Assembly: GCA_963281255.1 (NCBI GenBank)
Contig: OY725494.1
Span: 4,353,934-4,417,933 of the forward strand
Length of the DNA: 64,000 nucleotides
DNA from: Aphrocallistes beatrix
Lineage: Eukaryota > Porifera > Hexactinellida > Sceptrulophora > Aphrocallistidae
Reading direction: 5' to 3'
Below, in pieces: positions 1-64,000 of this stretch (positions within the stretch are counted from its first letter, which is position 1; every line of letters starts with the position of its first letter). A program made the position numbers and the translations under genes. Below the pieces are notes generated by a model. That model was not told the origin of the DNA, did no database searches, and saw only the letters and a program-made list of their open reading frames with translations.

Positions 1-243
1 GTAGAATATCTCCTCTGCTTCTTTCCTCTTCTCTTCGTGCCTCCGCCTAATCTGTGAGATGCCTTTCATCCCGAATCTTTCCACACAGTAGTGTGCTAAC
101 CTTACGAGTCTCCTGAAGTTGTCTTCTTGCTGTTGGATTATTCGCTCTCTCTCCGTGAGTGAATTCTCCCATGCGTGCTTGTAGTTATGCGAGATCATTC
201 TGTCTCTGTTACCTCTCAAGGTTGCATCTGGTTGTTGACACAT
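1..243 (-). CDS. Edge exon of an unrecognised minus-strand gene (partial)
   Basis: The minus strand is open from an ATG at 243-241 to the left edge of the window (about 81 residues), with no stop. The product is strongly charged and helical, with stretches such as ENSLTERERIIQQQE followed by a basic, Arg/Glu-rich run toward the edge. It looks like a coiled coil. An AG acceptor context lies just upstream of the ATG on the minus strand (AAATTTAG, about position 256), so the exon may be internal and not the first. Codon content and the lack of stops over 240 bases are the only evidence. I do not recognise the family, and the rest of the gene lies outside the window. Confidence 0.5.
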   Translation of the reverse strand, partial: MCQQPDATLRGNRDRMISHNYKHAWENSLTERERIIQQQEDNFRRLVRLAHYCVERFGMKGISQIRRRHEEKRKEAEEIFY

Positions 244-311
244 TGTTGCTGTTCTAAATTTTGTTGAATAGTATTTACTGGGAATTATTTATGTTTAAAA
301 ATTTACACCTA

Positions 312-483
312 CAGTCGACTCCGCTTAATAGGGTCACATCGGTCAGGGCGTATTTTGACCCTATTAACCGAAAATATTTTTGTATTAGCCTCTATGTGTG
401 AGAGCTATTCCGGTCCTGCCAAAAGTGACCCGATTAAGCGGCTGACCCGATTAAACAGTGGCCCTATTAAGCGGAGTCGACTG
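312..483. mobile_element. Pogo/Tigger-like MITE (family CAGTCGACTCCGC)
   Basis: It is bounded by inverted ends reading CAGTCGACTCCGCTTAATAG and its complement, with TA on both sides (310-311 and 484-485). There is no coding capacity. Related copies lie at 17035, 25380 and 28206. The CAG...CTG ends with TA duplication are typical of the pogo/Tigger group; assignment to that group is inference. Confidence 0.75.
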
Positions 484-485
484 TA

Positions 486-1303
486 TTTATATGTAATCTG
501 TCTGATAGAGAGGAAATAGAAGTGTGTAGCTATTATAATCTTCCTTGTAAGATAAAGCCAGTTTCCATTGGCTCTAGGTTTTCTGATCTTCCTTGTAAGA
601 TAAAGCCAGTTTCATTCGTTCTCCGGTGGATTCTAGGTTTTCTGATGGAGGATCTTGGAAGAAGAACAATTGGTTTGAGTGTGGTAGACTTGTGGCTGAC
701 TCTCGGCCCAATAAGAACTCTACAATTGAGATTTGCACATTGCATTTGTTCCCTAGCGCCATTTTTTATTTAGAATCGTCATTTATAATAGTGTTTATTT
801 GATAAATATTCATGGTTGTACAATAATGATCTATTTTCGTTCCTAGATAACGATATTGTTGTTACAGGATTGGTTGATAAAGTTTATCGTGGATAGCTGA
901 TTTTTGGTATACCGAAATATTTCGGACTAGTTTGATCAAGTTCGAGTCTCAGGAAAATCATATACACATTTATACACGTATGCCCCTCTAGATATTTTGT
1001 ACAGCACTACAGCAGTCTAATTGTCTCTAGCAACGGGAAATATGAAGCGGTCACACTCGTTACAAATACCTTTATATGGACATTAGGATTTCCTCTTGTA
1101 GTCAACTTTATATTCACTAATAATTTGTTTAACAGAGTTATGGACCAATTTACTCCCATAAATAATAATTGTTGATTAACACTGGAGTTTAATGTCTAGA
1201 TAGCAATGGGGAATCCATTAGAATAGAATGTCATTCCAACATACACACATAAACACCTCTAATTACACTTACAACTGACAAAGCATATTCCTCTTTACTT
1301 GTA
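486..1303. other. Intergenic; short direct repeat, no gene seen
   Basis: A 27-bp block (ATCTTCCTTGTAAGATAAAG plus seven bases) occurs twice at 538 and 586, and each copy is followed by a CTAGGTTTTCTGAT block. Short open frames here have no features of a real protein. The last 100 bases are the 3' flank of gene A, shared with the fragment at 11226-11338. Confidence 0.5.
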
Positions 1304-2038
1304 TTAGTTTGTAGGATAATAATGCCAGTTGTAACATTGGAATCCAAATCCTCCTCCCATGCTCCATCCTACACTAGAGATAGGTTGGAATGTGAATTGT
1401 CTCTGAGTGTAATCTAATTGATTCTCATTGGAGCACTTCAGTTGATATTCCCAGTCACTCATATCCTGTAGCGTTGGAGAGAAAGAAGTCTGTTCAGTGT
1501 ATTGACACAAGAATTTCTTGCGATTAGTTTCTTCATTCACTTCTTCCGTCCGACTTCTCTTCAATGGAGAAGTGTTCTTGAGTAAGACTGAATCTACAAA
1601 GTCGTTCTTCCTCTTGCTTAATCGTTTGGAGTACCTTTCCATATGTACTTGTATTGTGTCCTTATAAGGATAATAATCTCTGAACTTCTGTGTAGCAAAT
1701 CCCCTGATACTTCCAAGAGCTGCTTTCTCTCGTTTCTGTTCTGTTTCTGTAGCTTTGAACAGTTCTGGAATGTTTATTTCCTTCACTCTTCCATGTAATG
1801 TCCCTGAATGATTACTACAGTCAAAACTTAAACTCAACTCTGAATCTTGAATAAACCATTCTTTCTTGAATAACTTCATTATGGAGTTTTTGTCATTCGA
1901 TGGAATATTTGTACTTGAAAGTGTATGTTCTATTTCATTCCAATTGAATTGTGGATGCTTCATTTTGTGTTGTATCATTTTATTTCCATATATGGAATAA
2001 GAAATGTTACAATCAATTCCCTGCATAATAATTAACAA
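1304..2038 (-). CDS. Gene A: one-domain member of the local intronless family
   Basis: The open frame has 244 residues without introns. Family landmarks in order are: an N-terminal SIYGNK block, HPQFNWNEIE, the WFIQDSEL motif, a strand-like segment ending in HGRVKEINIPELFKATETEQ, the ALGS(I/V)RG motif, and DTIQVHMERYSKRLSKRKND. A basic LKRSRTEE stretch that could be a nuclear localisation signal follows, then a tail ending near MGGGFGFQC. The shared start is probably the second or third Met (just before Gln), since related copies begin M-Q or M-P there. A TATA box lies about 33 bases upstream. The closest copies are E (6814-7515) and F (9281-10015). I do not recognise the family. Catalytic motifs, a signal peptide and membrane segments are not visible. 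Confidence 0.75.
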   Translation of the reverse strand: MLIIMQGIDCNISYSIYGNKMIQHKMKHPQFNWNEIEHTLSSTNIPSNDKNSIMKLFKKEWFIQDSELSLSFDCSNHSGTLHGRVKEINIPELFKATETEQKREKAALGSIRGFATQKFRDYYPYKDTIQVHMERYSKRLSKRKNDFVDSVLLKNTSPLKRSRTEEVNEETNRKKFLCQYTEQTSFSPTLQDMSDWEYQLKCSNENQLDYTQRQFTFQPISSVGWSMGGGFGFQCYNWHYYPTN

Positions 2039-2070
2039 ATTATATTATATTTATGATTGTGATAAATTTA

Positions 2071-2078
2071 CTTTTATA
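2071..2078 (-). promoter_or_regulatory. TATA box of gene A
   Basis: TATAAAAG on the minus strand, about 33 bases before the first ATG of gene A. The identical element stands at the same place before pseudogene E (7560-7567). Confidence 0.55.
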
Positions 2079-2735
2079 TGTATAATTTTTGTTCATTACG
2101 GATATGCTCGAAGGTTGAGAATTGTGTTTCTGTTAATTATGTTTCGTTTCATGTAGAAATCAGTTGAATTTGTTTCTTCTTTAGGAACTCTTTACAATCT
2201 CTGGCGATTCTGGTATTTTGTAGTCTTTTTGGAGATGATTTTATTAGTTTTTATCAAATAAACTGATAAAAGTGTTTGATTTGTATCTATCATTCAGCTG
2301 AAGTTGACTCGCTAATTTATTCTATTCTATTATTTTAAAATAAGTTAAACTCTTGATTATTCACACTATCACTCAATGAGTTCGAGATATTTTAACCCAA
2401 TCTGACACAGTAGTTTTGTCTTTAGCAGAATAAATGCATAAATCAGAATGACTTCCGATTGGTTTGAGTTATATATCAAAACTCTTATTGTGGTATGATA
2501 GCTAACTATTATTGTACAAAATTACTTGACATTTTTTATGATCTGATTCTTTTGCAAAAAGAGTTCGTATACTTCAACTACATAACTATGTACCCTTCTA
2601 GCTATTTATAGAAGAGTCTAGTTGCCTAGCAACGATATTACGAAGTGGTGACACTTATCAGGAATTCCTTAACATGCAGATTAGAATTTCCACTATGTGT
2701 AGTCAACTTTATAGTAATGTTATTCGCTTAAAAAT
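2079..2735. repeat. Upstream flank of gene A, duplicated at 7568-8220
   Basis: Around 650 bases upstream of A match the upstream flank of E almost base for base by eye, so gene and flank were copied together. At about 2736 the match ends and the fused pseudogene B begins. Confidence 0.7.
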
Positions 2736-3268
2736 TCAGAGGAGTTGATTGTGAGTTTTGACTGTAGTAATTATACAGGGACATTACATGGAAGAGTGAA
2801 GGAAATAAACATTTTAGAACTGTTCAAAGCTACAGAAACAAAACAGAAACGAGAGAAAGCAACTCTTAGAAGTGTCAGGGGAGTTGCTACACAGAAGTCT
2901 CAGTTGCTACACAGAAGACTTCTCTCTCTCCAACGCTACAACAGGACATGAGTAATTTGGAACTATTTGACAATGAATACTTCGCTGAGAGTTCAGATTC
3001 GAGTGTATGCTCTGACATAAGATGTCTTCCTGGAATATATATAGACTTGTTGCAAGGTGGAATCTACTCAAGATGTTGGAAGTTGGAGGGAGAAATGCTG
3101 GAAGTAAACTTGACAGAATTGTCCAAAGCTACAAAAGCAGAGCAAAATCAGGTTGAATCAGCACTGGGAGGTATCATGGGAGAGGTAGTAGAGACCGGTG
3201 AAGTTAGCTCGATAGATTTACATCTACAAAGATATTCTGAGCGGTTGAGCAAGGAAGCGACTTTATAG
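2736..3268 (+). pseudogene. Pseudogene B: two-domain copy, truncated at 5' end and internally deleted
   Basis: It starts in the middle of domain 1 (CAGAGGAGTTGATTGTGAG, the version found in gene I) and has no N-terminal third. Domain 1 runs to the GVATQK motif, where about 220 bases are missing compared with gene C. After a repeated TTGCTACACAGAAG block the sequence resumes in the middle linker, in a different frame. Domain 2 is then open from 2948 to 3268 and ends in RLSKEATL as in C and I. The 5' junction abuts the flank of gene A, so no promoter of its own remains. This is a dead copy, although the second piece could in principle be translated from its own ATG. Confidence 0.75.
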
Positions 3269-3552
3269 ATCATGTCTAACTTAAAAACGTAGATGTAGTG
3301 TACCCATTGTAGCAGACTAATTAACATCCAACTCAGAACACAGTTGCACCTATTCTCAAAGAGACTTTCTCGTGAGAAGTCGAATGGAAGAATTAATGAA
3401 GAGGTGTTTAAGTGTTAGAGGTATTTATGTATATATATTGAACTAACATAATAAAATCCAACATTATGTTGAGAACATGTAGAGCAATTTATTTGTTTAT
3501 CATCCATCTTTTCACAGAAAAATAATTGGGGAGAGGAGCAAAATTTTATTTA

Positions 3553-3603
3553 TCACAATCGCGCTTTGCACATAAAAAACCCCTAGCGTTTCAATATATA
3601 GGA
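3553..3603 (-). mobile_element. Miniature Helitron-like remnant
   Basis: On the minus strand this reads TCCTATATATTGAAACGCTAGG and ends in a GC-rich GCAAAGCGCGATTGTG block. These are the two ends of the larger Helitron-like elements (47376, 57690) with nothing between. The same 50-bp remnant is present 3' of genes C and I. Confidence 0.45.
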
Positions 3604-4125
3604 TTAATTATTTATTTTAAAAGTTTAAAGTGGTTACTCTGCGGTTTAGTATGCAGATTCCACATATAACTTTCGTTGTTGTTGTTGTTTAAGAGTGACT
3701 CGTAGGATATCACGCCATACACCACAGTCTGTATTATAAGTATCTAGTAGGTATAGATAAGATTCTCTTATGTCCTAACTTAATGGAAAATAATCAGAAC
3801 AGTTGCTAGTGTATCATATTGCATTGTCTACTGTAAAACCATACGCAAGATCCTCAACAGATACTCAGCAGAAAGTAGTACTGTAGAACTCTTTTAAGAA
3901 TCAAGTTAGGAACCATTCTTAGGAAAGTTAAGATTGCACAAGTTATAGCTGCCACTACCACTTTCTACTTACATTAAATTGTGGTAAATATTTCGAGAAA
4001 TAAGGGAATAATTTCTGCTTGATCGCATAATCTAGTAGAAATCAGACCAGTTAGGCAACCCACAGCAGTAACCATATAGCATTCGTTCCCATATTCTACT
4101 GATAATCTCTTAGTACAATAGTAAG
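3604..4125 (+). repeat. Upstream flank shared by the two-domain genes
   Basis: Around 520 bases before gene C recur before D (5953-6531), G (12214-12720, inverted) and H (13388-13920, inverted), and in diverged form before I. Landmarks are CACCACAGTCTGTATTATAA and a CAACAAC-type run. Open frames inside it are repeated because the DNA is repeated, and show no protein-like constraint. Confidence 0.65.
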
Positions 4126-4133
4126 TATATAAA
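4126..4133 (+). promoter_or_regulatory. TATA box of gene C
   Basis: TATATAAA, preceded by a conserved AGTAAG block. It lies 20-50 bases upstream of the possible start codons and is kept before D, G, H and I. Confidence 0.55.
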
Positions 4134-4152
4134 TGAACGAAAAAACAAATTT

Positions 4153-5067
4153 ATGAAAAATTTTTCATTTATCACGATGATGCCATTATTCAATCATAAT
4201 AATTCTTGTCCCATACATGGAAATAAACTGAGAAAATACAAAAACAACCATCCATCATTCAACTGGAACGAAATAGAGTGTAAACTTCCAAATGCAAATA
4301 TTCCAATCAGCAACAAAAAATCCACAATGAAGCTATTTGAGAATGAATGGTTTATTCAGGATTCAGAGTTGAGTCTAAGTTTTGACTGTAGAAATCATAC
4401 AGGGAGATTACATGGAAAAGTTTGGGAAATAAACGTCCAAGAAATGTTCAAAGCTACAGATACAGAACAGAAAGAAGTGAAAGAAGCTCTTGGAAGTATT
4501 ATGGGAGTTGCTACACAGAAGTTCAGATATGATCATCCTTATAAGGACACAATACAAGTACATATGGAAAGATACTCCAAACGATTAAGCAAGAGGAAGA
4601 ACGACTTTGTCGATTCAGTCTTACTCAAGAACACTTCTCCATTGAAGAGAAGTCGGACTGAAGAAGTGAATGAAGAAACTAATCGCAAGAAATTATTGTG
4701 TCAATACACTGAACAGACTTCTCTCTCTTCAACGCTACAACAGGATATGAGTAATTTGGAACAATTTGACAATGAATACTTCGTTGAAAGTTCAGATTCG
4801 AATGTATGCTTTGACACAAGAGTTCTTCCTGAAATATGTATGGAATTGGTACAAGGTGGAATCTACTCAAGATGTTGGAAGTTGGAGGGAGAAATACTGG
4901 AAGTAAACTTGACAGAACTGTCCAAAGCTACAAAAGCAGAGCAAAATCAGGTTGAATCAGCACTGGGAGGTATCATGGGAGAGGTAGTAGAGACCGGTGA
5001 AGTTAGCTCGATAGATTTACATCTACAAAGATATTTTGAGCGGTTGAGCAAGGAAGCGACTTTATAA
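4153..5067 (+). CDS. Gene C: two-domain member of the local intronless family
   Basis: 304 residues, no intron. Domain 1 covers residues about 67-150 and domain 2 about 217-300. The two are clearly duplicated inside the protein: KAT at 100 and 258, ALG at 112 and 270, ERY/QRY at 139 and 292, and RLSK at 144 and 297. Before domain 1 lie the IHGNK and HPSFNWNEIE blocks (21-42). The linker has a basic LKRSR stretch (164-168, possible nuclear signal) and an acidic, Asn/Ser-rich part. Met 9 or Met 10 (about 4177-4180) is the likely start, because that position is conserved across copies. Gene I is its nearest intact relative. The family is unknown to me and I assign no function. Confidence 0.78.
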   Translation: MKNFSFITMMPLFNHNNSCPIHGNKLRKYKNNHPSFNWNEIECKLPNANIPISNKKSTMKLFENEWFIQDSELSLSFDCRNHTGRLHGKVWEINVQEMFKATDTEQKEVKEALGSIMGVATQKFRYDHPYKDTIQVHMERYSKRLSKRKNDFVDSVLLKNTSPLKRSRTEEVNEETNRKKLLCQYTEQTSLSSTLQQDMSNLEQFDNEYFVESSDSNVCFDTRVLPEICMELVQGGIYSRCWKLEGEILEVNLTELSKATKAEQNQVESALGGIMGEVVETGEVSSIDLHLQRYFERLSKEATL

Positions 5068-5398
5068 ATCATGTCTAACTTAAAACGTAGATGTAGTGTA
5101 CCCATTGTAGCATACTAATTAACATCCAACTCAGAACACAGCTGCACCTATTCTCAAAGAGACTTTCTCGTGAGAAGTCGGATGGAAGAATTAATGAAGA
5201 GGTGTTTAGGTGATAGAGGTGTTTATGTGTATATATTGAACTAACATAATATAATCCAACATTATGTTGAGAACATGTAAAGCAATTTATTTGTTTATCA
5301 TCCATCTTTTCACAGAAAAATAATTGGGGAGAGGAGGGGAATTTTAATTATCACAAGCGCGCTTTGCGCATCAAAATATCCTAGCGTTTTAATATATA
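5068..5398 (+). other. 3' flank of gene C, duplicated
   Basis: The sequence follows the stop of pseudogene B and, inverted, of H and I, so whole gene-plus-flank units were copied. It ends in the mini Helitron-like remnant (about 5347-5398) into which the element at 5399 inserted. I see no separate gene. Confidence 0.5.
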
Positions 5399-5950
5399 CA
5401 AAGGTGGGCTGAAAAGTTTTGAGAACAAGATACTTTTATCAATAATAGAACACACACACCAACATTAATTTTCTATATAATACCCCTTTTCTTTGATACA
5501 TTAAGTCCATCTAGATTATAACACTTGGGTCCCAGAATAATAAACCTTTTCTAACTGGGGCTTTAACCTCCGTTCTCAAGGACTCATCGTCCTCAAATCG
5601 GGTTCCCTTTAAGCGGTATTTCGATATTCCAAACAAGTAAAGTCAGAGCCAAATCAGGACTGTGTGAGGAATGGTTGAGTTCTTCGAAACTTCAATGTTT
5701 AATTGCGGCTTATAAAACATGAGATGTGTGTACAGGATCACAGCACGATGCTCAATTTTCATAAATCCATTTTAATTGGTCACCAGACAGAAAAGTCAAA
5801 TTTCACTTGTTAAGAGTACTTTAGGATACTTGTGAATCTTGTGATGTTTTATAATCACTAAACACATATGGGTCGTTGATTTAATGCTGTTAAAAGTTGG
5901 CTAGCTTACAAAAATAGTATTAGTTCTCAAAACTTTTCAGCCCACCCTTG
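5399..5950. mobile_element. Mariner-like non-autonomous element with TA duplication
   Basis: Inverted ends read CAAAGGTGGGCTGAAAAGTT... and ...AACTTTTCAGCCCACCCTTG, flanked by TA on both sides. Equivalent flanks at 3600 and 13955 lack the insertion, so they are empty sites. There is no transposase frame in the 552 bases. The GGTGGGCTGAAAAGTTTTGAG end resembles mariner-type ends. Confidence 0.75.
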
Positions 5951-5952
5951 TA

Positions 5953-6531
5953 AGGTTTATGATTTTTTCAAACAGTTTAAAAACGATTATTCTGCGGTTT
6001 AGTATGCAGATTCCACATAGAACTTTCGTTGTTGTTGTTTTCAAAATTAGGGTGGCATAGGAGAGAAGCCTCAAGAGTGACTCGTAGGATATCACGCCAT
6101 GCACCACAGTCTGTATTATAAGTATCTAGTACGTAGGTATAGATAAGATTCTCTTATGGCCTAACTTAATGGGAAATATTCAGAACAGTTGCTAGTGCAT
6201 CATATTGCATTGTTCAACTGTAAAAGCATACGTAATAAGATCCTCAACAGATCCTCAGTAGAAAGTATTACTGTAGACTTTTTAAGAATCAAGCTAGGAA
6301 CCATCCTTAGGATTGTTAATATTGCACAAGTTATAGCTGTCACGAGAACTTTCTACCAACATCAATTGTTGTAAAATATTTTGAGAAATAAAGAAAAGAT
6401 TTCCGTTTGATCGCATAACTAGTAGAAATCAGACTAAGTGGGCAGCCCACAGCAGTAACTCAATATAGCATTCGTTCCCATATTCTGGACAATAGTACTT
6501 GTAAGTATATAATGAACGAAAAAACAAATTT
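5953..6531 (+). repeat. Upstream flank of copy D
   Basis: A copy of the flank at 3604-4125, including the AGTATATAATG TATA box about 25 bases before the ATG. No gene in it. Confidence 0.55.
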
Positions 6532-6746
6532 ATGGAAATTATTACATTTATCACGATAATGCCAGTATTCAATCGTAATACCTCTTGTTCCATACATGGA
6601 AATAAACTGAGAAAATACAAAAACAACCATCCATCATTCAATTGGAACGAAATTGAGTGTAAACTTCAAAATACAAAAATTTCAAAGAATGACAAAAGTT
6701 CCACAATGAAGCTATTCGAGGATGAATGGTTTATAATTTTTGTATT
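6532..6746 (+). pseudogene. Pseudogene D: N-terminal stump of a two-domain copy
   Basis: The frame matches the first part of gene C (IHGNKLRKYKNNHPSFNWNEIE through FEDEWF) and then breaks off at about 6735, where inverted sequence belonging to the 3' flank of copy E begins. The product would stop after about 72 residues, before the domain. Promoter and start are intact, so a short transcript is possible, but the domain is gone. Confidence 0.7.
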
Positions 6747-6813
6747 ATAGCTTTCAAGGTATGGATAAAGAGGAAACTCTTGGAGTTGGAGCAAAACGGT
6801 GAGTGCGAAAATT

Positions 6814-7515
6814 TCATTTGCAGCATTGGAATCCTCCTCCAGTTCCCATGCACCATTCCACACTAGAGATAGGTTGGAATGTGAATTGTCTCTGAGTGTA
6901 GTCTAATTGATTCTCATTGGAGCACTTCAGTTGATATTCCCAGTCACTCATATCCTGTAGCGTTGGAGAGAGAGAAGTCTGTTCAGTGTATTGACACAAG
7001 AATTTCTTGTGATTAGTTTCTTCCTTCACTTCTTCCGTCCGACTTCTCTTCAAAGGAGAAGTGTTCTTGAGTAAGACTGGATCTACAAAGTCGTTCTTCC
7101 TCTTGCTTAATCGTTTGGAGTATCTTTCCATATGTACTTGTATTGTGTCCTCATAAGGATAATCACCTCTGAACTTCTGTGTAGCAACTCCCTTGACACT
7201 TCCAAGAGCTTCTTTCACTCGTTTCTGCTCTGTTTCTGTAGCTTTGAACAGTTCTGGAATGTTTATTTCCTTCACTCTTCCATGAAATGTCCCTGTATGA
7301 TTACTACAGTCAAAACTTAAACTCAACTCTGAATCCTGAATAAACCATTCTTTCTTGAATAACTTCATTATGGAGCTTTTGTCATTCGATGGAATATTTG
7401 TATTTGAAAGTGTATGCTCTATTTCATTTCAACTGAATTGTGGATGCTTAATTTTGTGTTGTATTATTTTATTTCCATATATGGAATAAGAAATGTTACA
7501 ATTAATTCCCTGCAT
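6814..7515 (-). pseudogene. Copy E: one-domain member with an in-frame stop
   Basis: Near-identical to gene A in its domain and tail. In the HPQFNWNEIE block the Trp codon is TGA (7429-7431), so the N-terminal third is separated from the rest. From the internal Met at 7368 (MKLF motif) 184 residues are open and include the complete domain, the LKRSRTEE stretch and the glycine-rich tail. It may be a pseudogene, or it may be translated from the internal Met. Its 700-base upstream flank is the same as that of gene A, including a TATAAAAG box (7560-7567). It lies tail-to-tail with stump D. Confidence 0.65.
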
Positions 7516-8292
7516 AATAATTAACAAATTAGATTATATTTATGATTGTGATAAATTTACTTTTATATGTATAATTTTTGTTCATTACGGATATGCTCGA
7601 AGGTTGAGAATTGCGTTTCTGTTAATTATGTTTCGTTTCATGTAGAAATCAGTTGAATTTGTTTCTTCTTTAGGAACTCTTTATAATCTCTAGCGATTCT
7701 GGTATTTTGTAGTCTTTTTGGAGATGATTTTATTAGTTTTTATCAAATAAGCTGATAAAAGTGTTTGATTTGTATCTATCATTCAGCTGAAGTGGACTCG
7801 CTAATTTATTCTATTTTATTATTTTTAAAATAAGTTAAACTCTTGATTATTCACACTATGATAGCACTCAATGAGTTCGAGATATTTTAACCCAATCTGA
7901 CACAGTAGTTTTGTCTTTAGCAGAATAAATGTATAAATCAGAATGACTTCCGATTGGTTTGAGTTATATATCAAACTCTTATTGTGGTATGATAGCTAAC
8001 TATTATTGTACAAAATTACATGACATTTTTTATGATCTGATTCTTCTGCAAAAAGAGTTCGTGTACTTCAACTACATAACTATGTACCCTTCTAGCTATT
8101 TATAGGAGAGTCTAGTTGCCTAGCAACGAGGAATACGAAGCGGTGACACTCATCAGGAATGCCTTAACATGCAGATTAGGATTTCCACTCTGTAGTCAAC
8201 TTTATAATAATGTTATACTTAAATATAACAGTTTCACAGTATTATGGAGCAATTTAAGTACTAACATTATATTACTTTAGTATATATACTTA

Positions 8293-8428
8293 TATGTTAC
8301 AGTCAATATGTGTAGTCATTCATTCACGTAATGACTAAAAGTTTCAGGCATTTCAATCAGTCATTACATGAAATGCCTGAAATTTTCAAGCATTACGTTA
8401 AATGATTACACAGATTGAGTGTAACATA
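8293..8428. mobile_element. Palindromic MITE-like hairpin
   Basis: Arms of about 65 bases (TATGTTACAGTCAATATGTG... and its complement) meet near 8360, where AGTTTCAGGCATTTCA pairs with TGAAATGCCTGAAATTTT. Pairing is imperfect. There is no coding content. Confidence 0.55.
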
Positions 8429-9245
8429 TTATACTATGCGTACAATCTCATTCTTTTCCAATCAATGGTTGATACAAAGTGTTGTTCAAATTAAGCTGAC
8501 TGCTTGAAATATTGTCGTTTCCTCTGTGGTCTCTTTTACAATCATAATGTAATATTGAAATGGAAAATATTTGGATTTGACAATCTCCAAAAGGCAATAT
8601 TTGAAAAATGAGATTGAGCGATTGGATTACTAATACAAACATAAATATACATATGTAAACAAAGTATAGGATTGCATCGTTTTATATGACTACTTTAGCA
8701 TTTCTAACAATTTTCTATGATAGTATATATCTTTAAACAAAGCATCTCGTTCCCTTCTCCTTATCCCGCTGTACAACTCTCTCCCTTACTTCCAATACAC
8801 ACACAAATGACCAATCAATGCAATCACTGTCATTATAGGTAAAGTTAGTATGGACAGAGGCCAGTTGAAGATACTACACTGCACACAGACGTGCAATCTC
8901 GAAGTCCTACACTTATTCTAAACTCAATATCTACTCCGGTGCAAGTTCTATCAATTTCTTCACTCATCGTATTATGCATACTGTTATTTTATATGCATAT
9001 AAATGGAATTACTTAAGCAGTTATTAGGCGATATTAATTAGGAAATTTTATTGTTAGTCTAAAAATAAAATAAAATATTCCAGTGGCTAAAACAGTATTT
9101 TACTGAGACAAAACTCTACCTACACATTTATGTTGTGAAAGTACATTTGTAATATATTATATGCTCTAAATAATATCTGGAATTTACAGCATTGATCACA
9201 AATAACCTTCGAAATATGACAACAAATAATAATGGAATGAATTGG
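8429..9245. other. Intergenic, no feature seen
   Basis: AT-rich, with only short random frames. It contains the unshared upstream region of gene F, which differs from the flanks of A and E. Confidence 0.4.
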
Positions 9246-9252
9246 TATAAAG
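9246..9252 (+). promoter_or_regulatory. TATA box of gene F
   Basis: TATAAAG, 29 bases before the first ATG at 9281. It is unrelated in surrounding sequence to the flanks of the other copies. Confidence 0.5.
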
Positions 9253-9280
9253 ACTTTGGATCTTCTCATCTTCAATAAGT

Positions 9281-10015
9281 TTGGATCCGCATGCATCAAT
9301 AATGCAATCTATCAATCATACACGTAGTACCTCTTGTTCCATATATGGAAATAAACTGATACAATACAAAAACGACCATCCATCATTCAATTGGAATGAA
9401 ATAGATTATAAAATTCCAAATACAAATATTTCAAAGAATGACAAAAGTTCCATAATGAAGCTATTCGAGAATAAATGGTTTATTCAGGATTCAGAGTTGA
9501 ATCTGAGTTTTGACTGTAGTGATCATACAGGGACATTACATGGAAGAGTGAAGGAAATAAACATTCCAGAACTGTTCAAAGCTACAGAAACAAAACAGAA
9601 ACAAGTGAAAGCAGCTCTTGGAAGTGTCAGGGGAGTTGCTACACAGAAGTTCAGAGATGATTATCCTTATAAGGACACAATACAAGTACATATGGAAAGA
9701 TACTCCACAGAATTAAGCAAGAGGAAGAACGACTTTGTAGATTCAGTCTTACTCAAGAACACTTCTCCTTTGAAGAGAAGTCGGACGGAAGAAGTGAATG
9801 AAGAAACTAATCACAAGAAATTCTTGTGTCAATACACTGAACAGACTTCTCTCTCTCCAACGCTACAGGATATGAGTGACTGGGAATATCAACTGAAGTG
9901 CTCCAATGAGAATCAATTGGACTACACTCAGAGACAATTCACATTCCAACCTATCTCTAGTGTGGAATGGTGCATGGGAACTGGAGGAGGATTTGGATTC
10001 CAATGTTGCAACTGA
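9281..10015 (+). CDS. Gene F: one-domain member of the local intronless family
   Basis: 244 residues, uninterrupted. It has the SIYGNKLIQYKNDHPSFNWN block, WFIQDSELNLSFDC, the KEINIPELFKATETKQ motif, GVATQKFRDDYPYKDTIQVH, RKND, the basic LKRSRTEE stretch and the tail ending TGGGFGFQCCN. The Met before Gln at 9302 is the start favoured by comparison with A and I; the first ATG is at 9281. The 3' flank up to about 10100 recurs inverted beside copy E (6747-6810). It is complete and most like A and E, with an upstream region of its own. Function unknown. Confidence 0.75.
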   Translation: MDPHASIMQSINHTRSTSCSIYGNKLIQYKNDHPSFNWNEIDYKIPNTNISKNDKSSIMKLFENKWFIQDSELNLSFDCSDHTGTLHGRVKEINIPELFKATETKQKQVKAALGSVRGVATQKFRDDYPYKDTIQVHMERYSTELSKRKNDFVDSVLLKNTSPLKRSRTEEVNEETNHKKFLCQYTEQTSLSPTLQDMSDWEYQLKCSNENQLDYTQRQFTFQPISSVEWCMGTGGGFGFQCCN

Positions 10016-10119
10016 AAATTTTCACACTCACTGTTTTGCTCCAACTTCAAGTATTCCATTGAGTTTCCTCTTTATCCATACCTTGAAAGCTATAATACAA
10101 ATATTCTATAGCATTTGAA

Positions 10120-10726
10120 CAGTGGTATCAATTTCTTTCACCATGGATCCTTGATAGTTGTCAATTTTGGTCATCTCACTCGTGATGATCTTTAGATAAT
10201 TCATATTTTTGTTATTATTTTTCTTTAAATTACTCACATAGAATGAATGATTTGTTTCTTCATCCCGCCCCTCCCAATTTTCCTGCCGTCTGGACAATTT
10301 ATTATTTGTATTGTAGTCCATTTTTGCTCATTGACATATTATCTGCTCAAACTCACTAATAAATCATCTACAACAATTTAATATTTAAAGTTTGATAGTT
10401 TTATTTTTCCAAATTTAGTTTATTCGTTCAATATTTTGAAATTCTTGCACTTGAACCAATTCAGATGAATACTAATTGAACATAGACGACTTGATATGAT
10501 GACTAGCCATTAACCTACCAAGGATGAGGCTGAAGGTAAAAATTCTTCTTAAATATAGCCTATTGCGCAATAATGACTTATCAGTTATCATAATTTCGGC
10601 AACGGAGATGTGCACTTGACACCATGTTCATACTAGAGTTTATATAATCAAACCTCCGTTAGTGAACACCTCTGATTAGTGAACACCTTCTTTCGAACAC
10701 TACCTATATACCCTTAACTTGAATGG
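10120..10726. other. Intergenic, no gene seen
   Basis: AT-rich sequence. A CCTCCGTTAGTGAACACC block near 10662 resembles one end of a pogo-like MITE, but I cannot find its partner. Confidence 0.35.
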
Positions 10727-11001
10727 CGGATGTTTCTTTGAATGAAATTATTGAATCCTCACTTTCATTCTACCAAATAATACATCACAATCACCTACCC
10801 CCCTCACGAAATAAAAATACGACTCGCGTGCCATTTTATATTATTTCAAACTCTAAATGCCCACTTTCTCTTTGTTCTTATACATAATACTTTCCAAAAT
10901 GCCCACCCTCACTCTCTATCAATTCAATTCAGCTTTAGAACAAGTTCATATTTCCCAACAGTTTGTAATTCCATTCTAAAATATCAGCGACGAAATTTCC
11001 G
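10727..11001. mobile_element. MITE, family CGGATGTTTCGTCGCTGATAT (copy 1)
   Basis: It matches the 27063-27365 element in inverted orientation over most of its length. The right end carries ATATCAGCGACGAA...CCG. The left end has lost part of the inverted repeat. Confidence 0.6.
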
Positions 11002-11225
11002 TTTACCCCTTTACCTTAACTCTTTTTTCAGTTGTAAGTTTTCATTCTTCTTTTCTCTTTCTTTTCCCTCCTTTTTATAATAGCCTAGACTCATTTTATA
11101 TAGCATTTTTATATATGTTTTATGCCATGTGCCTAGCCCCAAAAAAAATCATACGCCTAATTATGATCCACGGGATCAAATACGCGCCTCTAGGCGCGCC
11201 CAGTACGCCTGAATGAAAGCCTGTC

Positions 11226-11338
11226 TCAACCTATCTCTAGTGTAGGATGGTGCATGGGAGGAGGATTGAATCCCAATATTGCAACTGGTATTATTATCAC
11301 ACAAATTAATACAAGTAAAGAAGAATATGCTTTGTCAG
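11226..11338 (+). pseudogene. 3' fragment of a one-domain copy
   Basis: It matches the tail of gene A/F from the QPISSV motif through the glycine-rich end and into the 3' flank (AAAGAAGAATATGCTTTGTC). It has no domain. It stands tail-to-tail against gene G. Confidence 0.6.
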
Positions 11339-12169
11339 TTAGAACATACAAGCGCGCTTCGCTTGCTTACGCTGTGCGTTGCTCAATCGCTCAGAATATC
11401 TTTGTAGATGTGAATCTATCGAGCTAACTTCATCGGTCTCTACTACTTCTCCCATGATACCTCCCAGTGCTAATTCAACCTGATTTTGCTCTGCTTTCGT
11501 AGCTTTAGACAATTCTGTCAAGTTTACTTCCAGTATTTCTCCCTCCAACTTCCAACTTCTTGAACAGATACCACCTTGCAACAAGTCCATACATATTTCA
11601 GGAAGATATCTTGTGTCAAAGCACACACTAGAATTTGATTTCTCAACAAAGTATTTATTGCCATTAGTAGTTTCTTCCTTCACTCCTTTCATCCGACTTC
11701 TCTTCCTTGAAGAAGTGTTCTTGAGTAAGACTGATTCTACAAAGTCGTTCTTCCTATTGCTTAATTGTGTGGAGTACCTTTCCATATGTACTTGTATTGT
11801 GTCCTTATAAGAATAATCATTTCTGAACTTCTGTGTAGCAACTCCCCTGACACTTCCAAGAGCTGTTTTCACTTGTCTCTGTTCTGTTTCTGTAGCTTTG
11901 AACAGTTCTGGAATGTTTATTTCCCAAACTCTCCTAAGAAATGTCCCTGTACCATTGCTTAAGTCAAAACTCACAATCAACTCTGAATCTTGAATAAACC
12001 ATTCATCCTCGAATAGCTTCATTGTGGAACTTTTGTTATTCATTGAAATATTTGTATTTCGAAGTTTACACTCTATTTCATTCCAGTTGAATGATGGGTG
12101 CTTGTTTTGGTATTTTCTCAGTTCATTTCCATATATGGAAAAAGAGGTACTGTGATTATATGATGGCAT
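11339..12169 (-). CDS. Gene G: two-domain member with a transposon-derived C-terminus
   Basis: 276 residues with the SIYGNE block, HPSFNWNEIE, domain 1 (WFIQDSEL to NRKNDF), a shortened linker with KRSRMKG, and domain 2 (SWKLEGEILEVNLTELSKAT to QRYSERLS). In place of the usual KEATL ending, the last 13 residues (NAQRKQAKRACMF) are read from a GCGTAAGCAAGCGAAGCGCG block, which is the terminal sequence of the Helitron-like elements. The linker is about 30 residues shorter than in C. A TATA box stands about 38 bases upstream, within the shared flank. Function unknown. Confidence 0.75.
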   Translation of the reverse strand: MPSYNHSTSFSIYGNELRKYQNKHPSFNWNEIECKLRNTNISMNNKSSTMKLFEDEWFIQDSELIVSFDLSNGTGTFLRRVWEINIPELFKATETEQRQVKTALGSVRGVATQKFRNDYSYKDTIQVHMERYSTQLSNRKNDFVESVLLKNTSSRKRSRMKGVKEETTNGNKYFVEKSNSSVCFDTRYLPEICMDLLQGGICSRSWKLEGEILEVNLTELSKATKAEQNQVELALGGIMGEVVETDEVSSIDSHLQRYSERLSNAQRKQAKRACMF

Positions 12170-12206
12170 TATCGTGATAAATGAAGTAATAGCTTTTTTT
12201 CATCCA

Positions 12207-12213
12207 TTATATA
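12207..12213 (-). promoter_or_regulatory. TATA box of gene G
   Basis: TATATAA in the conserved AGTATATAATG context, about 38 bases before the ATG. Confidence 0.5.
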
Positions 12214-13113
12214 CTTACTATTGTCCAGTAGAATATGGGAACGAATGCTATAATGGTTACTGCTGTAGGCTGCCCACTTAGTCTGATTTCTACTAGATTA
12301 TGAGATCAAGCAGAAATCATTTCCTTATTTCTCGAAATAGTTTACCACAATTAATGTCGGTAGAAACTGCTCGTGACAACTATAATCACTTGTGCAATTT
12401 TAACATTCCTAAGAATGGTACCTAGCTTGATTCTTAAAGAAGGAAGTCTATAGTACTTTCTACTGACTATCTGTTTAATATCTTGCGTATGGTTTTACAG
12501 TAGAACATTGCAATATGATGCACTAGCAACTGTTCTGGTTATTTTCCATCAAGTTAGGCCATAAGAGAATCTTATCTATACCTACTAGATACTTATAATA
12601 CAGACTGTGGTGCATGGTGTGATATCCTACGAGTCACTCTTGAGGCGTCTCTCCTCTGCCACCCTAATTTTGAAAACAACAACAACATTGAAAACGATAT
12701 GTTTGCAGATTCTGCATACTAAACCGTAAAATTACTTTCTTTACCCAAAGTAGTATATAGGTATGCATATGAAATTTGCTTTAAACAGATATATGATAAA
12801 CACATACATACGTATAAGTAATTGATGTACAAGTATCTACCAATACCTACCGTTTTAATTAGTTCTATGTTGATTCTTTCCTTGACTCTACACTCTTGAT
12901 AAATTATATCGAGAGCCTCTATTAACTCAGTTCCCCAATCTTAACTGAATTTAACTGATTTCGTGGGATTCGTTTCATCATTAATTTCTTCCATCCGACT
13001 TCTCTTCAACGAGAAAGTCTCTTTGAAAATAGGTGCAGCTGTGTTCTGAGTTGGATGTTAATTAGTCTGCTACAATGGGTACACTACATCTACGTTTTTA
13101 AGTTAGACATGAT
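12214..13113 (-). repeat. Duplicated flanks of G (upstream) and H (downstream)
   Basis: 12214-12720 is the inverted copy of the flank at 3604-4125. The part near 12990-13110 is the 3' flank of H. Between them is AT-rich sequence with no gene. Confidence 0.55.
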
Positions 13114-13387
13114 CTATAAAGTCGCTTCCTTGCTCAATCGCTCAAAATAGCTTTGTAGATGTGAAAACTTAAACTCAGCTCTGAATCCTGAATAAACCAT
13201 TCATTCTCAAATAGCTTCATTGTGGATTTTTTGTTGCTCATTGGAATATTTGTATTTGGACACTCTTTTTCGTTCCAATTGAATGATGGATGGTTGTTTT
13301 GTATTTTCTCAGTTTATTTCCATATATGGAACTAGAGGTATTACGAGTGAATAATGGCATTATCGTGATAAATGAAATAATTTTCAT
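13114..13387 (-). pseudogene. Pseudogene H: two-domain copy collapsed to its ends
   Basis: It keeps the N-terminal block with a small deletion after the FNWNE codons that shifts the frame, then the WFIQDSEL region. It then jumps directly to the last codons of domain 2 (LQSYFERLSKEATL). About 600 bases are missing. The promoter flank upstream is intact. Confidence 0.7.
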
Positions 13388-13953
13388 AAATTCGTTTTTC
13401 GTTCATTATATACTTACTATTGTCCAGTAGAATAAGGGAACGAATGCTATAATGGTTACTGCTACAGGTTGCCCAACTGGTCTGATTTCTACTATGTTAT
13501 GCGATCAAGCAGAAATCATTTCCTTTTTCTCGAAATATTTTAATACAATTAATGTAGGTAGAAACTGCTCGTGGCAACCATAACTTGTGCAATTTTAACA
13601 TTCTAAGAATGGTTCCTAACTTGATTCTTAAAGAAGGTAAGTCTACGTATAGTTCGACTGAGTATCTGTTGAGGATCTTACGTATACTTTTACAATAGAA
13701 CAATGCAATATGATACACTAGCAACTATTCTGGTTATTTTCCATTAAGTAGGGCCATAAGAGAATCTTATCTATACCTACTATATACTTATATTACAGAC
13801 TGTGGTGCATGGCGTGGTATCCTATGAGTCACACTTGAGGCGTCTATCCTCTGCCACCCTAATTTTGAAAACAACAACAACGAAAGTTCTATATGGAATC
13901 TGCATACTAAACCGTAGAGTAACCGTTTTTAAACTGTTTGAATAAATAATTAA
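13388..13953 (-). repeat. Upstream flank of H
   Basis: Inverted copy of the shared flank, including its TATA box. No gene. Confidence 0.5.
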
Positions 13954-14003
13954 TCTTATATATTAAACGCTAGGGTTTTTTATGCGCAAATCGCGCTTGT
14001 GAC
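13954..14003 (+). mobile_element. Miniature Helitron-like remnant
   Basis: TCTTATATATTAAACGCTAG at the 5' end, preceded by A, and a GCGCAAATCGCGCTTGTGAC 3' block. It is the uninterrupted version of the site occupied at 5399. Confidence 0.45.
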
Positions 14004-14290
14004 AAATAAAATGCCGCTCCTCTCCCCAATTAAATTTCTGTGAAAAGATGGATGATAAACAAATAAATTGTTTTACATTTTATTAATATAATGTTAGATA
14101 ATATTATGGTAGTTCAATATATACACATAAACACCTCTAACACTTAAACACCTCTTCATTAATTCTTCCATTCGACTTCTCCTCAACGAGGAAGTCTCTT
14201 ATAGAATAGGTGCAGCTGTGTTCTGAGTTGGATATTAATTAGTCTGCTACAATGGGTACACTACATCTACGTTTTTAAGTTAGACATGAT

Positions 14291-15220
14291 CTATAAAGTC
14301 GCTTCCTTGCTCAATCGCTCAGAATAGCTTTGTAGATGTGAATCTATCGAGCTAACTTTATCGGTCTCTACTACCTCTCCCATGATACCTCCTAGTGCTG
14401 ATTCGACCTGATTTTGCTCTACTTTCGTAGCTTTGGACAGTTCTGTCAAGTTTACTTCCAGTATTTCTCCCTCCAACTTCCAACATCTCGAACAGATTCC
14501 ACCTTGTACCAATTCCATACATATTCCAGGAAGAATTCTTGTGTCAAAGCATACATTCAAATCTGAGCTCTCAACGAAGTGTTCATTGCCAAATAGTTCC
14601 AAGTCACTAATATCCTGTTGTAGCGTTGGAGAAAATTTCTTGCGATTAGTTCCTTCCTTCACTTCTTCCGTCCGACTTCTCTTCAATGAAGAAGTATTCT
14701 TGAGTAAGACTGATTCTACAAAGTCGTTCTTCCTCTTGCTTAATCGTTTGGAGTACCTTTCCATATGTACTTGTATTGTGTCCTCATAAGGATAATCATC
14801 TCTGAACTTCTGTGTAGCAACTCCCCTGACACTTCCAAGAGATCCTTTCTCTCGTTTCTGTTTTGTTTCTGTAGCTTTGAACAGTTTTGGAATGTTTATT
14901 TCCTTCACACTTCCATGAAATGTCCCTGTATGATTACTACAGTCAAAACTCACAATCAACTCCTCTGAATCCTGAATAAACCATTCATTCTCGAATAGCT
15001 TCATTATGGAGCTTTTGTCATTCAATGAAATATTTGTATTTGAAAGTTTACACTCTATTTCGTCCCAATTGAATGATGGATGGTCGTTTTTGTATTTTCT
15101 CAGTTTAGTATTCCCATATTGGGAACCAGTGGTGCTATTATTGTTTGATTGCATTATCATGATAAATGAAATGATTTTGCAATAGAAATTTGTCTCTTCA
15201 TCCATTATATACTTGTACAA
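14291..15220 (-). CDS. Gene I: two-domain member of the local intronless family
   Basis: The open frame is 309 residues, but the first about 20 codons overlap the TATA box (TATATAATGG), so translation more likely begins at the paired Met codons near 15160 or 15154, just before Gln as in gene F. Domain 1 contains an extra Glu in QDSEELIVSF. Domain 2 ends in RLSKEATL as in C. The linker is shorter than in C, without the LCQYTEQTS segment. Pseudogene B appears to derive from this lineage because it shares the extra-Glu motif. Function unknown. Confidence 0.75.
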   Translation of the reverse strand: MYKYIMDEETNFYCKIISFIMIMQSNNNSTTGSQYGNTKLRKYKNDHPSFNWDEIECKLSNTNISLNDKSSIMKLFENEWFIQDSEELIVSFDCSNHTGTFHGSVKEINIPKLFKATETKQKREKGSLGSVRGVATQKFRDDYPYEDTIQVHMERYSKRLSKRKNDFVESVLLKNTSSLKRSRTEEVKEGTNRKKFSPTLQQDISDLELFGNEHFVESSDLNVCFDTRILPGICMELVQGGICSRCWKLEGEILEVNLTELSKATKVEQNQVESALGGIMGEVVETDKVSSIDSHLQSYSERLSKEATL

Positions 15221-15439
15221 GTATTTACTATTGTCCAGTAGAATAAGGGAACGAATGCCGTAATGGTTACTGCTGTTGGAACTAGTCTGATTTCTACTAG
15301 ATGGGTCCTGCGATAGAAATTATTCTCCGAATATTTTACCATTATTGATGTAAGTAGAAAGTGCTCGTAACAGCTCTTCTTGTGCCATTTCGCCATCCTA
15401 AGAGTGGTTCCTATAAGAATCTAATTCTACTACTACGTA

Positions 15440-15776
15440 TACCGTATTTCTCTGAATAAGCGCCGGGCCTTGAATAAGCGCGGGGCATTTTAATTCTCTG
15501 AACATCATATCAAACTAGTATTCTCAGTAGTGGCATAGATACAAGTGCTTTTTGAAACATTACATTATCTATTTTTAATAGAACTAACATTCTCAGTTGT
15601 GGCAAAAATAAAAGTGCCCGTCAATGTAGTAAACAAAAAAAGAGCGCCGGGTCAAAATACACGAATGAAAAAAATAAGCGCCGGGACTTGAATAAGCGCC
15701 GGTTTGAATAAGCGCCGGGTCTAAAGAGTGCACGAAATAAATAAGCGCCCGGGCGCTTATTCGAAGCAATACGGTA
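15440..15776. mobile_element. GC-rich MITE with TACCGTATT ends
   Basis: Inverted ends TACCGTATTTCTCTGAATAAG... and ...CTTATTCGAAGCAATACGGTA. The interior is built of repeated AATAAGCGCCGGG blocks. A remnant of the same end lies near 26490-26525. The family is not identified. Confidence 0.65.
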
Positions 15777-16851
15777 CTTACATTTTTCGTTTTGATAAGT
15801 ATAATCCTTCAACTTCATGAAAAAGTGTATTTGTTTTTAATTTATTAATCATATTATTGTTAATTATGATGAACAACATTAATTTTGTCGATTACTCATA
15901 ATTTTAAGGAGTATCTGTTTGGGATCTTACGCATACTTGACAGTAGAGATATGATACTCTACTTGTAAATACCTCTGCTGTTCTACTCCTTTAAACTCAC
16001 CCACATCTATTCAAACCTTGTCTATACTAACTGCTTATAATATTCTATTCAGATATGTTGCATGACTCCAGCCAGACAAGTGGTGTCATTTGAGTTACCT
16101 TTCAGATGTAATTATTATATTTTCACAAAATATGTCAGATTTACATTCGTTATATGCCATTGAAACCCTGCGTTTACTCTTGAAAATTCGTTATATACAT
16201 GTACACGTATTATACATTTGAAATTTGCTTCATTGATATGTGTCTAGATCTACAGTACTAATAAATTCGTTATCCTCCAAAATTTCTCCTTGTTTAAATT
16301 GTTGTTGAGATTAATTGTCCCATGTTCATTTCACCCTTGACTGCACTCCTGATAGTTACACCGAGATACCTATGACAGGAATGCCAGTCAACTCGTACCA
16401 CATACCAACTCGTACTAATTCAACAGAAAATCCTGCTTTTCTCTGTGTTACAAATATCTCATCCAAAATACTATAAAATCGTACATTTCATTTTGGTAAT
16501 TGGTACGAGTTGATTGGTTCCACTATTACAGCGGTTTTAACATGAGGTACGTGCTATACCCCAGAAGATATATACCTGGGAATTGGGTTGGGTTTCAGGG
16601 TTGTCGTGAGAATGAAATTTCCATTCCCACAGGATTTCTGTGGGAATTCGCACAGATTCCCACATGTGGGAGTTCCCATAGCCTTAAAGTAATTCCCACT
16701 TCCATCCCATTATGGAAATCTGTGGGTTTTCCCATGGGAATTCCCACATATTCCCATTCCCACGGCAACCCTGGTTTTCTTTCAAGGTTTTCATATACTA
16801 CGTACCTCGTTATGTGTACAATTGTGCGTAGAGAAATTATTAGCGTAGATA
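15777..16851. other. Region before MTRR; holds a hAT-like MITE at 16596-16773
   Basis: The MITE has ends CAGGGTTGTCGTGAGAATG and the near-complement CATTCCCACGGCAACCCTG, and an interior of repeated TTCCCA motifs. An outer imperfect palindrome (CATGAGGTACGT near 16541 and ACGTACCTCGTTATG near 16800) surrounds it. The rest up to the ATG at 16852 shows no other gene; the MTRR promoter should be here, but I see no clear TATA box. Confidence 0.5.
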
Positions 16852-19800
16852 ATGGCATTGGATTCTCAGAGTCAATGCCCTCCAGTGCTCATCCTCTACG
16901 GATCTCAGAAGGGACAGGCACACGCGATCGCTGAAGAAGTGTTAGAGACTGCGAGGCAGGAATTCTCTCTGGAAGCAGACATCTCTTGTCTCTCTCAACC
17001 TGACATCATCGTGAGTAGAATAGATTATGCTATACAGTCGACTCCGCTTAATAGGGCCACTGTTTAATCGGGTCAACCGCTTAATCGGGCCACTTTTGGT
17101 AGGATCGGAATAGCTCTCACACATAGAAGCTAATACAAAATATTTTAATAGGGTTCTCCGCTTAATCGGGACAAAATGTCCTCTGACCGATGTATTAAGT
17201 GGAGTCGACTATATTTAAATCTGCCAATTTATACATCTCATTATGCGATGATTGCAAACTTGCCCATCCTTCATTTTGATAAAGGCTTTGACATACATGC
17301 CAACCTGAGCCATGATAAGCGGGACGCAGCGTTGAATTTCGCGGGACATGGCGGGACCCAATAGAAAAGTATTATACATAGAACATTGCCGGCGGAACTG
17401 GTCCGGCTTTGGCCGGACCAATTTTATGCCATTATGGCTTATTTTCATATGCAAATTTGCTTTTGGCCGGACCAACTTTCGCTATGGCCGGACCAATAAA
17501 AAGTTGCTTCCGCCGGGCCTGTAGAATACAAAAAAAGCGGGGAGATTTCATGTAAAAGCGGGACACTCGAGGAATTAGCTCAATAGAATGAAAAAGCGGG
17601 ACGTCCCTCCAAAAACTGACAATTGGCAAGTATGCTTTGACATTGAAACTCTACGTACTATTACAGTATTACTCCATTAACCATTCGAAGAGATGTCCGA
17701 GACAATGTTTATCATTTTACACATAAATCTACCTCGATTAGTGAGAATTCTAGATTTGTTGTGCTCAACTTAAGACAGAATCCTTAATTATCGCTACGAT
17801 TAGTCGAAGTTTTAGATATTTCCGTATCTATTTATAGGAATTTATAATCATTGAGTAATTTATGATCTTGTCCAGGAGAGATTACGGATTGGGGGATTTG
17901 TGGTATTTATAGTCTCCACGACTGGAGAGGGAGAGCCCCCAGACACCATGAGGAAGTTCTGGAGAAGTATAAAAAGGAAAGATCTCAGCTCAAACTACTT
18001 CTCTAACCTCAGATACGCTCTCTTAGGTAGATACGATAACTCTACGTTATAGTTACATGGCCGTAGGAAGCTGTGTGGCTTGTAAGGCCATGGAAACTGT
18101 ATTAGTTCTATGAGCGATAACGCGGATGAGCCTTAACACTTTTGATTACAAAATGGCAATGGCCTCGTCACTTTTTTTAAACTTCTGATTATATTCTGTT
18201 CTTTGTATTCAAAGTAACAGTGTATACGTATTACAGCTTCACATCATTATATTATCCATGGTCTTCTTAGAATTCTTAGATTACTGTTATATACAGTATG
18301 ATACAGACTGAAATTGCACCGAAGTAGAATAATTAATTAAGAATGATGAACGAAGTTAGTACGTTATTGATTGCTATGATTCAATCCTTGGTGACTGTAG
18401 ACCTGGGTATTATACAGCCTCCAGAGATACGCTACTTTTCTCAAACCCCTAAATTTGCATACGCCTAAATCGCTAAATAGCATCATAATATAGGGTAATT
18501 GGGGTATTATTCTGGATTTTTACGCTCCTAAACACTTTGAAGCTCATAATCATACGCCTAAAGGAGCGTCTCACGCTCCTAGGTAATCCCTCGCTGTAGA
18601 CAGAATACATTTAAACAATAAGAAACATAATTGAATATGTCCGTACTATGTTAAAAGGTTTCTGTATTGAGAATTAGAGACACTTATAGCTATCTTGAAT
18701 AGCCTGTACTTAACTGTATTATGTGAGAACAGGTCTTGGAGATTCTAACTACGCTAACTTCTGCGCGATGGGAAAGAACTTGAACCAGAGACTGCTGAGT
18801 TTAGGCGCGGAACCCTTCTATGAGGCGGGGTTTGCTGATGATGGAACCGGGTCAGTACAGTACAGCTTTATTCTATTTTTAGCTCAATAAGATTGACAGT
18901 GGCTTAGGTTAAGAATACGTATATCTGCTTGTGGTGATAATGAGTAGTGTTTCTTGAATAACTAACATATCAGTATTCCTATGTATGCATACTTGCCAAC
19001 CTCTGCAAGGAAAAAAGGAGATAAGTAGTATTTTAGCAGGACATACAGTAGAACTCGGATAAGACGTACCCCTTCTGGAAGGAATTATTAGTACGTACTA
19101 TCCGTAAGTACGTACTAACCGAGTTTGTACTACACAAAAATCTATATTATAGATGGATTTTGGTTCAGAGAAATTAGTACGTACTAGACCGAAGAACGTA
19201 TTATCCGAGTACTAACCGAGTTCTACTGTAGTATATTCGTATTAATCCTATACACTGGAAAGCGGGACAATTCTACTTTTTGGAACGTTTCGCGGGACAT
19301 TACTTTCAAAATATGTCCGAAAAGCGGGACTTCCAGCAAAGACAGGACAGTCAGAAGTGTGTATACGGATGGTATTCTGCGACCTTTTTTAGAAACGCCA
19401 TGAGTCATAATGGTATGGTGGAAATAGTTCGCACAAAAACCGGGAATAGTTCGACTTTCCAAAAAGGAAATACTTCACATGAAAACCACCATTAATCCTA
19501 ATGATAAAAAGTCGCTACTATTTCCTAAATCTGCAATTCGAACTATTTCCTTTTTCGAAAAGTCGAACCATTTCCGCATTACCGTCACAATAACACAAGT
19601 CACAAAACGTTTACATCTCAAACTTTATCTTTCTCATCTCACTTAGGTTGGAAGTTGTAGTGGATCCATGGGTTGATAACATCTGGCAAGCATTCAGAGT
19701 GTATACAAAGGTGAGTGGTCATTGCCACTACAATCACGTTACTAAATCACAAGCTATGCTAGTGCTGGGCTTCAATGCATGTGACGAGTTTATACTTATT

Positions 19801-22800
19801 AAATTTACACCAATTAATTCTATTTATTTTTTAAAAATATTTCCAGAACTAAGGGCTTCAAAGCATGAACCCCAAACCAATATGCATTAGAAGTTAAACG
19901 ACCACCAACATAGCATATATACATATATATACATATATGTGTTATTATGAGTTTACCTTACTCTGAATTACCTTCAATCGTACTCTGCGAAGTATATTAT
20001 CAATATTTCATACATGCCAACCTGAGCCATGATAAAAGCGGGACGCAATAGAAAAGTATTATACTTGTAATCCATAAAAGCGGGACATAATGGAGAAATT
20101 TCATGTATGGGACACTGGAAATTAGCTCAATAGAAGAGTCAAAAAATCGGGAACCGAGTATGATCTTTTCACTTTATACGTTGAAGTAGCATTACTATCC
20201 TTGGATTCAGTGTATACTTCTGAGGTGCATTCGTTTACCGTATTTTATCTAGGAAATGAATAAATTAAATACAAAACAGTTTCCTAACGAGTGCACGCCT
20301 CTTCTCCACGAAATGCTGCACAAATCCCTCTCCCCTTCCAAGCCTGAGACAAGATCCCCTTCCACAGCAAACAAGCTTGATAAAGTACTAGAGTTGCAAA
20401 GGCACAGCTCTTTGCCAGAGAAGGTAGGATCTACTTCTTCCATATCTTCCAATGAGAGTTCTAACGGATTCACTCCGATTGGTGAGACTACTACGAAATA
20501 TGTTTGTTTATCAAAAAACCTGAGCATTTTGTTTACAAAACAAATTGCAAATTCATTTCTGAAATACATTGAATTTACATCTGAGACATACCATATAATA
20601 TAATGATAACTTCAGTATATATTATAACGGATTCATTTATATTGTCATGTCACGACTGTTCGTTTTATCAATGTTTACTGTACATCACTCCAAGGTGTGA
20701 AACATTCACTCACTCCTACTCCTGCCAGGAAGCTCTCTCCATTCGATTATTCCACCAGCTCTCCCAGCAATTCTAACTCGTCTGCTACAGATAGTCTGGA
20801 CAAACTGTCCAGCAATGTTACCTCTAAACTTCTGATAGACAAACGAGTAAATTCAGGTGAGCTCTTCTATGTTTTCCTTGTCTCCAAAATTGCAATTAAT
20901 TCTGCGGTTTTCTAAATTTCTTTTGTGTTATTCACACTTTTAATAACTTTATTTTCATCAAAGCTTTGGAACTTTCTTTATCCATAAAGTGTAAATTGGA
21001 CTATTATATTAGAGCAGTATTCTCATACAAATGTTTTCCTGTATCACCTGTGCAGTCTTTTGTTCCATCACTATGTACAAGGAAGCTACTGTGTAGTAGG
21101 CTCACATTGTGCTGGTATTTATCTACGTTTGCAACGGAATAGTACAGTCTTATTGTATCTCTGTTAATTAAATGAATGATATACTCTGCTGCTACAAACG
21201 ATCGAACAAGATCAAGCCCATTCTATCTACAAGTGAGACTAGGATCCACATGCATAGAATTCACGAATATTATATATTATCACTAATTGCCATTCCTTCC
21301 CATTTCTCGAATTTTAGCATTTGGGTATATGACTTGATCAGTGGTATTCAAACTGGGGTAGGCTAGGCTTCTCATGGGGGTACACTGGCTCTCAACATAT
21401 TATTAATAATAGCAGGAGTTAACGTTGGGGGTACACAGAAAGTTCAAAATCAGTCTGGGGGGTACGATTGGAAAAGAGTTTGAAGACCACTGGTTTAGAT
21501 GTCACCAGCTGATTTTCCCGAATGTCCTTATCCGTAGTGATAAGTTCTGTAACAACATTTCGTGAGTCTACCCCCTACACAGCTGATTAGTTGGACGGTA
21601 GGGGTGGAAGGTTCACACATCCAATTGCATTGTGCATTCGGGATTATATAATTATATGTCTTCTCCACTAGATGAGGGTAGCAGCTTTCTCACTGCGTCG
21701 AACAGCAAGGTAGATGTGGAAATGCCTCTAATGTCTCAAAGCACTGTGTATGTTATTAGTTTATTTCATCTCTGAAGGCTAGGCTCATGTTTTTACTCGC
21801 CTTTACAGTTAGCTTAGAGGTTTTTGGGGTCATCATTACTCTGTTTTGAATATATGATTTCATAATTCATTTTTCAAATTCTTTATCTTGTATCTTAAAT
21901 CTCTGAATCTTATTCTAACACTCAATTGTTTTCCTAGTTACGCAAACACATTCCAACCGAATTTGCTTCCCCGAGACAGTAGCAGTAATTCCGTGACAGT
22001 GTCGAGTCCGACTCATTCGGAGGAGAAACTGAGTACTCCGTCTCACCAGCCGCACTACCTCGAATGCGAGATCCTAACTGTACGTTTTCTGACATTGATT
22101 TGAACGGAAAAACTCGAGTTATTACACAACCAAGTCTCAACTAATAATAGTATTACACTGAGGCTATTTTAAAACTTAATCGATAAATTGGGAACTCCGC
22201 GTAATCGAACTTTCCCAAATAGCGGAGTTGATTTGCCAATTTTGTGCTTACATTTCAAAATATTCTAAAAATTCGTTTTCTAACCTCACACTTGATACAC
22301 CCATCAAAACTCCTGTTTATTGATAATTTTGTGGTGCTGTATCATTGAAAATGCATATTTGTGACTGTTACTGTAGAATGCCCAGCATTTATATGGCTTC
22401 AGTTGCATAGAAAATGGCTGGGAGACATCCGCGATATCGGGGACACTGTCCCCTCTGGGCATTCTACGGTTAAAGCCTACAAACTCGCCATTCCTTTCGA
22501 TAGCATCCACGTATCCATATTTCTCATTATCTTATCAATTAAGAATCCTGTGAGAGTCTATTAATATAATGTTGTTTACTGTTAGACTACAGAATCCTGT
22601 CCGGAGTTTAGAACACAGCCTATTTTCCCTAACGATACGATCTCAATTTGTGACATACTCAGTTCTCGGCTTCTCACAGATACTCAGAGATTTTCTGATG
22701 TGAATAGGGTGATAGAGATGGAATTACTTATGAACGTAAGGATGAATTCAATATTTTCAGTTACTGCAACATTCTCTTACCATAGCAACCTATTCTCACC

Positions 22801-25800
22801 ATAGGAATTATATTTATAATTTCATGTTAGGATCCGTTCGGTTTCCAAGCAGGAGATGCAGTGGGTGTACTCTGTCCTAACGACGAGTTGGAAGTAAACT
22901 ATTTGCTCGAAAGGCTAGACCTCAGATCTGTAGCGGACTCTCTCCTCAAGATAACAATCTTACCCTTCACTTCCAAGAAAGGTGAGCTAATTTTAGAACA
23001 AAATGATACAGTATTAACTATGGATGTTTTGTACTATTTTGCTTGGAATGTACTTAGAGATTTCCTTGGATTTACAAAGTGTGTTACAGCTGACCATATG
23101 GGACAAAATCAACACATTTCTGTTACATTGTAGCATTACATAATTGTACTGCTAAATTATTTCTCAAAAAATTAACGTTGTATCCTACACATACAAACAA
23201 TTACTCGACTCCTGTTAATCATACATTAAGTCAGCGGTTTTCAACCTTTTTTGGCTGTGGGCCCCAATTTTTCTCTTTCTGTGGACCCTTCCTATTAACC
23301 GTAACACAAAATTTCGAATCCTGTAGACCCCCTGATATCTTCTGTGGGCCACTAAGGGGTCCATGGACCCCAGGTTGGGAACCACTGCATTAAGTTTTAT
23401 CGAAATCAATTTTAGTGGAGCAATGAAATATTTATTTATTTCACGCGTGTATTATGTAGGAGCCATTGTGCCAGCTTACGTTCCCACCAAATGCACAGTG
23501 AGAGAGTTGTTCCTCCACCACCTAGACATCAGATCTGTGCCTAGAAAGGTAGGTAACTAGTGCAGTGCAGATATAATATACTCTCATTCATTTCCATTTA
23601 AGATTTGTCATGGTAAAATGTAAAACTGATTCGATCATTATGTTTTAATATATAGCCTCATCATGCTATCATATTGAATTGTAACGTTACATCATGATGA
23701 TATCTTATACAGTCCATCAGCTATTTTATCATGTACATGATGTTGCATTATAACTAATTGATTTACAACTGTTTAGTCTCTGTTGTGGATGTTAGCTCAG
23801 TATACTTCGAATAGAGAAGAGAAATATCGACTCGCTAAGCTATCTAGCAAGCAAGGTAAGCACTTTATTAAATATACAGTAGAGTATCCCAAAACGGACT
23901 CCGAGAATCGGACATCTCTTCAACGGACAAATGCCATCTCCCCAATGTGTCCGTTATATATTCCACTGTATATTTCTACTTATTAGATAATGTCTCTATT
24001 TCATGCTAGCACTTTAAAATATCTCTGAGTTATATTCCATTCTGTTAGGTTCAGAGGAGTACACCACGTTGATCAGGGATCAGGAAGGTACTCTGATGGA
24101 CATCTTGCACTCATTCCCTTCTTGCAGCCCTCCTTTAGTCCGACTCATCGGTAAGCCAATGCTAGCCTACAGCCACAGAGTTAGCATTGTAATGACACAA
24201 TCTATTTATAGAGTTCCTACAACCACTCAATCCCAGATATTACTCTATATGCAAGTGAGTCTACGTAGTGTGTATCCATGGTTCATTCCATTTAAACTAT
24301 TATACATAGATGATGTGTAATGTAATGTGTATTCTCTGTAGCTCTCCTATCACTTCAGATAATCGTATCAAGATTGTATTCAGTGTTGTGGCACTAGAAT
24401 CCAGATCTTGGCATCCTTCTAAAAGGTACGTCACAGATCTCAACTTATTCTTTCCAGATTTAGTTTATTCAATTCTTCTTTTGACATAGGATTGGACTCT
24501 GTACTGGATGGATGGATGAACTCTCAACTAGATTTATGAACGAATCTATTAAACCAAAGGTAGGAATCATGATTAACTCAGTCATTAGAATGAACATTAG
24601 AGACTACTTGTTAGGAGGCGAAAAACTATTTTGTAATGGAGTTCCTACTTCTAATAAAACCAGGTTTATAGAGGTCTAGCGATTGCAAAACCGATGGATA
24701 AAAACCCGAATTTATTCCTAATTTCCTAATGAAACAGTTAAATTTTGAAGATTTATTTTAAATTCATCAATTCAAGTGAGTTCAGATGATGAAGAGATTT
24801 TTCATATACCCGCTGTTTATAGGAATAAATAAGTACTAATACACACAATTAATAATGTATAAACTCCTCAAGCTCCACCTCTCAATCATTTCCAGAATGT
24901 TCAACGGCTTCCATCTTCCAGAAGATCCCGCTACGCCTATTATAATGGTCGGACCAGGCACTGGAGTCGCACCATTCATTGGCTTCTTGGAACATAGGTG
25001 AGCTCCCTTGAAATCTAAAAATAGTTCCATACCTGCCAACTGTCCCGCTTTTCACTGTATAGGACTAATACGAATATATTTTGTCCTTAATCTCGTGTCC
25101 CGCTTTTTTCTTTGCAGAGGTTGGCATGTATGTAGTTCATTTAATTATAATCTGGTAAATATGCATAACTCTTGTGTAGAGAGCATTTACGAAAGCAAGG
25201 AAAGGAGTTGGGAGCCTCACTCCTATTTTTCGGCTGTAGACACGAGGAAGGAGACTTTATATTCAAGTAAGTTTCTAGGACAAGAGTGTAGATTCCAAAT
25301 GTTGTATTTTCGAATTTATATTGATAGAAATTGTTTTACAATATGGATACGATTTGATCTGTAACGATGTTTTCAAGTACAGTCGACTCCGCTTAATAGG
25401 GTCACTGTTTAATCGGGTCAACCGCTTAATTGGGTCACTTTTGGCAGGACCGGAATAGCTCTCACACATAGAAGCTAATACTCTGACCGATGTGACCCTA
25501 TTAAGCGGAGTCTACTGTATATTTATATTTTAAACATTTATATCCAAACTCTCTCAATTGCATTTATGTCTTTGTTCAATATTTTTAGAGAAGAACTAGA
25601 CAAATTCCAGGCGAACAAAATCCTAAGTAAGCTCTACCTCTCTTTCTCCCGGGACGATACGTCTCCTGCTCGCTACGTGCAAGACAACATGATGGTGTGT
25701 GGGGGTGAGCTGTTGAGGCTAGTGAGATATGAGAAAGCTGTGTTCTACCTGTGCGGGGATGCTAAGAACATGGCTCCTGACGTCAGACAGACTTGGCTCA

Positions 25801-26633
25801 ATATACTGCAGAAACATGGAGGTAACTTGGCTTAACAATCTCAACGTTAAATCCAACTGATAATTCCACAACCAACCATAGTAACAACTTGAATACTTTA
25901 TGTATCAAGTAGTGAACGACCGAAACCAGTATTTTACCGAAACCGAATTTCGGTATTTCGGCCACAATTTGCAAGACAATACATACTATTTTATATTTAA
26001 TCAAGGTGCATAAACATAACTAATCACTAATTCATTAAGTATGTAGATATATTGTGTAACTAGATTCTAATAAATGAAATTAACTTTGGGTAGGTTTTCT
26101 CTACAAAATAATATTTTTTCCGCATTTGCTGGGAGTAATCTGTTCATTACTCAGAAATTCTGAGTCAGAATTTAATCATGATTTCGGTGAAGTCACCGAT
26201 ACCGAAATTCGGCCGAAACCGAAACCGAAATTTCGGTCGTTCACTAGTATCAAGCCATCATGTCCCTTTGAAATGAGATTCTTGCTTAGAATTTTTAAAA
26301 CAATTTAATTATTTATTTATTTATTTTGTCTTCTAATCAAATTCGAAAATGGAATGTTTTGTCTGTGTTAAATTTTGTCTCGTTTTCACATGAAATTTCC
26401 CCATTACTATGTCCCTATTTTTTAAATTCCATGTATAATTATTACTTTGCTAATGTCCCGCGAAAAATTCAACGCTGCGTCCCGCTTTAATGACTCCCGA
26501 CGCTTATTCAGGGAAATACGGTATATGCTTATTCAAAATTATTTCTTAATTAGAAATGGACAAAGAAGAAGCGACTCTCTATATAAAGGACCTGCAAAAA
26601 GAAAAGAGATACCTTCAAGATATATGGTTATAA
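16852..26633 (+). CDS. MTRR: Methionine synthase reductase, complete 20-exon gene
   Basis: It reactivates cobalamin-dependent methionine synthase by passing electrons from NADPH through FAD and FMN. Exons: 16852-17010, 17876-18026, 18733-18850, 19647-19710, 20253-20481, 20695-20856, 21672-21747, 21938-22079, 22586-22735, 22831-22981, 23460-23548, 23777-23855, 24049-24150, 24212-24254, 24342-24425, 24490-24559, 24873-24997, 25180-25266, 25589-25821, 26554-26633. All phases close (2394 nt, 797 residues). Seen: FMN loop [37 protein letters not shown]; linker about 165-370, Ser-rich; FAD motifs [18 protein letters not shown] and GLCTGW; NADPH motifs [37 protein letters not shown]-terminal RYLQDIW with the aromatic shield Trp. 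Human MTRR is about 700 residues; the excess is in the linker. Exon 17 uses an unusual AAG acceptor, chosen because it alone keeps phase and homology. Confidence 0.93.
17035..17210. mobile_element. Pogo/Tigger-like MITE in MTRR intron 1
   Basis: CAGTCGACTCCGCTTAATAG at the left end and its complement at the right end, with TA flanks. Same family as 312-483. Confidence 0.7.
17293..17633. mobile_element. hAT-like element in MTRR intron 1
   Basis: Ends ATACATGCCAAC and TTGGCAAGTAT, flanked by a perfect 8-bp duplication GCTTTGAC (17285-17292 and 17634-17641). The interior has repeated AAGCGGGAC motifs. No transposase. Confidence 0.75.
19046..19228. mobile_element. Pogo-like MITE in MTRR intron 3
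   Basis: Ends CAGTAGAACTCGGATAA and its near-complement, flanked by TA. Related to 47606-47773. Confidence 0.7.
21339..21492. mobile_element. hAT-like MITE in MTRR intron 6
   Basis: Ends CAGTGGTATTCAAACTGG and GTTTGAAGACCACTG. The flanking 8-mers GACTTGAT and GTTTAGAT agree at only five positions, so the duplication has decayed or the boundary is off. Confidence 0.5.
23232..23387. mobile_element. hAT MITE in MTRR intron 10
   Basis: Ends CAGCGGTTTTCAACCT and GGTTGGGAACCACTG, with a perfect 8-bp duplication CATTAAGT on both sides (23224-23231 and 23388-23395). CAG-GGTT-TCAA ends are typical of hAT MITEs. Confidence 0.85.
23877..23968. mobile_element. Short pogo-like MITE in MTRR intron 12
   Basis: CAGTAGAGTATCCC...ATTCCACTG with TA on both sides. 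The interior (CTCCGAGAATCGGACATCTC) recurs at 49270-49345. Confidence 0.6.
25029..25131. mobile_element. hAT-like MITE in MTRR intron 17
   Basis: Ends ATACCTGCCAAC and GTTGGCATGTAT; same family as 17293-17633. Flanking duplication is partial (TAGTTC). Confidence 0.6.
25380..25517. mobile_element. Pogo/Tigger-like MITE in MTRR intron 18
   Basis: CAGTCGACTCCGCTTAATAG... and its near-complement, TA flanks. Shorter than the copy at 312. Confidence 0.75.
25910..26246. mobile_element. hAT-like MITE in the last MTRR intron
   Basis: Ends TAGTGAACGACCGAAA and TTTCGGTCGTTCACTA, flanked by a perfect 8-bp duplication GTATCAAG (25902-25909 and 26247-26254). Confidence 0.8.
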
Positions 26634-26665
26634 GAAAAAATCAGCTGATCACACACACATTGCCA

Positions 26666-26671
26666 AATAAA
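26666..26671 (+). promoter_or_regulatory. Candidate poly(A) signal of MTRR
   Basis: AATAAA 33 bases after the MTRR stop codon. Confidence 0.45.
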
Positions 26672-27062
26672 CACAGAATTCCTGTTCATATCTTATCAAT
26701 ACAGACTTCTCCACCATCACGTCAACCTGTCATATTATCCTCAATAACTATCAGTGGGATTATTTTGTAGAACAAATATGTCTTCATCTAAGACTGCATT
26801 AGATATATAGTCTTGGAATTAGGTTGCTTTGAAATTTGTTTATTTAGCCAGAATAATACTAAAGTAAACATCTTTAATCACAAACTAGTAATACTGAATG
26901 AAATATTTCTGATGTAGAGACTCTTATCTCTACTGCGGGGAATTATACTCGTCAGTTCTGTGAGAAAGTGGTACATGTGCAGTACCCATGGGTTTATCTA
27001 GGATTTTCCATTCCTGCACTTTTTTAATGTGATAAAGGTTATATGGCATCCACACAGGTAAA
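26672..27062. other. Intergenic, no feature seen
   Basis: AT-rich region between the end of MTRR and the MITE at 27063. Confidence 0.35.
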
Positions 27063-27365
27063 CGGATGTTTCGTCGCTGATATTTTAGAATGGAATTACA
27101 AACTGTTGGGAAACATTAATTTGTTCTAAAGCTGAATAGAATTGATAGGAGAGTGAGAGTGAGCATTTTGGAGAGTATTATGTATAAGAGCAAAGAGAAA
27201 GTGGGCATTTTGAGTTTGAAATAATATCAAATGGCGCGCGAGAGTTGTATTTTTATTTCGTGAGGGGGTGAGTGATTGTCATTTATTATTTGTTAGAATG
27301 AATGGGAGAATGAAAGTGAGGATTCAATAATTTCATTCAAAGAAATATCAGCGACGAATCATCCG
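27063..27365. mobile_element. MITE, family CGGATGTTTCGTCGCTGATAT (copy 2)
   Basis: Intact inverted ends CGGATGTTTCGTCGCTGATAT and ATATCAGCGACGAATCATCCG. The interior matches 10727-11001 inverted. Confidence 0.7.
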
Positions 27366-27850
27366 CAATTCCCAAAAAGGGGTTTATCCTGTAATTCCAG
27401 GGGTGGTAGCAACCTAGCACCATCGAGTCACACTGCAAACACCTTGGCTCCTCGGAAGATACCAGGTTGGCACCTACAAGTGCCGGCCTAGCACCTGGAT
27501 AAACCCCTGGCAGTGCCGCTTCCGTCGGGCTTGCCATGACTCAACTCTACCATAGGGCTGTACGGATGTGTTTCATCTCAGCTCAGGGACTCATCAGAGG
27601 GTAGCAACCACTCTTATCTTTGGGACACATGGTCTCTATCCCTACTCATGTCCAGGATATGATCCTACCAGTCTGGGACACGGACTGGTACTCCTAGGGA
27701 TCCGTGGCTAGAGATCTATAACGCCAATACATAGTGGGTTTGCATCAAGTCTAAATATGCAAACGCCGCACCTATACATTTATCCCATCGTGTCTGTCAT
27801 ATTGACCCCCCACGCTGACTATGTTAACAAGCGATGATTTATTTGCTTGT
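27366..27850. other. GC-rich block of unknown origin
   Basis: Its base composition is clearly higher in G+C than its neighbours. It holds a short inverted pair (GGGGTTTATCC near 27380, GGATAAACCCC near 27499) and ends in a TTTATTTGCTTGTTTATTTATTTG tract that could be a retroposon tail. No long open frame on either strand. It may be the 3' part of a LINE or SINE; I cannot decide. Confidence 0.35.
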
Positions 27851-28205
27851 TTATTTATTTGAATTAAATGAGAAATTGTGAAGATTGGTGTGTTGGAGTT
27901 CTAATAGACCTGGCCTATCAAAGAAGCGAGTTCTCTGAATCCACCCAGAATACCTTTTTTCCTTTTAATAAAACCAGCTTTAAAAAGTTATTCATTAAAA
28001 TATGCACACGAGTGACTCAAGAAATGATAGAAGGGAAGAATTTAACGTTAAAATTTATTCTAAGGAGAAACAAAAAAATTTACACAATTTGTGAGGCGAT
28101 TATTCGAGTATATCTTGTAATTTTTTTTTGTTTGTTTACACAAACAGGAGTTGAGTCTTGTAAACTTCATATTACAAAAAAAATGAATATGTTTCAATAT
28201 ACGTA

Positions 28206-28503
28206 CAGTCGACTCCGCTAAATAGGGTTACATCGGTCAGAGGACATTTTGCCCTGATTAAGCGGAGAACCCTATTAAAACCCGCGCACGCCCAGGAATG
28301 TTGAAGTGAAAGTGAAAGTTAATTGAAAGTAAACTGAAAATGAAATTGAAAGCTGGGTCATTTCTATTTATACCTTTGACCCCAAGTATCCGAAAATATA
28401 TTGTATTAGCTTCTATGTGTGAGAGCTGTTCCGGTCCTGCCAAAAGTGGCCTGATTAAGCGGTTGACCCGATTAAACAGTGACCCTATTAAGCGGAGTCG
28501 ACT
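28206..28503. mobile_element. Pogo/Tigger-like MITE carrying a nested insertion
   Basis: Outer ends CAGTCGACTCCGC... and ...GCGGAGTCGACT as at 312. It is interrupted at 28279-28388 by a piece of the piggyBac-like MITE also found at 46941. Confidence 0.75.
28279..28388. mobile_element. Nested piggyBac-like MITE, right end lost
   Basis: It matches 46941-47057 (CCCGCGCACG..., AGGAATGTTGAA, AAAGCTGGGTCATTTCTATT). It sits at the TTAA of the host MITE. The right end, including the CTCGGG terminus, is missing. Confidence 0.65.
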
Positions 28504-29720
28504 ATTAGTATTTGATTCCAATTGAGCTTGATTTTAGTTAATTAGTATAATTCAAAGTTATCTGTGGGTATCATAAGGAGAAATCCACTGAAACTGGTGT
28601 AGGATAGCTTCATAGAAACAAAGAGGAAGCTTTCTGAACCTAAATTCGATTTCATAAAACCTCGAAAGACTTCTAAAGGATTTTACTTGGAGTCAAAATA
28701 TTAGGAATGGAATGATGCCTTCATTTTCCGTATTTCGTTTTACAATCCATTTTTTATAATGGATTCATGGATGAGACCACTTGAATAACTAGACCATTCG
28801 CATCTGATTTCAATTATGAGATGAGGCGCCACATTCCAAGCTCTCCTAGCGCTTCTCAGGAGATGTATTGCTTCTGAATCCTTCGCATCCATGCATCCTT
28901 ACATCATCCAATGAATGGATGCTCTAATAGCTATAAATACCAAGTTAACTCTACCAGCAGATGTATTATTGATAAAAAGCTGCACAAATTTCGATCAATT
29001 TAAGTACGTAAAATGTTTTATCACACCAATTTCTCAGTACGTGTTAATTGTTATGGTATGACTGTCATCATGCCTTAGCATCTGCATACAAGAGTATACG
29101 TAATCCATTTTAAATCAAACTGATAGGCCTAAGATTATTTTACATAAAAACATGACACTTAACAATTTTTCATTTTTTTCAGATTTCCATTATACAAACA
29201 ATAATACCCAATTTGTTAATTTAAATTATCAATTCAATTATTTATGAATATACCATATTAATACGCTCTTACACTATATGATATTCTCTGATATCTAGAA
29301 ATTGGTGTTAACTTTGTTTGGTTATATTTTGTTATAAAATTGTACGAAACTGCCAAAATATGTAACTGTTTTGTCAATTTTAAAATTTATACTTATTTTT
29401 CTGATGAAGACTATAATCATGATGAAGTCTCGCTGATTTCTATTTTCATCAGACCTAAAATACCATTGTCTGATAAAATTACTAGTTATATTAAAGAATG
29501 GATCGATGGTATCTCGCTGGATTCGTTTTGTCTTGTGATTCGAATCACAAAAGATCGTTGTTTTCAAGGAAAAGGAAACTCGTCGAAGTTCACTATTGTC
29601 TTCAAATTTGAATGGATTTTTTCCATTGCTTTAATGGGAAATTGTTTTATATACGTACTCAGAATTTCATAGAAATTTAACCAATAAAATCCTTGGATTT
29701 TATATTAATACATTTTTGCA
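28504..29720. other. Intergenic, upstream of the coiled-coil gene
   Basis: AT-rich. I see no other gene. A pyrimidine-rich AG acceptor near 29180 and another near 29749 leave open an upstream non-coding exon. Confidence 0.35.
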
Positions 29721-32700
29721 ATGAACTCCCTTGTTACCTACAATCATTTTAGAGTTACTTATGATGCCAATAGCGTGCATTCCTTAGGGAAAGAATCATC
29801 TCCATGCTCAGTTATAGCAGACATTTCGAATTTGCATCAAAATAGATTCAGTATGGAGTTGGAACGCATCAAAAAGCTTGAAGATATTGTATTGGCTCTG
29901 CAGAGGGAAAATACTCTTCCTAAACAGAAAGACTTCGACTCAGATATCCTCACTCGATTGGGAAACCTCGAGGCTTCTGTCATTCAAGAAAAGGCACAGA
30001 AAGGGGAACTCAAGAAGAAATTGAAGTTTGCGAATAACCAGAATAGCCGACTACTTCTTAGACTCAAGAAAGAAAAGGTGAGAACATTCTTGTGAGATGA
30101 ATTTGTATCCATCTACGTAAATTGCCTATCAACAAAATCGTAACTCGATTTCTTGAAATCATTTCCTAAACTCAAATGACAAATGAGGGAATCGAGTGAA
30201 GAGATTTTTTTAGTTTTTCGCTGCTTCCTCTAACCTTGAGTAAATTGAGAAAAGGGATTTTATTTTGGCATTTAGCACACATCGTCGTTCTTTTTACTCT
30301 TTTTGAGCCGATTTCGCAAATGCCTAGGTTCCTCATTATGTTCAGTTATTATTAGGTTACATACACTGCCATAGCACAGCCTTCAAATGGTACGGCAATT
30401 AGTGTCCATAAAGGTGGGACGGCCACTCTATACCAAATAATACTGGACAAAAAGTGTGGCAATAGTTCTAACTCCACTGGTTAGTGTATAATGTCTCTCT
30501 TCCCGTTAAATTCAACAATTATGATTACTTCGGTTGGCAAGCTTCTTTTCGAAAATTTGAATTTCACTTTTAAAAATTTTAACTAAAAGGAGGGTTGCGC
30601 AGATCGCTGGAGTGGTTTCTTTTCCAGGTTTTGATCCAGGTTCTTACACAGGTAGGGCGTACGTTTTACCAAATAAACTTAAAAGAAGTAGCGATCTGCT
30701 AGGCCTCCTTATTCGCTTTACAATCCAACCATATTATATACTACAGTCATAAGTTATTCTTTTCTCATGGGTCAATATTAATGGAATTTATCGGTTTACT
30801 TTTTGATATTATATCTCGTCAAAAAGGAGGATTGCATCGATCGTTTTATTTACTTTCCGGGAATTGAACCCGGTTTTTACAATCTACAGTCGTATGTTCT
30901 ACCAAATAAACCAAAAGTCAAGAAGTAACGATCAATCTAGCCTCCTTATTCTCTTTACAATCCAACCATATTATATACTACAGTCATAATTTATTCTTTC
31001 CTCATGGGTCAATATTAATGGAATTTATCAGTTAGTTTACTTTTTGATTTTATATCTCGTCAAAAAGGAGGATTGCATCGATCGTTTTATTTACTTTCCG
31101 GGAATTGAACCCGGTTTTTACAATCTTCAGTCGTATGTTTTCCCAAATAAACCAAAAGTCAAGAAGTAACGATCAATCTAGCCTCCTTATTCTCTTTACT
31201 ATCGAACCGCATTATATACACCAGCCATAATTAAAACTTTTCTCATGGGTCAATATTAATATGAACTTTATCTAATCAGTTTACTGGATAAGACTTTTAG
31301 ATTTGTTATAACATCAAAAAGGAGGATTGCATCGATCGCTGTATTTACTTTCCGGGAATTGAACCCGGTTTTTACAAGCCAAATATGTATGTTATACCAA
31401 ATAAACCAAAAGTCAAGAAGTAGCGATCAATCTAGCCTCCTTATTCTCTTTATTATCCAACCACATTATATGCACGAGCCATCATTTATGCTTTTTCTCA
31501 TGGGTCAGCATTAATGAAAGTAATCAGTTTACTGGAGAAGACAGATTTTATATCTCATCAAAAAGGAGGATTGCATCGATCGTTCTATTTACTTTCCGGG
31601 AATTGAACCCGGTTTTACAAGCCACAGTCGTACGTTCAAATAAACCAAAAGTCAAGAAGTAGCGATCAATCTAGCCTCCTTATTTCTTTATTATCCAACC
31701 ACATTATATGCACCAGCTATAATTAAAACTTTTCTCATGGGTCAATATTAATGAAAGGAATCAGTTTCCTGGAAAGACTTAGATTTTATTTCACATCAAA
31801 AAGGAGGATTGCACCGATCGCTCTCTGTACTTTCCGGGATTTGAACCCGGTTTTTACAATTCAAAGTTGTATGTTATAACCAAATAAACTAAAAGTTCGC
31901 GAAGCAACGACCCATCTAGCCTCCTTGCGTTTCTCTCTTTCCCAGGTATAAATATATTCTTGATAAATTCAATGGATTGCTTAAGGGTTTGAATTAAGTT
32001 ATCAAATTACCTCACTCTCATGTAAATTAATTAGTAACTCATTCCCTTAATCTTTCTAATCTAACCTTACATTTCTGTGTATAATAATGTTCTCATTTCT
32101 AATTTGTCTGTCAATTTGTTAATTGAATTTGCAAGCCATTATTAGGTGGGATAACTATAATATCAATTTAATTAAATTTGAATGATATTATGGCTGAATA
32201 AAAATCGTTGTAGATAATGTAGATTGTATAGTTTTGCTGATAACACAAACAATGAGATAAATTATTAGAAAATTGTCTAATGGTTCTCTCATAATTTTAG
32301 ATTTCATTAGGAGATAGTTGTTACTAAGTAAAACACTGAAGATAAATGCATAACTAAACATATATATCACACAATTCCGTATCAGTGGCATACCAAGATG
32401 TATTATAGCCATGTAAGATAAACAAGAAATGTACGATTATGTTTCAACAAGGCTGGATTCGGTTAACTGGTTAACCGGCTAACCGCCGCCAATCTCGGCT
32501 AACGGTTAAGGAAATCCTCGATCGGTTAACCGATCGGCTTTATTTTCTAAATATTTACACTAATTTCTTTGTTTTTCTACGGAGATTCATGAATATTACT
32601 AAAAATTTGATAATACAGTATATTTCCTATTTTATAATCATATAATATATTTCGAGACCACTGAAATTTATAAAATTTTTGATACTAGGTTAAAGGTTAG

Positions 32701-35700
32701 TCTAAAATCCATATTTTTACTAATTTATATTGCCATCGGTTAACTGCCCTGGAGAGAACCAAAATAAAAGAGCCCTAAAATCGGTTAACCAACCCCAGCC
32801 CTGGTTTCAATAAATTATAGACACTGTCCTTATAATTTTCTTTCCTGTAGGCTCGGAGCAATCTCCTCAACTATCGCATGAGAGGTGCGAAGCTACCCCA
32901 CACTCCCATTCCGGAGCCTCTTCTGCAGGTAGATGGACGGATGACTAAGAGCATGAATGACATTCCTCTTGACTCTTTTGGTAACCAGGGTAGACATGCA
33001 CCCGACTCTTCTGACTCGCTTAGTTTCACAGACGAGGATTCTCTGCCTAAACTACACTCACAGATCCCGCAACATAGGAATAAGGTGTGTACTATAGGCC
33101 TATATGTAGCTACGTTATCAGTGACCTAGGTATCCGTTTGTAAGGATGAAGATTCTAAACAGATAAAATGTCGGTTCAGGGTTTCATCGTTATTTCCATG
33201 AGTCTGAAGATACGCCGCATATGCTTGGATGCACCCCTTCTCCAGTAACCAATACAGCTGATTTAAATTTTAATTTTTACTATTGTGACGAGATATTTGA
33301 GTATATTTTTCCTAGATACACCAGCCAAATTCATTTTTTTACCTCAGAGATCTGAGTTTGAAACCTTTTATCTAGTACATAGAATGTTTCGTAGTTAATG
33401 TATACATTCCATTCCTCCGTTGTTACTACTATGCACGTGCAGGGTGAGTCGAGTAGAGAGGGGCGTGTGGAGGCATCAGGGAGGAGCAGGCATGAGACAG
33501 GAGCTCAGAGAATAGGCGCCAGAATGTCAGGGGAACAAGCCTTACAGCTGCTACCTAGCTACCAGCAGACTATCATACAGCAGCAGCAAGAAATACGGGT
33601 AGGACCCAGGTTCTAATTATAGACTACGATATACTATTCTTAGAACTCAGTTTAGTTGTTGTTTGATTGGCTGGCGGACACTGCGTTTTAATGGAAACTG
33701 TTACCAATGCAACTCTCCTACTCCACTGTCTATCCTGGCCAGTTCATACTCAGCTCATTTGCTGGAAAATTGAATTCCCGAAATGGTTGGATAACAATTC
33801 GAAGTGCACAAAGTATCATCAAAGATCATGAGAGAGCTAGGCACTGCACACATCTCTACATCATCTGAGCTCAGATTATGTACAGAGTTGCTATCAATCT
33901 TGAGCTGTTCTGATATGTTAACTGATGATGTTTCCTGTTGAAATCCTGTTACCTACCATGACCATTAGATCTAAATGGCTGTGTGGATCCTCTTTGGCGC
34001 CAAATAGACGAGATGCGCGGGTAATTTTATTGTACAAAAAGCGGTTGCAGCAGGATTTTTAGTGGTCACAAGTCCTGTGCATTTTCTTGTAACACGGATT
34101 CATTGGGCCTTCTGACTCATGACGTCACGATGCCGTTTGAAAAGTCGAAGTTAGAATGGAATTCACACAGAAAATATTATTGTATCTCCTCGTGTTCCAA
34201 AGCTCTCATCACTTTCAAATTAGATTTTTGTATTAGTTTAAACACTTCAATTGCGAGAATTATTAACTGTTATTTTGCATTTTTTTTAGGATCTTCAATT
34301 AAAAATCAGATCGACGGAACAGACGCACTCTAACCTGATTCAAGCAACTCAGGTAATAAGTTGTAACTTATTCTAAATATAGAACTGCAATTAATTATGA
34401 ACAATGAATTGTAAAGATTAGCATACTATTAATATAATAGATAATATAATGAAAGAGATTATGAGAACTCTTACTTCATTAAGGCTATGTAAACGAAAAT
34501 ACTAATCTTAATAACCGCTGAAATAGATTAATCTCTATCTGGTGGTGTGCCATATGTTAGAAATCAAAAAATAATGACACCAAACACTAATAATAGGATC
34601 CATTCATTCTTCCTTTGAGTTGAGCTAGCGTGTGCACGTTGTTCAGATTACTGTTGTGAGTGTTTGGTGGAGGTATTAACACGTTCCTACGAACATAAAG
34701 TATAATGGCGTCCAGATGGGATGACAGAGTCGACTAGCTTGTAGTTGATTCCTATACTCGGGTAGTTGTGGTAAACCATAGGTAAACTGGTTATGTGGCA
34801 TCAGCTTGAGTTGCATCAAGAGAGTATAGACATTCCAATACAGTAGAAGTTGTACTCAACCACTCGTAGACGATACATTACCATTTTCTGCTTTGATGCT
34901 ATCAATCTTTTTATTTAGCTATGTGTATGTAGTCTAGAGGAGTAGAATAACTATTCTCACAATCTACTGTGGTCGAATGTTGTTTTTCTACCCAATAGAT
35001 TTGTGTAATTATGTTCCACTGTTATCAATAGAATGGTCGTCAGTTGGTAGAATATCTAAATGTCATAACAAGCAGAGAGAGGCAAATCGAGACATTGAAG
35101 CAGAAGTCCAGGTGCGTAGTAGATCATGATGCAATTCTTCTCGTGTTATTCTACACTGGTGATAATGTACGTTATTCCTGATACTCAGCTAATTCTGCAT
35201 CCTTGTAGAGAGCTCCAGATTGGTTTAATGGAATTGGAGAATGAAAAGAATGATGCAGTCGACTTAGCCAAGTAAGTTCCAACATTAGTTCACATTCCAA
35301 ATTGTTAGTTCGTTGTCATGTTATTTCTTGTTCTGCTTAGGGACTTATCTCTTCAATTGACTCGCGCGAAACTAGCAAAAGACGCAGCTCTGAGAACTTC
35401 TCGGTAAGCAATTTAATGCATACACGAAATGGTGTGAGGATAGATTAAGTAAGATTCCACGTAATCGTCTACTATTCACCTGCAAATAATGTATGTGTAA
35501 CCTAACTCAACTGTTATGTGGTATTCCTTTTTGAATGTTAGAAGCTATGCTTACATATTTGTAAAGATCAAAGAAAATGTGAAAGATCATCTTCTTCCTT
35601 CAATTAATTCTTTTATATGATTGGTGCTTAGTTGTTTGACGTCGGCTATCTTAATCAGATTTCATTTGTGTCAGAGTATGCATATTGATTTAGACAGCTG

Positions 35701-38089
35701 ATGGAACAGTTCCCTACCAGACCACCAAGGGAGCAGAGGGAGAACACTCCTGAGAGTTCTGCTCCCTCCACTCCCTGCCAGCCCGAGAACTCTCTCAAAT
35801 CTGTTCCCAGATCAGCTCCTTCATCTCTATCTGGGGACACAAGATCCAACCAATCACGTTACCTCCCTCAACCCCCAGCTAATAAGCAGGGAAGAGCTAC
35901 AACTCCGAAACTTATGTTGGTACGTGTCTTATATAAAAAAATGCAATGGTTTTTTTGTTTGTGCAGAATTGATTGAGGAACTGGGAGATGCTAGAAATGT
36001 GAAATTTGGCACACAGGTAAATAATAATGAGTCTACGATTAAGTTCGAAGATCTCAGCGAAATCTTCACACCTCGCCGAGATCAAAAACAACATCTCCCA
36101 ATAGCACACATCTACCGTAACATTTGTATTAGAATGATTCCACTGAAGTACATTCCTCTCCTACCGTCCCATCTCCATCCTATGAGTCCGCTACTCTCCC
36201 CAAGAGTGTCCAGTTTTTCAAAAAGTCCGTTCAGAGCCAGAAACAGTCAGACATGCTTCCTTCCAAACTCGTAATCAAGAGCAAAACCTCCAGCAAAACA
36301 CCCGATTCAGCTAGCAGACTCCTCACCTCTGTATTCAGGTAGTAGACTCCTCTCCTCTGTATTCAGGTATTAGACTCCTCACCTCTGTATTCAGGTATTA
36401 GACTCCTCACCTCTGTATTCAGGTATTAGACTCCTCACCTCTGTATTCAGGTAGTAGACTCCTCACCTCTGTATTCAGGTAGTAGACTCCTCTCCTCTGT
36501 ATTCAGGTAGTAGACTCCTCACCTCTGTATTCAGGTAGTAGACTCCTCTCCTCTGTATTCAGGTAGTAGACTCCTCTCCTCTGTATTCAGGTAGTAGACT
36601 CCTCTCCTCTGTATTCAGGTAGTAGACTCCTCACCTCTGTATTCAGGTAGCAGACTCCTCACCTCTGTATTCAGGTAGTAGACTCCTCACCTCTGTATTC
36701 AGGTAGTAGCCTCCTCACCTCTGTATTCAGGTAGTAGCGCTGTACTAGAGTCGAGCACATCCTATATTGCACTTGTTAATAGAGCTCCTAGTATAGCTAG
36801 TATAGGAGATGTCTTGTGTCATGATCGATGTCGAACGTACGTAGATACTCCTCGCTCCTGCGAACGAAATATTTGATGCATTGGTTGAATTTTTAATGCA
36901 ATGTTTTGGAATGGCTACTAGCTGCTTACTCTTCAAAAAGTTTTGTCTTTATCTTCTAGATCCAAACGAGATTCAACTCCCATCAATGGAGTAAATAATG
37001 AAATATCTCCACTGCCCCAATCTCTGGAGATGACGTCATCAGCACATGTAGGGAGAGGTGCAGAGGTTCATAGGACGAGATCTGACAGCCAACCAGACCC
37101 CTCCACTCCAGGAGCTAAGTCTCTAGACCTAATCAGAGATAACCAATCAGTAACTCCAACTTCTAGCACGAACTGCGAGTACATCGCTAGCGATGGAGCC
37201 AGTGTGGATAGCATGGGGAAGAGAGCTCTATCGATGTCGACACTGGCTTCTGGATTGGGATTCAAAGGGAAACAGAAAGAGAAGATTGTGAAGAAGAAAG
37301 TTAAGTCAGCTGAAGAGCAAGTGAAAGTGAGCGGAAACAACAAAGTTCATAAGCGATTCTCTTCCCTCAATTCTCTCCCAAACGCGTTTAAGCGCTCTCC
37401 CAAGTTGGAAGAGAGAGACAAGAAGAGGAAGGAAATACCTGGAATTCCTGACTCCAGTAAAAAGGTAATTAAACCTATCTATGTTACAGTTAAAACGTCA
37501 ACAATTAATAAGCACCTTGATACACTTGTTCTCTACATTATGGTTGTGGCAAGTGGCACAAGGTGACACAGGTGCTAGTAAAATTTAGAAAAGATAATCT
37601 ATGGGAAGCTCTTAAACTGAACTAGATTTTCAGTAGCTGTGGTTTGAATGAATTATCTTCCAAGGATAGTTTCATTTTAGTATTTTTCTGATGCAAATCA
37701 TTATAGTGCTCAAATGCTTTTGGCAGGCAAGTGAAATTCCAGCCATTTTCCATCCGTTATATATGTACATAATTCCCATACGTTATTATGCATAATTTAT
37801 GGACATTCTTTTGTTGTTCTAGGAGAAGCGTAAAGGTCGATTTAGTGATGACGCACTCGAAATAGAATTCAAGCACATTTCAGACATAATTACTCCGATC
37901 CAGGACAGTAAAACAGGGCGAACATCCGACAAATTCAGACTCTCTCTAGCCTCTCTTCCCATTTCTGAGCGATCAGAGACTTCCTCCCCCACAGAAGAAT
38001 TCCATTCCTTGGTCCGGAGTAAGAAATTGGGAGACATCAACACCCTAGCTAACCTCTCTACTCAATCTTCTCCTCCCTGGAATTCGTGA
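29721..38089 (+). CDS. Coiled-coil, Ser/Pro-rich protein, 11 exons, function unknown
   Basis: Exons by GT-AG sites and phase: 29721-30077, 32851-33084, 33443-33598, 34290-34352, 35032-35111, 35209-35271, 35341-35403, 35694-35919, 36133-36338, 36960-37464, 37823-38089. The sum is 2220 nt, giving 739 residues plus stop, and every phase matches. Residues about 45-120 form a helical, Leu/Lys/Glu-rich coiled coil. A Ser/Asp-rich linker follows. About 235-345 form a second coiled coil spread over five exons, four of them short (63-80 nt). The remainder is Ser/Pro/Lys-rich and likely disordered, with basic runs such as KEKIVKKKVKSAEEQ. There is no membrane segment. The 5' start is uncertain: exon 1 could begin at an acceptor near 29749, and Met before ELERIKKLEDI is another candidate. 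I do not recognise the family; a cytoskeletal or scaffold role would be a guess. Confidence 0.75.
30587..30710 (-). ncRNA. tRNA-like Pol III unit 1 (diverged)
   Basis: Minus-strand unit with outer ends AAGGAGG/CCTCCTT and a 10-bp inner clamp AGCGATCTGC/GCAGATCGCT that is perfect here and differs in sequence from the other units. The acceptor-like stem TTCTTTT/AAAAGAA is seven of seven. The D-like stem GTTT/AAAC is perfect. The anticodon-like loop CCTACCT lacks the usual U33. Terminator is T4. A conserved TATA-like block lies about 25-30 bases upstream. Confidence 0.6.
30824..30947 (-). ncRNA. tRNA-like Pol III unit 2 (Tyr-type GTA loop)
   Basis: The core at 30849-30920 folds as a cloverleaf. 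Acceptor TGACTTT/AAAGTAA pairs six of seven; D stem GTTT/GAAC; anticodon stem TACGA/TTGTA with loop CTGTAGA (triplet GTA); T stem CCGGG/CCCGG with loop TTCAATT. The A-box is TGGTTTATTTGG and the B-box is GGGTTCAATTCCC. The core is clamped by an outer stem that ends in AAGGAGG/CCTCCTT, followed directly by TTTTT. A TATATAAT block sits about 25-30 bases upstream. An ordinary tRNA has no such clamp, and the acceptor carries a mismatch. Confidence 0.7.
31065..31188 (-). ncRNA. tRNA-like Pol III unit 3 (GAA triplet)
   Basis: Same layout as unit 2. The loop is CTGAAGA, so the triplet is GAA, with stems unchanged. Outer clamp and T5 terminator kept; TATATAATG upstream. Confidence 0.7.
31319..31442 (-). 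ncRNA. tRNA-like Pol III unit 4 (TTG triplet)
   Basis: The anticodon-like arm is TACAT/TTGTA with loop ATTTGGC (triplet TTG); one closing pair is lost. A and B boxes, outer clamp and T5 are kept. ATATAATG upstream. Confidence 0.65.
31563..31681 (-). ncRNA. tRNA-like Pol III unit 5 (GTG triplet)
   Basis: The loop is CTGTGGC (triplet GTG) with stem TACGA/TTGTA intact. The D loop has lost about five bases (TTTGAAC), so the A box is damaged. B box, clamp and T5 are kept. Confidence 0.6.
31801..31926 (-). ncRNA. tRNA-like Pol III unit 6 (TTG triplet)
   Basis: The anticodon-like stem TACAA/TTGTA is perfect, with loop CTTTGAA. The acceptor GAACTTT/AAAGTAC has G-C at the first pair where other units have T-A, a compensatory change. 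The T-loop is TTCAAAT. Clamp and T5 are kept; the TATA block is weaker. Confidence 0.6.
32448..32803. mobile_element. hAT-like MITE in the same intron
   Basis: Ends CAAGGCTGGATTCGGTTAAC and GTTAACCAACCCCAGCCCTG. Flanks share GTTTCAA. The interior has repeated CGGTTAACC motifs. Confidence 0.6.
35927..36110 (+). mobile_element. 5' fragment of a Helitron-like element
   Basis: TCTTATATA start, then GAATTGATTGAGGAACTGGG and GTGAAATTTGGCACACAGG, also present in 47376-47597 and 57690-58748. It lies in intron 8 of the coiled-coil gene. Confidence 0.5.
36311..36738 (+). repeat. 28-bp minisatellite spanning an exon-intron junction
   Basis: Fifteen units of 28 bp in exact register (the GTATTCAGG motif begins at 36331 and every 28 bases to 36723). 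The consensus is GTAGTAGACTCCTCACCTCT followed by GTATTCAG. Exon 9 ends at 36338 inside the first unit. Each unit contains a pyrimidine-rich stretch, then CAG followed by GTAGTA, so every unit looks like a 3' splice site fused to a 5' splice site. Confidence 0.9.
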
Positions 38090-38280
38090 CACCTTAATTC
38101 GATTCTTGCTCCAGCCAATCAATCAGATGTACTAATTACTCTGCTCTGACTAATCTTAATATCTGTCCATGCATCACTTATTTTGTATGTCAATCAAATC
38201 AATTCATTCTAAGCAATCAGATTTAGATCAGTTAAATCATTATGTTAACCCAGGATGGCTTGGGTTATTTCTATTTATAG
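38090..38280. other. 3' flank of the coiled-coil gene
   Basis: No AATAAA close to the stop; nothing else seen before the Helitron-like element. Confidence 0.35.
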
Positions 38281-39890
38281 TAAACAAGCGCGCTTCGCTT
38301 GCTTGCGCTGCGCGCCTGGCGGACACTTTGTGTCCGCCGGAGGCTCCCTTCGGTCACCTGGAGGTAACATTGGTTAATTAAACGGGATATATCATCTCTA
38401 AATATGTACATCCATAGCCTACTCTAATAATGCCTCACAGTAGACTGAAAATCATGGACTAGGGATGAAGTAATAGCCGAATGGATTAATACACGATTAG
38501 CCTGAAATCGTTAACCATGCAGAATAGGCATTAAGAATATATTACCAGCATATATAAACATGGTATCAAAGTACATATATCCGTTGGAAAAATTTCGATT
38601 AGTCATCATATCATTCCGCAACAGGTCATTCTAAGGACAATTTTAGCGATTTTATAAGCTGTTTTAACCCTATTTCTAAATGGTATTAAGGTGTGATTTT
38701 TGTGTAGAACCAAGATTAGTACGAGTTGATTTGAAAAATTTATAATTTTTCAATGGAATGTTGTTACATTCCTGCGTTGCTATGGTAAAGCATTTTGGTC
38801 AGTTTGGGCCATTTCGTGCAAACTGTAGTAGCTAGATCTTCAAATTCGATCGTGTTTGATAGGCAATGGCCTACTTCCTATTAGGTGTTAATACAACTTG
38901 AACTTCTAAATTCAACGAGTTTTGAGTTATGGGTTGTTTTAAGAATGTGACCAAAACACTAAATTGTCTCATAACTCTATAGTCTGTGAATTTAGAAGTT
39001 TAAATTGTATTATTAACTAATAGGAAGTAGCCAATTGCCTATCAAATAAAATCAAATTTGAAGACCTAGTTCTTACAATTTGCAGGATATGGCCCAAACT
39101 GACCAAAATGCTTTACCATAGCAACGCAGGAATGTAGCAACATTCCATTGAAAAATTCAAAATTTTTCAAATCAACTCGTACTAATCTTGGTTCTACACA
39201 AAAATCACACCTTAATATCATTTAGAAATGGAGTTAAACCAGCTTAGAAAATTGCCAAAATAGTGCTTAAAATGACCTGTTGCGGAATGATATGATGACG
39301 AATCGAAATTTTGACAACGGATATATGTTATTTGATGCCATGTTTATATATACTGGTAATACATTCTTAATGCCTATCCTACATGGTTGACGACTTTAGA
39401 CTAATCGTGTATTAATCCATTCGGCTATTACCGCATCCTTGGTTATTTTACTGTGAGGCATTATTAGAGTAGGCTATGGTACATCTTAGTTTTAAAATCG
39501 ATATCACTCGAAAAAACACCAAATTTGTCAATTTTTAAAATTTTGATGAGTAATGATGACGTCATAGCAAAGTGATGAGTCATCATTTTTTAATGATAGT
39601 TGCATCATATGTGAGGTATGTTAATATACAGATTCTATTAAAATTTCAGCCTTCTATCTCCTATAATGGCTGAGTTATGCCCGAATAACTGTGTTGCTTA
39701 ACTTTTAAAAATGTGACAATGACGTCATAATTCCATGATGAGTCGACATCTGAACTCAGAACTTACTGGAGCCATAGCCAAAAGACTCCCACATGCCAAA
39801 AATCAGCCTTCTGCGCCCGGCAGTTTCTTCAATCAATTCGTTACAGAGATATATACGTATATATATATATATACAATAATCGAGTTTTAA
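38281..39890 (-). mobile_element. Helitron-like element split by a foldback insertion
   Basis: The 3'-type end is at the left (AAGCGCGCTTCGCTTGCTTG, then GGCGGACAC...GTGTCCGCC hairpin). The part 39490-39890 carries GATGAGTCATCATTTT and GGAGCCATAGCCAAAAGACT blocks, shared with 63563-64000. Between them lies the palindrome 38404-39487. The right boundary is approximate and ends near a TA microsatellite at 39855. Confidence 0.5.
38404..39487. mobile_element. Foldback palindrome of about 1.08 kb
   Basis: Two arms of about 540 bp are inverted copies that meet near 38945. Examples are CATAGCCTACTCTAATAATG at the left with CATTATTAGAGTAGGCTATG at the right, and GCATTTTGGTCAGTTTGGGC with GCCCAAACTGACCAAAATGC nearer the centre. 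No long open frame. Confidence 0.85.
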
Positions 39891-41266
39891 TTATAGTAAA
39901 TACCCCGAATTTGTATGGCATCCCCGCCCAAAATGGCTTAAACTGGAAATGACGCGACACATTCCAGGGACAACGGAAGGATAATATTATTAAATAGGAC
40001 TTTATTGGGCATTTTAATCTCCTAAAAATAGTGACTACTCAGTGTGTAATGCGTTCTCTGAAACTCGCTGATGCACAAATAAAAGTCAATTTTTTTAAAA
40101 TTTCCATTTTCACTGAAACTAACGATTTCATTGATACATTGGTGTAACATAAGTGAGCAATCGATTTGCATTTATACAATTTTGTCTTTCAACATGAAAC
40201 AGCTACTAGAGGTGTTTACAAGTTTTTAATAATTATACAGTGGAGTCTGCCTATTAATAGCTCCTCTATTAGTAGCTTTGCTCTTAGCAACCAATTTTCA
40301 AATCCCAATGTAGATTTTGTATTAATAATGTTTTTCCTATTAGCATTTTTTTGTGAACAAAACTTGACAGATTCTGGTATTTTGTTTTAGTGAATCTACA
40401 ACATTCTTATTAACTTAGAATGTTAATCGGAGGTCATGTTACTGGAATATTTATTCTTGTGGGAGTTGTTTGTTTAATTTATTTTGTTGAATAATGACAA
40501 CTTATTTGCTCATCATTAAAATATCTCTTGAGAATCCACAACTTCTCGCGATCTGAGAATTTTATTCCAAAACATGAATGAAATGGACAAAAATCACGGA
40601 AGTCTTTTCGAGGTTTGTATGCTAATGCAATTGTTAACTTATTTTACTTTTATACACCTATTATATATATATGTGTCTATTTTATTCATGTTGCAATTAT
40701 TTTGATAATTCTTATGACTAGTATAATCCCATCCAACAGTATTCGTACACCCCAATAGTAATTGCATTATAGTTATATTTCTAGTACTATTTATGAATTA
40801 TTCATGAAGGCAATAACATACTGTAACATTAGTTCCATATTGCATTAATTCCTGAAAGTTTGCATTATTAATTACGGACTTTATTTGTATTATATTTATT
40901 TGTACTTTACTTTTATTTAATGACAATTGCAAATTCTCTTTTTGCTAAAAATTTGGATTCAAAAATTAACAGAATTCTAACCCAAATTAGGTTTGACAAC
41001 TCAATATTATATTTATTCTTAGAAATTTGTTAAAATTTATCCCTCTTTTTATTACTCTATCCCTAACAATTCTATATTTCTACTATATACTCAGGATAAA
41101 CAGGTTAGAAGTTATATTAAAAACTTGTTAAGTCAGACATACATTCACACAGGTATTAAGAACACTAATAATTCCTAGGATTAGTATACGTCACAAGAGA
41201 AGTTATTTATAGTCACAAGAAATTCACTCCATTGGTCGGTTTGAACTTTTTCTTTAGTGGCCCTCC
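39891..41266. other. Intergenic; interspersed repeat at 39890-39970, no gene seen
   Basis: The block with TGGCATCCCCGCCCAAAATG and AACTGGAAATGACGC also occurs at 48965-49045 and, inverted, at 60950-61045. A CAGTGGAGTCTGCC end near 40239 looks like half of a pogo-like MITE. Confidence 0.4.
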
Positions 41267-42246
41267 CTACGATCTTCTTTTCTGATTCTTTGGCTTTGCA
41301 GATTCCCATTTAGAGCCATTCTTTCTCTTACAATTTCTCTTTTGGTATTTTAATCTGTCATGTTTTATTTCTTCAATGTTTTCGTCGGTTAAGTTCAAGG
41401 CTCTTTCACAAAGTGTGTCGAATTGTTTCTTATCTTCCTTTCTGAGTTCATCATAGAATCTATGATTTATGGAAAAAGTGCCTTGATTGTAACCAGCATA
41501 TGAGTAATATTTTCGTAATTTCTCAAATTGATTCTGATCTTTAATGCTCACATTTATCTCCTGAACATTAATGTTTTTCTGTTGATTGCAAGGATCGTAA
41601 TTCTCTTGCAAAGTTGGCATTGCAGTTTGTTCCTGGAATGGTGTATACAAATTCCTTGCATTGATTGGCTGGAAATATCCACTCTCGATTGGAATGTTGT
41701 TCTCTTGGTGGTAAATTGAATTTGATTGGTTCGTAAATGCATTAGGGGTCACGTTGTTATACAATGCGGGGCAATCTGGACAATTCGTTGCATACATTTG
41801 TTGGTTATTTGGATTCTCCCAATCGTTACGCCTCCTCTTTCTTGAAGTGTTAATCTCATAATCAGATACTACGTTAGATGCATTATGTGGACGTTTCTGT
41901 TGATTTATTTTTCCCATTCCTGGCATCTGATTGGGCTGCATAGGAGTATAATGAGTTGGAGCATATTCCGCCTGAAAGCTGTTAATTGGGAAAGAACTGT
42001 AAAGTTGGTTTGGTAAAGCAGCGCAGTTAGTAGAATACGGTTCCCCATAATTCCCCAGAAATTCCGTGCTTGTTGTTCGATATGGAGGGTTTGGTTGTGA
42101 GTTGTATTTTGGTGGGAAAGGCTCCTCTCGAATGGATTGTTGTAGTCACAGGAAGGATATTCAGTCGTCCATCCTGAATTCTCATAGTTCGAAAGAAAGG
42201 GGTTTTGTAGGTATGAAATGTAATTTTGATCGTTAAAATGAGACAT
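41267..42246 (-). CDS. Q1: Asn/Gln/Tyr-rich protein with family-like C-terminal domain, one frameshift
   Basis: The first frame (from 42246) opens with MSHFNDQNYISYLQNP and is plausible to the NNPFE motif. The second frame, which overlaps as an open frame and continues to 41267, carries on with Pro/Tyr/Asn-rich sequence and ends in a basic tail. A single missing base near 42125 (the GAGAGGAGCC stretch) would join them into about 326 residues. The C-terminal part has SIKDQNQFEKL, GTFSIN, CERALNL and a basic CKRKNGSK stretch, in the same order as the QDSEL, GT-HG, ALG and SKRKND motifs of the 1-16 kb family. A TATA box lies about 55 bases upstream. It may be a pseudogene, or the missing base may be a sequencing error. 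Confidence 0.6.
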
Positions 42247-42300
42247 GTTTGTGTTTGAATTATATTATTTTACACTTATACTTTAACACCTAAAACATAT

Positions 42301-42307
42301 TTATATA
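42301..42307 (-). promoter_or_regulatory. TATA box of Q1
   Basis: GTATATAA on the minus strand, about 55 bases before the ATG. Confidence 0.45.
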
Positions 42308-43412
42308 CTTTTCCCTACTTAGGTAGATCGGTATGTATAGTGAGGAAATATATTAACCAAATTAACCAACCGCCAGTTTACAGTTCTACTATTTGCACCT
42401 GACTAGACTTTGAACTGATTGGGGATTATAAGTGCTATACGAGTTTATCGTTCCCGTTTATTTTTGTGTAAAATTATTAAAGTAATGATAACTGTGTTAT
42501 CCATCTGTGACTAGCTGCCACTTCATTAATAAAGATAAATTGTGTATTTGTTTATTTTAAAATCGAAATTGTTTGAGCCAAATTCACACAGTTATATACA
42601 ATTTCAGACACCTTTTCTTAACATCTCATCTTTATAAATGTACCGTTCAATTTCATTATTTGACACACTCTTATTTATCACTTAGCTAGCATTTTGATTA
42701 CTCGAAGGTATATATTCTTATGGAGGGTAATTTAATCAACACGAATTTCAATTTTAAATATAGGAAATAGGAAGCCTAAATGTCCACACAATTTAGGGAT
42801 TCGTTTTCGTCTAAAATTTGTATCAGAAAAATATTATTTCGTCTAATCAAGAATCATAACTATCAAATGTATTTACTTATATAGCATTATGTCAGTATTT
42901 TTTGGGTTGGTACTTTTTGCCCTTGTATATACTGTATATTGTGTTGTTATTTCCCTTTTTTAAGTACTGGAGTTTGAAGTTGAAGCATGAGCTATCATAA
43001 ATATCCGCAGATTGCAATTTTTGATTACACATTTGAAAGGATTCGATTGTTCAATATCCGTTTTCCTTGTTTCAAAATTTTTGGAAATTTCAATAGCCTC
43101 CATTTTGCAAGACAGTTCGGTGTTTTAAACTGTTTAATTGACATTGGAATGTATCCTCATGCTTTATAACCATCCATTATTTTCAAAGCACTACGCCATA
43201 TGGCCATATTGAAAGAATGTTGAGTGTTCTCGATCCTTGCTAGATTGTTCTAATTATCACATTATCATTATTTGTATATCTCAAACCTATCATCAAAGGT
43301 CCGCATTTAGTAGCACATTATTAGATACTTGGAAAAATGATTAAAGAATGTAGAGTAGATGTTAATAGGAACATATGATATATGCAAATTGCTGTGTATC
43401 ACATCAGAGTTA
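42308..43412. repeat. Non-coding; 42930-43165 duplicated at 44690-44960
   Basis: The two segments share GATTACACATTTGAAAG and GCCTCCATTTTGCAAG-type blocks with scattered differences and stops in every frame. No gene seen. Confidence 0.45.
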
Positions 43413-43985
43413 GGGTTTTTAATCCCGGTCTAAAATTCCAATCCCGGGATTTCGGGATTGACAAATTCTGAATCCCGGGATTAGTAATTTTCAAGAATTG
43501 GTATGCTAGTATTTGTATATATAACGTGCATATAACGAGACTATTTTTGAATTACGGAAATTGTTTACTACATGAATTCACTGAGCTAATTTCCCACATA
43601 GAGAACGCTTGAAATATTTCCAAATGGGTGCACCTACAAAACTTTGCAAACGATTTTCTCAGCCATCATATAGATATTGTAAATTTGAAGTGTAAGAGTC
43701 ACATACGGTACAAACACTTTTATAATACATCAGAAAGGTCCTTGCAAGTTCAATTTGACCATATTATTAGTATCACAACTTTGTATAGTATATTAATCAA
43801 AGTGTGTTATATATATTGAATCACTATTTCATCCAATTATGGGAAACCCTGTATTTACAAATCAATAGACATTACAACAAATGTGTGATATACGTATAAA
43901 CTGCATTAATCATCAGTCCCGGGATTGAAAAATGAATCCCGGGCTAAAACAAGCCGGGATCCCGGGATCCCGGGATTAAAAACCC
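43413..43985. mobile_element. DNA transposon remnant with GGGTTTTTAATCCCGG ends
   Basis: Inverted ends AGGGTTTTTAATCCCGG and CCGGGATTAAAAACCCT. The subterminal regions have repeated AATCCCGGGATT motifs. It resembles a hAT-type element; the 573-base interior has no transposase frame. Confidence 0.65.
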
Positions 43986-45589
43986 TAATCAGAGTAGAAT
44001 ATCAAGTAGTGTTTCTAATGACTGCACATCATACTTCAACGTACACACGTGTGTATACAAAGCTTAGTGGCATCTACTTTCATCTTCAAAGAGGCACCAT
44101 CGCAGAAATTTTCTATGACCCGCCATTTTTCCCAATCTCTATTATAAAATTATATTGTTTCGGATTTAACCGTTATCAGAAGCTAGTGTGAGGTTTGAGA
44201 TTGTGAAAGAGAGAATTGATATTTTCCATTGATTTGAGTAAACAGCGAATGAGAGTTGGTTTGAAAATTACATCACACAAGTACAAGTATTACTAATCTA
44301 TATTCATAATATCCAGGTAAGAATTTATTCTACAGTATGATAGATATTAGGTTACTTGAGAAGAAATATCCATTCGATATCACAACACCTTTCTGTGTAA
44401 TAATTGTCATTATCAGGAGAAAATGACTAATCAATAATCCTGTTAAAAATATATTAAAGAAGTCTACCTCCACCTTTCTCAATCATTCACCACTCAAATA
44501 TCCTACAAAATCGCCTAGTGTTATACGTAGTCTACCAAGTGAGTATATTCTGGCTCAGTTATTGCTCAAAACTGTGCTAGACTATAACACTTGGTATCTG
44601 CGCTTTAGTGGAACCTCTGCTCTCTACTGCACCATTAAGGTGGAGGCAAAGGAGACTGCATATTTTATGAAATATCCAGTCTCCGAGGCAAAGTAATTTT
44701 TCGTTTGTACTTTTTGTTCATATCCATGTATTATGTTGCACCTAGTATCCTGATTAATACTGTTATTTCCCCTTTTTGAGTAAGAAAAGTTTAGTATAGC
44801 ATTATATCTGTAATTTTTGATTACACATTTGAAAGTATTCGATTGCTCAATACTTTTTTCCCTGCTTCAATGTTTTTGGGAATTTCAAGCCTCCATTTGG
44901 CAAGAAAGTTTGGTGTTCTGAACTTCTAATTGACTGGAATTTATTCTCATTCTTTCAGAATTATAATCAATGATTTTCACATCACATGCTAAGACGAATA
45001 AAATCAAACTTTAGAGATAATAATTATTCATCATCATCAGTAAGTGGTTAAATTCAATATATGTGGCACAAAGTGGCACTTCATGATTTGAAAACGTTGG
45101 GAATGAATATTTGAGTGAAATATTCCACTAGCACTAAATAGGTGTATATTTCGAATTGGAAAATTGTCTCCCTTACTTTTTAAAAGTATTTGCCTTCATG
45201 AATAGATGCATTTAGTACTATTTGCATGTGAAACAATGAAGTATTCAATACTAGTATTTTTGGCCGCATGTTCTACTGTACCTGTTGTTTTTGTTGAAAC
45301 AACAGGTACAGTAGAACATAACACAGTAGAACCGAGACAAATAGACAGCATCATTTTGGTCTAGGTCTAGAGTCTAGACTAATAGGCAGCATCACTTAAT
45401 GTATTGATTTGCTGGACAATAAGTAAAGTAGAACCTCTTACTGATTATGAAAATTACTTATATCGCATCAGGTAGAGTATCTATTACTGCTAGTACATCT
45501 GCTGTATACGAAATCTATGAGTGGCATCTACGTACTTTCAGCTTCAAAGGGACGCCATCTTTGCACTGATATTTGTACACATCATGGTC
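43986..45589. other. Intergenic, no gene seen
   Basis: It contains the second copy of the 42930 segment, and a short palindrome at 45271-45315 (CTACTGTACCTGTTG / CAACAGGTACAGTAG). Confidence 0.35.
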
Positions 45590-47375
45590 TGTCTATTTTT
45601 GTTGTTGGTTTCGTTTCAAAGTTCATATCCATTAACTATGTTTTTCAATTGATTTGTCATTTCCCTCTTATTAGTGGTTTAATACCTATTTCAATATTAT
45701 ACGTACATTTGCTATAAAATATTTCTTAATAATATTGAGACATTGTTAGTATAAAATGGCACATTTCATAGTATTACGTGTACTAAACCTGTTTACTAAT
45801 TCTAGTTTGTGATTGTAAATAGTGTTAAGTAAATTCCGCACAATCTTGTAAAGTACCGATAATTTGAATAATCCCTAATTTTTTTTACATGAAAGTTATA
45901 CAAATCATCTCCGAAAATTTCTTTCCTATATCCTTGAAAATGTCTACACTTCAAACTGATTTAATATTATATTGTACTTGTATGTCTCTTTTTTCTATTT
46001 TTGTTACTAAATTAATACGTGTATTAATTCGTAATAATATTATTTGCTAAAAGGAATTTATAACTAATTAAGGTATTTTTTCTTATTTTAATTGTTTGCA
46101 AATTTGTTACTACATTTTATTACCCACAATTCTACTCTCACATACCAGTCACAGTCATGAAAAGAATGTAATACCACAGTCATGAGGAGAATGTAAAAAA
46201 TCAGAAATATTTGCAGGTGATTAAGTACAGACAGATTTTTCAGCTGGAGCAGAAATACAACAATTTATAATCATCCCAAAATGGTTTAAATGGTTTAGAT
46301 TATTAGTTCTACTAGAAAAGATGCTATCTTAATCTCACAATATCAGACACCTGTTTATAACCTGGTTTAACCTCTGACTATGATCGACGTAAAATATATC
46401 TTTCAGTTGTTCATCAAATTCTTTAGTGCTAGCTAACACTCTTCATTTGTTTTCCATATTTGTCAAAGTCAATACTTATTTCTTTATTCACGGAATTATA
46501 CGTGGTGAATTCATAGTACGCCAAGAACCTGTTCAACCTTTCTTGATTCCTTACTTCGACCTCCCAAAACTTCACATCAATATTCCTTCCTTTTAGAATA
46601 GGTTACTTGAGAAGAAATATTCATTAGACATAGAGCTGTAATATTTGTACACACATAGTCTGTATATTTTTGCTGTGTTGATTTCGTTTCAAAGTTCATA
46701 TCCATTAAGTCAGATTCTCATACAAATTTCGAATCGAATAATTATGACTTACTTTAACATTGATATGCTGTGCTGTTATAGTTCATGCAGTAAACTCTTT
46801 TCGATTGTGTTCTGTTTCAGTTTTTTCTTCTCAGTATTAATTCGTTTATATTTCCGCTCTTTACTCCTCAAACTTATTCCGATCTTCGCCTATGATTTTC
46901 AATTGATTTGTCATTTCCTTCCCTCTTCTCAGTGTCTTAACCCGAGCACGTCCAGGAATGTTGAATTGAAAGTGAAAGTTAATTGAAAGTAAACTGAAAA
47001 TGAAAGTGAAAGCTGGGTCATTTCTATTTATACCTTTGACCCCAAGTAATCCTCGGGTTAATACCTATTTTTATACTTTGATACAAAATGGCACATTTCA
47101 TAGTATTACGTGTACTAGAAGCTGTCCACAAATTGTAGTTTGTGGTTGAAAATAATGTGCGTAAATTCCGGAAACTTTACTTTTAAAGTACCGACAATTT
47201 AAATAACCCCCAAATTTTTGACATGGAAAGTTATACAAATCATTTTCGAGAACTTTTCTAAATCTTCCCTGAAATGTCCACGACTCGAAACTGATTTATA
47301 TTGTATGTTATTTTTCTATTTTTGTTACAAAACTTATCTTAATCTGTAATAATATTACTAGCTAAATGGAATTGA
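45590..47375. repeat. Tandemly duplicated non-coding segment
   Basis: 45590-46080 and 46655-47375 align over most of their length (GTTTCGTTTCAAAGTTCATA, AAAATGGCACATTTCATAGT). Only the second has the 117-bp insertion at 46941. Confidence 0.6.
46941..47057. mobile_element. piggyBac-like MITE at TTAA, with empty paralogous site
   Basis: Ends CCCGAG and CTCGGG, flanked on both sides by TTAA (46937-46940 and 47058-47061). The duplicated segment has a single TTAA at 45679-45682 and no insert. Confidence 0.8.
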
Positions 47376-47597
47376 TCTTATATATTAGAACTCAATGTTT
47401 TTTATTTGTTTGTACAAGTTGATTGAGGAACTGGAAGCGTGAAATTTGGCACACAGGTAGTAAATAATAATGAGTCGACAGGAGAGAAGATCTAAGCGAA
47501 ATTTTCACACCTCGCTGAGATAGGTGACAAATTGTGCTGACCAATGGAGTGTCCACAAGCCGCGCAGCGCATGCAAGCGAAGTGCACTTGTAACTAA
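47376..47597 (+). mobile_element. Helitron-like element, short form
   Basis: It starts TCTTATATATTA after A and ends GCGAAGTGCACTTGTAACTAA before T, with a GC-rich hairpin just inside the 3' end. The TC start, CTAA end and A/T target fit Helitrons. No coding content. Confidence 0.6.
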
Positions 47598-47605
47598 TTA
47601 AGATA

Positions 47606-47773
47606 CAGTAGAACTCGGTTAGTACGTACTCAGGATACAACGTACTTCGGCTTAGTACGTACTCATTTCTCTAAACCAGAATTCATTTATTATACAGATT
47701 CTGTAATATCAACTCGGTTAGTACGTACTTTTTTCCGCTTCCCGGAGGGGTACGTACTAACCGAGTTCTACTG
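47606..47773. mobile_element. Pogo-like MITE
   Basis: CAGTAGAACTCGGTTAGTAC and its near-complement, flanked by TA. Related to 19046-19228. Confidence 0.75.
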
Positions 47774-47775
47774 TA

Positions 47776-48173
47776 TTTCTTTATGATAAGTATCAGCAGG
47801 CATGAAACCAACTTCAAAAGAATTTGAACTAAGTAGGCCATTAAGTAGGCCATGTGCAGACTGGTTGTATACAGTAGAACACATCTGCAGCAACATTCTA
47901 AAGCGCGGTAGTTTATCGAATCTAATGCATCCTCTTGCCAATTTTATCAATTACTATGTAGTTTATTATTAGACATAAAATGTAATTTACCGAAAACAAC
48001 CTACACAAATTAGCTGGATAATTCTGAATACAAAACTACTAGAAAGTCCCTATACATAATACTAAGTACTATGTATTATCTAATACTATTACATGCTCGT
48101 GTGACTCAAGTAGATTAACTTCATAGTCTTAATTTGTATTATTTAGCACTTTTGTAGTTCTAAATTTAAAGTA
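47776..48173. other. Intergenic, no feature seen
   Basis: AT-rich between two MITEs. Confidence 0.35.
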
Positions 48174-48623
48174 CAGTAAAACCTCTCAGATCCGGACAGT
48201 CCCGTCCGAACAGTGTCCGGATCTTAGAATTGTCCGGGATCTCAGAATTTTGTCCAGTATAGCATGCGAAACCGGTAAGTGTACAGTAATGGAAACTTAT
48301 ATGGCAGCGAGTTATATTTCCTTATAAAGCGGCGATTTGTACACTCTTTTGGGGGGATAAGAGTGCTTTTTTCTCTTTGACATTAGGAGAAATCAGCAGA
48401 TAATTGAAAGTTAGCTCTAAATTTCAATGCTCTGAGATCGGGACATTATCCATTTTTACTCTTACATGAACATTAGTGTACCGAATTTTACTTGTTTATG
48501 AATTTTTGTGTCGAACATTTTCATTGGTACAGTAGTAGAAAAAAAAATTAAATTTCGTGGAAAAATATGCCCGGTCTAGGGAGGTGTCCGGATCTAAGAA
48601 ATCGCATCTCGGATGTTCGACTG
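48174..48623. mobile_element. Pogo/Tigger-like element, 450 bp
   Basis: Ends CAGTAAAACCTCTCAGATCC and GCATCTCGGATGTTCGACTG with TA on both sides. No transposase frame. Confidence 0.7.
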
Positions 48624-48813
48624 TATTCTTTTCTAAAAGTCCAATCCTTGAATCCATAAAGATGCAAGATAGATCTACCACAATAAACGTTAGAAATTAG
48701 CTCACAGAACTTGTACACAGTACTTTTTCATATGATAATGACCTGAAAACTATGAAAATACTTAACCTTGAGTGAGAATAATTGAGTTGAAAGATTATTG
48801 TGTCTGTTAGTGA

Positions 48814-49119
48814 TAGAGGTCGCAACGGGCCTGAATAGCAACCAAGCGTATTGCCCGCGTATACCTGGACTATACTGGAAAGTATGTTTCTCAAAATAAC
48901 TATGAATGATGACTGTTAACCGACCAAGAAATAACATTTAAGGTTGGCTTAGTGTTTTTTTCTATTTATAGTCAGATCCCAAACTTGTATGGCTTCCCCG
49001 CCCAAAATGGCGTAAACTGGAAATGACGCAACAAAACACCTCGCAAAGTGCGGGTTTTAATTTAACTAAACTCAAAAACGCAAGGTCGGCCAGACCCGAA
49101 GCCGGGCTTGCGATCTCTA
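48814..49119. mobile_element. hAT element with perfect 8-bp duplication
   Basis: Ends TAGAGGTCGCAACGGGCCTG and CGGGCTTGCGATCTCTA, flanked by GTTAGTGA at 48806-48813 and 49120-49127. Inside, at about 48965-49045, is the interspersed repeat also seen at 39890 and 60950. Confidence 0.85.
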
Positions 49120-49127
49120 GTTAGTGA

Positions 49128-49608
49128 TTACAAGCTATTGACTCCATAGATATCAGTCTGCAGGACACCCTACATTTATAATCCCGCACTGCTAGGAGCA
49201 GGCACCATGCGTCCTCTCCACAACGGGCAAACCTCGTGAATGGAATGAATTTACCATATACGTATGTAATGGTTAAGCACTCTCCGAGAATCGGACATCT
49301 CTCCACAACGGACAAAAGCCATGTCCCCAATGTGTCCGTTATTCGGAGATTCCATTGTATTCACTCACAGGAGCTGCGCTATCGGTCTGTCGATGGAAAT
49401 TTTAGAAAGTATTTCAAATTGAAATATATGTGATTAAGAATTTATTATTATAATTCTTTGTATACAAATGAGTATACATACATAATTATAGGTACATATC
49501 ACTCTATTAAATTACTAAATAATGTACTAATATACTCATAAATTATAGTATATACAGATAATATTCACAAATCATTATTTAGTATTTGTTGTTAGTCATT
49601 GAATGTAT
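49128..49608. other. Intergenic; fragment of the 23877 MITE
   Basis: The block at about 49268-49353 matches the interior and right end of the 23877 MITE (CTCCGAGAATCGGACATCTC). No gene seen. Confidence 0.4.
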
Positions 49609-50037
49609 TCAAATACATTTCTGTAGAATTTCGAATATTTTCGAGACATAATTCTTGTCATCTCTCTTATAGTTTCGTTTGTTGCATAGGCCTATCTCTA
49701 AATCGATACGACCGTAACCTTCTTTTGTGAATGTACATTTGCATATTTTCCTGAATTTCTTTATTTCTTCAGACGGTAACTCGTATACTTTTGCGAAATT
49801 GATTTTCACTTCGCATCCTCCTTCACTAATTTGTTCATAGCTGAACAGTTCTTTTGGATATACATTGGACATAAGCCACAATTGATTTCGGTCTCTAATA
49901 CTCAAAATCGCGTATTTAACTTCTCGAGGCAGCATTTGTTGCTGACAGTACACAGTATCTTTCTTCCTCATTCCTGTATTAGCTGCCGACTCTTTACTCC
50001 GATTCCCCTTGAGATTGCTGTACATTTGTTCGGTCAT
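49609..50037 (-). CDS. Q2: compact relative of the family, no Gln-rich tail
   Basis: The frame is open from 50076; the Met at 50037 (MTEQMYSN) gives 142 residues and is a more likely start. After a basic N-terminus come ILSIRDRNQLWL, GGCEVKINF, ELPSEEIKKFRKI, and RIDLEIGLCNKRNYKRDDKN. These correspond in order to the QDSEL, EIDF and RFQVE-TRR-KNK motifs of Q3 and Q5. No frameshift, no intron. This is the cleanest minus-strand member in the right cluster. Function unknown. Confidence 0.65.
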   Translation of the reverse strand: MTEQMYSNLKGNRSKESAANTGMRKKDTVYCQQQMLPREVKYAILSIRDRNQLWLMSNVYPKELFSYEQISEGGCEVKINFAKVYELPSEEIKKFRKICKCTFTKEGYGRIDLEIGLCNKRNYKRDDKNYVSKIFEILQKCI

Positions 50038-50536
50038 CTTCACTGTATAATGGATATTTTGTGTTATTTGAAACAACTGAATTTGTATATTTATATTATT
50101 TGATTATATTGTCGAAATTCCAACTTTTAATCTGTGTATTCCTATCGCTACTATTACATACGTGTAAGAGCCATATTCTCCTGTACTGTAGACTGACATG
50201 TTGCATAATAGCTAGGCAATACTTGTAATGTAGAGTATGCTTGTACGTGTACGTAGACTTTGAATGGGATATTATATGCTGTAGTTTTTAAAAAATCCGG
50301 CACTGCAATAACAGGCACCGTTTACCCCAGTTAACCAAAGTTTGCTATATTTAGCCCGGCAACCCTTCCCAGTTCTAAAAATAGGTTATGATATCAGTCC
50401 ACAGAATTCATGAGCAAACTCAATAGTCACACTAACAACTGCTTTAAGCTAGATCTAAAAATAACACAGTGCTAATTATATGCAGTGAGTTCATCCTGGC
50501 TAGTTGAACTGGAACCATGGATGGCGTGTTGCTAAG

Positions 50537-51238
50537 CTATAAGTTGAAAGCATTGCAGAACTGGTCGACATCTTTCTTCGTGTATTTGCATCGGCTGCAG
50601 TCGCTCCCGATCTCTTCACACATTCCACAGAGGTGGTTTTTGTGTGCGCCTTTCCTGGCGCCAGGTTCTCTTTCGGAGGCTTTTTTCGCCGGTTTCAGCC
50701 CGACCGGCTTGACAGATCTCCGGCACTTGCTACACTTCTGCCCGAAATTGTCGTAGGCATACTCGCTGTTCCATCTCTTCCCGCACTCGCAAGAGAAGCT
50801 GCCACCACTCCTACTTCCTGGGATTCCGCTGTCCAGCGAAATCATGTTACGAGGCGGGAGTGATTCTTCTAGGCCGAATGATGCCGGAGCTTCCGTCACG
50901 ATTTCCGTCGATGTGTTTTTGCAGACAGGACAATACGTCCAACTTTTAAACCACTCTGTGATGCAGCAGAGACAGAATGAGTGGCAGCATAGAAGATGGC
51001 CTTTCGTGCCACCAATCAATTCCTTGCATATGTGGCACATCAGCTGTCCAGGGGGCGTTTCTGTGAACTCGTCAAAAACTTTTCCGCATGTCGGACACTT
51101 TTTGGAAGCATTTTTTTCAATGCAATTTATGCAAAAATAATGACCGCAGTTGATAAACCGTTTATTGTTAGTTTCAACCGTTGAGTGGCAGTGTTTGCAT
51201 GTGAATGTTGTTTGTGTTTCAGTTGTATGGCTGGCCAT
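50537..51238 (-). CDS. Double-RING protein with ZAR1/RTP-like 3CxxC zinc finger
   Basis: 233 residues, no intron. RING 1: C14, C17, C31, H33, C36, C39, C48, C51. RING 2: C68, C71, C84, H86, C89, C92, C103, C106. The C-terminal 3CxxC-type finger has C150, C152, W156, C169, C172, then C204, C207, C214 and C217 (LCGMCEE motif). This last part resembles the C-terminal finger of ZAR1 and RTP proteins. RING domains usually recruit E2 enzymes for ubiquitin transfer; ZAR1-type fingers bind mRNA 3' ends in oocytes. The combination suggests an RNA-directed E3 ligase, but this is inference. A TATA-like box lies about 85 bases upstream. Its neighbours Q2 and Q3 are on the same strand but have their own promoters. 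Confidence 0.8.
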   Translation of the reverse strand: MASHTTETQTTFTCKHCHSTVETNNKRFINCGHYFCINCIEKNASKKCPTCGKVFDEFTETPPGQLMCHICKELIGGTKGHLLCCHSFCLCCITEWFKSWTYCPVCKNTSTEIVTEAPASFGLEESLPPRNMISLDSGIPGSRSGGSFSCECGKRWNSEYAYDNFGQKCSKCRRSVKPVGLKPAKKASEREPGARKGAHKNHLCGMCEEIGSDCSRCKYTKKDVDQFCNAFNL

Positions 51239-51322
51239 CTACTGTGTTTTGTGTTTGCGATTGATGACTTGTAATGTGTGAGAAATAGAAGTTATAGTTC
51301 GGAATATGTTACTTTGCACTAT

Positions 51323-51330
51323 ATTTTATA
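51323..51330 (-). promoter_or_regulatory. TATA-like box of the RING gene
   Basis: TATAAAAT on the minus strand, about 85 bases before the ATG. Confidence 0.4.
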
Positions 51331-51647
51331 CTACTGTCTTAATGTGTGTTAGACTTAGAGTGCACTAACAATGCACTAACAATGTTCTATTTTAGTATTT
51401 GTATTTGCTCATTATAATTTATAAGCATTCCGCACAGTCTTATTGAAGCACTTCTATTTATAGTCGGGAGTACCGGGGATCATTAGCTATTTTGACGCGT
51501 CAATGTATTTGCATTGTTTTGTCCCGTAAATATTACTCGTCACTTTCATAACAGAAATATGTAAAATATGTCAGGTTTTGATTGGTTGATTAATAAATTA
51601 TTAAATACACAAACAAACATACAGTACTGGTATATTGTATGGCTTAA

Positions 51648-52948
51648 TTATGCGAGTAAATAGTACAGGCATTTACTTTGCTTATGGTTCCAACTTTTTG
51701 GATGGGTTATGTTGAGTTTGATACGGGGATTGTTGAAGAATCTGATGTTGATTTTGAGATGGGAATTGTTGATATAGATGGATGACTTTAGAGATGGGTT
51801 CTGTTGATGAAGAGATGAGTGTTGGTAATGAAGGTACGAGTGGGATTGATTTTTTATTGTTAACATTGGTCGATGTATCGATTGACTGTACTGGTATGGT
51901 ATTGTTAATCATGGTTGGCGGTTTGTTGATAGTTCTGAGGAATTTGCTCAGAGTTGTATAGGTTGATTTGCTTTTTGTTGGATATGTTGGGTTTGGAATG
52001 AGGGTCGAGGATCTTGTAAAATGTGGTATTGGTTTAGAGACTGGTATTGATGCTCAGGGTACGGGAAACTTTCATAATAATCTGGCCATTGGATTTGTTG
52101 TTGGTGATGCTGTAATTCATTGTTTTTAGATTCAGTCACATGTACCACGCTACTAGACATATACGGTATTTTTGATATAGATAGGTGGCGTTGATTTAGG
52201 AATGAGTATTGTTGATAGAGGCACGAATGGAATTGATTTAGGGGTGAATGTTGTTGATAAAGGTGTAGGCATTGTTGATTTTGGGGCAGATAATATTGAT
52301 TTTGTTGATTGAACTGGAGCAGATGTTGCTGAGATTGTTGGTGATGATCTGGTAATCCATTGTTAGAATACAATTGAGTATTATTGCTCACCGCAAAGCT
52401 ATCCATTCCAGCTAATCCTGTTATACTCTGAGTCTGATCGTCCAACTTTGTTACTCTACACATCTCACCAGTTGACATAGCATCTCTAACGTTCAGTACT
52501 GAATCAGATGTAGCTAATGACTGAGTCATACCCTGAATGGAAGTATTTTTATTTTTTAGTTTATTATTTTTCTTATATTTATTCTTGTTTCTTCGGGTGA
52601 TTTCTACCTGAAAGCGAGAAAGATCTTTTTCTTCAACTGCTTCTTTCAATCCGTTTCTGAAAGTTGGAATAAACTTGTTTATTTGTTTAAAATCTATTTC
52701 GACATCTACACTCGCACTATTATTTTTCCCAGAGAATTCACATTTTAGAGCGAGAGGAAAATCTTCCCTTAACTTTACCAATTTATTTTTATCTTTTATG
52801 ATAAATTTTCCTTTTTTACGTTAGGCTGGTATTGTATCCTTTCCATTCCTTCTAGGTATTCTTTTCGTTTTCTTTTTAGGCTTTTTATCGTTGTATTTCC
52901 ATTATTCCTCGTGTGCGCTTTAACTACTATTGGATTATGTTCACTCAT
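51648..52948 (-). pseudogene. Q3: Gln-rich family member with frameshifts
   Basis: Starts at the ATG 52948-52946 (MSEHNPIVVKAH). The N-terminus is basic (SLKRKRKEYLEGME), then QPNVKK. A run of six A's (52812-52817) where Q5 has seven breaks the frame. The next frame carries the head domain (KLREDFPLALKCEFSG, VDVEIDF, RFQVEITRRNKNKYKKNN) and a long Gln/His/Tyr-rich tail to the stop at 51948. In Q4 and Q5 the tail continues as EQIPQNYQQT; here that segment sits in another frame, and Gln-rich sequence continues in shifted frames to 51648. So there are at least two indels. It may be a decaying copy, or the sequence may have homopolymer errors. A TATA box stands about 70 bases upstream. Confidence 0.6.
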
Positions 52949-53014
52949 GTTGCGACTTGCTTCAAGTGTATTTTGAAAGTATTTTGAATTTAGAATTGTT
53001 TCACATTTTCTCAG

Positions 53015-53022
53015 CTTTTATA
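53015..53022 (-). promoter_or_regulatory. TATA box of Q3
   Basis: TATAAAAG on the minus strand, about 70 bases before the ATG. Confidence 0.5.
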
Positions 53023-53696
53023 AACACATTTTGCATTTATTCCAGTTACAAGTTTACAGATTATTAATTTACGGATTTTGTATCCACCGAAATGGCTCAT
53101 TTTTTCAAATAAGGTAAATAAAGGTCAGGAGCTGGAAATTACCATACTACCAACATGTTGCTCTAAATGTTTCTATGTAGTGCTTAATTAATGGACTATT
53201 ATTTGCAAGTTTTCAATATTTGATGTAATAGCATACTATTCATATTTAAATTATGTGTAAGGAAATTACTGGAAGGTGAATTATAAACTCATCAATAATA
53301 TTACTCAGGATTACATTACCTATGTCTGTAAAATACAGCTAATTTCATGAAAGAATATCCATAATGTCCACAGATTTGTATAGATGAGAATATATGTATT
53401 TTCATAAGTTCACTTTTAGATTTTTTAGATTTTCATTTTATACGTACGTATTAGCTGTTTCTTTTAATTGAAACTCAATATTGATATTAAGATTTTCAAT
53501 GAAACTTTACATAATGAAATTTTTTGTAATTTGATTCTTTAAAACTTTCATTGAATCTCTATTATTATTCAAAGTTATGTAAAATATTTCTCATTCCCTG
53601 AGTAGTTAGTTTAAATGGTGTCAACCCAGAGGAGATGAAAGTTATTTTTAGTTCAAATCAGATCAGTCCATGACCTGACCTTTTGACAATCTACAA

Positions 53697-53807
53697 CAGT
53701 GATTGTCCTTGGACCCCTTAGTAGTCCACAGAAGATATCAGGGGGTCCACATAATATAGGAAAATTTTTATAGGGGGTCCACATTCCAAAAAGGTTGAAA
53801 ACCGCTG
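53697..53807. mobile_element. hAT MITE, absent from the paralogous segment
   Basis: Ends CAGTGATTGTCC... and ...GTTGAAAACCGCTG, flanked by ATCTACAA and ACCTACAA (one mismatch). The duplicated segment near 55850 has a single ACCAACAA and no insert. Confidence 0.8.
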
Positions 53808-54190
53808 ACCTACAAACTGTCTCCTGGAAGCTCATATCTTTCTATTTTCCTCTAACTAATAATTTCGCAAGATAATAAGTCCTCATTCCCTACTTCCCCT
53901 CTTAGAGGTGTTCTACTGGATTAATATAGTTTCGAATTTGGAGCTTAACTTAATTCAGAATAATTGCTCTAATAGCAAGTTTTGTTAGAAGTTAAGTACA
54001 TTTCAGGTATCCCAGATTTCACACCATCTCTGTATTCATGGGAAATCTCACTATTTTATTATGCAACATATTCTCTAATATTTTCATTTATTCACATTAA
54101 AGTTACATGAAAGTTTAATACATTGAATACAACCAAAGTTTACATTTTTTTATACAATAAAGATGGATGCACTGTAATTAGTCTGTTGTG

Positions 54191-54521
54191 TAGATCCGTG
54201 AGATTCTTATACTGCCTAACCATGGATAGTTTGTAGTGTAGAATTCTGCTATTATCCGTTAGTTTAGTTTCGCTTACTCTAACGATAATCTCGGAATTCT
54301 ACACTGGCACCCGCATTTGTCAGAATCTTGAAGTTGTCATTAGTCAGAATTTCCTTTACTGGCATTTGTCAGAATTTTTATCGAATTCTGAAAACTGATT
54401 CTGACAAATGCCAGGAAAGGAAATTCTGACTAATGACAACTTCAAGATTCTGATAAATGCAGCGCCCCTCTACACTACAAAACCATCCATGGTTATGCAG
54501 TATAAGAATCTCACAGATCTA
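54191..54521. mobile_element. Palindromic MITE (copy 1)
   Basis: Outer inverted repeat of about 50 bases (TAGATCCGTGAGATTCTTAT / ATAAGAATCTCACAGATCTA) and an inner palindrome centred near 54390 (GCATTTGTCAGAAT / ATTCTGACAAATGC). Second copy at 56237. Confidence 0.75.
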
Positions 54522-54663
54522 CCAACAGATCTAACCTCATTTGGTCTGCAATCTTAAAAGCACTTAAGCTAATCGGTGAGAAGAGTAACCATAGCTTTCT
54601 TTCTTTTCACTTTGGTGGTCGATATCTGGTTCCACGAGGTCATCTGGAAATCACCTTGAGACC

Positions 54664-55000
54664 TTAATACGTTGGTATTGGCAACATTGATGGATATATC
54701 GTTTGACTGTACTGGTATAATCCATTTGGTTGTTGGTATTGTTCATCATGGCTGGCGGTTTGTTGATAGTTCTGAGGAATTTGGTCGATTTGTTGGCAAA
54801 ATGGGAAAGAGTTTAGTTGATTTACGTAGGCATTTTGTTGGATATATTTGGTTTGGAAGGAATGTTGTTGATTTTCGAACGAGTATTGTTGTTGATCTTG
54901 GAACAGGTGGTATTGATTTTGGTACTGGTGTTGTTGGTAGCTTAGCTTAAAATATTGATTGTATTTTAATTTAGCACTTTGATTGCATAACTCTTATGTA
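54664..55000 (-). pseudogene. Q4: Gln-rich tail of a family member, head missing
   Basis: The minus-strand frame is open from about 55000 to a TAA at 54664-54666 with no good Met. It reads through repeated Gln/Tyr/Asn motifs (YQQHQYQNQYHLFQDQQQ), then QIDQIPQNYQQTASHDEQYQ, matching the tails of Q3 and Q5. No head domain is found upstream; the sequence becomes AT-rich and then Helitron-like minisatellite. It is a truncated copy, or a 3' exon whose other exons I cannot find. Confidence 0.6.
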
Positions 55001-55019
55001 AACTTATAACTAAAAAATA

Positions 55020-55581
55020 TAATAACAGCTTAGCCATAAAAAAAGATTCGAAATCTACACCCCTAAAACCCCATGTCAACCGTTGGAAGCTAGTCTCTAG
55101 CCTATTTTTTATAATTTGTTTACATTATGTATCTATTGTAAACAAAAGTAAACAAATAATTTATCATATTGATCTGAAAATATAATATTCGAAATCTACA
55201 CCCCTAAAACCCCATGTCAACCGTTGGAAGCTAGTCTCTAGCCTATTTTTATAATTTGTTTACATTATGTACCTATTGTATTCAAAATTAAAAAACAATT
55301 TATCATACAGATCTGAAAATACGATATTCGAAAGCTATACCTCCCAAAACACGTGTCAACCGTTGAAAGCTAGTTTCGAGCATATTTTTCAAAATTCTTC
55401 AAATGTTGTTGTTTTCCAATTGTTTTCCATTTTTTCGTAGAGGTGTGAAAATTTCGCTTACACCTTCGAACTTAATCGTAGATTCATCATTTGATACCTA
55501 TTTTCGTATCTCTACGACTTACCAATTCTTCAATCAATTCGGACAAACAAACAAAACAAAAATCCTAGCGTTGTAGTAAGA
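55020..55581 (-). mobile_element. Helitron-like element with minisatellite, inverted
   Basis: The minus strand begins TCTTACTACAACGCTAGG after A at 55581. Inside are about three copies of a repeat with CCCCATGTCAACCGTTGGAA, the complement of the repeat in 57690-58748. The 3' terminus is not found. Confidence 0.55.
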
Positions 55582-55584
55582 TTA

Positions 55585-56745
55585 ACTGTTTCTTTGAATC
55601 GAAACTCAATATTGATACATATTAATTAATTAAGATTTTCAAAGAAGCTTTACATTGCTTGCAAATGATATATTTTTTGCAACTTGACTCTTTGAACATT
55701 GTCATTAAATGTATCTGCTATTTATCATTCAGTGTTATGTAAAATTTGTATACTTTTTAAGCTGCTAGTTTCCGAGTAAATGGTGTCCACCCAGATAATT
55801 TGAAAGTTATTTTTATTTAAATCAGATCAGTCCATGACCTGACCTTTTGAAAACCAACAAACTGTCTCCTGGAGGCTCATTTCTTTCCATTTTCCTCTAA
55901 CTACTAATTTCGCAGGATAATAAGTCCTCATTCTCTACTTCCCCTCTTAGAGGTGTTCTACTGGATTAATGTATTTTCGAATTTCGAGCTTAACTTAATT
56001 CAGAATAATCGCTCTAATAGCAAGATTTGTTAGAAGTTAAGTACATTTCAGGTATCCCAGATTTCACTCCATCTCTAAGTATTCATGGGAAATCTCACTA
56101 TTTTATTATGTAACATCTTTAATATTTTCATTTATTCACATTAAAGTTACATGAAAGTTTAATACATTGAATACAACCAAAGTTTATATTTCTTTTATAC
56201 TAAAAAAGATGCATGCACTGTAATTAGTCTGTTGCGTAGATCCGTGAGATTCTTATACTGCATAACCATGGATATTTTTGTAGTGTAGAATTCTGCGATT
56301 ATCCGTTAGTTTAGTTTCGCTTACTCTAACGATAATCTCGTAAATCTATACTGGCACCCGCATTTGTCAGAATCTTGAAGTTGTCATTAGTCAGGATTCC
56401 TTTAGTGGCATTTGTCAGAATCAGTTTATCGAATTCTGAAAACTGATTCTGACAAATGCCAGTAAAGGAAATTCTGACTAATGACAACTTCAAGATTCTG
56501 ATAAATGTAGCATCCCCTTCTACACTACAAAACCATCCATGGTTATGCAGTATAAGAATCTCACAGACCTACCAACAGATCTAACCTCATTAGGTCTGCA
56601 ATCTTAAAAGCACTTAAGCTAATCGGTGAGAAGAGTAACCATAGCTTTCTTTCTTTCGTTATTTCACTTTTGTGATTGTGCATTGATATCTGGTCCCATG
56701 AGATTATCTGAAAATCATCTTGAGAACTTAATACATTGGTGAAGT
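55585..56745. repeat. Segmental duplicate (copy 2) with Q5 3' flank
   Basis: Counterpart of 53450-54680 without the hAT insertion. It begins next to the 5' end of the inverted Helitron-like element. Confidence 0.75.
56237..56571. mobile_element. Palindromic MITE (copy 2)
   Basis: Same structure as 54191-54521, carried by the segmental duplication. Confidence 0.75.
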
Positions 56746-56749
56746 GAAG

Positions 56750-57411
56750 TTAAAGGTACTGGTTTAGTTCATCTGGGTTTACGTGTTGATAATCATAGTT
56801 GGAGGTTTGTTGATAGTTCTGAGGAATTTGCTCGATTTGTCGACGACATGTGAAATGGTTGTGTCGATTTTCGTATGCTCTTTGTTGGATAGGTTGAGTT
56901 TGGAAATAGTATTGCTGCTCTTGGGTTTGTTGAGGATATTGAGACTTATTTTGGTTGATTTCTTTTGAATCAGATGTAGTTAATGGCCGAGTCATCTGCT
57001 TGCAGGTATTTTTATTTTTTGATTTATTATTTTTCTTCCATTTATTCTTGTCTCTTCGGGTCTTTTCTACCTGAAAGCGATCATAATCTTGTTTTTCAAT
57101 TGCCTTTTTAATTCCATTTCTAAAGGTTGCAATATCCTTTGGCATTTTCCGAAATCTATTTCGACATCTGCACTCTCATTATTATTTTCCCCAGAGAATT
57201 CACATTTTACAAGAGCGAGAGGAAAGTTTTGCTTTATCTTTTGCAATTCATTATTATCTTTTATAGAAAAATTTGCTTTTTTTACGTTAGGCTGGTGTTG
57301 TATACTTTCCATTCCTTCTAGTTCTTCTTTTCGTTTTCTTTTTAGGCTTTGTATAGTTGTCTTTCCCCCATTTCTCGTGTGCTCTCTAACTTCTTGCTTA
57401 TCTTTATTCAT
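56750..57411 (-). CDS. Q5: family member with head domain and Gln-rich tail, one frameshift
   Basis: Starts MNKDKQEVREHT at 57411. The N-terminus is basic (SLKRKRKEELEGME, QPNVKKANFSIKD), then KCEFSGENNNESADVEIDFGK. There the frame must shift by one base (at the AAAA near 57146) to continue as MPKDIATFRNGIKKAI, RFQVEKTRRDKNKWKKNN and a Gln/Tyr-rich tail ending DELNQYL at 56750. Joined, it would be about 220 residues. The homologous position in Q3 is in frame, so the lesion here is private to Q5. A TATA box stands about 50 bases upstream. A broken gene or a sequence error are both possible. Confidence 0.6.
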
Positions 57412-57458
57412 TTTGTGACTTTCTTGTATTTAGTTTGATTTTAGCATTTTCATACTCA

Positions 57459-57466
57459 CTTATATA
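57459..57466 (-). promoter_or_regulatory. TATA box of Q5
   Basis: TATATAAG on the minus strand, about 50 bases before the ATG. Confidence 0.5.
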
Positions 57467-57689
57467 CTGCACTCGAATTTCTACCTTTCTTTTTTTTCTA
57501 CCTTTTTTCAATGTGATGTAGGTAGAAACTTTTTTTTGAGACATCTACAAAGACATCTGCAACTGAACCTAACTGGATCTACCTGGGATTGCAAGTACCA
57601 ATGTGCTATTCATACCAATGTATTTACCAAAGTTTAAAAATATTGTGTATATTAACTCGTATTTTGCAGATTTCATCACAGATTCAAAA

Positions 57690-58748
57690 TCTTATATATT
57701 AAAATGCTAGGATTTTTTTAAAAAAAATGTGTTTGTCCGAATTGATTGAAGAATTGGGAAGTCATAGAGGTGTGAAAATTGGCATGTAGGTGTCAAATGA
57801 TATGACTACGATTAAGTTCTAAGATCTAAGCGAAATTTTAACATCTCTGCAAAAAAAATGGAAAACAATTTTTCGCACCTTTTCTATACAAAATAAATGA
57901 CTACACTATCATAATAGAAACCATTGTACAACACTACAATAGATCGTCATTGTTATTAATACTTCAAAGCCACAACTTAAGTTTGATATCTTAAATGTAA
58001 TAATGTATGGCAATAAAAAAGATTATGTGCATATTTTCACACCTTTATATACATATTTTCACACCATTTGATGAATTTTGAAAATAATGCTAGAGACTAG
58101 CTTCCAACGGTTGACATGGGGTTTTCAGGGGTGTAGATTTCGAATATCATATTTTCAGATCTATATGATAAATTATTTGTTTACTTTTGTTTACAATAGA
58201 TACATAAAGTAAACAAATCTCAAAAATATGCTAGAAACTTGCTTTCAACGGTTGACATGGGGTTTTCAGGGGTGTGGAGTTCGAATATCATATTTTCAGA
58301 TTTAGATGATAAATTATTTGTTTACTTTTGTTTACATTAGATACATAAAGTAAACAAATCTCAAAAATATGCTAGAAACTTGCTTTCAACGGTTGTTATG
58401 GGGTTTTCAGGGGTGTGGATTTCGAATATCATATTCTCAGATTTATGTGATAAATTATTTGTTTACTTTTGTTTACATTAGATACATAAAGTAGACAAAT
58501 CTCAAAAATATGCCAGAAACTTGCTTTAAACGGTTGACATGGGGTTTTCAGGGGTGTAGATTTCGAATATCATATTTTCGAGTATATTTGATGATCAATG
58601 TTTACTTTTGTTTACAATAGATACATAAAGTAAACAAATTACAAAATATGTTAGATTGAGTGACTCCAGGCGCCCGCAGGGCGACTCTGCGGACACACAG
58701 TGTCCGCAAGCCGCGCAGCGCAAGCAAGCGAAGCGTGCTTGTAACTAA
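57690..58748 (+). mobile_element. Helitron-like element with internal minisatellite
   Basis: It starts TCTTATATATTAAAATGC after A and ends GCGAAGCGTGCTTGTAACTAA before T, with GCGGACAC/GTGTCCGC and GCGCAGCGCAAGC hairpin sequence inside the 3' end. At about 58100-58560 a repeat of about 140 bp (marker CAACGGTTGACATGG) occurs four times. No Rep/helicase frame. Confidence 0.6.
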
Positions 58749-60945
58749 TTAACAACTAAACGGAGCACACTTTTCCATAGTGAATTATCTCTAACCAAAG
58801 TCTAATTAATATAATTTTCTACCTAACATGGATGATTACTAGTTCTGGTAGATACAGTACTTAATTATTATAAAATTATGATGTTACATCAATTACTTAT
58901 GGAACTAATGATACAAAATCCTTACCTAATATTGGCAGGTGAGTGAGTAGAAAATAGTTAGAAATCTGCCCATTTCAAAAGAATATTTCTCATTTCTTCA
59001 TTCCATCTTCAAATTTCAGACCAGGAACAGTTCAAAGATCTCTAATCTCCTATACACATGTATTTATACTATAGTTGTATTTGTACTATAGTTCACATGT
59101 ATTTGTACTATAGTTCTAAATAATGGAAAATACGTACAAGCTTATTGAGTTAAATATGTGCATGACTAAGTGAAATATAATTGCAAAACATTTGACTAAG
59201 AGGTGGATATTATATTTCATTATTATTTCTTGTCATTGCCTTGTAGATTGCTATCTTAAGAATTTTTGAATCAAGACTCAACCACACTTCTTGTTTGTTG
59301 ATATTTCATCAATCAGCAAATTCCTAGATCATATTATTTTTATTATTGCTATAATTGTATATAATAGGATACTGTCAGTTTAACTGGGCATACAATTATT
59401 CTCCCAATGCGTATGTACGCATCTTAATTCTTGATTTTAAATTCTTATTTTACAAAATACTATTATTCTTTTATTCTTTATATAACCTTATTAAATTATA
59501 CTAAACAATCATCAAATCATTGTAGGTACATTTAGGCTGGAAATTACAATACATAAGGCTGGAAATTACAATACATTACCCTACGGCTTCTAAGTATGGT
59601 TGTGATGAGTAGGAATGATTATTCTCTCGAGAGTTGATGTTATCTGCACTACAATGCATTTTAGGTTTACTTACTACGACAGTAAATTCTGATCAATTAT
59701 CCATTCAGGATTATAAATTAGTATTTTGAATGTTGATTTCAATCCAATACGGAAGAATATTGGCGACACAAGCTTGTTCTTTTGGTAGAATTGCATAAAG
59801 CTTGAGAATCAAATATGTTATTATATAAAGTATGCTCCAATATTCTACCAAAGGATCCATATGATAAGAGAAGTAGTATTGTCTCCTGAACAAATGTTCC
59901 TAGCACGTGCGACTATTCATTACCTCTTTGCACTCCTCTGTTCTTGAGTGTTCAAAAATGAACTTTTAAAATAATTGATAATCGTGATACCTAAGTATAG
60001 GTGTGTATTTTATTTATGAGTATCCAACTAACACAAATATTCATTACTGTGCTTTTTAGTCGAGTCTCTCCAATCAGATCATTTAGTATAGAGAAGCTAG
60101 GGTCTAACATCATTTTTATTTCAGTCCAGCTCCTAGTATAGGAGATGTCTCATGACATGAACACCATGTAACGTCCGTAGTACATTAGTATGTTCGTCTG
60201 CTGTTCTTGAAGAATATACTAGGCTAAATTGTGCTAAACTTGGACTGAATATTCTTCAATCATTCATGTATGCACATATGTACAAATTTGGTGGAATTTT
60301 TGCACCACTTTTCGGTTGTCAAATTATACTTGTGTTAGCCAATGAAATCCCAACGATTCAACTATGGGAAATGTGAACATTTTAACCTAAATGCAGATCT
60401 CCACTATTTCTGAGGATATGATTAAAATTTAGTTTCATTGAATTTCGTGGAACGATATGGAAAAACATAATAATCGTCCATGTTATTAGTACATTCTATG
60501 ATAAGGCCTGTACTAAAAGAGTCTAGCATTCAATTATATTTTTACTATAATTATCTTTTCTGTGAGACTTTCTATTGAACGCGTGTTCATTCTTATATAA
60601 GTTTCTACTAGTGGTAATCGGATAAAAGCATAGTTTGCACTTTTTGAATAGAAATGTCTCAAGCTGTATTGAATAGAATAAATTTATTATGATATAAGAT
60701 ACGTCTTGTTTTCTACTGAGTATCTCCTTATTGGAATATGAAAGGAAATTGATTAGAAAATCACGGTAGAAGAAGGCTTGTTAGACAAATAGTTCTCTGC
60801 ACTTGCAAATATTTCAATTTAATTACCCACGAAGAGGAATATTTTCAATTATTCTGTATCTACCTAAATATTTCCCGTCTTACAAGTATGATAGTTATTT
60901 TTAGTTAAAATCAGATCAGTTCATGACCTGACCTAAAATAAGCTT
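58749..60945. other. Intergenic, no gene seen
   Basis: AT-rich. It contains short direct repeats (TGTATTTGTACTATAGTT near 59056-59116) and, at 60893-60940, a fragment of the 53640 duplicate. All frames are short. Confidence 0.35.
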
Positions 60946-60949
60946 AATA

Positions 60950-61045
60950 AATCCCCCGCTTGGCGAGGTGTTTTGTTGCGTCATTTCCAGTTTAAGCCAT
61001 TTTGGGCGGGGAAGCCATACAAGTTTGGGGTCTTACTATAAATAG
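60950..61045 (-). repeat. Interspersed repeat (third copy)
   Basis: Inverted copy of the block at 39890 and 48965: GCGTCATTTCCAGTTTAAGC and TTTTGGGCGGGGAAGCCATA. Confidence 0.6.
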
Positions 61046-61198
61046 AAAAAACACTAAGCCAACCGCAGTTAAGGATACTATCCTGTATAATTGGAGGTTA
61101 ATCAGCATGATACAGATGGTATGGACCAGTCTTGATAATATTAAAATTTGGTGGTGGCTATCTTAACTCCCTTTTAATTATTTCTGGTTCCTAAGAAC

Positions 61199-61447
61199 TA
61201 GAGGTCGCAACGGGCCTGAATTCTCGGCCCGAGGTCTTTACCCAGGTCCAAGACCCGATCCGAAGCAAACAAAATATAGCCCGCGTCTCCCTGAACCATA
61301 CTGGAAACAGTAATCAGTAATCACCTGAGAAATACGATATTAAATACAACCTTGGAATCTGCAAGAAATGAAATGAAATAATCTAGAATATTTGAAATTG
61401 TATAACTAAACTCAAAAACGCAAGATCGGCAGGGCTTGCGACCTCTG
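61199..61447. mobile_element. hAT element, relative of 48814-49119
   Basis: Ends TAGAGGTCGCAACGGGCCTG and GGGCTTGCGACCTCTG. The flanking 8-mers CTAAGAAC and CTATGAAT agree at six of eight. Confidence 0.7.
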
Positions 61448-62621
61448 CTATGAATCGCCAACTTTTAATGTGTTATACGAATAACTACAAAAGGGATCAA
61501 AGTGATGGCTTAGTTAGCCACCGGGCTCAGGACTTATCACAAAAATGTGATGGCTTTCGCCACCAACCACCAGATTTATCGAGTACTGCTATGGACACTA
61601 TACCAGTCTTGTGATATGCTCAATCAAGACTTTTTGTTTGTAAATTTCCCGAAATTTCTTATCATTTAAAGTTAAAAGTTCTAGAAACAGCCTTTAAACA
61701 GGGTTAAAGAACAAATTTTATAATTTTTCTGTCATAATTTAGAAGGGCATGCATGGCATTTTATAAGGTTTGTTTTATATTAATTGATTACTACCAGTTG
61801 CCTTTATAGTAATTACTATTTTTAGTGAACAATTTGTTTAATTTTTAAGCTATACCGTCATTATGCATGCTGCATATTTTCATCAATATGATGATGATAT
61901 GTGAGCAAGTTATTTCTACTAACTAGATACACATATCCCACAGGTGAGACAATGTAATGATATTATAAACTGTATTATCAAGATTTTTTAAATGTATGGT
62001 GTAACAAGCTAGATAAATCAGTCGGCTATTGAGGTAGAAACTGGTTAATCAATTAGAATTAATCCCTTTTCTACCTTAACCTTGCTTGTTCAAATTCCTT
62101 TGTGAATTTATGTAGTCATAATCTCTTGGAATATACGTACATCTGTGATGGTAGAAATATCTTAACATCCTTGTAGTAATGGATACTCTATCATACCTAC
62201 TCATTATTGTAAAGGTTTGTATGGTACGAATGTGATATTTTTCAAGTCTATATCAGTTTAAATATTTGACTGTGTACATTTGACTTTGACTAGAACTATT
62301 ATCACTAAATTATTTATAGACAAGAGTGATTAACAAACCTGATTTAACGCATATGAAATCTTAATTTCATCAATTCTACTTTACTATGAGTAGTATTTCG
62401 TGAAATATTTGAACAACACAGGATATGACAAACAATGTTGAGAAATGCAAAGCTAGAACTTAAAATAGGTAAATACTATAAAGTTATCATAAAAAAATTC
62501 TGATTATAAATACATAACCTTGGATTATATCTCTCAGGATTCTCTACACGATTTTTGAATGCGTTTCGGCAGTGAAGATCTTCTGACGGGATCTTACCCC
62601 AGTGGGGTAAGTTGACAACTT
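61448..62621. other. Intergenic, no gene seen
   Basis: AT-rich sequence with no extended frame or repeat that I can support. Confidence 0.35.
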
Positions 62622-62779
62622 CATGGCCGGCACCATGTTTTATCAACAGTGGGTGTCCTAAGAGAGATTTCCCTGAAAGTGGGTGTCCATTTATAGGGGG
62701 ATATATATAGTATAATATGATAAAACAGGACGCAGTGGGTGTCTGGACACTCAGGACACCCCCGGTGGCGCCGGCCCTG
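62622..62779. mobile_element. MITE with GGCCGGC(A/G)CCA ends
   Basis: The left end ATGGCCGGCACCATG... and the right end ...GGTGGCGCCGGCCCT are near-inverted. The interior has repeated AGTGGGTGTCC. Class not determined. Confidence 0.5.
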
Positions 62780-63562
62780 AACTTATATTTTCTATATGCC
62801 AAAATTCATCGAAGTTGTATCTACTTATAGAGAAAATGAAAAAATAGATTACATTTTTCACAAAAATCGTGCCTCAAATAGGAGGCCATGTGTCCAATTG
62901 GACATCGACAAGATTATAGGGTTCGGTTATCCCCAAATATTTCCAATTAAACAGAAACACTGAATCGCACATGCATTTAAGCACAACAAGAAAATCCAAT
63001 TTATTTATTTTATAACTAATCAATCATTTAATTTTAGTCAAGTTTCTTTAGATTCGATTGAATTCATTGTCCAAAATCAATTTCTCAAAGGTATGTCCTG
63101 CTGGGATTCATTGTAAGCTCTTGCGTCTTTTTGAGTTGTTATTCATATTGTTTTCATTCGATCCATTTATTTACTCATTCTATGATACTTCGGTAAAGTG
63201 TCTTATATTGATATACATCACATGACTGTTTCGATTTACGGATATCTGAATTATCGCGTTTTTCTCTTGCAGTATCTTTGTCATTCTAATCTTATACTAT
63301 CACAATTATCTTTCCGGAAGGTTTATTCATATTTCTTTGAGTTTACGTAGTCCTTTTATTGTCATCTTGATTATAAACCTCTTCGAAATTCATTTCAATT
63401 TAAAGAACTTGTCTCTCGCATTATAATTATATTTTTGGTAGTGTAACGATGCATTTTTACGCCGCTCCAAGCCATTCATTGTCTCTAGATTTTACTTCGC
63501 ATTCTTTCGAAGATGTTTCATTTGTAATGCATGGTACCATATATGCTATGATATGTTTATAG
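62780..63562. other. Intergenic, no feature seen
   Basis: AT-rich, no supported gene. Confidence 0.3.
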
Positions 63563-64000
63563 TGTACAATCGCGCTTCGCTTGCTTGCGTTGCGTGGCTG
63601 GCGGATACTTTGGGTCCGCCAGAGGCGTCCTACGGGCGCCTAGGCTCACAATGATAAAATATAAGGTAGACAACATCTCTAGCTACTTGTACGTCCGACT
63701 TACTGCTATAATCGATATCACTAGAATAATCACCAAAGTGGTCAAAATTTCTATAATAATGACTTCATAACAGAATGATGAGTCATCATTTTAAATGATA
63801 GTTGTGTTATATATGAAGGATATTAATATACACATTCTATTAAAATTTCAATCTTCTATCACTTAAAATGACTTGTATTATAGTCGAAAAACAGAAATTT
63901 CGAATTATAAAAAAAGGTGACAATGACGTCATAATTCCATGATGAGTCGACATTTTCATCTGAAGTCAGAACTTAGTGGAGCCATAGCCAAAAGACTCCC
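63563..64000 (-). mobile_element. Helitron-like element running off the window
   Basis: GCGCTTCGCTTGCTTGCGTTG end at the left, a TGGCGGATAC...GGGTCCGCCA hairpin, then the body shared with 39490-39800 (GATGAGTCATCATTTTAAAT, GGAGCCATAGCCAAAAGACT). It lacks the foldback found in the other copy. Confidence 0.5.

What the first reader, a model, noticed from the sequence alone, without database searches (positions are those of the whole stretch)
30587..31926. Tandem array of tRNA-like RNA polymerase III units with a clamping outer stem and changing anticodon triplets
Six minus-strand units (119-126 bp, spacing 237-254 bp) each show, in order: a TATA-like block about 25-30 bases upstream, an A box, a cloverleaf core, a B box (GGGTTCAATTCCC type), a second half of an outer stem, and T4-T5. 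The triplets are TAC, GTA, GAA, TTG, GTG, TTG from unit 1 to 6, while the anticodon stem stays paired. Stem changes are compensatory: the acceptor is TTCTTTT/AAAAGAA in unit 1 and TGACTTT/AAAGTAA in unit 2; unit 6 has G-C for T-A at the first pair; the inner clamp differs between unit 1 and the rest but pairs in both. Known tRNAs have no such clamp. Vault and Y RNAs share the end-paired, Pol III, U-terminated plan. The array is antisense in intron 1 of a coiled-coil gene.
Basis: partly seen in the sequence, partly recalled or inferred. Interest (0 to 1): 0.87.

Follow-up and report, generated by a model that had tools for sequence, protein, structure and literature searches.

The report
Clamped tRNA-shaped RNA genes, tandem array
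Six neighbouring genes in an animal-like genome appear to make a small RNA in which a transfer-RNA shape is held inside a double-stranded handle formed by the RNA's own two ends, which looks like a new kind of tRNA look-alike rather than a set of working tRNAs.

Summary
The array is real. Six minus-strand units (30587-31926, 119-126 nt) each have a TATA-like block, a tRNA-like cloverleaf, a two-part end-pairing stem and a T4-T5 terminator. ARAGORN calls the cloverleaf in 5 of 6. I add an upstream element (ACCC[AT]T[GA]AG at about -62) in 6 of 6 units and nowhere else in the window; with the TATA block this gives the geometry of a type-3 (U6/7SK/Y-like) Pol III promoter. Outer stem and cloverleaf are supported by covariation: between units 1 and 2, with nine changes on each side of the helices, seven pairs change on both sides and still pair. 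A covariance model built without unit 1 finds it at 89 bits (52 by sequence alone). The anticodon loop is the fastest-changing part (5 of 7 columns vs 7 of 112 in units 2-5), and two units have damaged internal promoter boxes. I read this as a Pol III noncoding RNA carrying a clamped tRNA mimic, built like bacterial YrlA (end-paired stem plus tRNA-like module), not a set of tRNAs and not a Y or vault RNA by the features tested. There is no expression evidence, the organism is unknown, and no relative was found outside the window.

The parts
31801..31926 (-). Unit 6 RNA body, 126 nt; anticodon loop CTTTGAA (triplet TTG); best tRNA score (Rfam 59.4 bits); own diverged promoter
31563..31681 (-). 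Unit 5 RNA body, 119 nt; triplet GTG; D loop has lost the GG and neighbours
31319..31442 (-). Unit 4 RNA body, 124 nt; triplet TTG
31065..31188 (-). Unit 3 RNA body, 124 nt; triplet GAA
30824..30947 (-). Unit 2 RNA body, 124 nt; triplet GTA
30587..30710 (-). Unit 1 RNA body, 124 nt; diverged paralogue, 68-70% identical to the others; triplet TAC; B box degenerate; not called as tRNA, but clamp and acceptor stem fully paired
31974..32000 (-). Upstream (PSE-like) block of unit 6, -74 to -48, core ACCCTTAAG at -62
31729..31755 (-). Upstream (PSE-like) block of unit 5, core ACCCATGAG at -61
31490..31516 (-). Upstream (PSE-like) block of unit 4, core ACCCATGAG at -63
31236..31262 (-). Upstream (PSE-like) block of unit 3, core ACCCATGAG at -62
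30995..31021 (-). Upstream (PSE-like) block of unit 2, core ACCCATGAG at -62
30758..30784 (-). Upstream (PSE-like) block of unit 1, core ACCCATGAG at -62
31948..31957 (-). TATA-like block of unit 6 (TATATTTATA region)
31703..31712 (-). TATA-like block of unit 5 (CATATAAT region)
31464..31473 (-). TATA-like block of unit 4 (CATATAAT region)
31210..31219 (-). TATA-like block of unit 3 (TATATAAT)
30969..30978 (-). TATA-like block of unit 2 (TATATAAT)
30732..30741 (-). TATA-like block of unit 1 (TATATAAT)
30585..30588 (-). T4 terminator of unit 1 (units 2-6 have T5 at the same place relative to CCTCC)

Best explanation
Six tandem genes for one small noncoding RNA of about 125-130 nt made by RNA polymerase III. 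Shown from sequence: an upstream element and a TATA block at fixed distances from AAGGAGG; a U run after CCUCC; two ends that can pair into a handle (7 bp, a 4 x 5 nt internal loop, 10 bp); and inside it a tRNA cloverleaf, with covariation in both. Inferred: transcription starts at or near AAGGAGG and is by Pol III; the handle defines the molecule; its invariant outer helix and GCAAY loop strand are a protein-binding site; by tying up leader and trailer the handle keeps RNase P and tRNase Z from turning the transcript into a tRNA; and the enclosed tRNA fold is a mimic that docks a tRNA-binding protein or modifying enzyme. Because it does not decode, the anticodon loop is free to change, or is pushed to change, from copy to copy. 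This is how bacterial YrlA is built and works (end-paired stem tethers one protein, tRNA-like module the other). Inferred history: units 2-5 are recent tandem copies; units 1 and 6 keep two older versions that were already clamped.
For: Covariation in clamp and cloverleaf. Held-out unit 1 found at 89.2 bits with structure vs 52 bits without, a gain of 37 bits against 15-26 bits for the five training rows (the two models differ in sequence weighting, so the comparison is approximate). Promoter geometry in 6 of 6 units, the core motif found only there in the window. RNA bodies of units 2-5 change less than the spacers: 12 of 119 vs 32 of 110 columns, P 0.0004. Anticodon loop 5 of 7 variable vs 7 of 112 in the rest, P 8e-5. 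Unit 1 keeps clamp and acceptor by compensation although its B box is degenerate, and unit 5 keeps 16 of 17 clamp pairs although its D loop is truncated, so the clamp outlives decoding features. YrlA anatomy and role: PMC8394870 passages.
Against: No transcript evidence. No relative outside this window (those collections hold viruses, phages and prokaryotes, not animal genomes). U33 and a purine at 37 are kept in units 2-6, as in decoding tRNAs. Energy folding does not favour the D arm in any unit nor the anticodon arm in units 2-6. With unit 6 added the RNA-versus-spacer contrast weakens (24 of 119 vs 36 of 109, P 0.03), and the unit 6/unit 5 pair alone shows none (body 100 of 119, spacer 101 of 116). 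The number of further pair types does not exceed shuffles (84 of 500), and units 6 and 2 alone show one compensated pair (P 0.11). The compensation is mostly on the branch between unit 1 and the rest, so it counts few events. The PSE reading rests on position and a loose resemblance; no snRNA gene of the same genome was available to compare. Nothing shows which proteins bind.
Confidence: 0.55

Rival explanations
1. A cluster of working tRNA genes (Tyr, Phe, Gln, His, Gln, perhaps Val) whose leader and trailer happen to pair; the clamp only helps folding or regulates RNase P cleavage, and mature tRNAs are released.
For: ARAGORN of 6; Rfam tRNA above gathering score in 5 of 6, 36-59 bits; T-loop motif, U33 and purine 37 in units 2-6, D-loop GG in 5 of 6.
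Against: Five bodies that are 84-98% identical would have to serve four amino acids. The second acceptor pair is mismatched in 5 of 6. Unit 5 lacks the D-loop GG and unit 1 has T54A and C33. A PSE/TATA geometry is not usual for tRNA genes other than tRNA-Sec (established knowledge; PMC3499247 passages show a SNAPc-occupied Pol III gene tRNAU1), and no TCA anticodon is present.
Confidence: 0.15
2. A decaying tRNA-derived repeat (SINE or tRNA-bearing TRIM such as Helenus) that expanded in tandem.
For: tRNA-like promoters occur in such elements (PMC10886601: abstract, opening part and section 3.5); tandem duplication is evident; two units are damaged.
Against: No dispersed copy in the window. External promoter block with conserved spacing. 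Compensatory changes in inner clamp, acceptor and anticodon stems. RNA bodies of units 2-5 more conserved than spacers. The paper says that predicted structures of Helenus and Ajax do not support tRNA or 5S function, though a few Helenus families could encode a tRNA. I did not test for target-site duplications, primer-binding site or polypurine tract.
Confidence: 0.1
3. A precursor of small regulatory RNAs: the 17-bp end stem with a U overhang is exported and cut by Dicer, as reported for VA RNA stems and tRNA-linked viral miRNAs (recalled), and the tRNA core is only an internal promoter.
For: Stem length and the 3' U overhang fit; that this suits export and Dicer is recalled.
Against: The 4 x 5 internal loop interrupts the stem. 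The outer strands are invariant while inner pairs covary, which fits a structure better than a fixed guide strand. Acceptor and anticodon-stem pairs covary too, so the core is not only a promoter.
Confidence: 0.07
4. A divergent eukaryotic Y RNA in the strict sense, bound by Ro60.
For: Y RNAs have type-3 Pol III promoters (PMC10498592 passages), paired ends and a short U tail (PMC4450293 passages).
Against: No Y RNA family among the 18 Rfam matches listed at E up to 10. No single bulged C in the lower stem and no GUG-CAC motif at the inner helix; the upper-stem motif is not decisive, since C. elegans CeY RNA lacks similarity there too. That animal Y RNAs do not hold a cloverleaf is established knowledge, recalled.
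Confidence: 0.06

Closest known systems
Bacterial Y RNA-like RNA YrlA
   Same: Modular RNA of 90-150 nt; large stem made by the two ends; tRNA-like domain similar to D, T and acceptor arms (PMC8394870 passages)
   Different: YrlA is bacterial and mimics part of a tRNA; here the sequence is eukaryotic, the cloverleaf is complete with an anticodon arm, the genes look like Pol III genes, and no Ro-binding motif was recognised
Eukaryotic Y RNA / nematode sbRNA
   Same: Type-3 Pol III promoter, paired ends, 3' U tail (passages)
   Different: Lower stem lacks a single bulged C; no GUG-CAC motif; a cloverleaf instead of a loop domain
Vault RNA / nc886
   Same: Short Pol III RNA; promoter with internal plus upstream elements; triple gene repeat in humans (PMC10498592 passages); paired ends (recalled)
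   Different: Not among the Rfam matches. That vault RNAs hold no complete cloverleaf is recalled
Dictyostelid Class I RNA
   Same: End-joining stem with compensatory changes; promoter element DUSE (CCC in some groups) about 60 nt upstream; many gene copies; starts AAG in most species (PMC7919456 passages)
   Different: About 60 nt, 6-bp stem plus an 11-nt motif and a variable rest, no tRNA core described in the passages seen
Pre-tRNA
   Same: Cloverleaf core with leader and U-ended trailer
   Different: 17-bp leader/trailer clamp with covariation in its inner part; anticodon loop is the least conserved part; likely external promoter
Helenus (tRNA-bearing TRIM) and tRNA-derived SINEs
   Same: tRNA-like Pol III promoter inside a repeated unit
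   Different: Array is local to one place in the window, with covarying structure and an upstream promoter block

Membership tests
tRNA | Cloverleaf with D-loop GG and T-loop motif | tested here: met
   Called in 5 of 6 by ARAGORN and by Rfam; but unit 5 lacks the D-loop GG and unit 1 has a changed T loop and is not called
tRNA | Anticodon conserved for an isotype among close copies | tested here: not met
   Triplets TAC, GTA, GAA, TTG, GTG, TTG; loop 5 of 7 columns variable in units 2-5 vs 7 of 112 elsewhere
tRNA | Mature, CCA-tailed, charged product | not testable with these tools
   needs RNA data
Y RNA / sbRNA | Lower stem with one bulged C and GUG-CAC upper-stem motif | tested here: not met
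   Helices read directly against PMC4450293 passages; no Y family among 18 Rfam matches at E up to 10. CeY RNA also lacks the upper-stem motif
Y RNA / sbRNA | Ro60 binding | not testable with these tools
   needs protein pull-down
Vault RNA | Rfam vault RNA profile | tested here: not met
   Not among 18 matches at E up to 10; that Rfam holds the family is recalled
YrlA | Stem of paired ends plus tRNA-like module | tested here: met
   anatomy
YrlA | Sequence/structure profile of the family | tested here: not met
   No bacterial Y family among 18 Rfam matches at E up to 10; that Rfam holds one is recalled
Pol III type-3 gene | PSE and TATA box upstream at fixed places, T-run terminator | tested here: inconclusive
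   Element at -61 to -63, TATA at -27 to -30 and T4-T5 in 6 of 6; no snRNA promoter of the same genome to compare
SINE / TRIM (Helenus) | Dispersed copies in the genome | tested here: inconclusive
   None in 64 kb; whole genome not held
SINE / TRIM (Helenus) | TSD, PBS, PPT or 3' tail | not tested
   no dedicated search made
Dictyostelid Class I RNA | About 60 nt with conserved 11-nt motif next to the 5' stem | tested here: not met
   Units are 119-126 nt; length and plan; the 11-nt motif itself was not searched for

The most novel reading that the evidence does not exclude
A eukaryotic family of clamped tRNA mimics whose anticodon loop is under diversifying selection: one scaffold, driven from an external promoter and protected from tRNA processing, presents a different seven-base loop in each copy. 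The loops would serve as decoys or addresses, for example for anticodon-recognising enzymes or nucleases or for pairing to targets.
Probability: 0.15. Interest if true: 0.88.

Novelty: new variant of a known kind. Interest (0 to 1): 0.62.

Why it matters
Joining an end stem to a tRNA-like module is known from bacterial Y RNA, where it ties a ring protein to an RNase. A complete cloverleaf inside a clamp, made by Pol III in a eukaryote, would show that the same plan exists, or arose again, outside bacteria. It would also mean that some genes annotated as odd tRNA clusters by tRNA finders are a different RNA altogether, and it makes a concrete prediction (one 125-130 nt RNA, no mature tRNA) that a northern blot or existing total-RNA data could settle.

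Tried and rejected
Own-genome search: none held. Phage collection, distant mode, E up to 0.1: no match. Exact patterns in viral contigs: 0 in four scans. Pattern in prokaryote genome contigs: 2 stretches; in the 221 and 231 bases read around them there is no 5' half of the unit, and about 2 chance matches are what I expect from the pattern's information content (own estimate, no call); rejected. Covariance-model hits at 54.3 and 56.4 kb (up to 25.8 bits, nominal E down to 0.00016): they hit both strands, and the sequence shows inverted-repeat foldbacks; rejected as relatives, and a warning that hairpins alone reach such scores. With filters off 47 rows were returned: the six units at 89-154 bits, the rest at 25.8 bits or less, six of them the units' own antisense strands at 8.3-25.7 bits. 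Rfam matches other than tRNA (13 of 18 rows) are below gathering scores, several on the other strand; rejected. An alternative pairing of the handle (GAUU with AAUC) looked possible in units 2-5 by eye, but unit 1 cannot form it and supports the 10-bp inner helix instead. Resemblance of the inner helix GAUC/GAUC to the 7SK HEXIM site (recalled) was noted and not pursued; unit 6 does not keep it. Literature: 10 search calls used and one that failed. No title or abstract start listed there describes a clamped eukaryotic tRNA-like RNA; some lists were cut (20 of 92, 20 of 40, 20 of 31, 12 of 24), and the library lacks most subscription papers, so this does not show that none is in print.
Full report
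WHAT IS THERE. Six direct copies on the minus strand, starts 31926, 31681, 31442, 31188, 30947, 30710 and ends 31801, 31563, 31319, 31065, 30824, 30587. Tandem Repeats Finder gives one 241-bp family of 5.1 copies. BLAST of the array against the window returns the array itself plus short matches with E of 0.077 or more. ARAGORN calls units 2-6 as tRNA-Tyr, Phe, Gln, His, Gln and not unit 1. Rfam finds tRNA in units 2-6 at 53.4, 51.3, 43.2, 35.9 and 59.4 bits (gathering 29) when given the short stretch, and in four of them (not unit 5) when given the whole window. No other family reaches its gathering score in either search.

ANATOMY. Each unit reads: AAGGAGG; a 4-nt loop strand (CUAG, in unit 1 CCUA); 10 nt of inner clamp; a short linker; a 7-nt acceptor strand; a tRNA body with D, anticodon and T arms; the second acceptor strand; a linker; 10 nt of inner clamp; GCAAU (unit 1 GCAAC); CCUCCUU, which runs into the U run. 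In the hand alignment 217 of 228 helix cells form standard pairs. The outer 7 pairs never vary, so they say nothing for or against pairing by covariation. Of the rest, 4 of 10 inner clamp pairs, 3 of 7 acceptor pairs and 1 of 5 anticodon-stem pairs change on both sides; none of the 4 D or 5 T pairs does. The 11 failing cells: acceptor pair 2 in 5 of 6 units; D pair 4 in units 4 and 6; one T pair in unit 1; one anticodon pair in unit 4; one inner-clamp pair each in units 5 and 6.

IS IT MORE THAN CHANCE. Between units 1 and 2 there are 9 changes on each side of the helices and 7 pairs keep pairing after a change on both sides; a simple null that scatters the 3' changes gives a mean of 0.8 and never 7 in 20,000. 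For units 1 and 6 it is 5 (P 0.0002); for units 6 and 2 only 1 (P 0.11). On an unguided MAFFT alignment, where the acceptor of unit 1 is misplaced and its compensation therefore lost, 5 of 36 pairs change on both sides and 97.2% of cells pair; 1 of 500 shuffles reaches each of these values and 1 of 500 the covariation score, but 84 of 500 reach the number of further pair types; sliding the partner by 1-3 columns gives 38-53% paired. A covariance model from units 2-6 finds unit 1, which it had not seen, at 89.2 bits against 52 bits for the sequence-only model; the training rows gain 15-26 bits. The clamp duplex is stronger than shuffled flanks in units 1-5 (0, 0, 0, 1 and 1 of 2000 shuffles as strong) and less clearly in unit 6 (62 of 2000). 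Single-sequence folding is weaker evidence: z-scores -1.5 to -3.2, clamp pair probabilities 0.79-0.99, but acceptor 0.12-0.72, D arm 0.03-0.43, anticodon arm 0.06-0.39 except 0.91 in unit 1, and T arm 0.74-0.99 except 0.10 in unit 1.

PROMOTER. Counted from the first A of AAGGAGG, the string ACCC[AT]T[GA]AG starts at -61 to -63 in 6 of 6 units and occurs nowhere else on either strand of the window; a TATA-like block starts at -27 to -30 in 6 of 6. The motif was read off these promoters, so its absence elsewhere is not an independent test. The stronger point is unit 6, whose upstream region is otherwise poorly alike (with unit 2: 10 of 26 far upstream, 7 of 16 between the blocks, 5 of 10 at the TATA block, 7 of 21 from there to the start), yet the block -74 to -48 keeps 14 of 27 with units 1 and 2 and 15 with unit 3, with TTAAT and ACCC-T-AG-AA in the same places; with units 4 and 5, whose elements sit one base off, the ungapped count is only 11 and 8. 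592 of 127,946 window positions (the six promoters among them) match that block of unit 2 as well, so the match alone is modest and its position is what counts. A PSE bound by SNAPc plus a TATA box marks Pol III type-3 promoters (PMC6004067 and PMC3499247, passages). Dictyostelid DUSE, about 60 nt upstream and with CCC in some groups, is a similar element (PMC7919456, passages). Likeness to human 7SK/U6 elements is from memory and is only a lead.

HISTORY OF THE ARRAY. The spacer-plus-promoter in front of unit 1 and that in front of unit 2 are 108 of 113 identical, but the RNA bodies of units 1 and 2 are only 82 of 120 identical. At the other end, the promoter of unit 6 is diverged (43 of 100 bases like unit 2, adding the segments) while its body is 84-86% like units 2-5. 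The simple reading (inference) is that two older genes, both already clamped, stood side by side, and that the segment between them was duplicated with the junction near the shared AAGGAGG. Units 1 and 6 are then two comparatively independent samples, and they agree on clamp, cloverleaf, promoter geometry and terminator.

WHAT CHANGES AND WHAT DOES NOT. Among units 2-5, ungapped columns vary in 12 of 119 positions of the RNA against 32 of 110 of the spacers that follow them, promoters included (P 0.0004): the RNA looks constrained. With unit 6 added it is 24 of 119 against 36 of 109 (P 0.03), and for units 6 and 5 alone body and spacer are equally alike (100 of 119, 101 of 116). Inside the RNA the anticodon loop is the exception: in units 2-5, 5 of 7 variable against 7 of 112 in the rest (P 8e-5), 2 of 36 other unpaired columns (P 0.0004) and the spacer (P 0.03); with unit 6, 6 of 7 against 18 of 112 (P 0.0002), 7 of 36 (P 0.002) and the spacer (P 0.009). 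In the first version of the test, which counted gap columns as variable, the contrast was weaker: 6 of 7 against 29 of 123 (P 0.0015) and against 18 of 47 other unpaired columns (P 0.04). U33 and a purine at 37 are nevertheless kept in units 2-6. Unit 5 has lost the D-loop GG and unit 1 has two B-box mismatches, which would matter if these were tRNAs or depended on internal promoters alone.

HOW IT PROBABLY WORKS. The molecule has two parts, each with compensated pairs: a handle made of the ends, and a tRNA fold. Bacterial YrlA has the same plan: a large stem of 5' and 3' ends that holds the Ro-like protein and a tRNA-like domain that binds PNPase and is modified by tRNA enzymes (PMC8394870, passages of a review; two further YrlA papers were not held). 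I propose the same division of labour here. That leader/3'-end pairing hinders RNase P is known for the bacterial enzyme and for short pairing (PMC9433436, abstract and passages); for this RNA it is inference. The protein partners are unknown.

SETTING. Minus-strand genes inside what is probably the first intron of a plus-strand coiled-coil gene: the exon of 29.7-30.08 kb ends in AAAAGGTGAGA, a plausible donor, with only weak, sub-threshold Pfam similarity to CortBP2; the next exon was not established. Upstream on the plus strand lies a methionine synthase reductase-like gene (best solved relative 2qtl, E 1.6e-13; further exon-like reading frames from 16.8 kb). The window looks eukaryotic from these split genes, with 35% G+C; an animal is likely, a sponge is unproven. 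No whole genome was held, and the collections I scanned hold viruses, phages and prokaryotes, so the lack of relatives says little.

VERDICT. Real, ordered and conserved in structure; not matched by any Rfam family beyond the tRNA core; not a Y, vault or Class I RNA by tested features; tRNA status unlikely but open. I call it a new variant of a known kind (Pol III end-paired RNA / tRNA mimic).

Noticed in passing
window 54200-54520 and 56240-56560: Two similar-looking foldback (inverted-repeat) elements, near reading frames of a repeated family; they gave false covariance-model hits on both strands.
   Followed up: partly
window 55046-55396 and 58081-58655: Tandem arrays with 139- and 141-bp units whose consensus sequences look, by eye, like reverse complements of each other.
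   Followed up: no
window 36305-36737: 28-bp minisatellite, 15.5 copies, 96% matches, between longer plus-strand reading frames.
   Followed up: no
window 425-474, 17044-17090, 25389-25439, 28445-28495: A similar 16-17 bp motif (GTGACCC..ATTAAGCGG type) in short tandem runs at several places and in both orientations.
   Followed up: no
window 1304-2044, 4114-5067, 6814-7428, 9251-10015, 11339-12199, 14291-15319: Reading frames of a multi-copy family that share a stretch like NEIE...MKLFE..WFIQDSE; one member scanned (4114-5064) gave only a sub-threshold Pfam DUF7380 match.
   Followed up: partly
window 41267-42145, 51948-52820, 54664-54993, 56750-57175 (minus strand): Glutamine-rich reading frames, some with a similar lysine-rich stretch; of the two scanned, 41270-42145 gave only a sub-threshold DctP match and 51951-52820 none in Pfam.
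   Followed up: partly
window 16849-25835: Methionine synthase reductase-like gene on the plus strand, in separate reading frames.
   Followed up: partly
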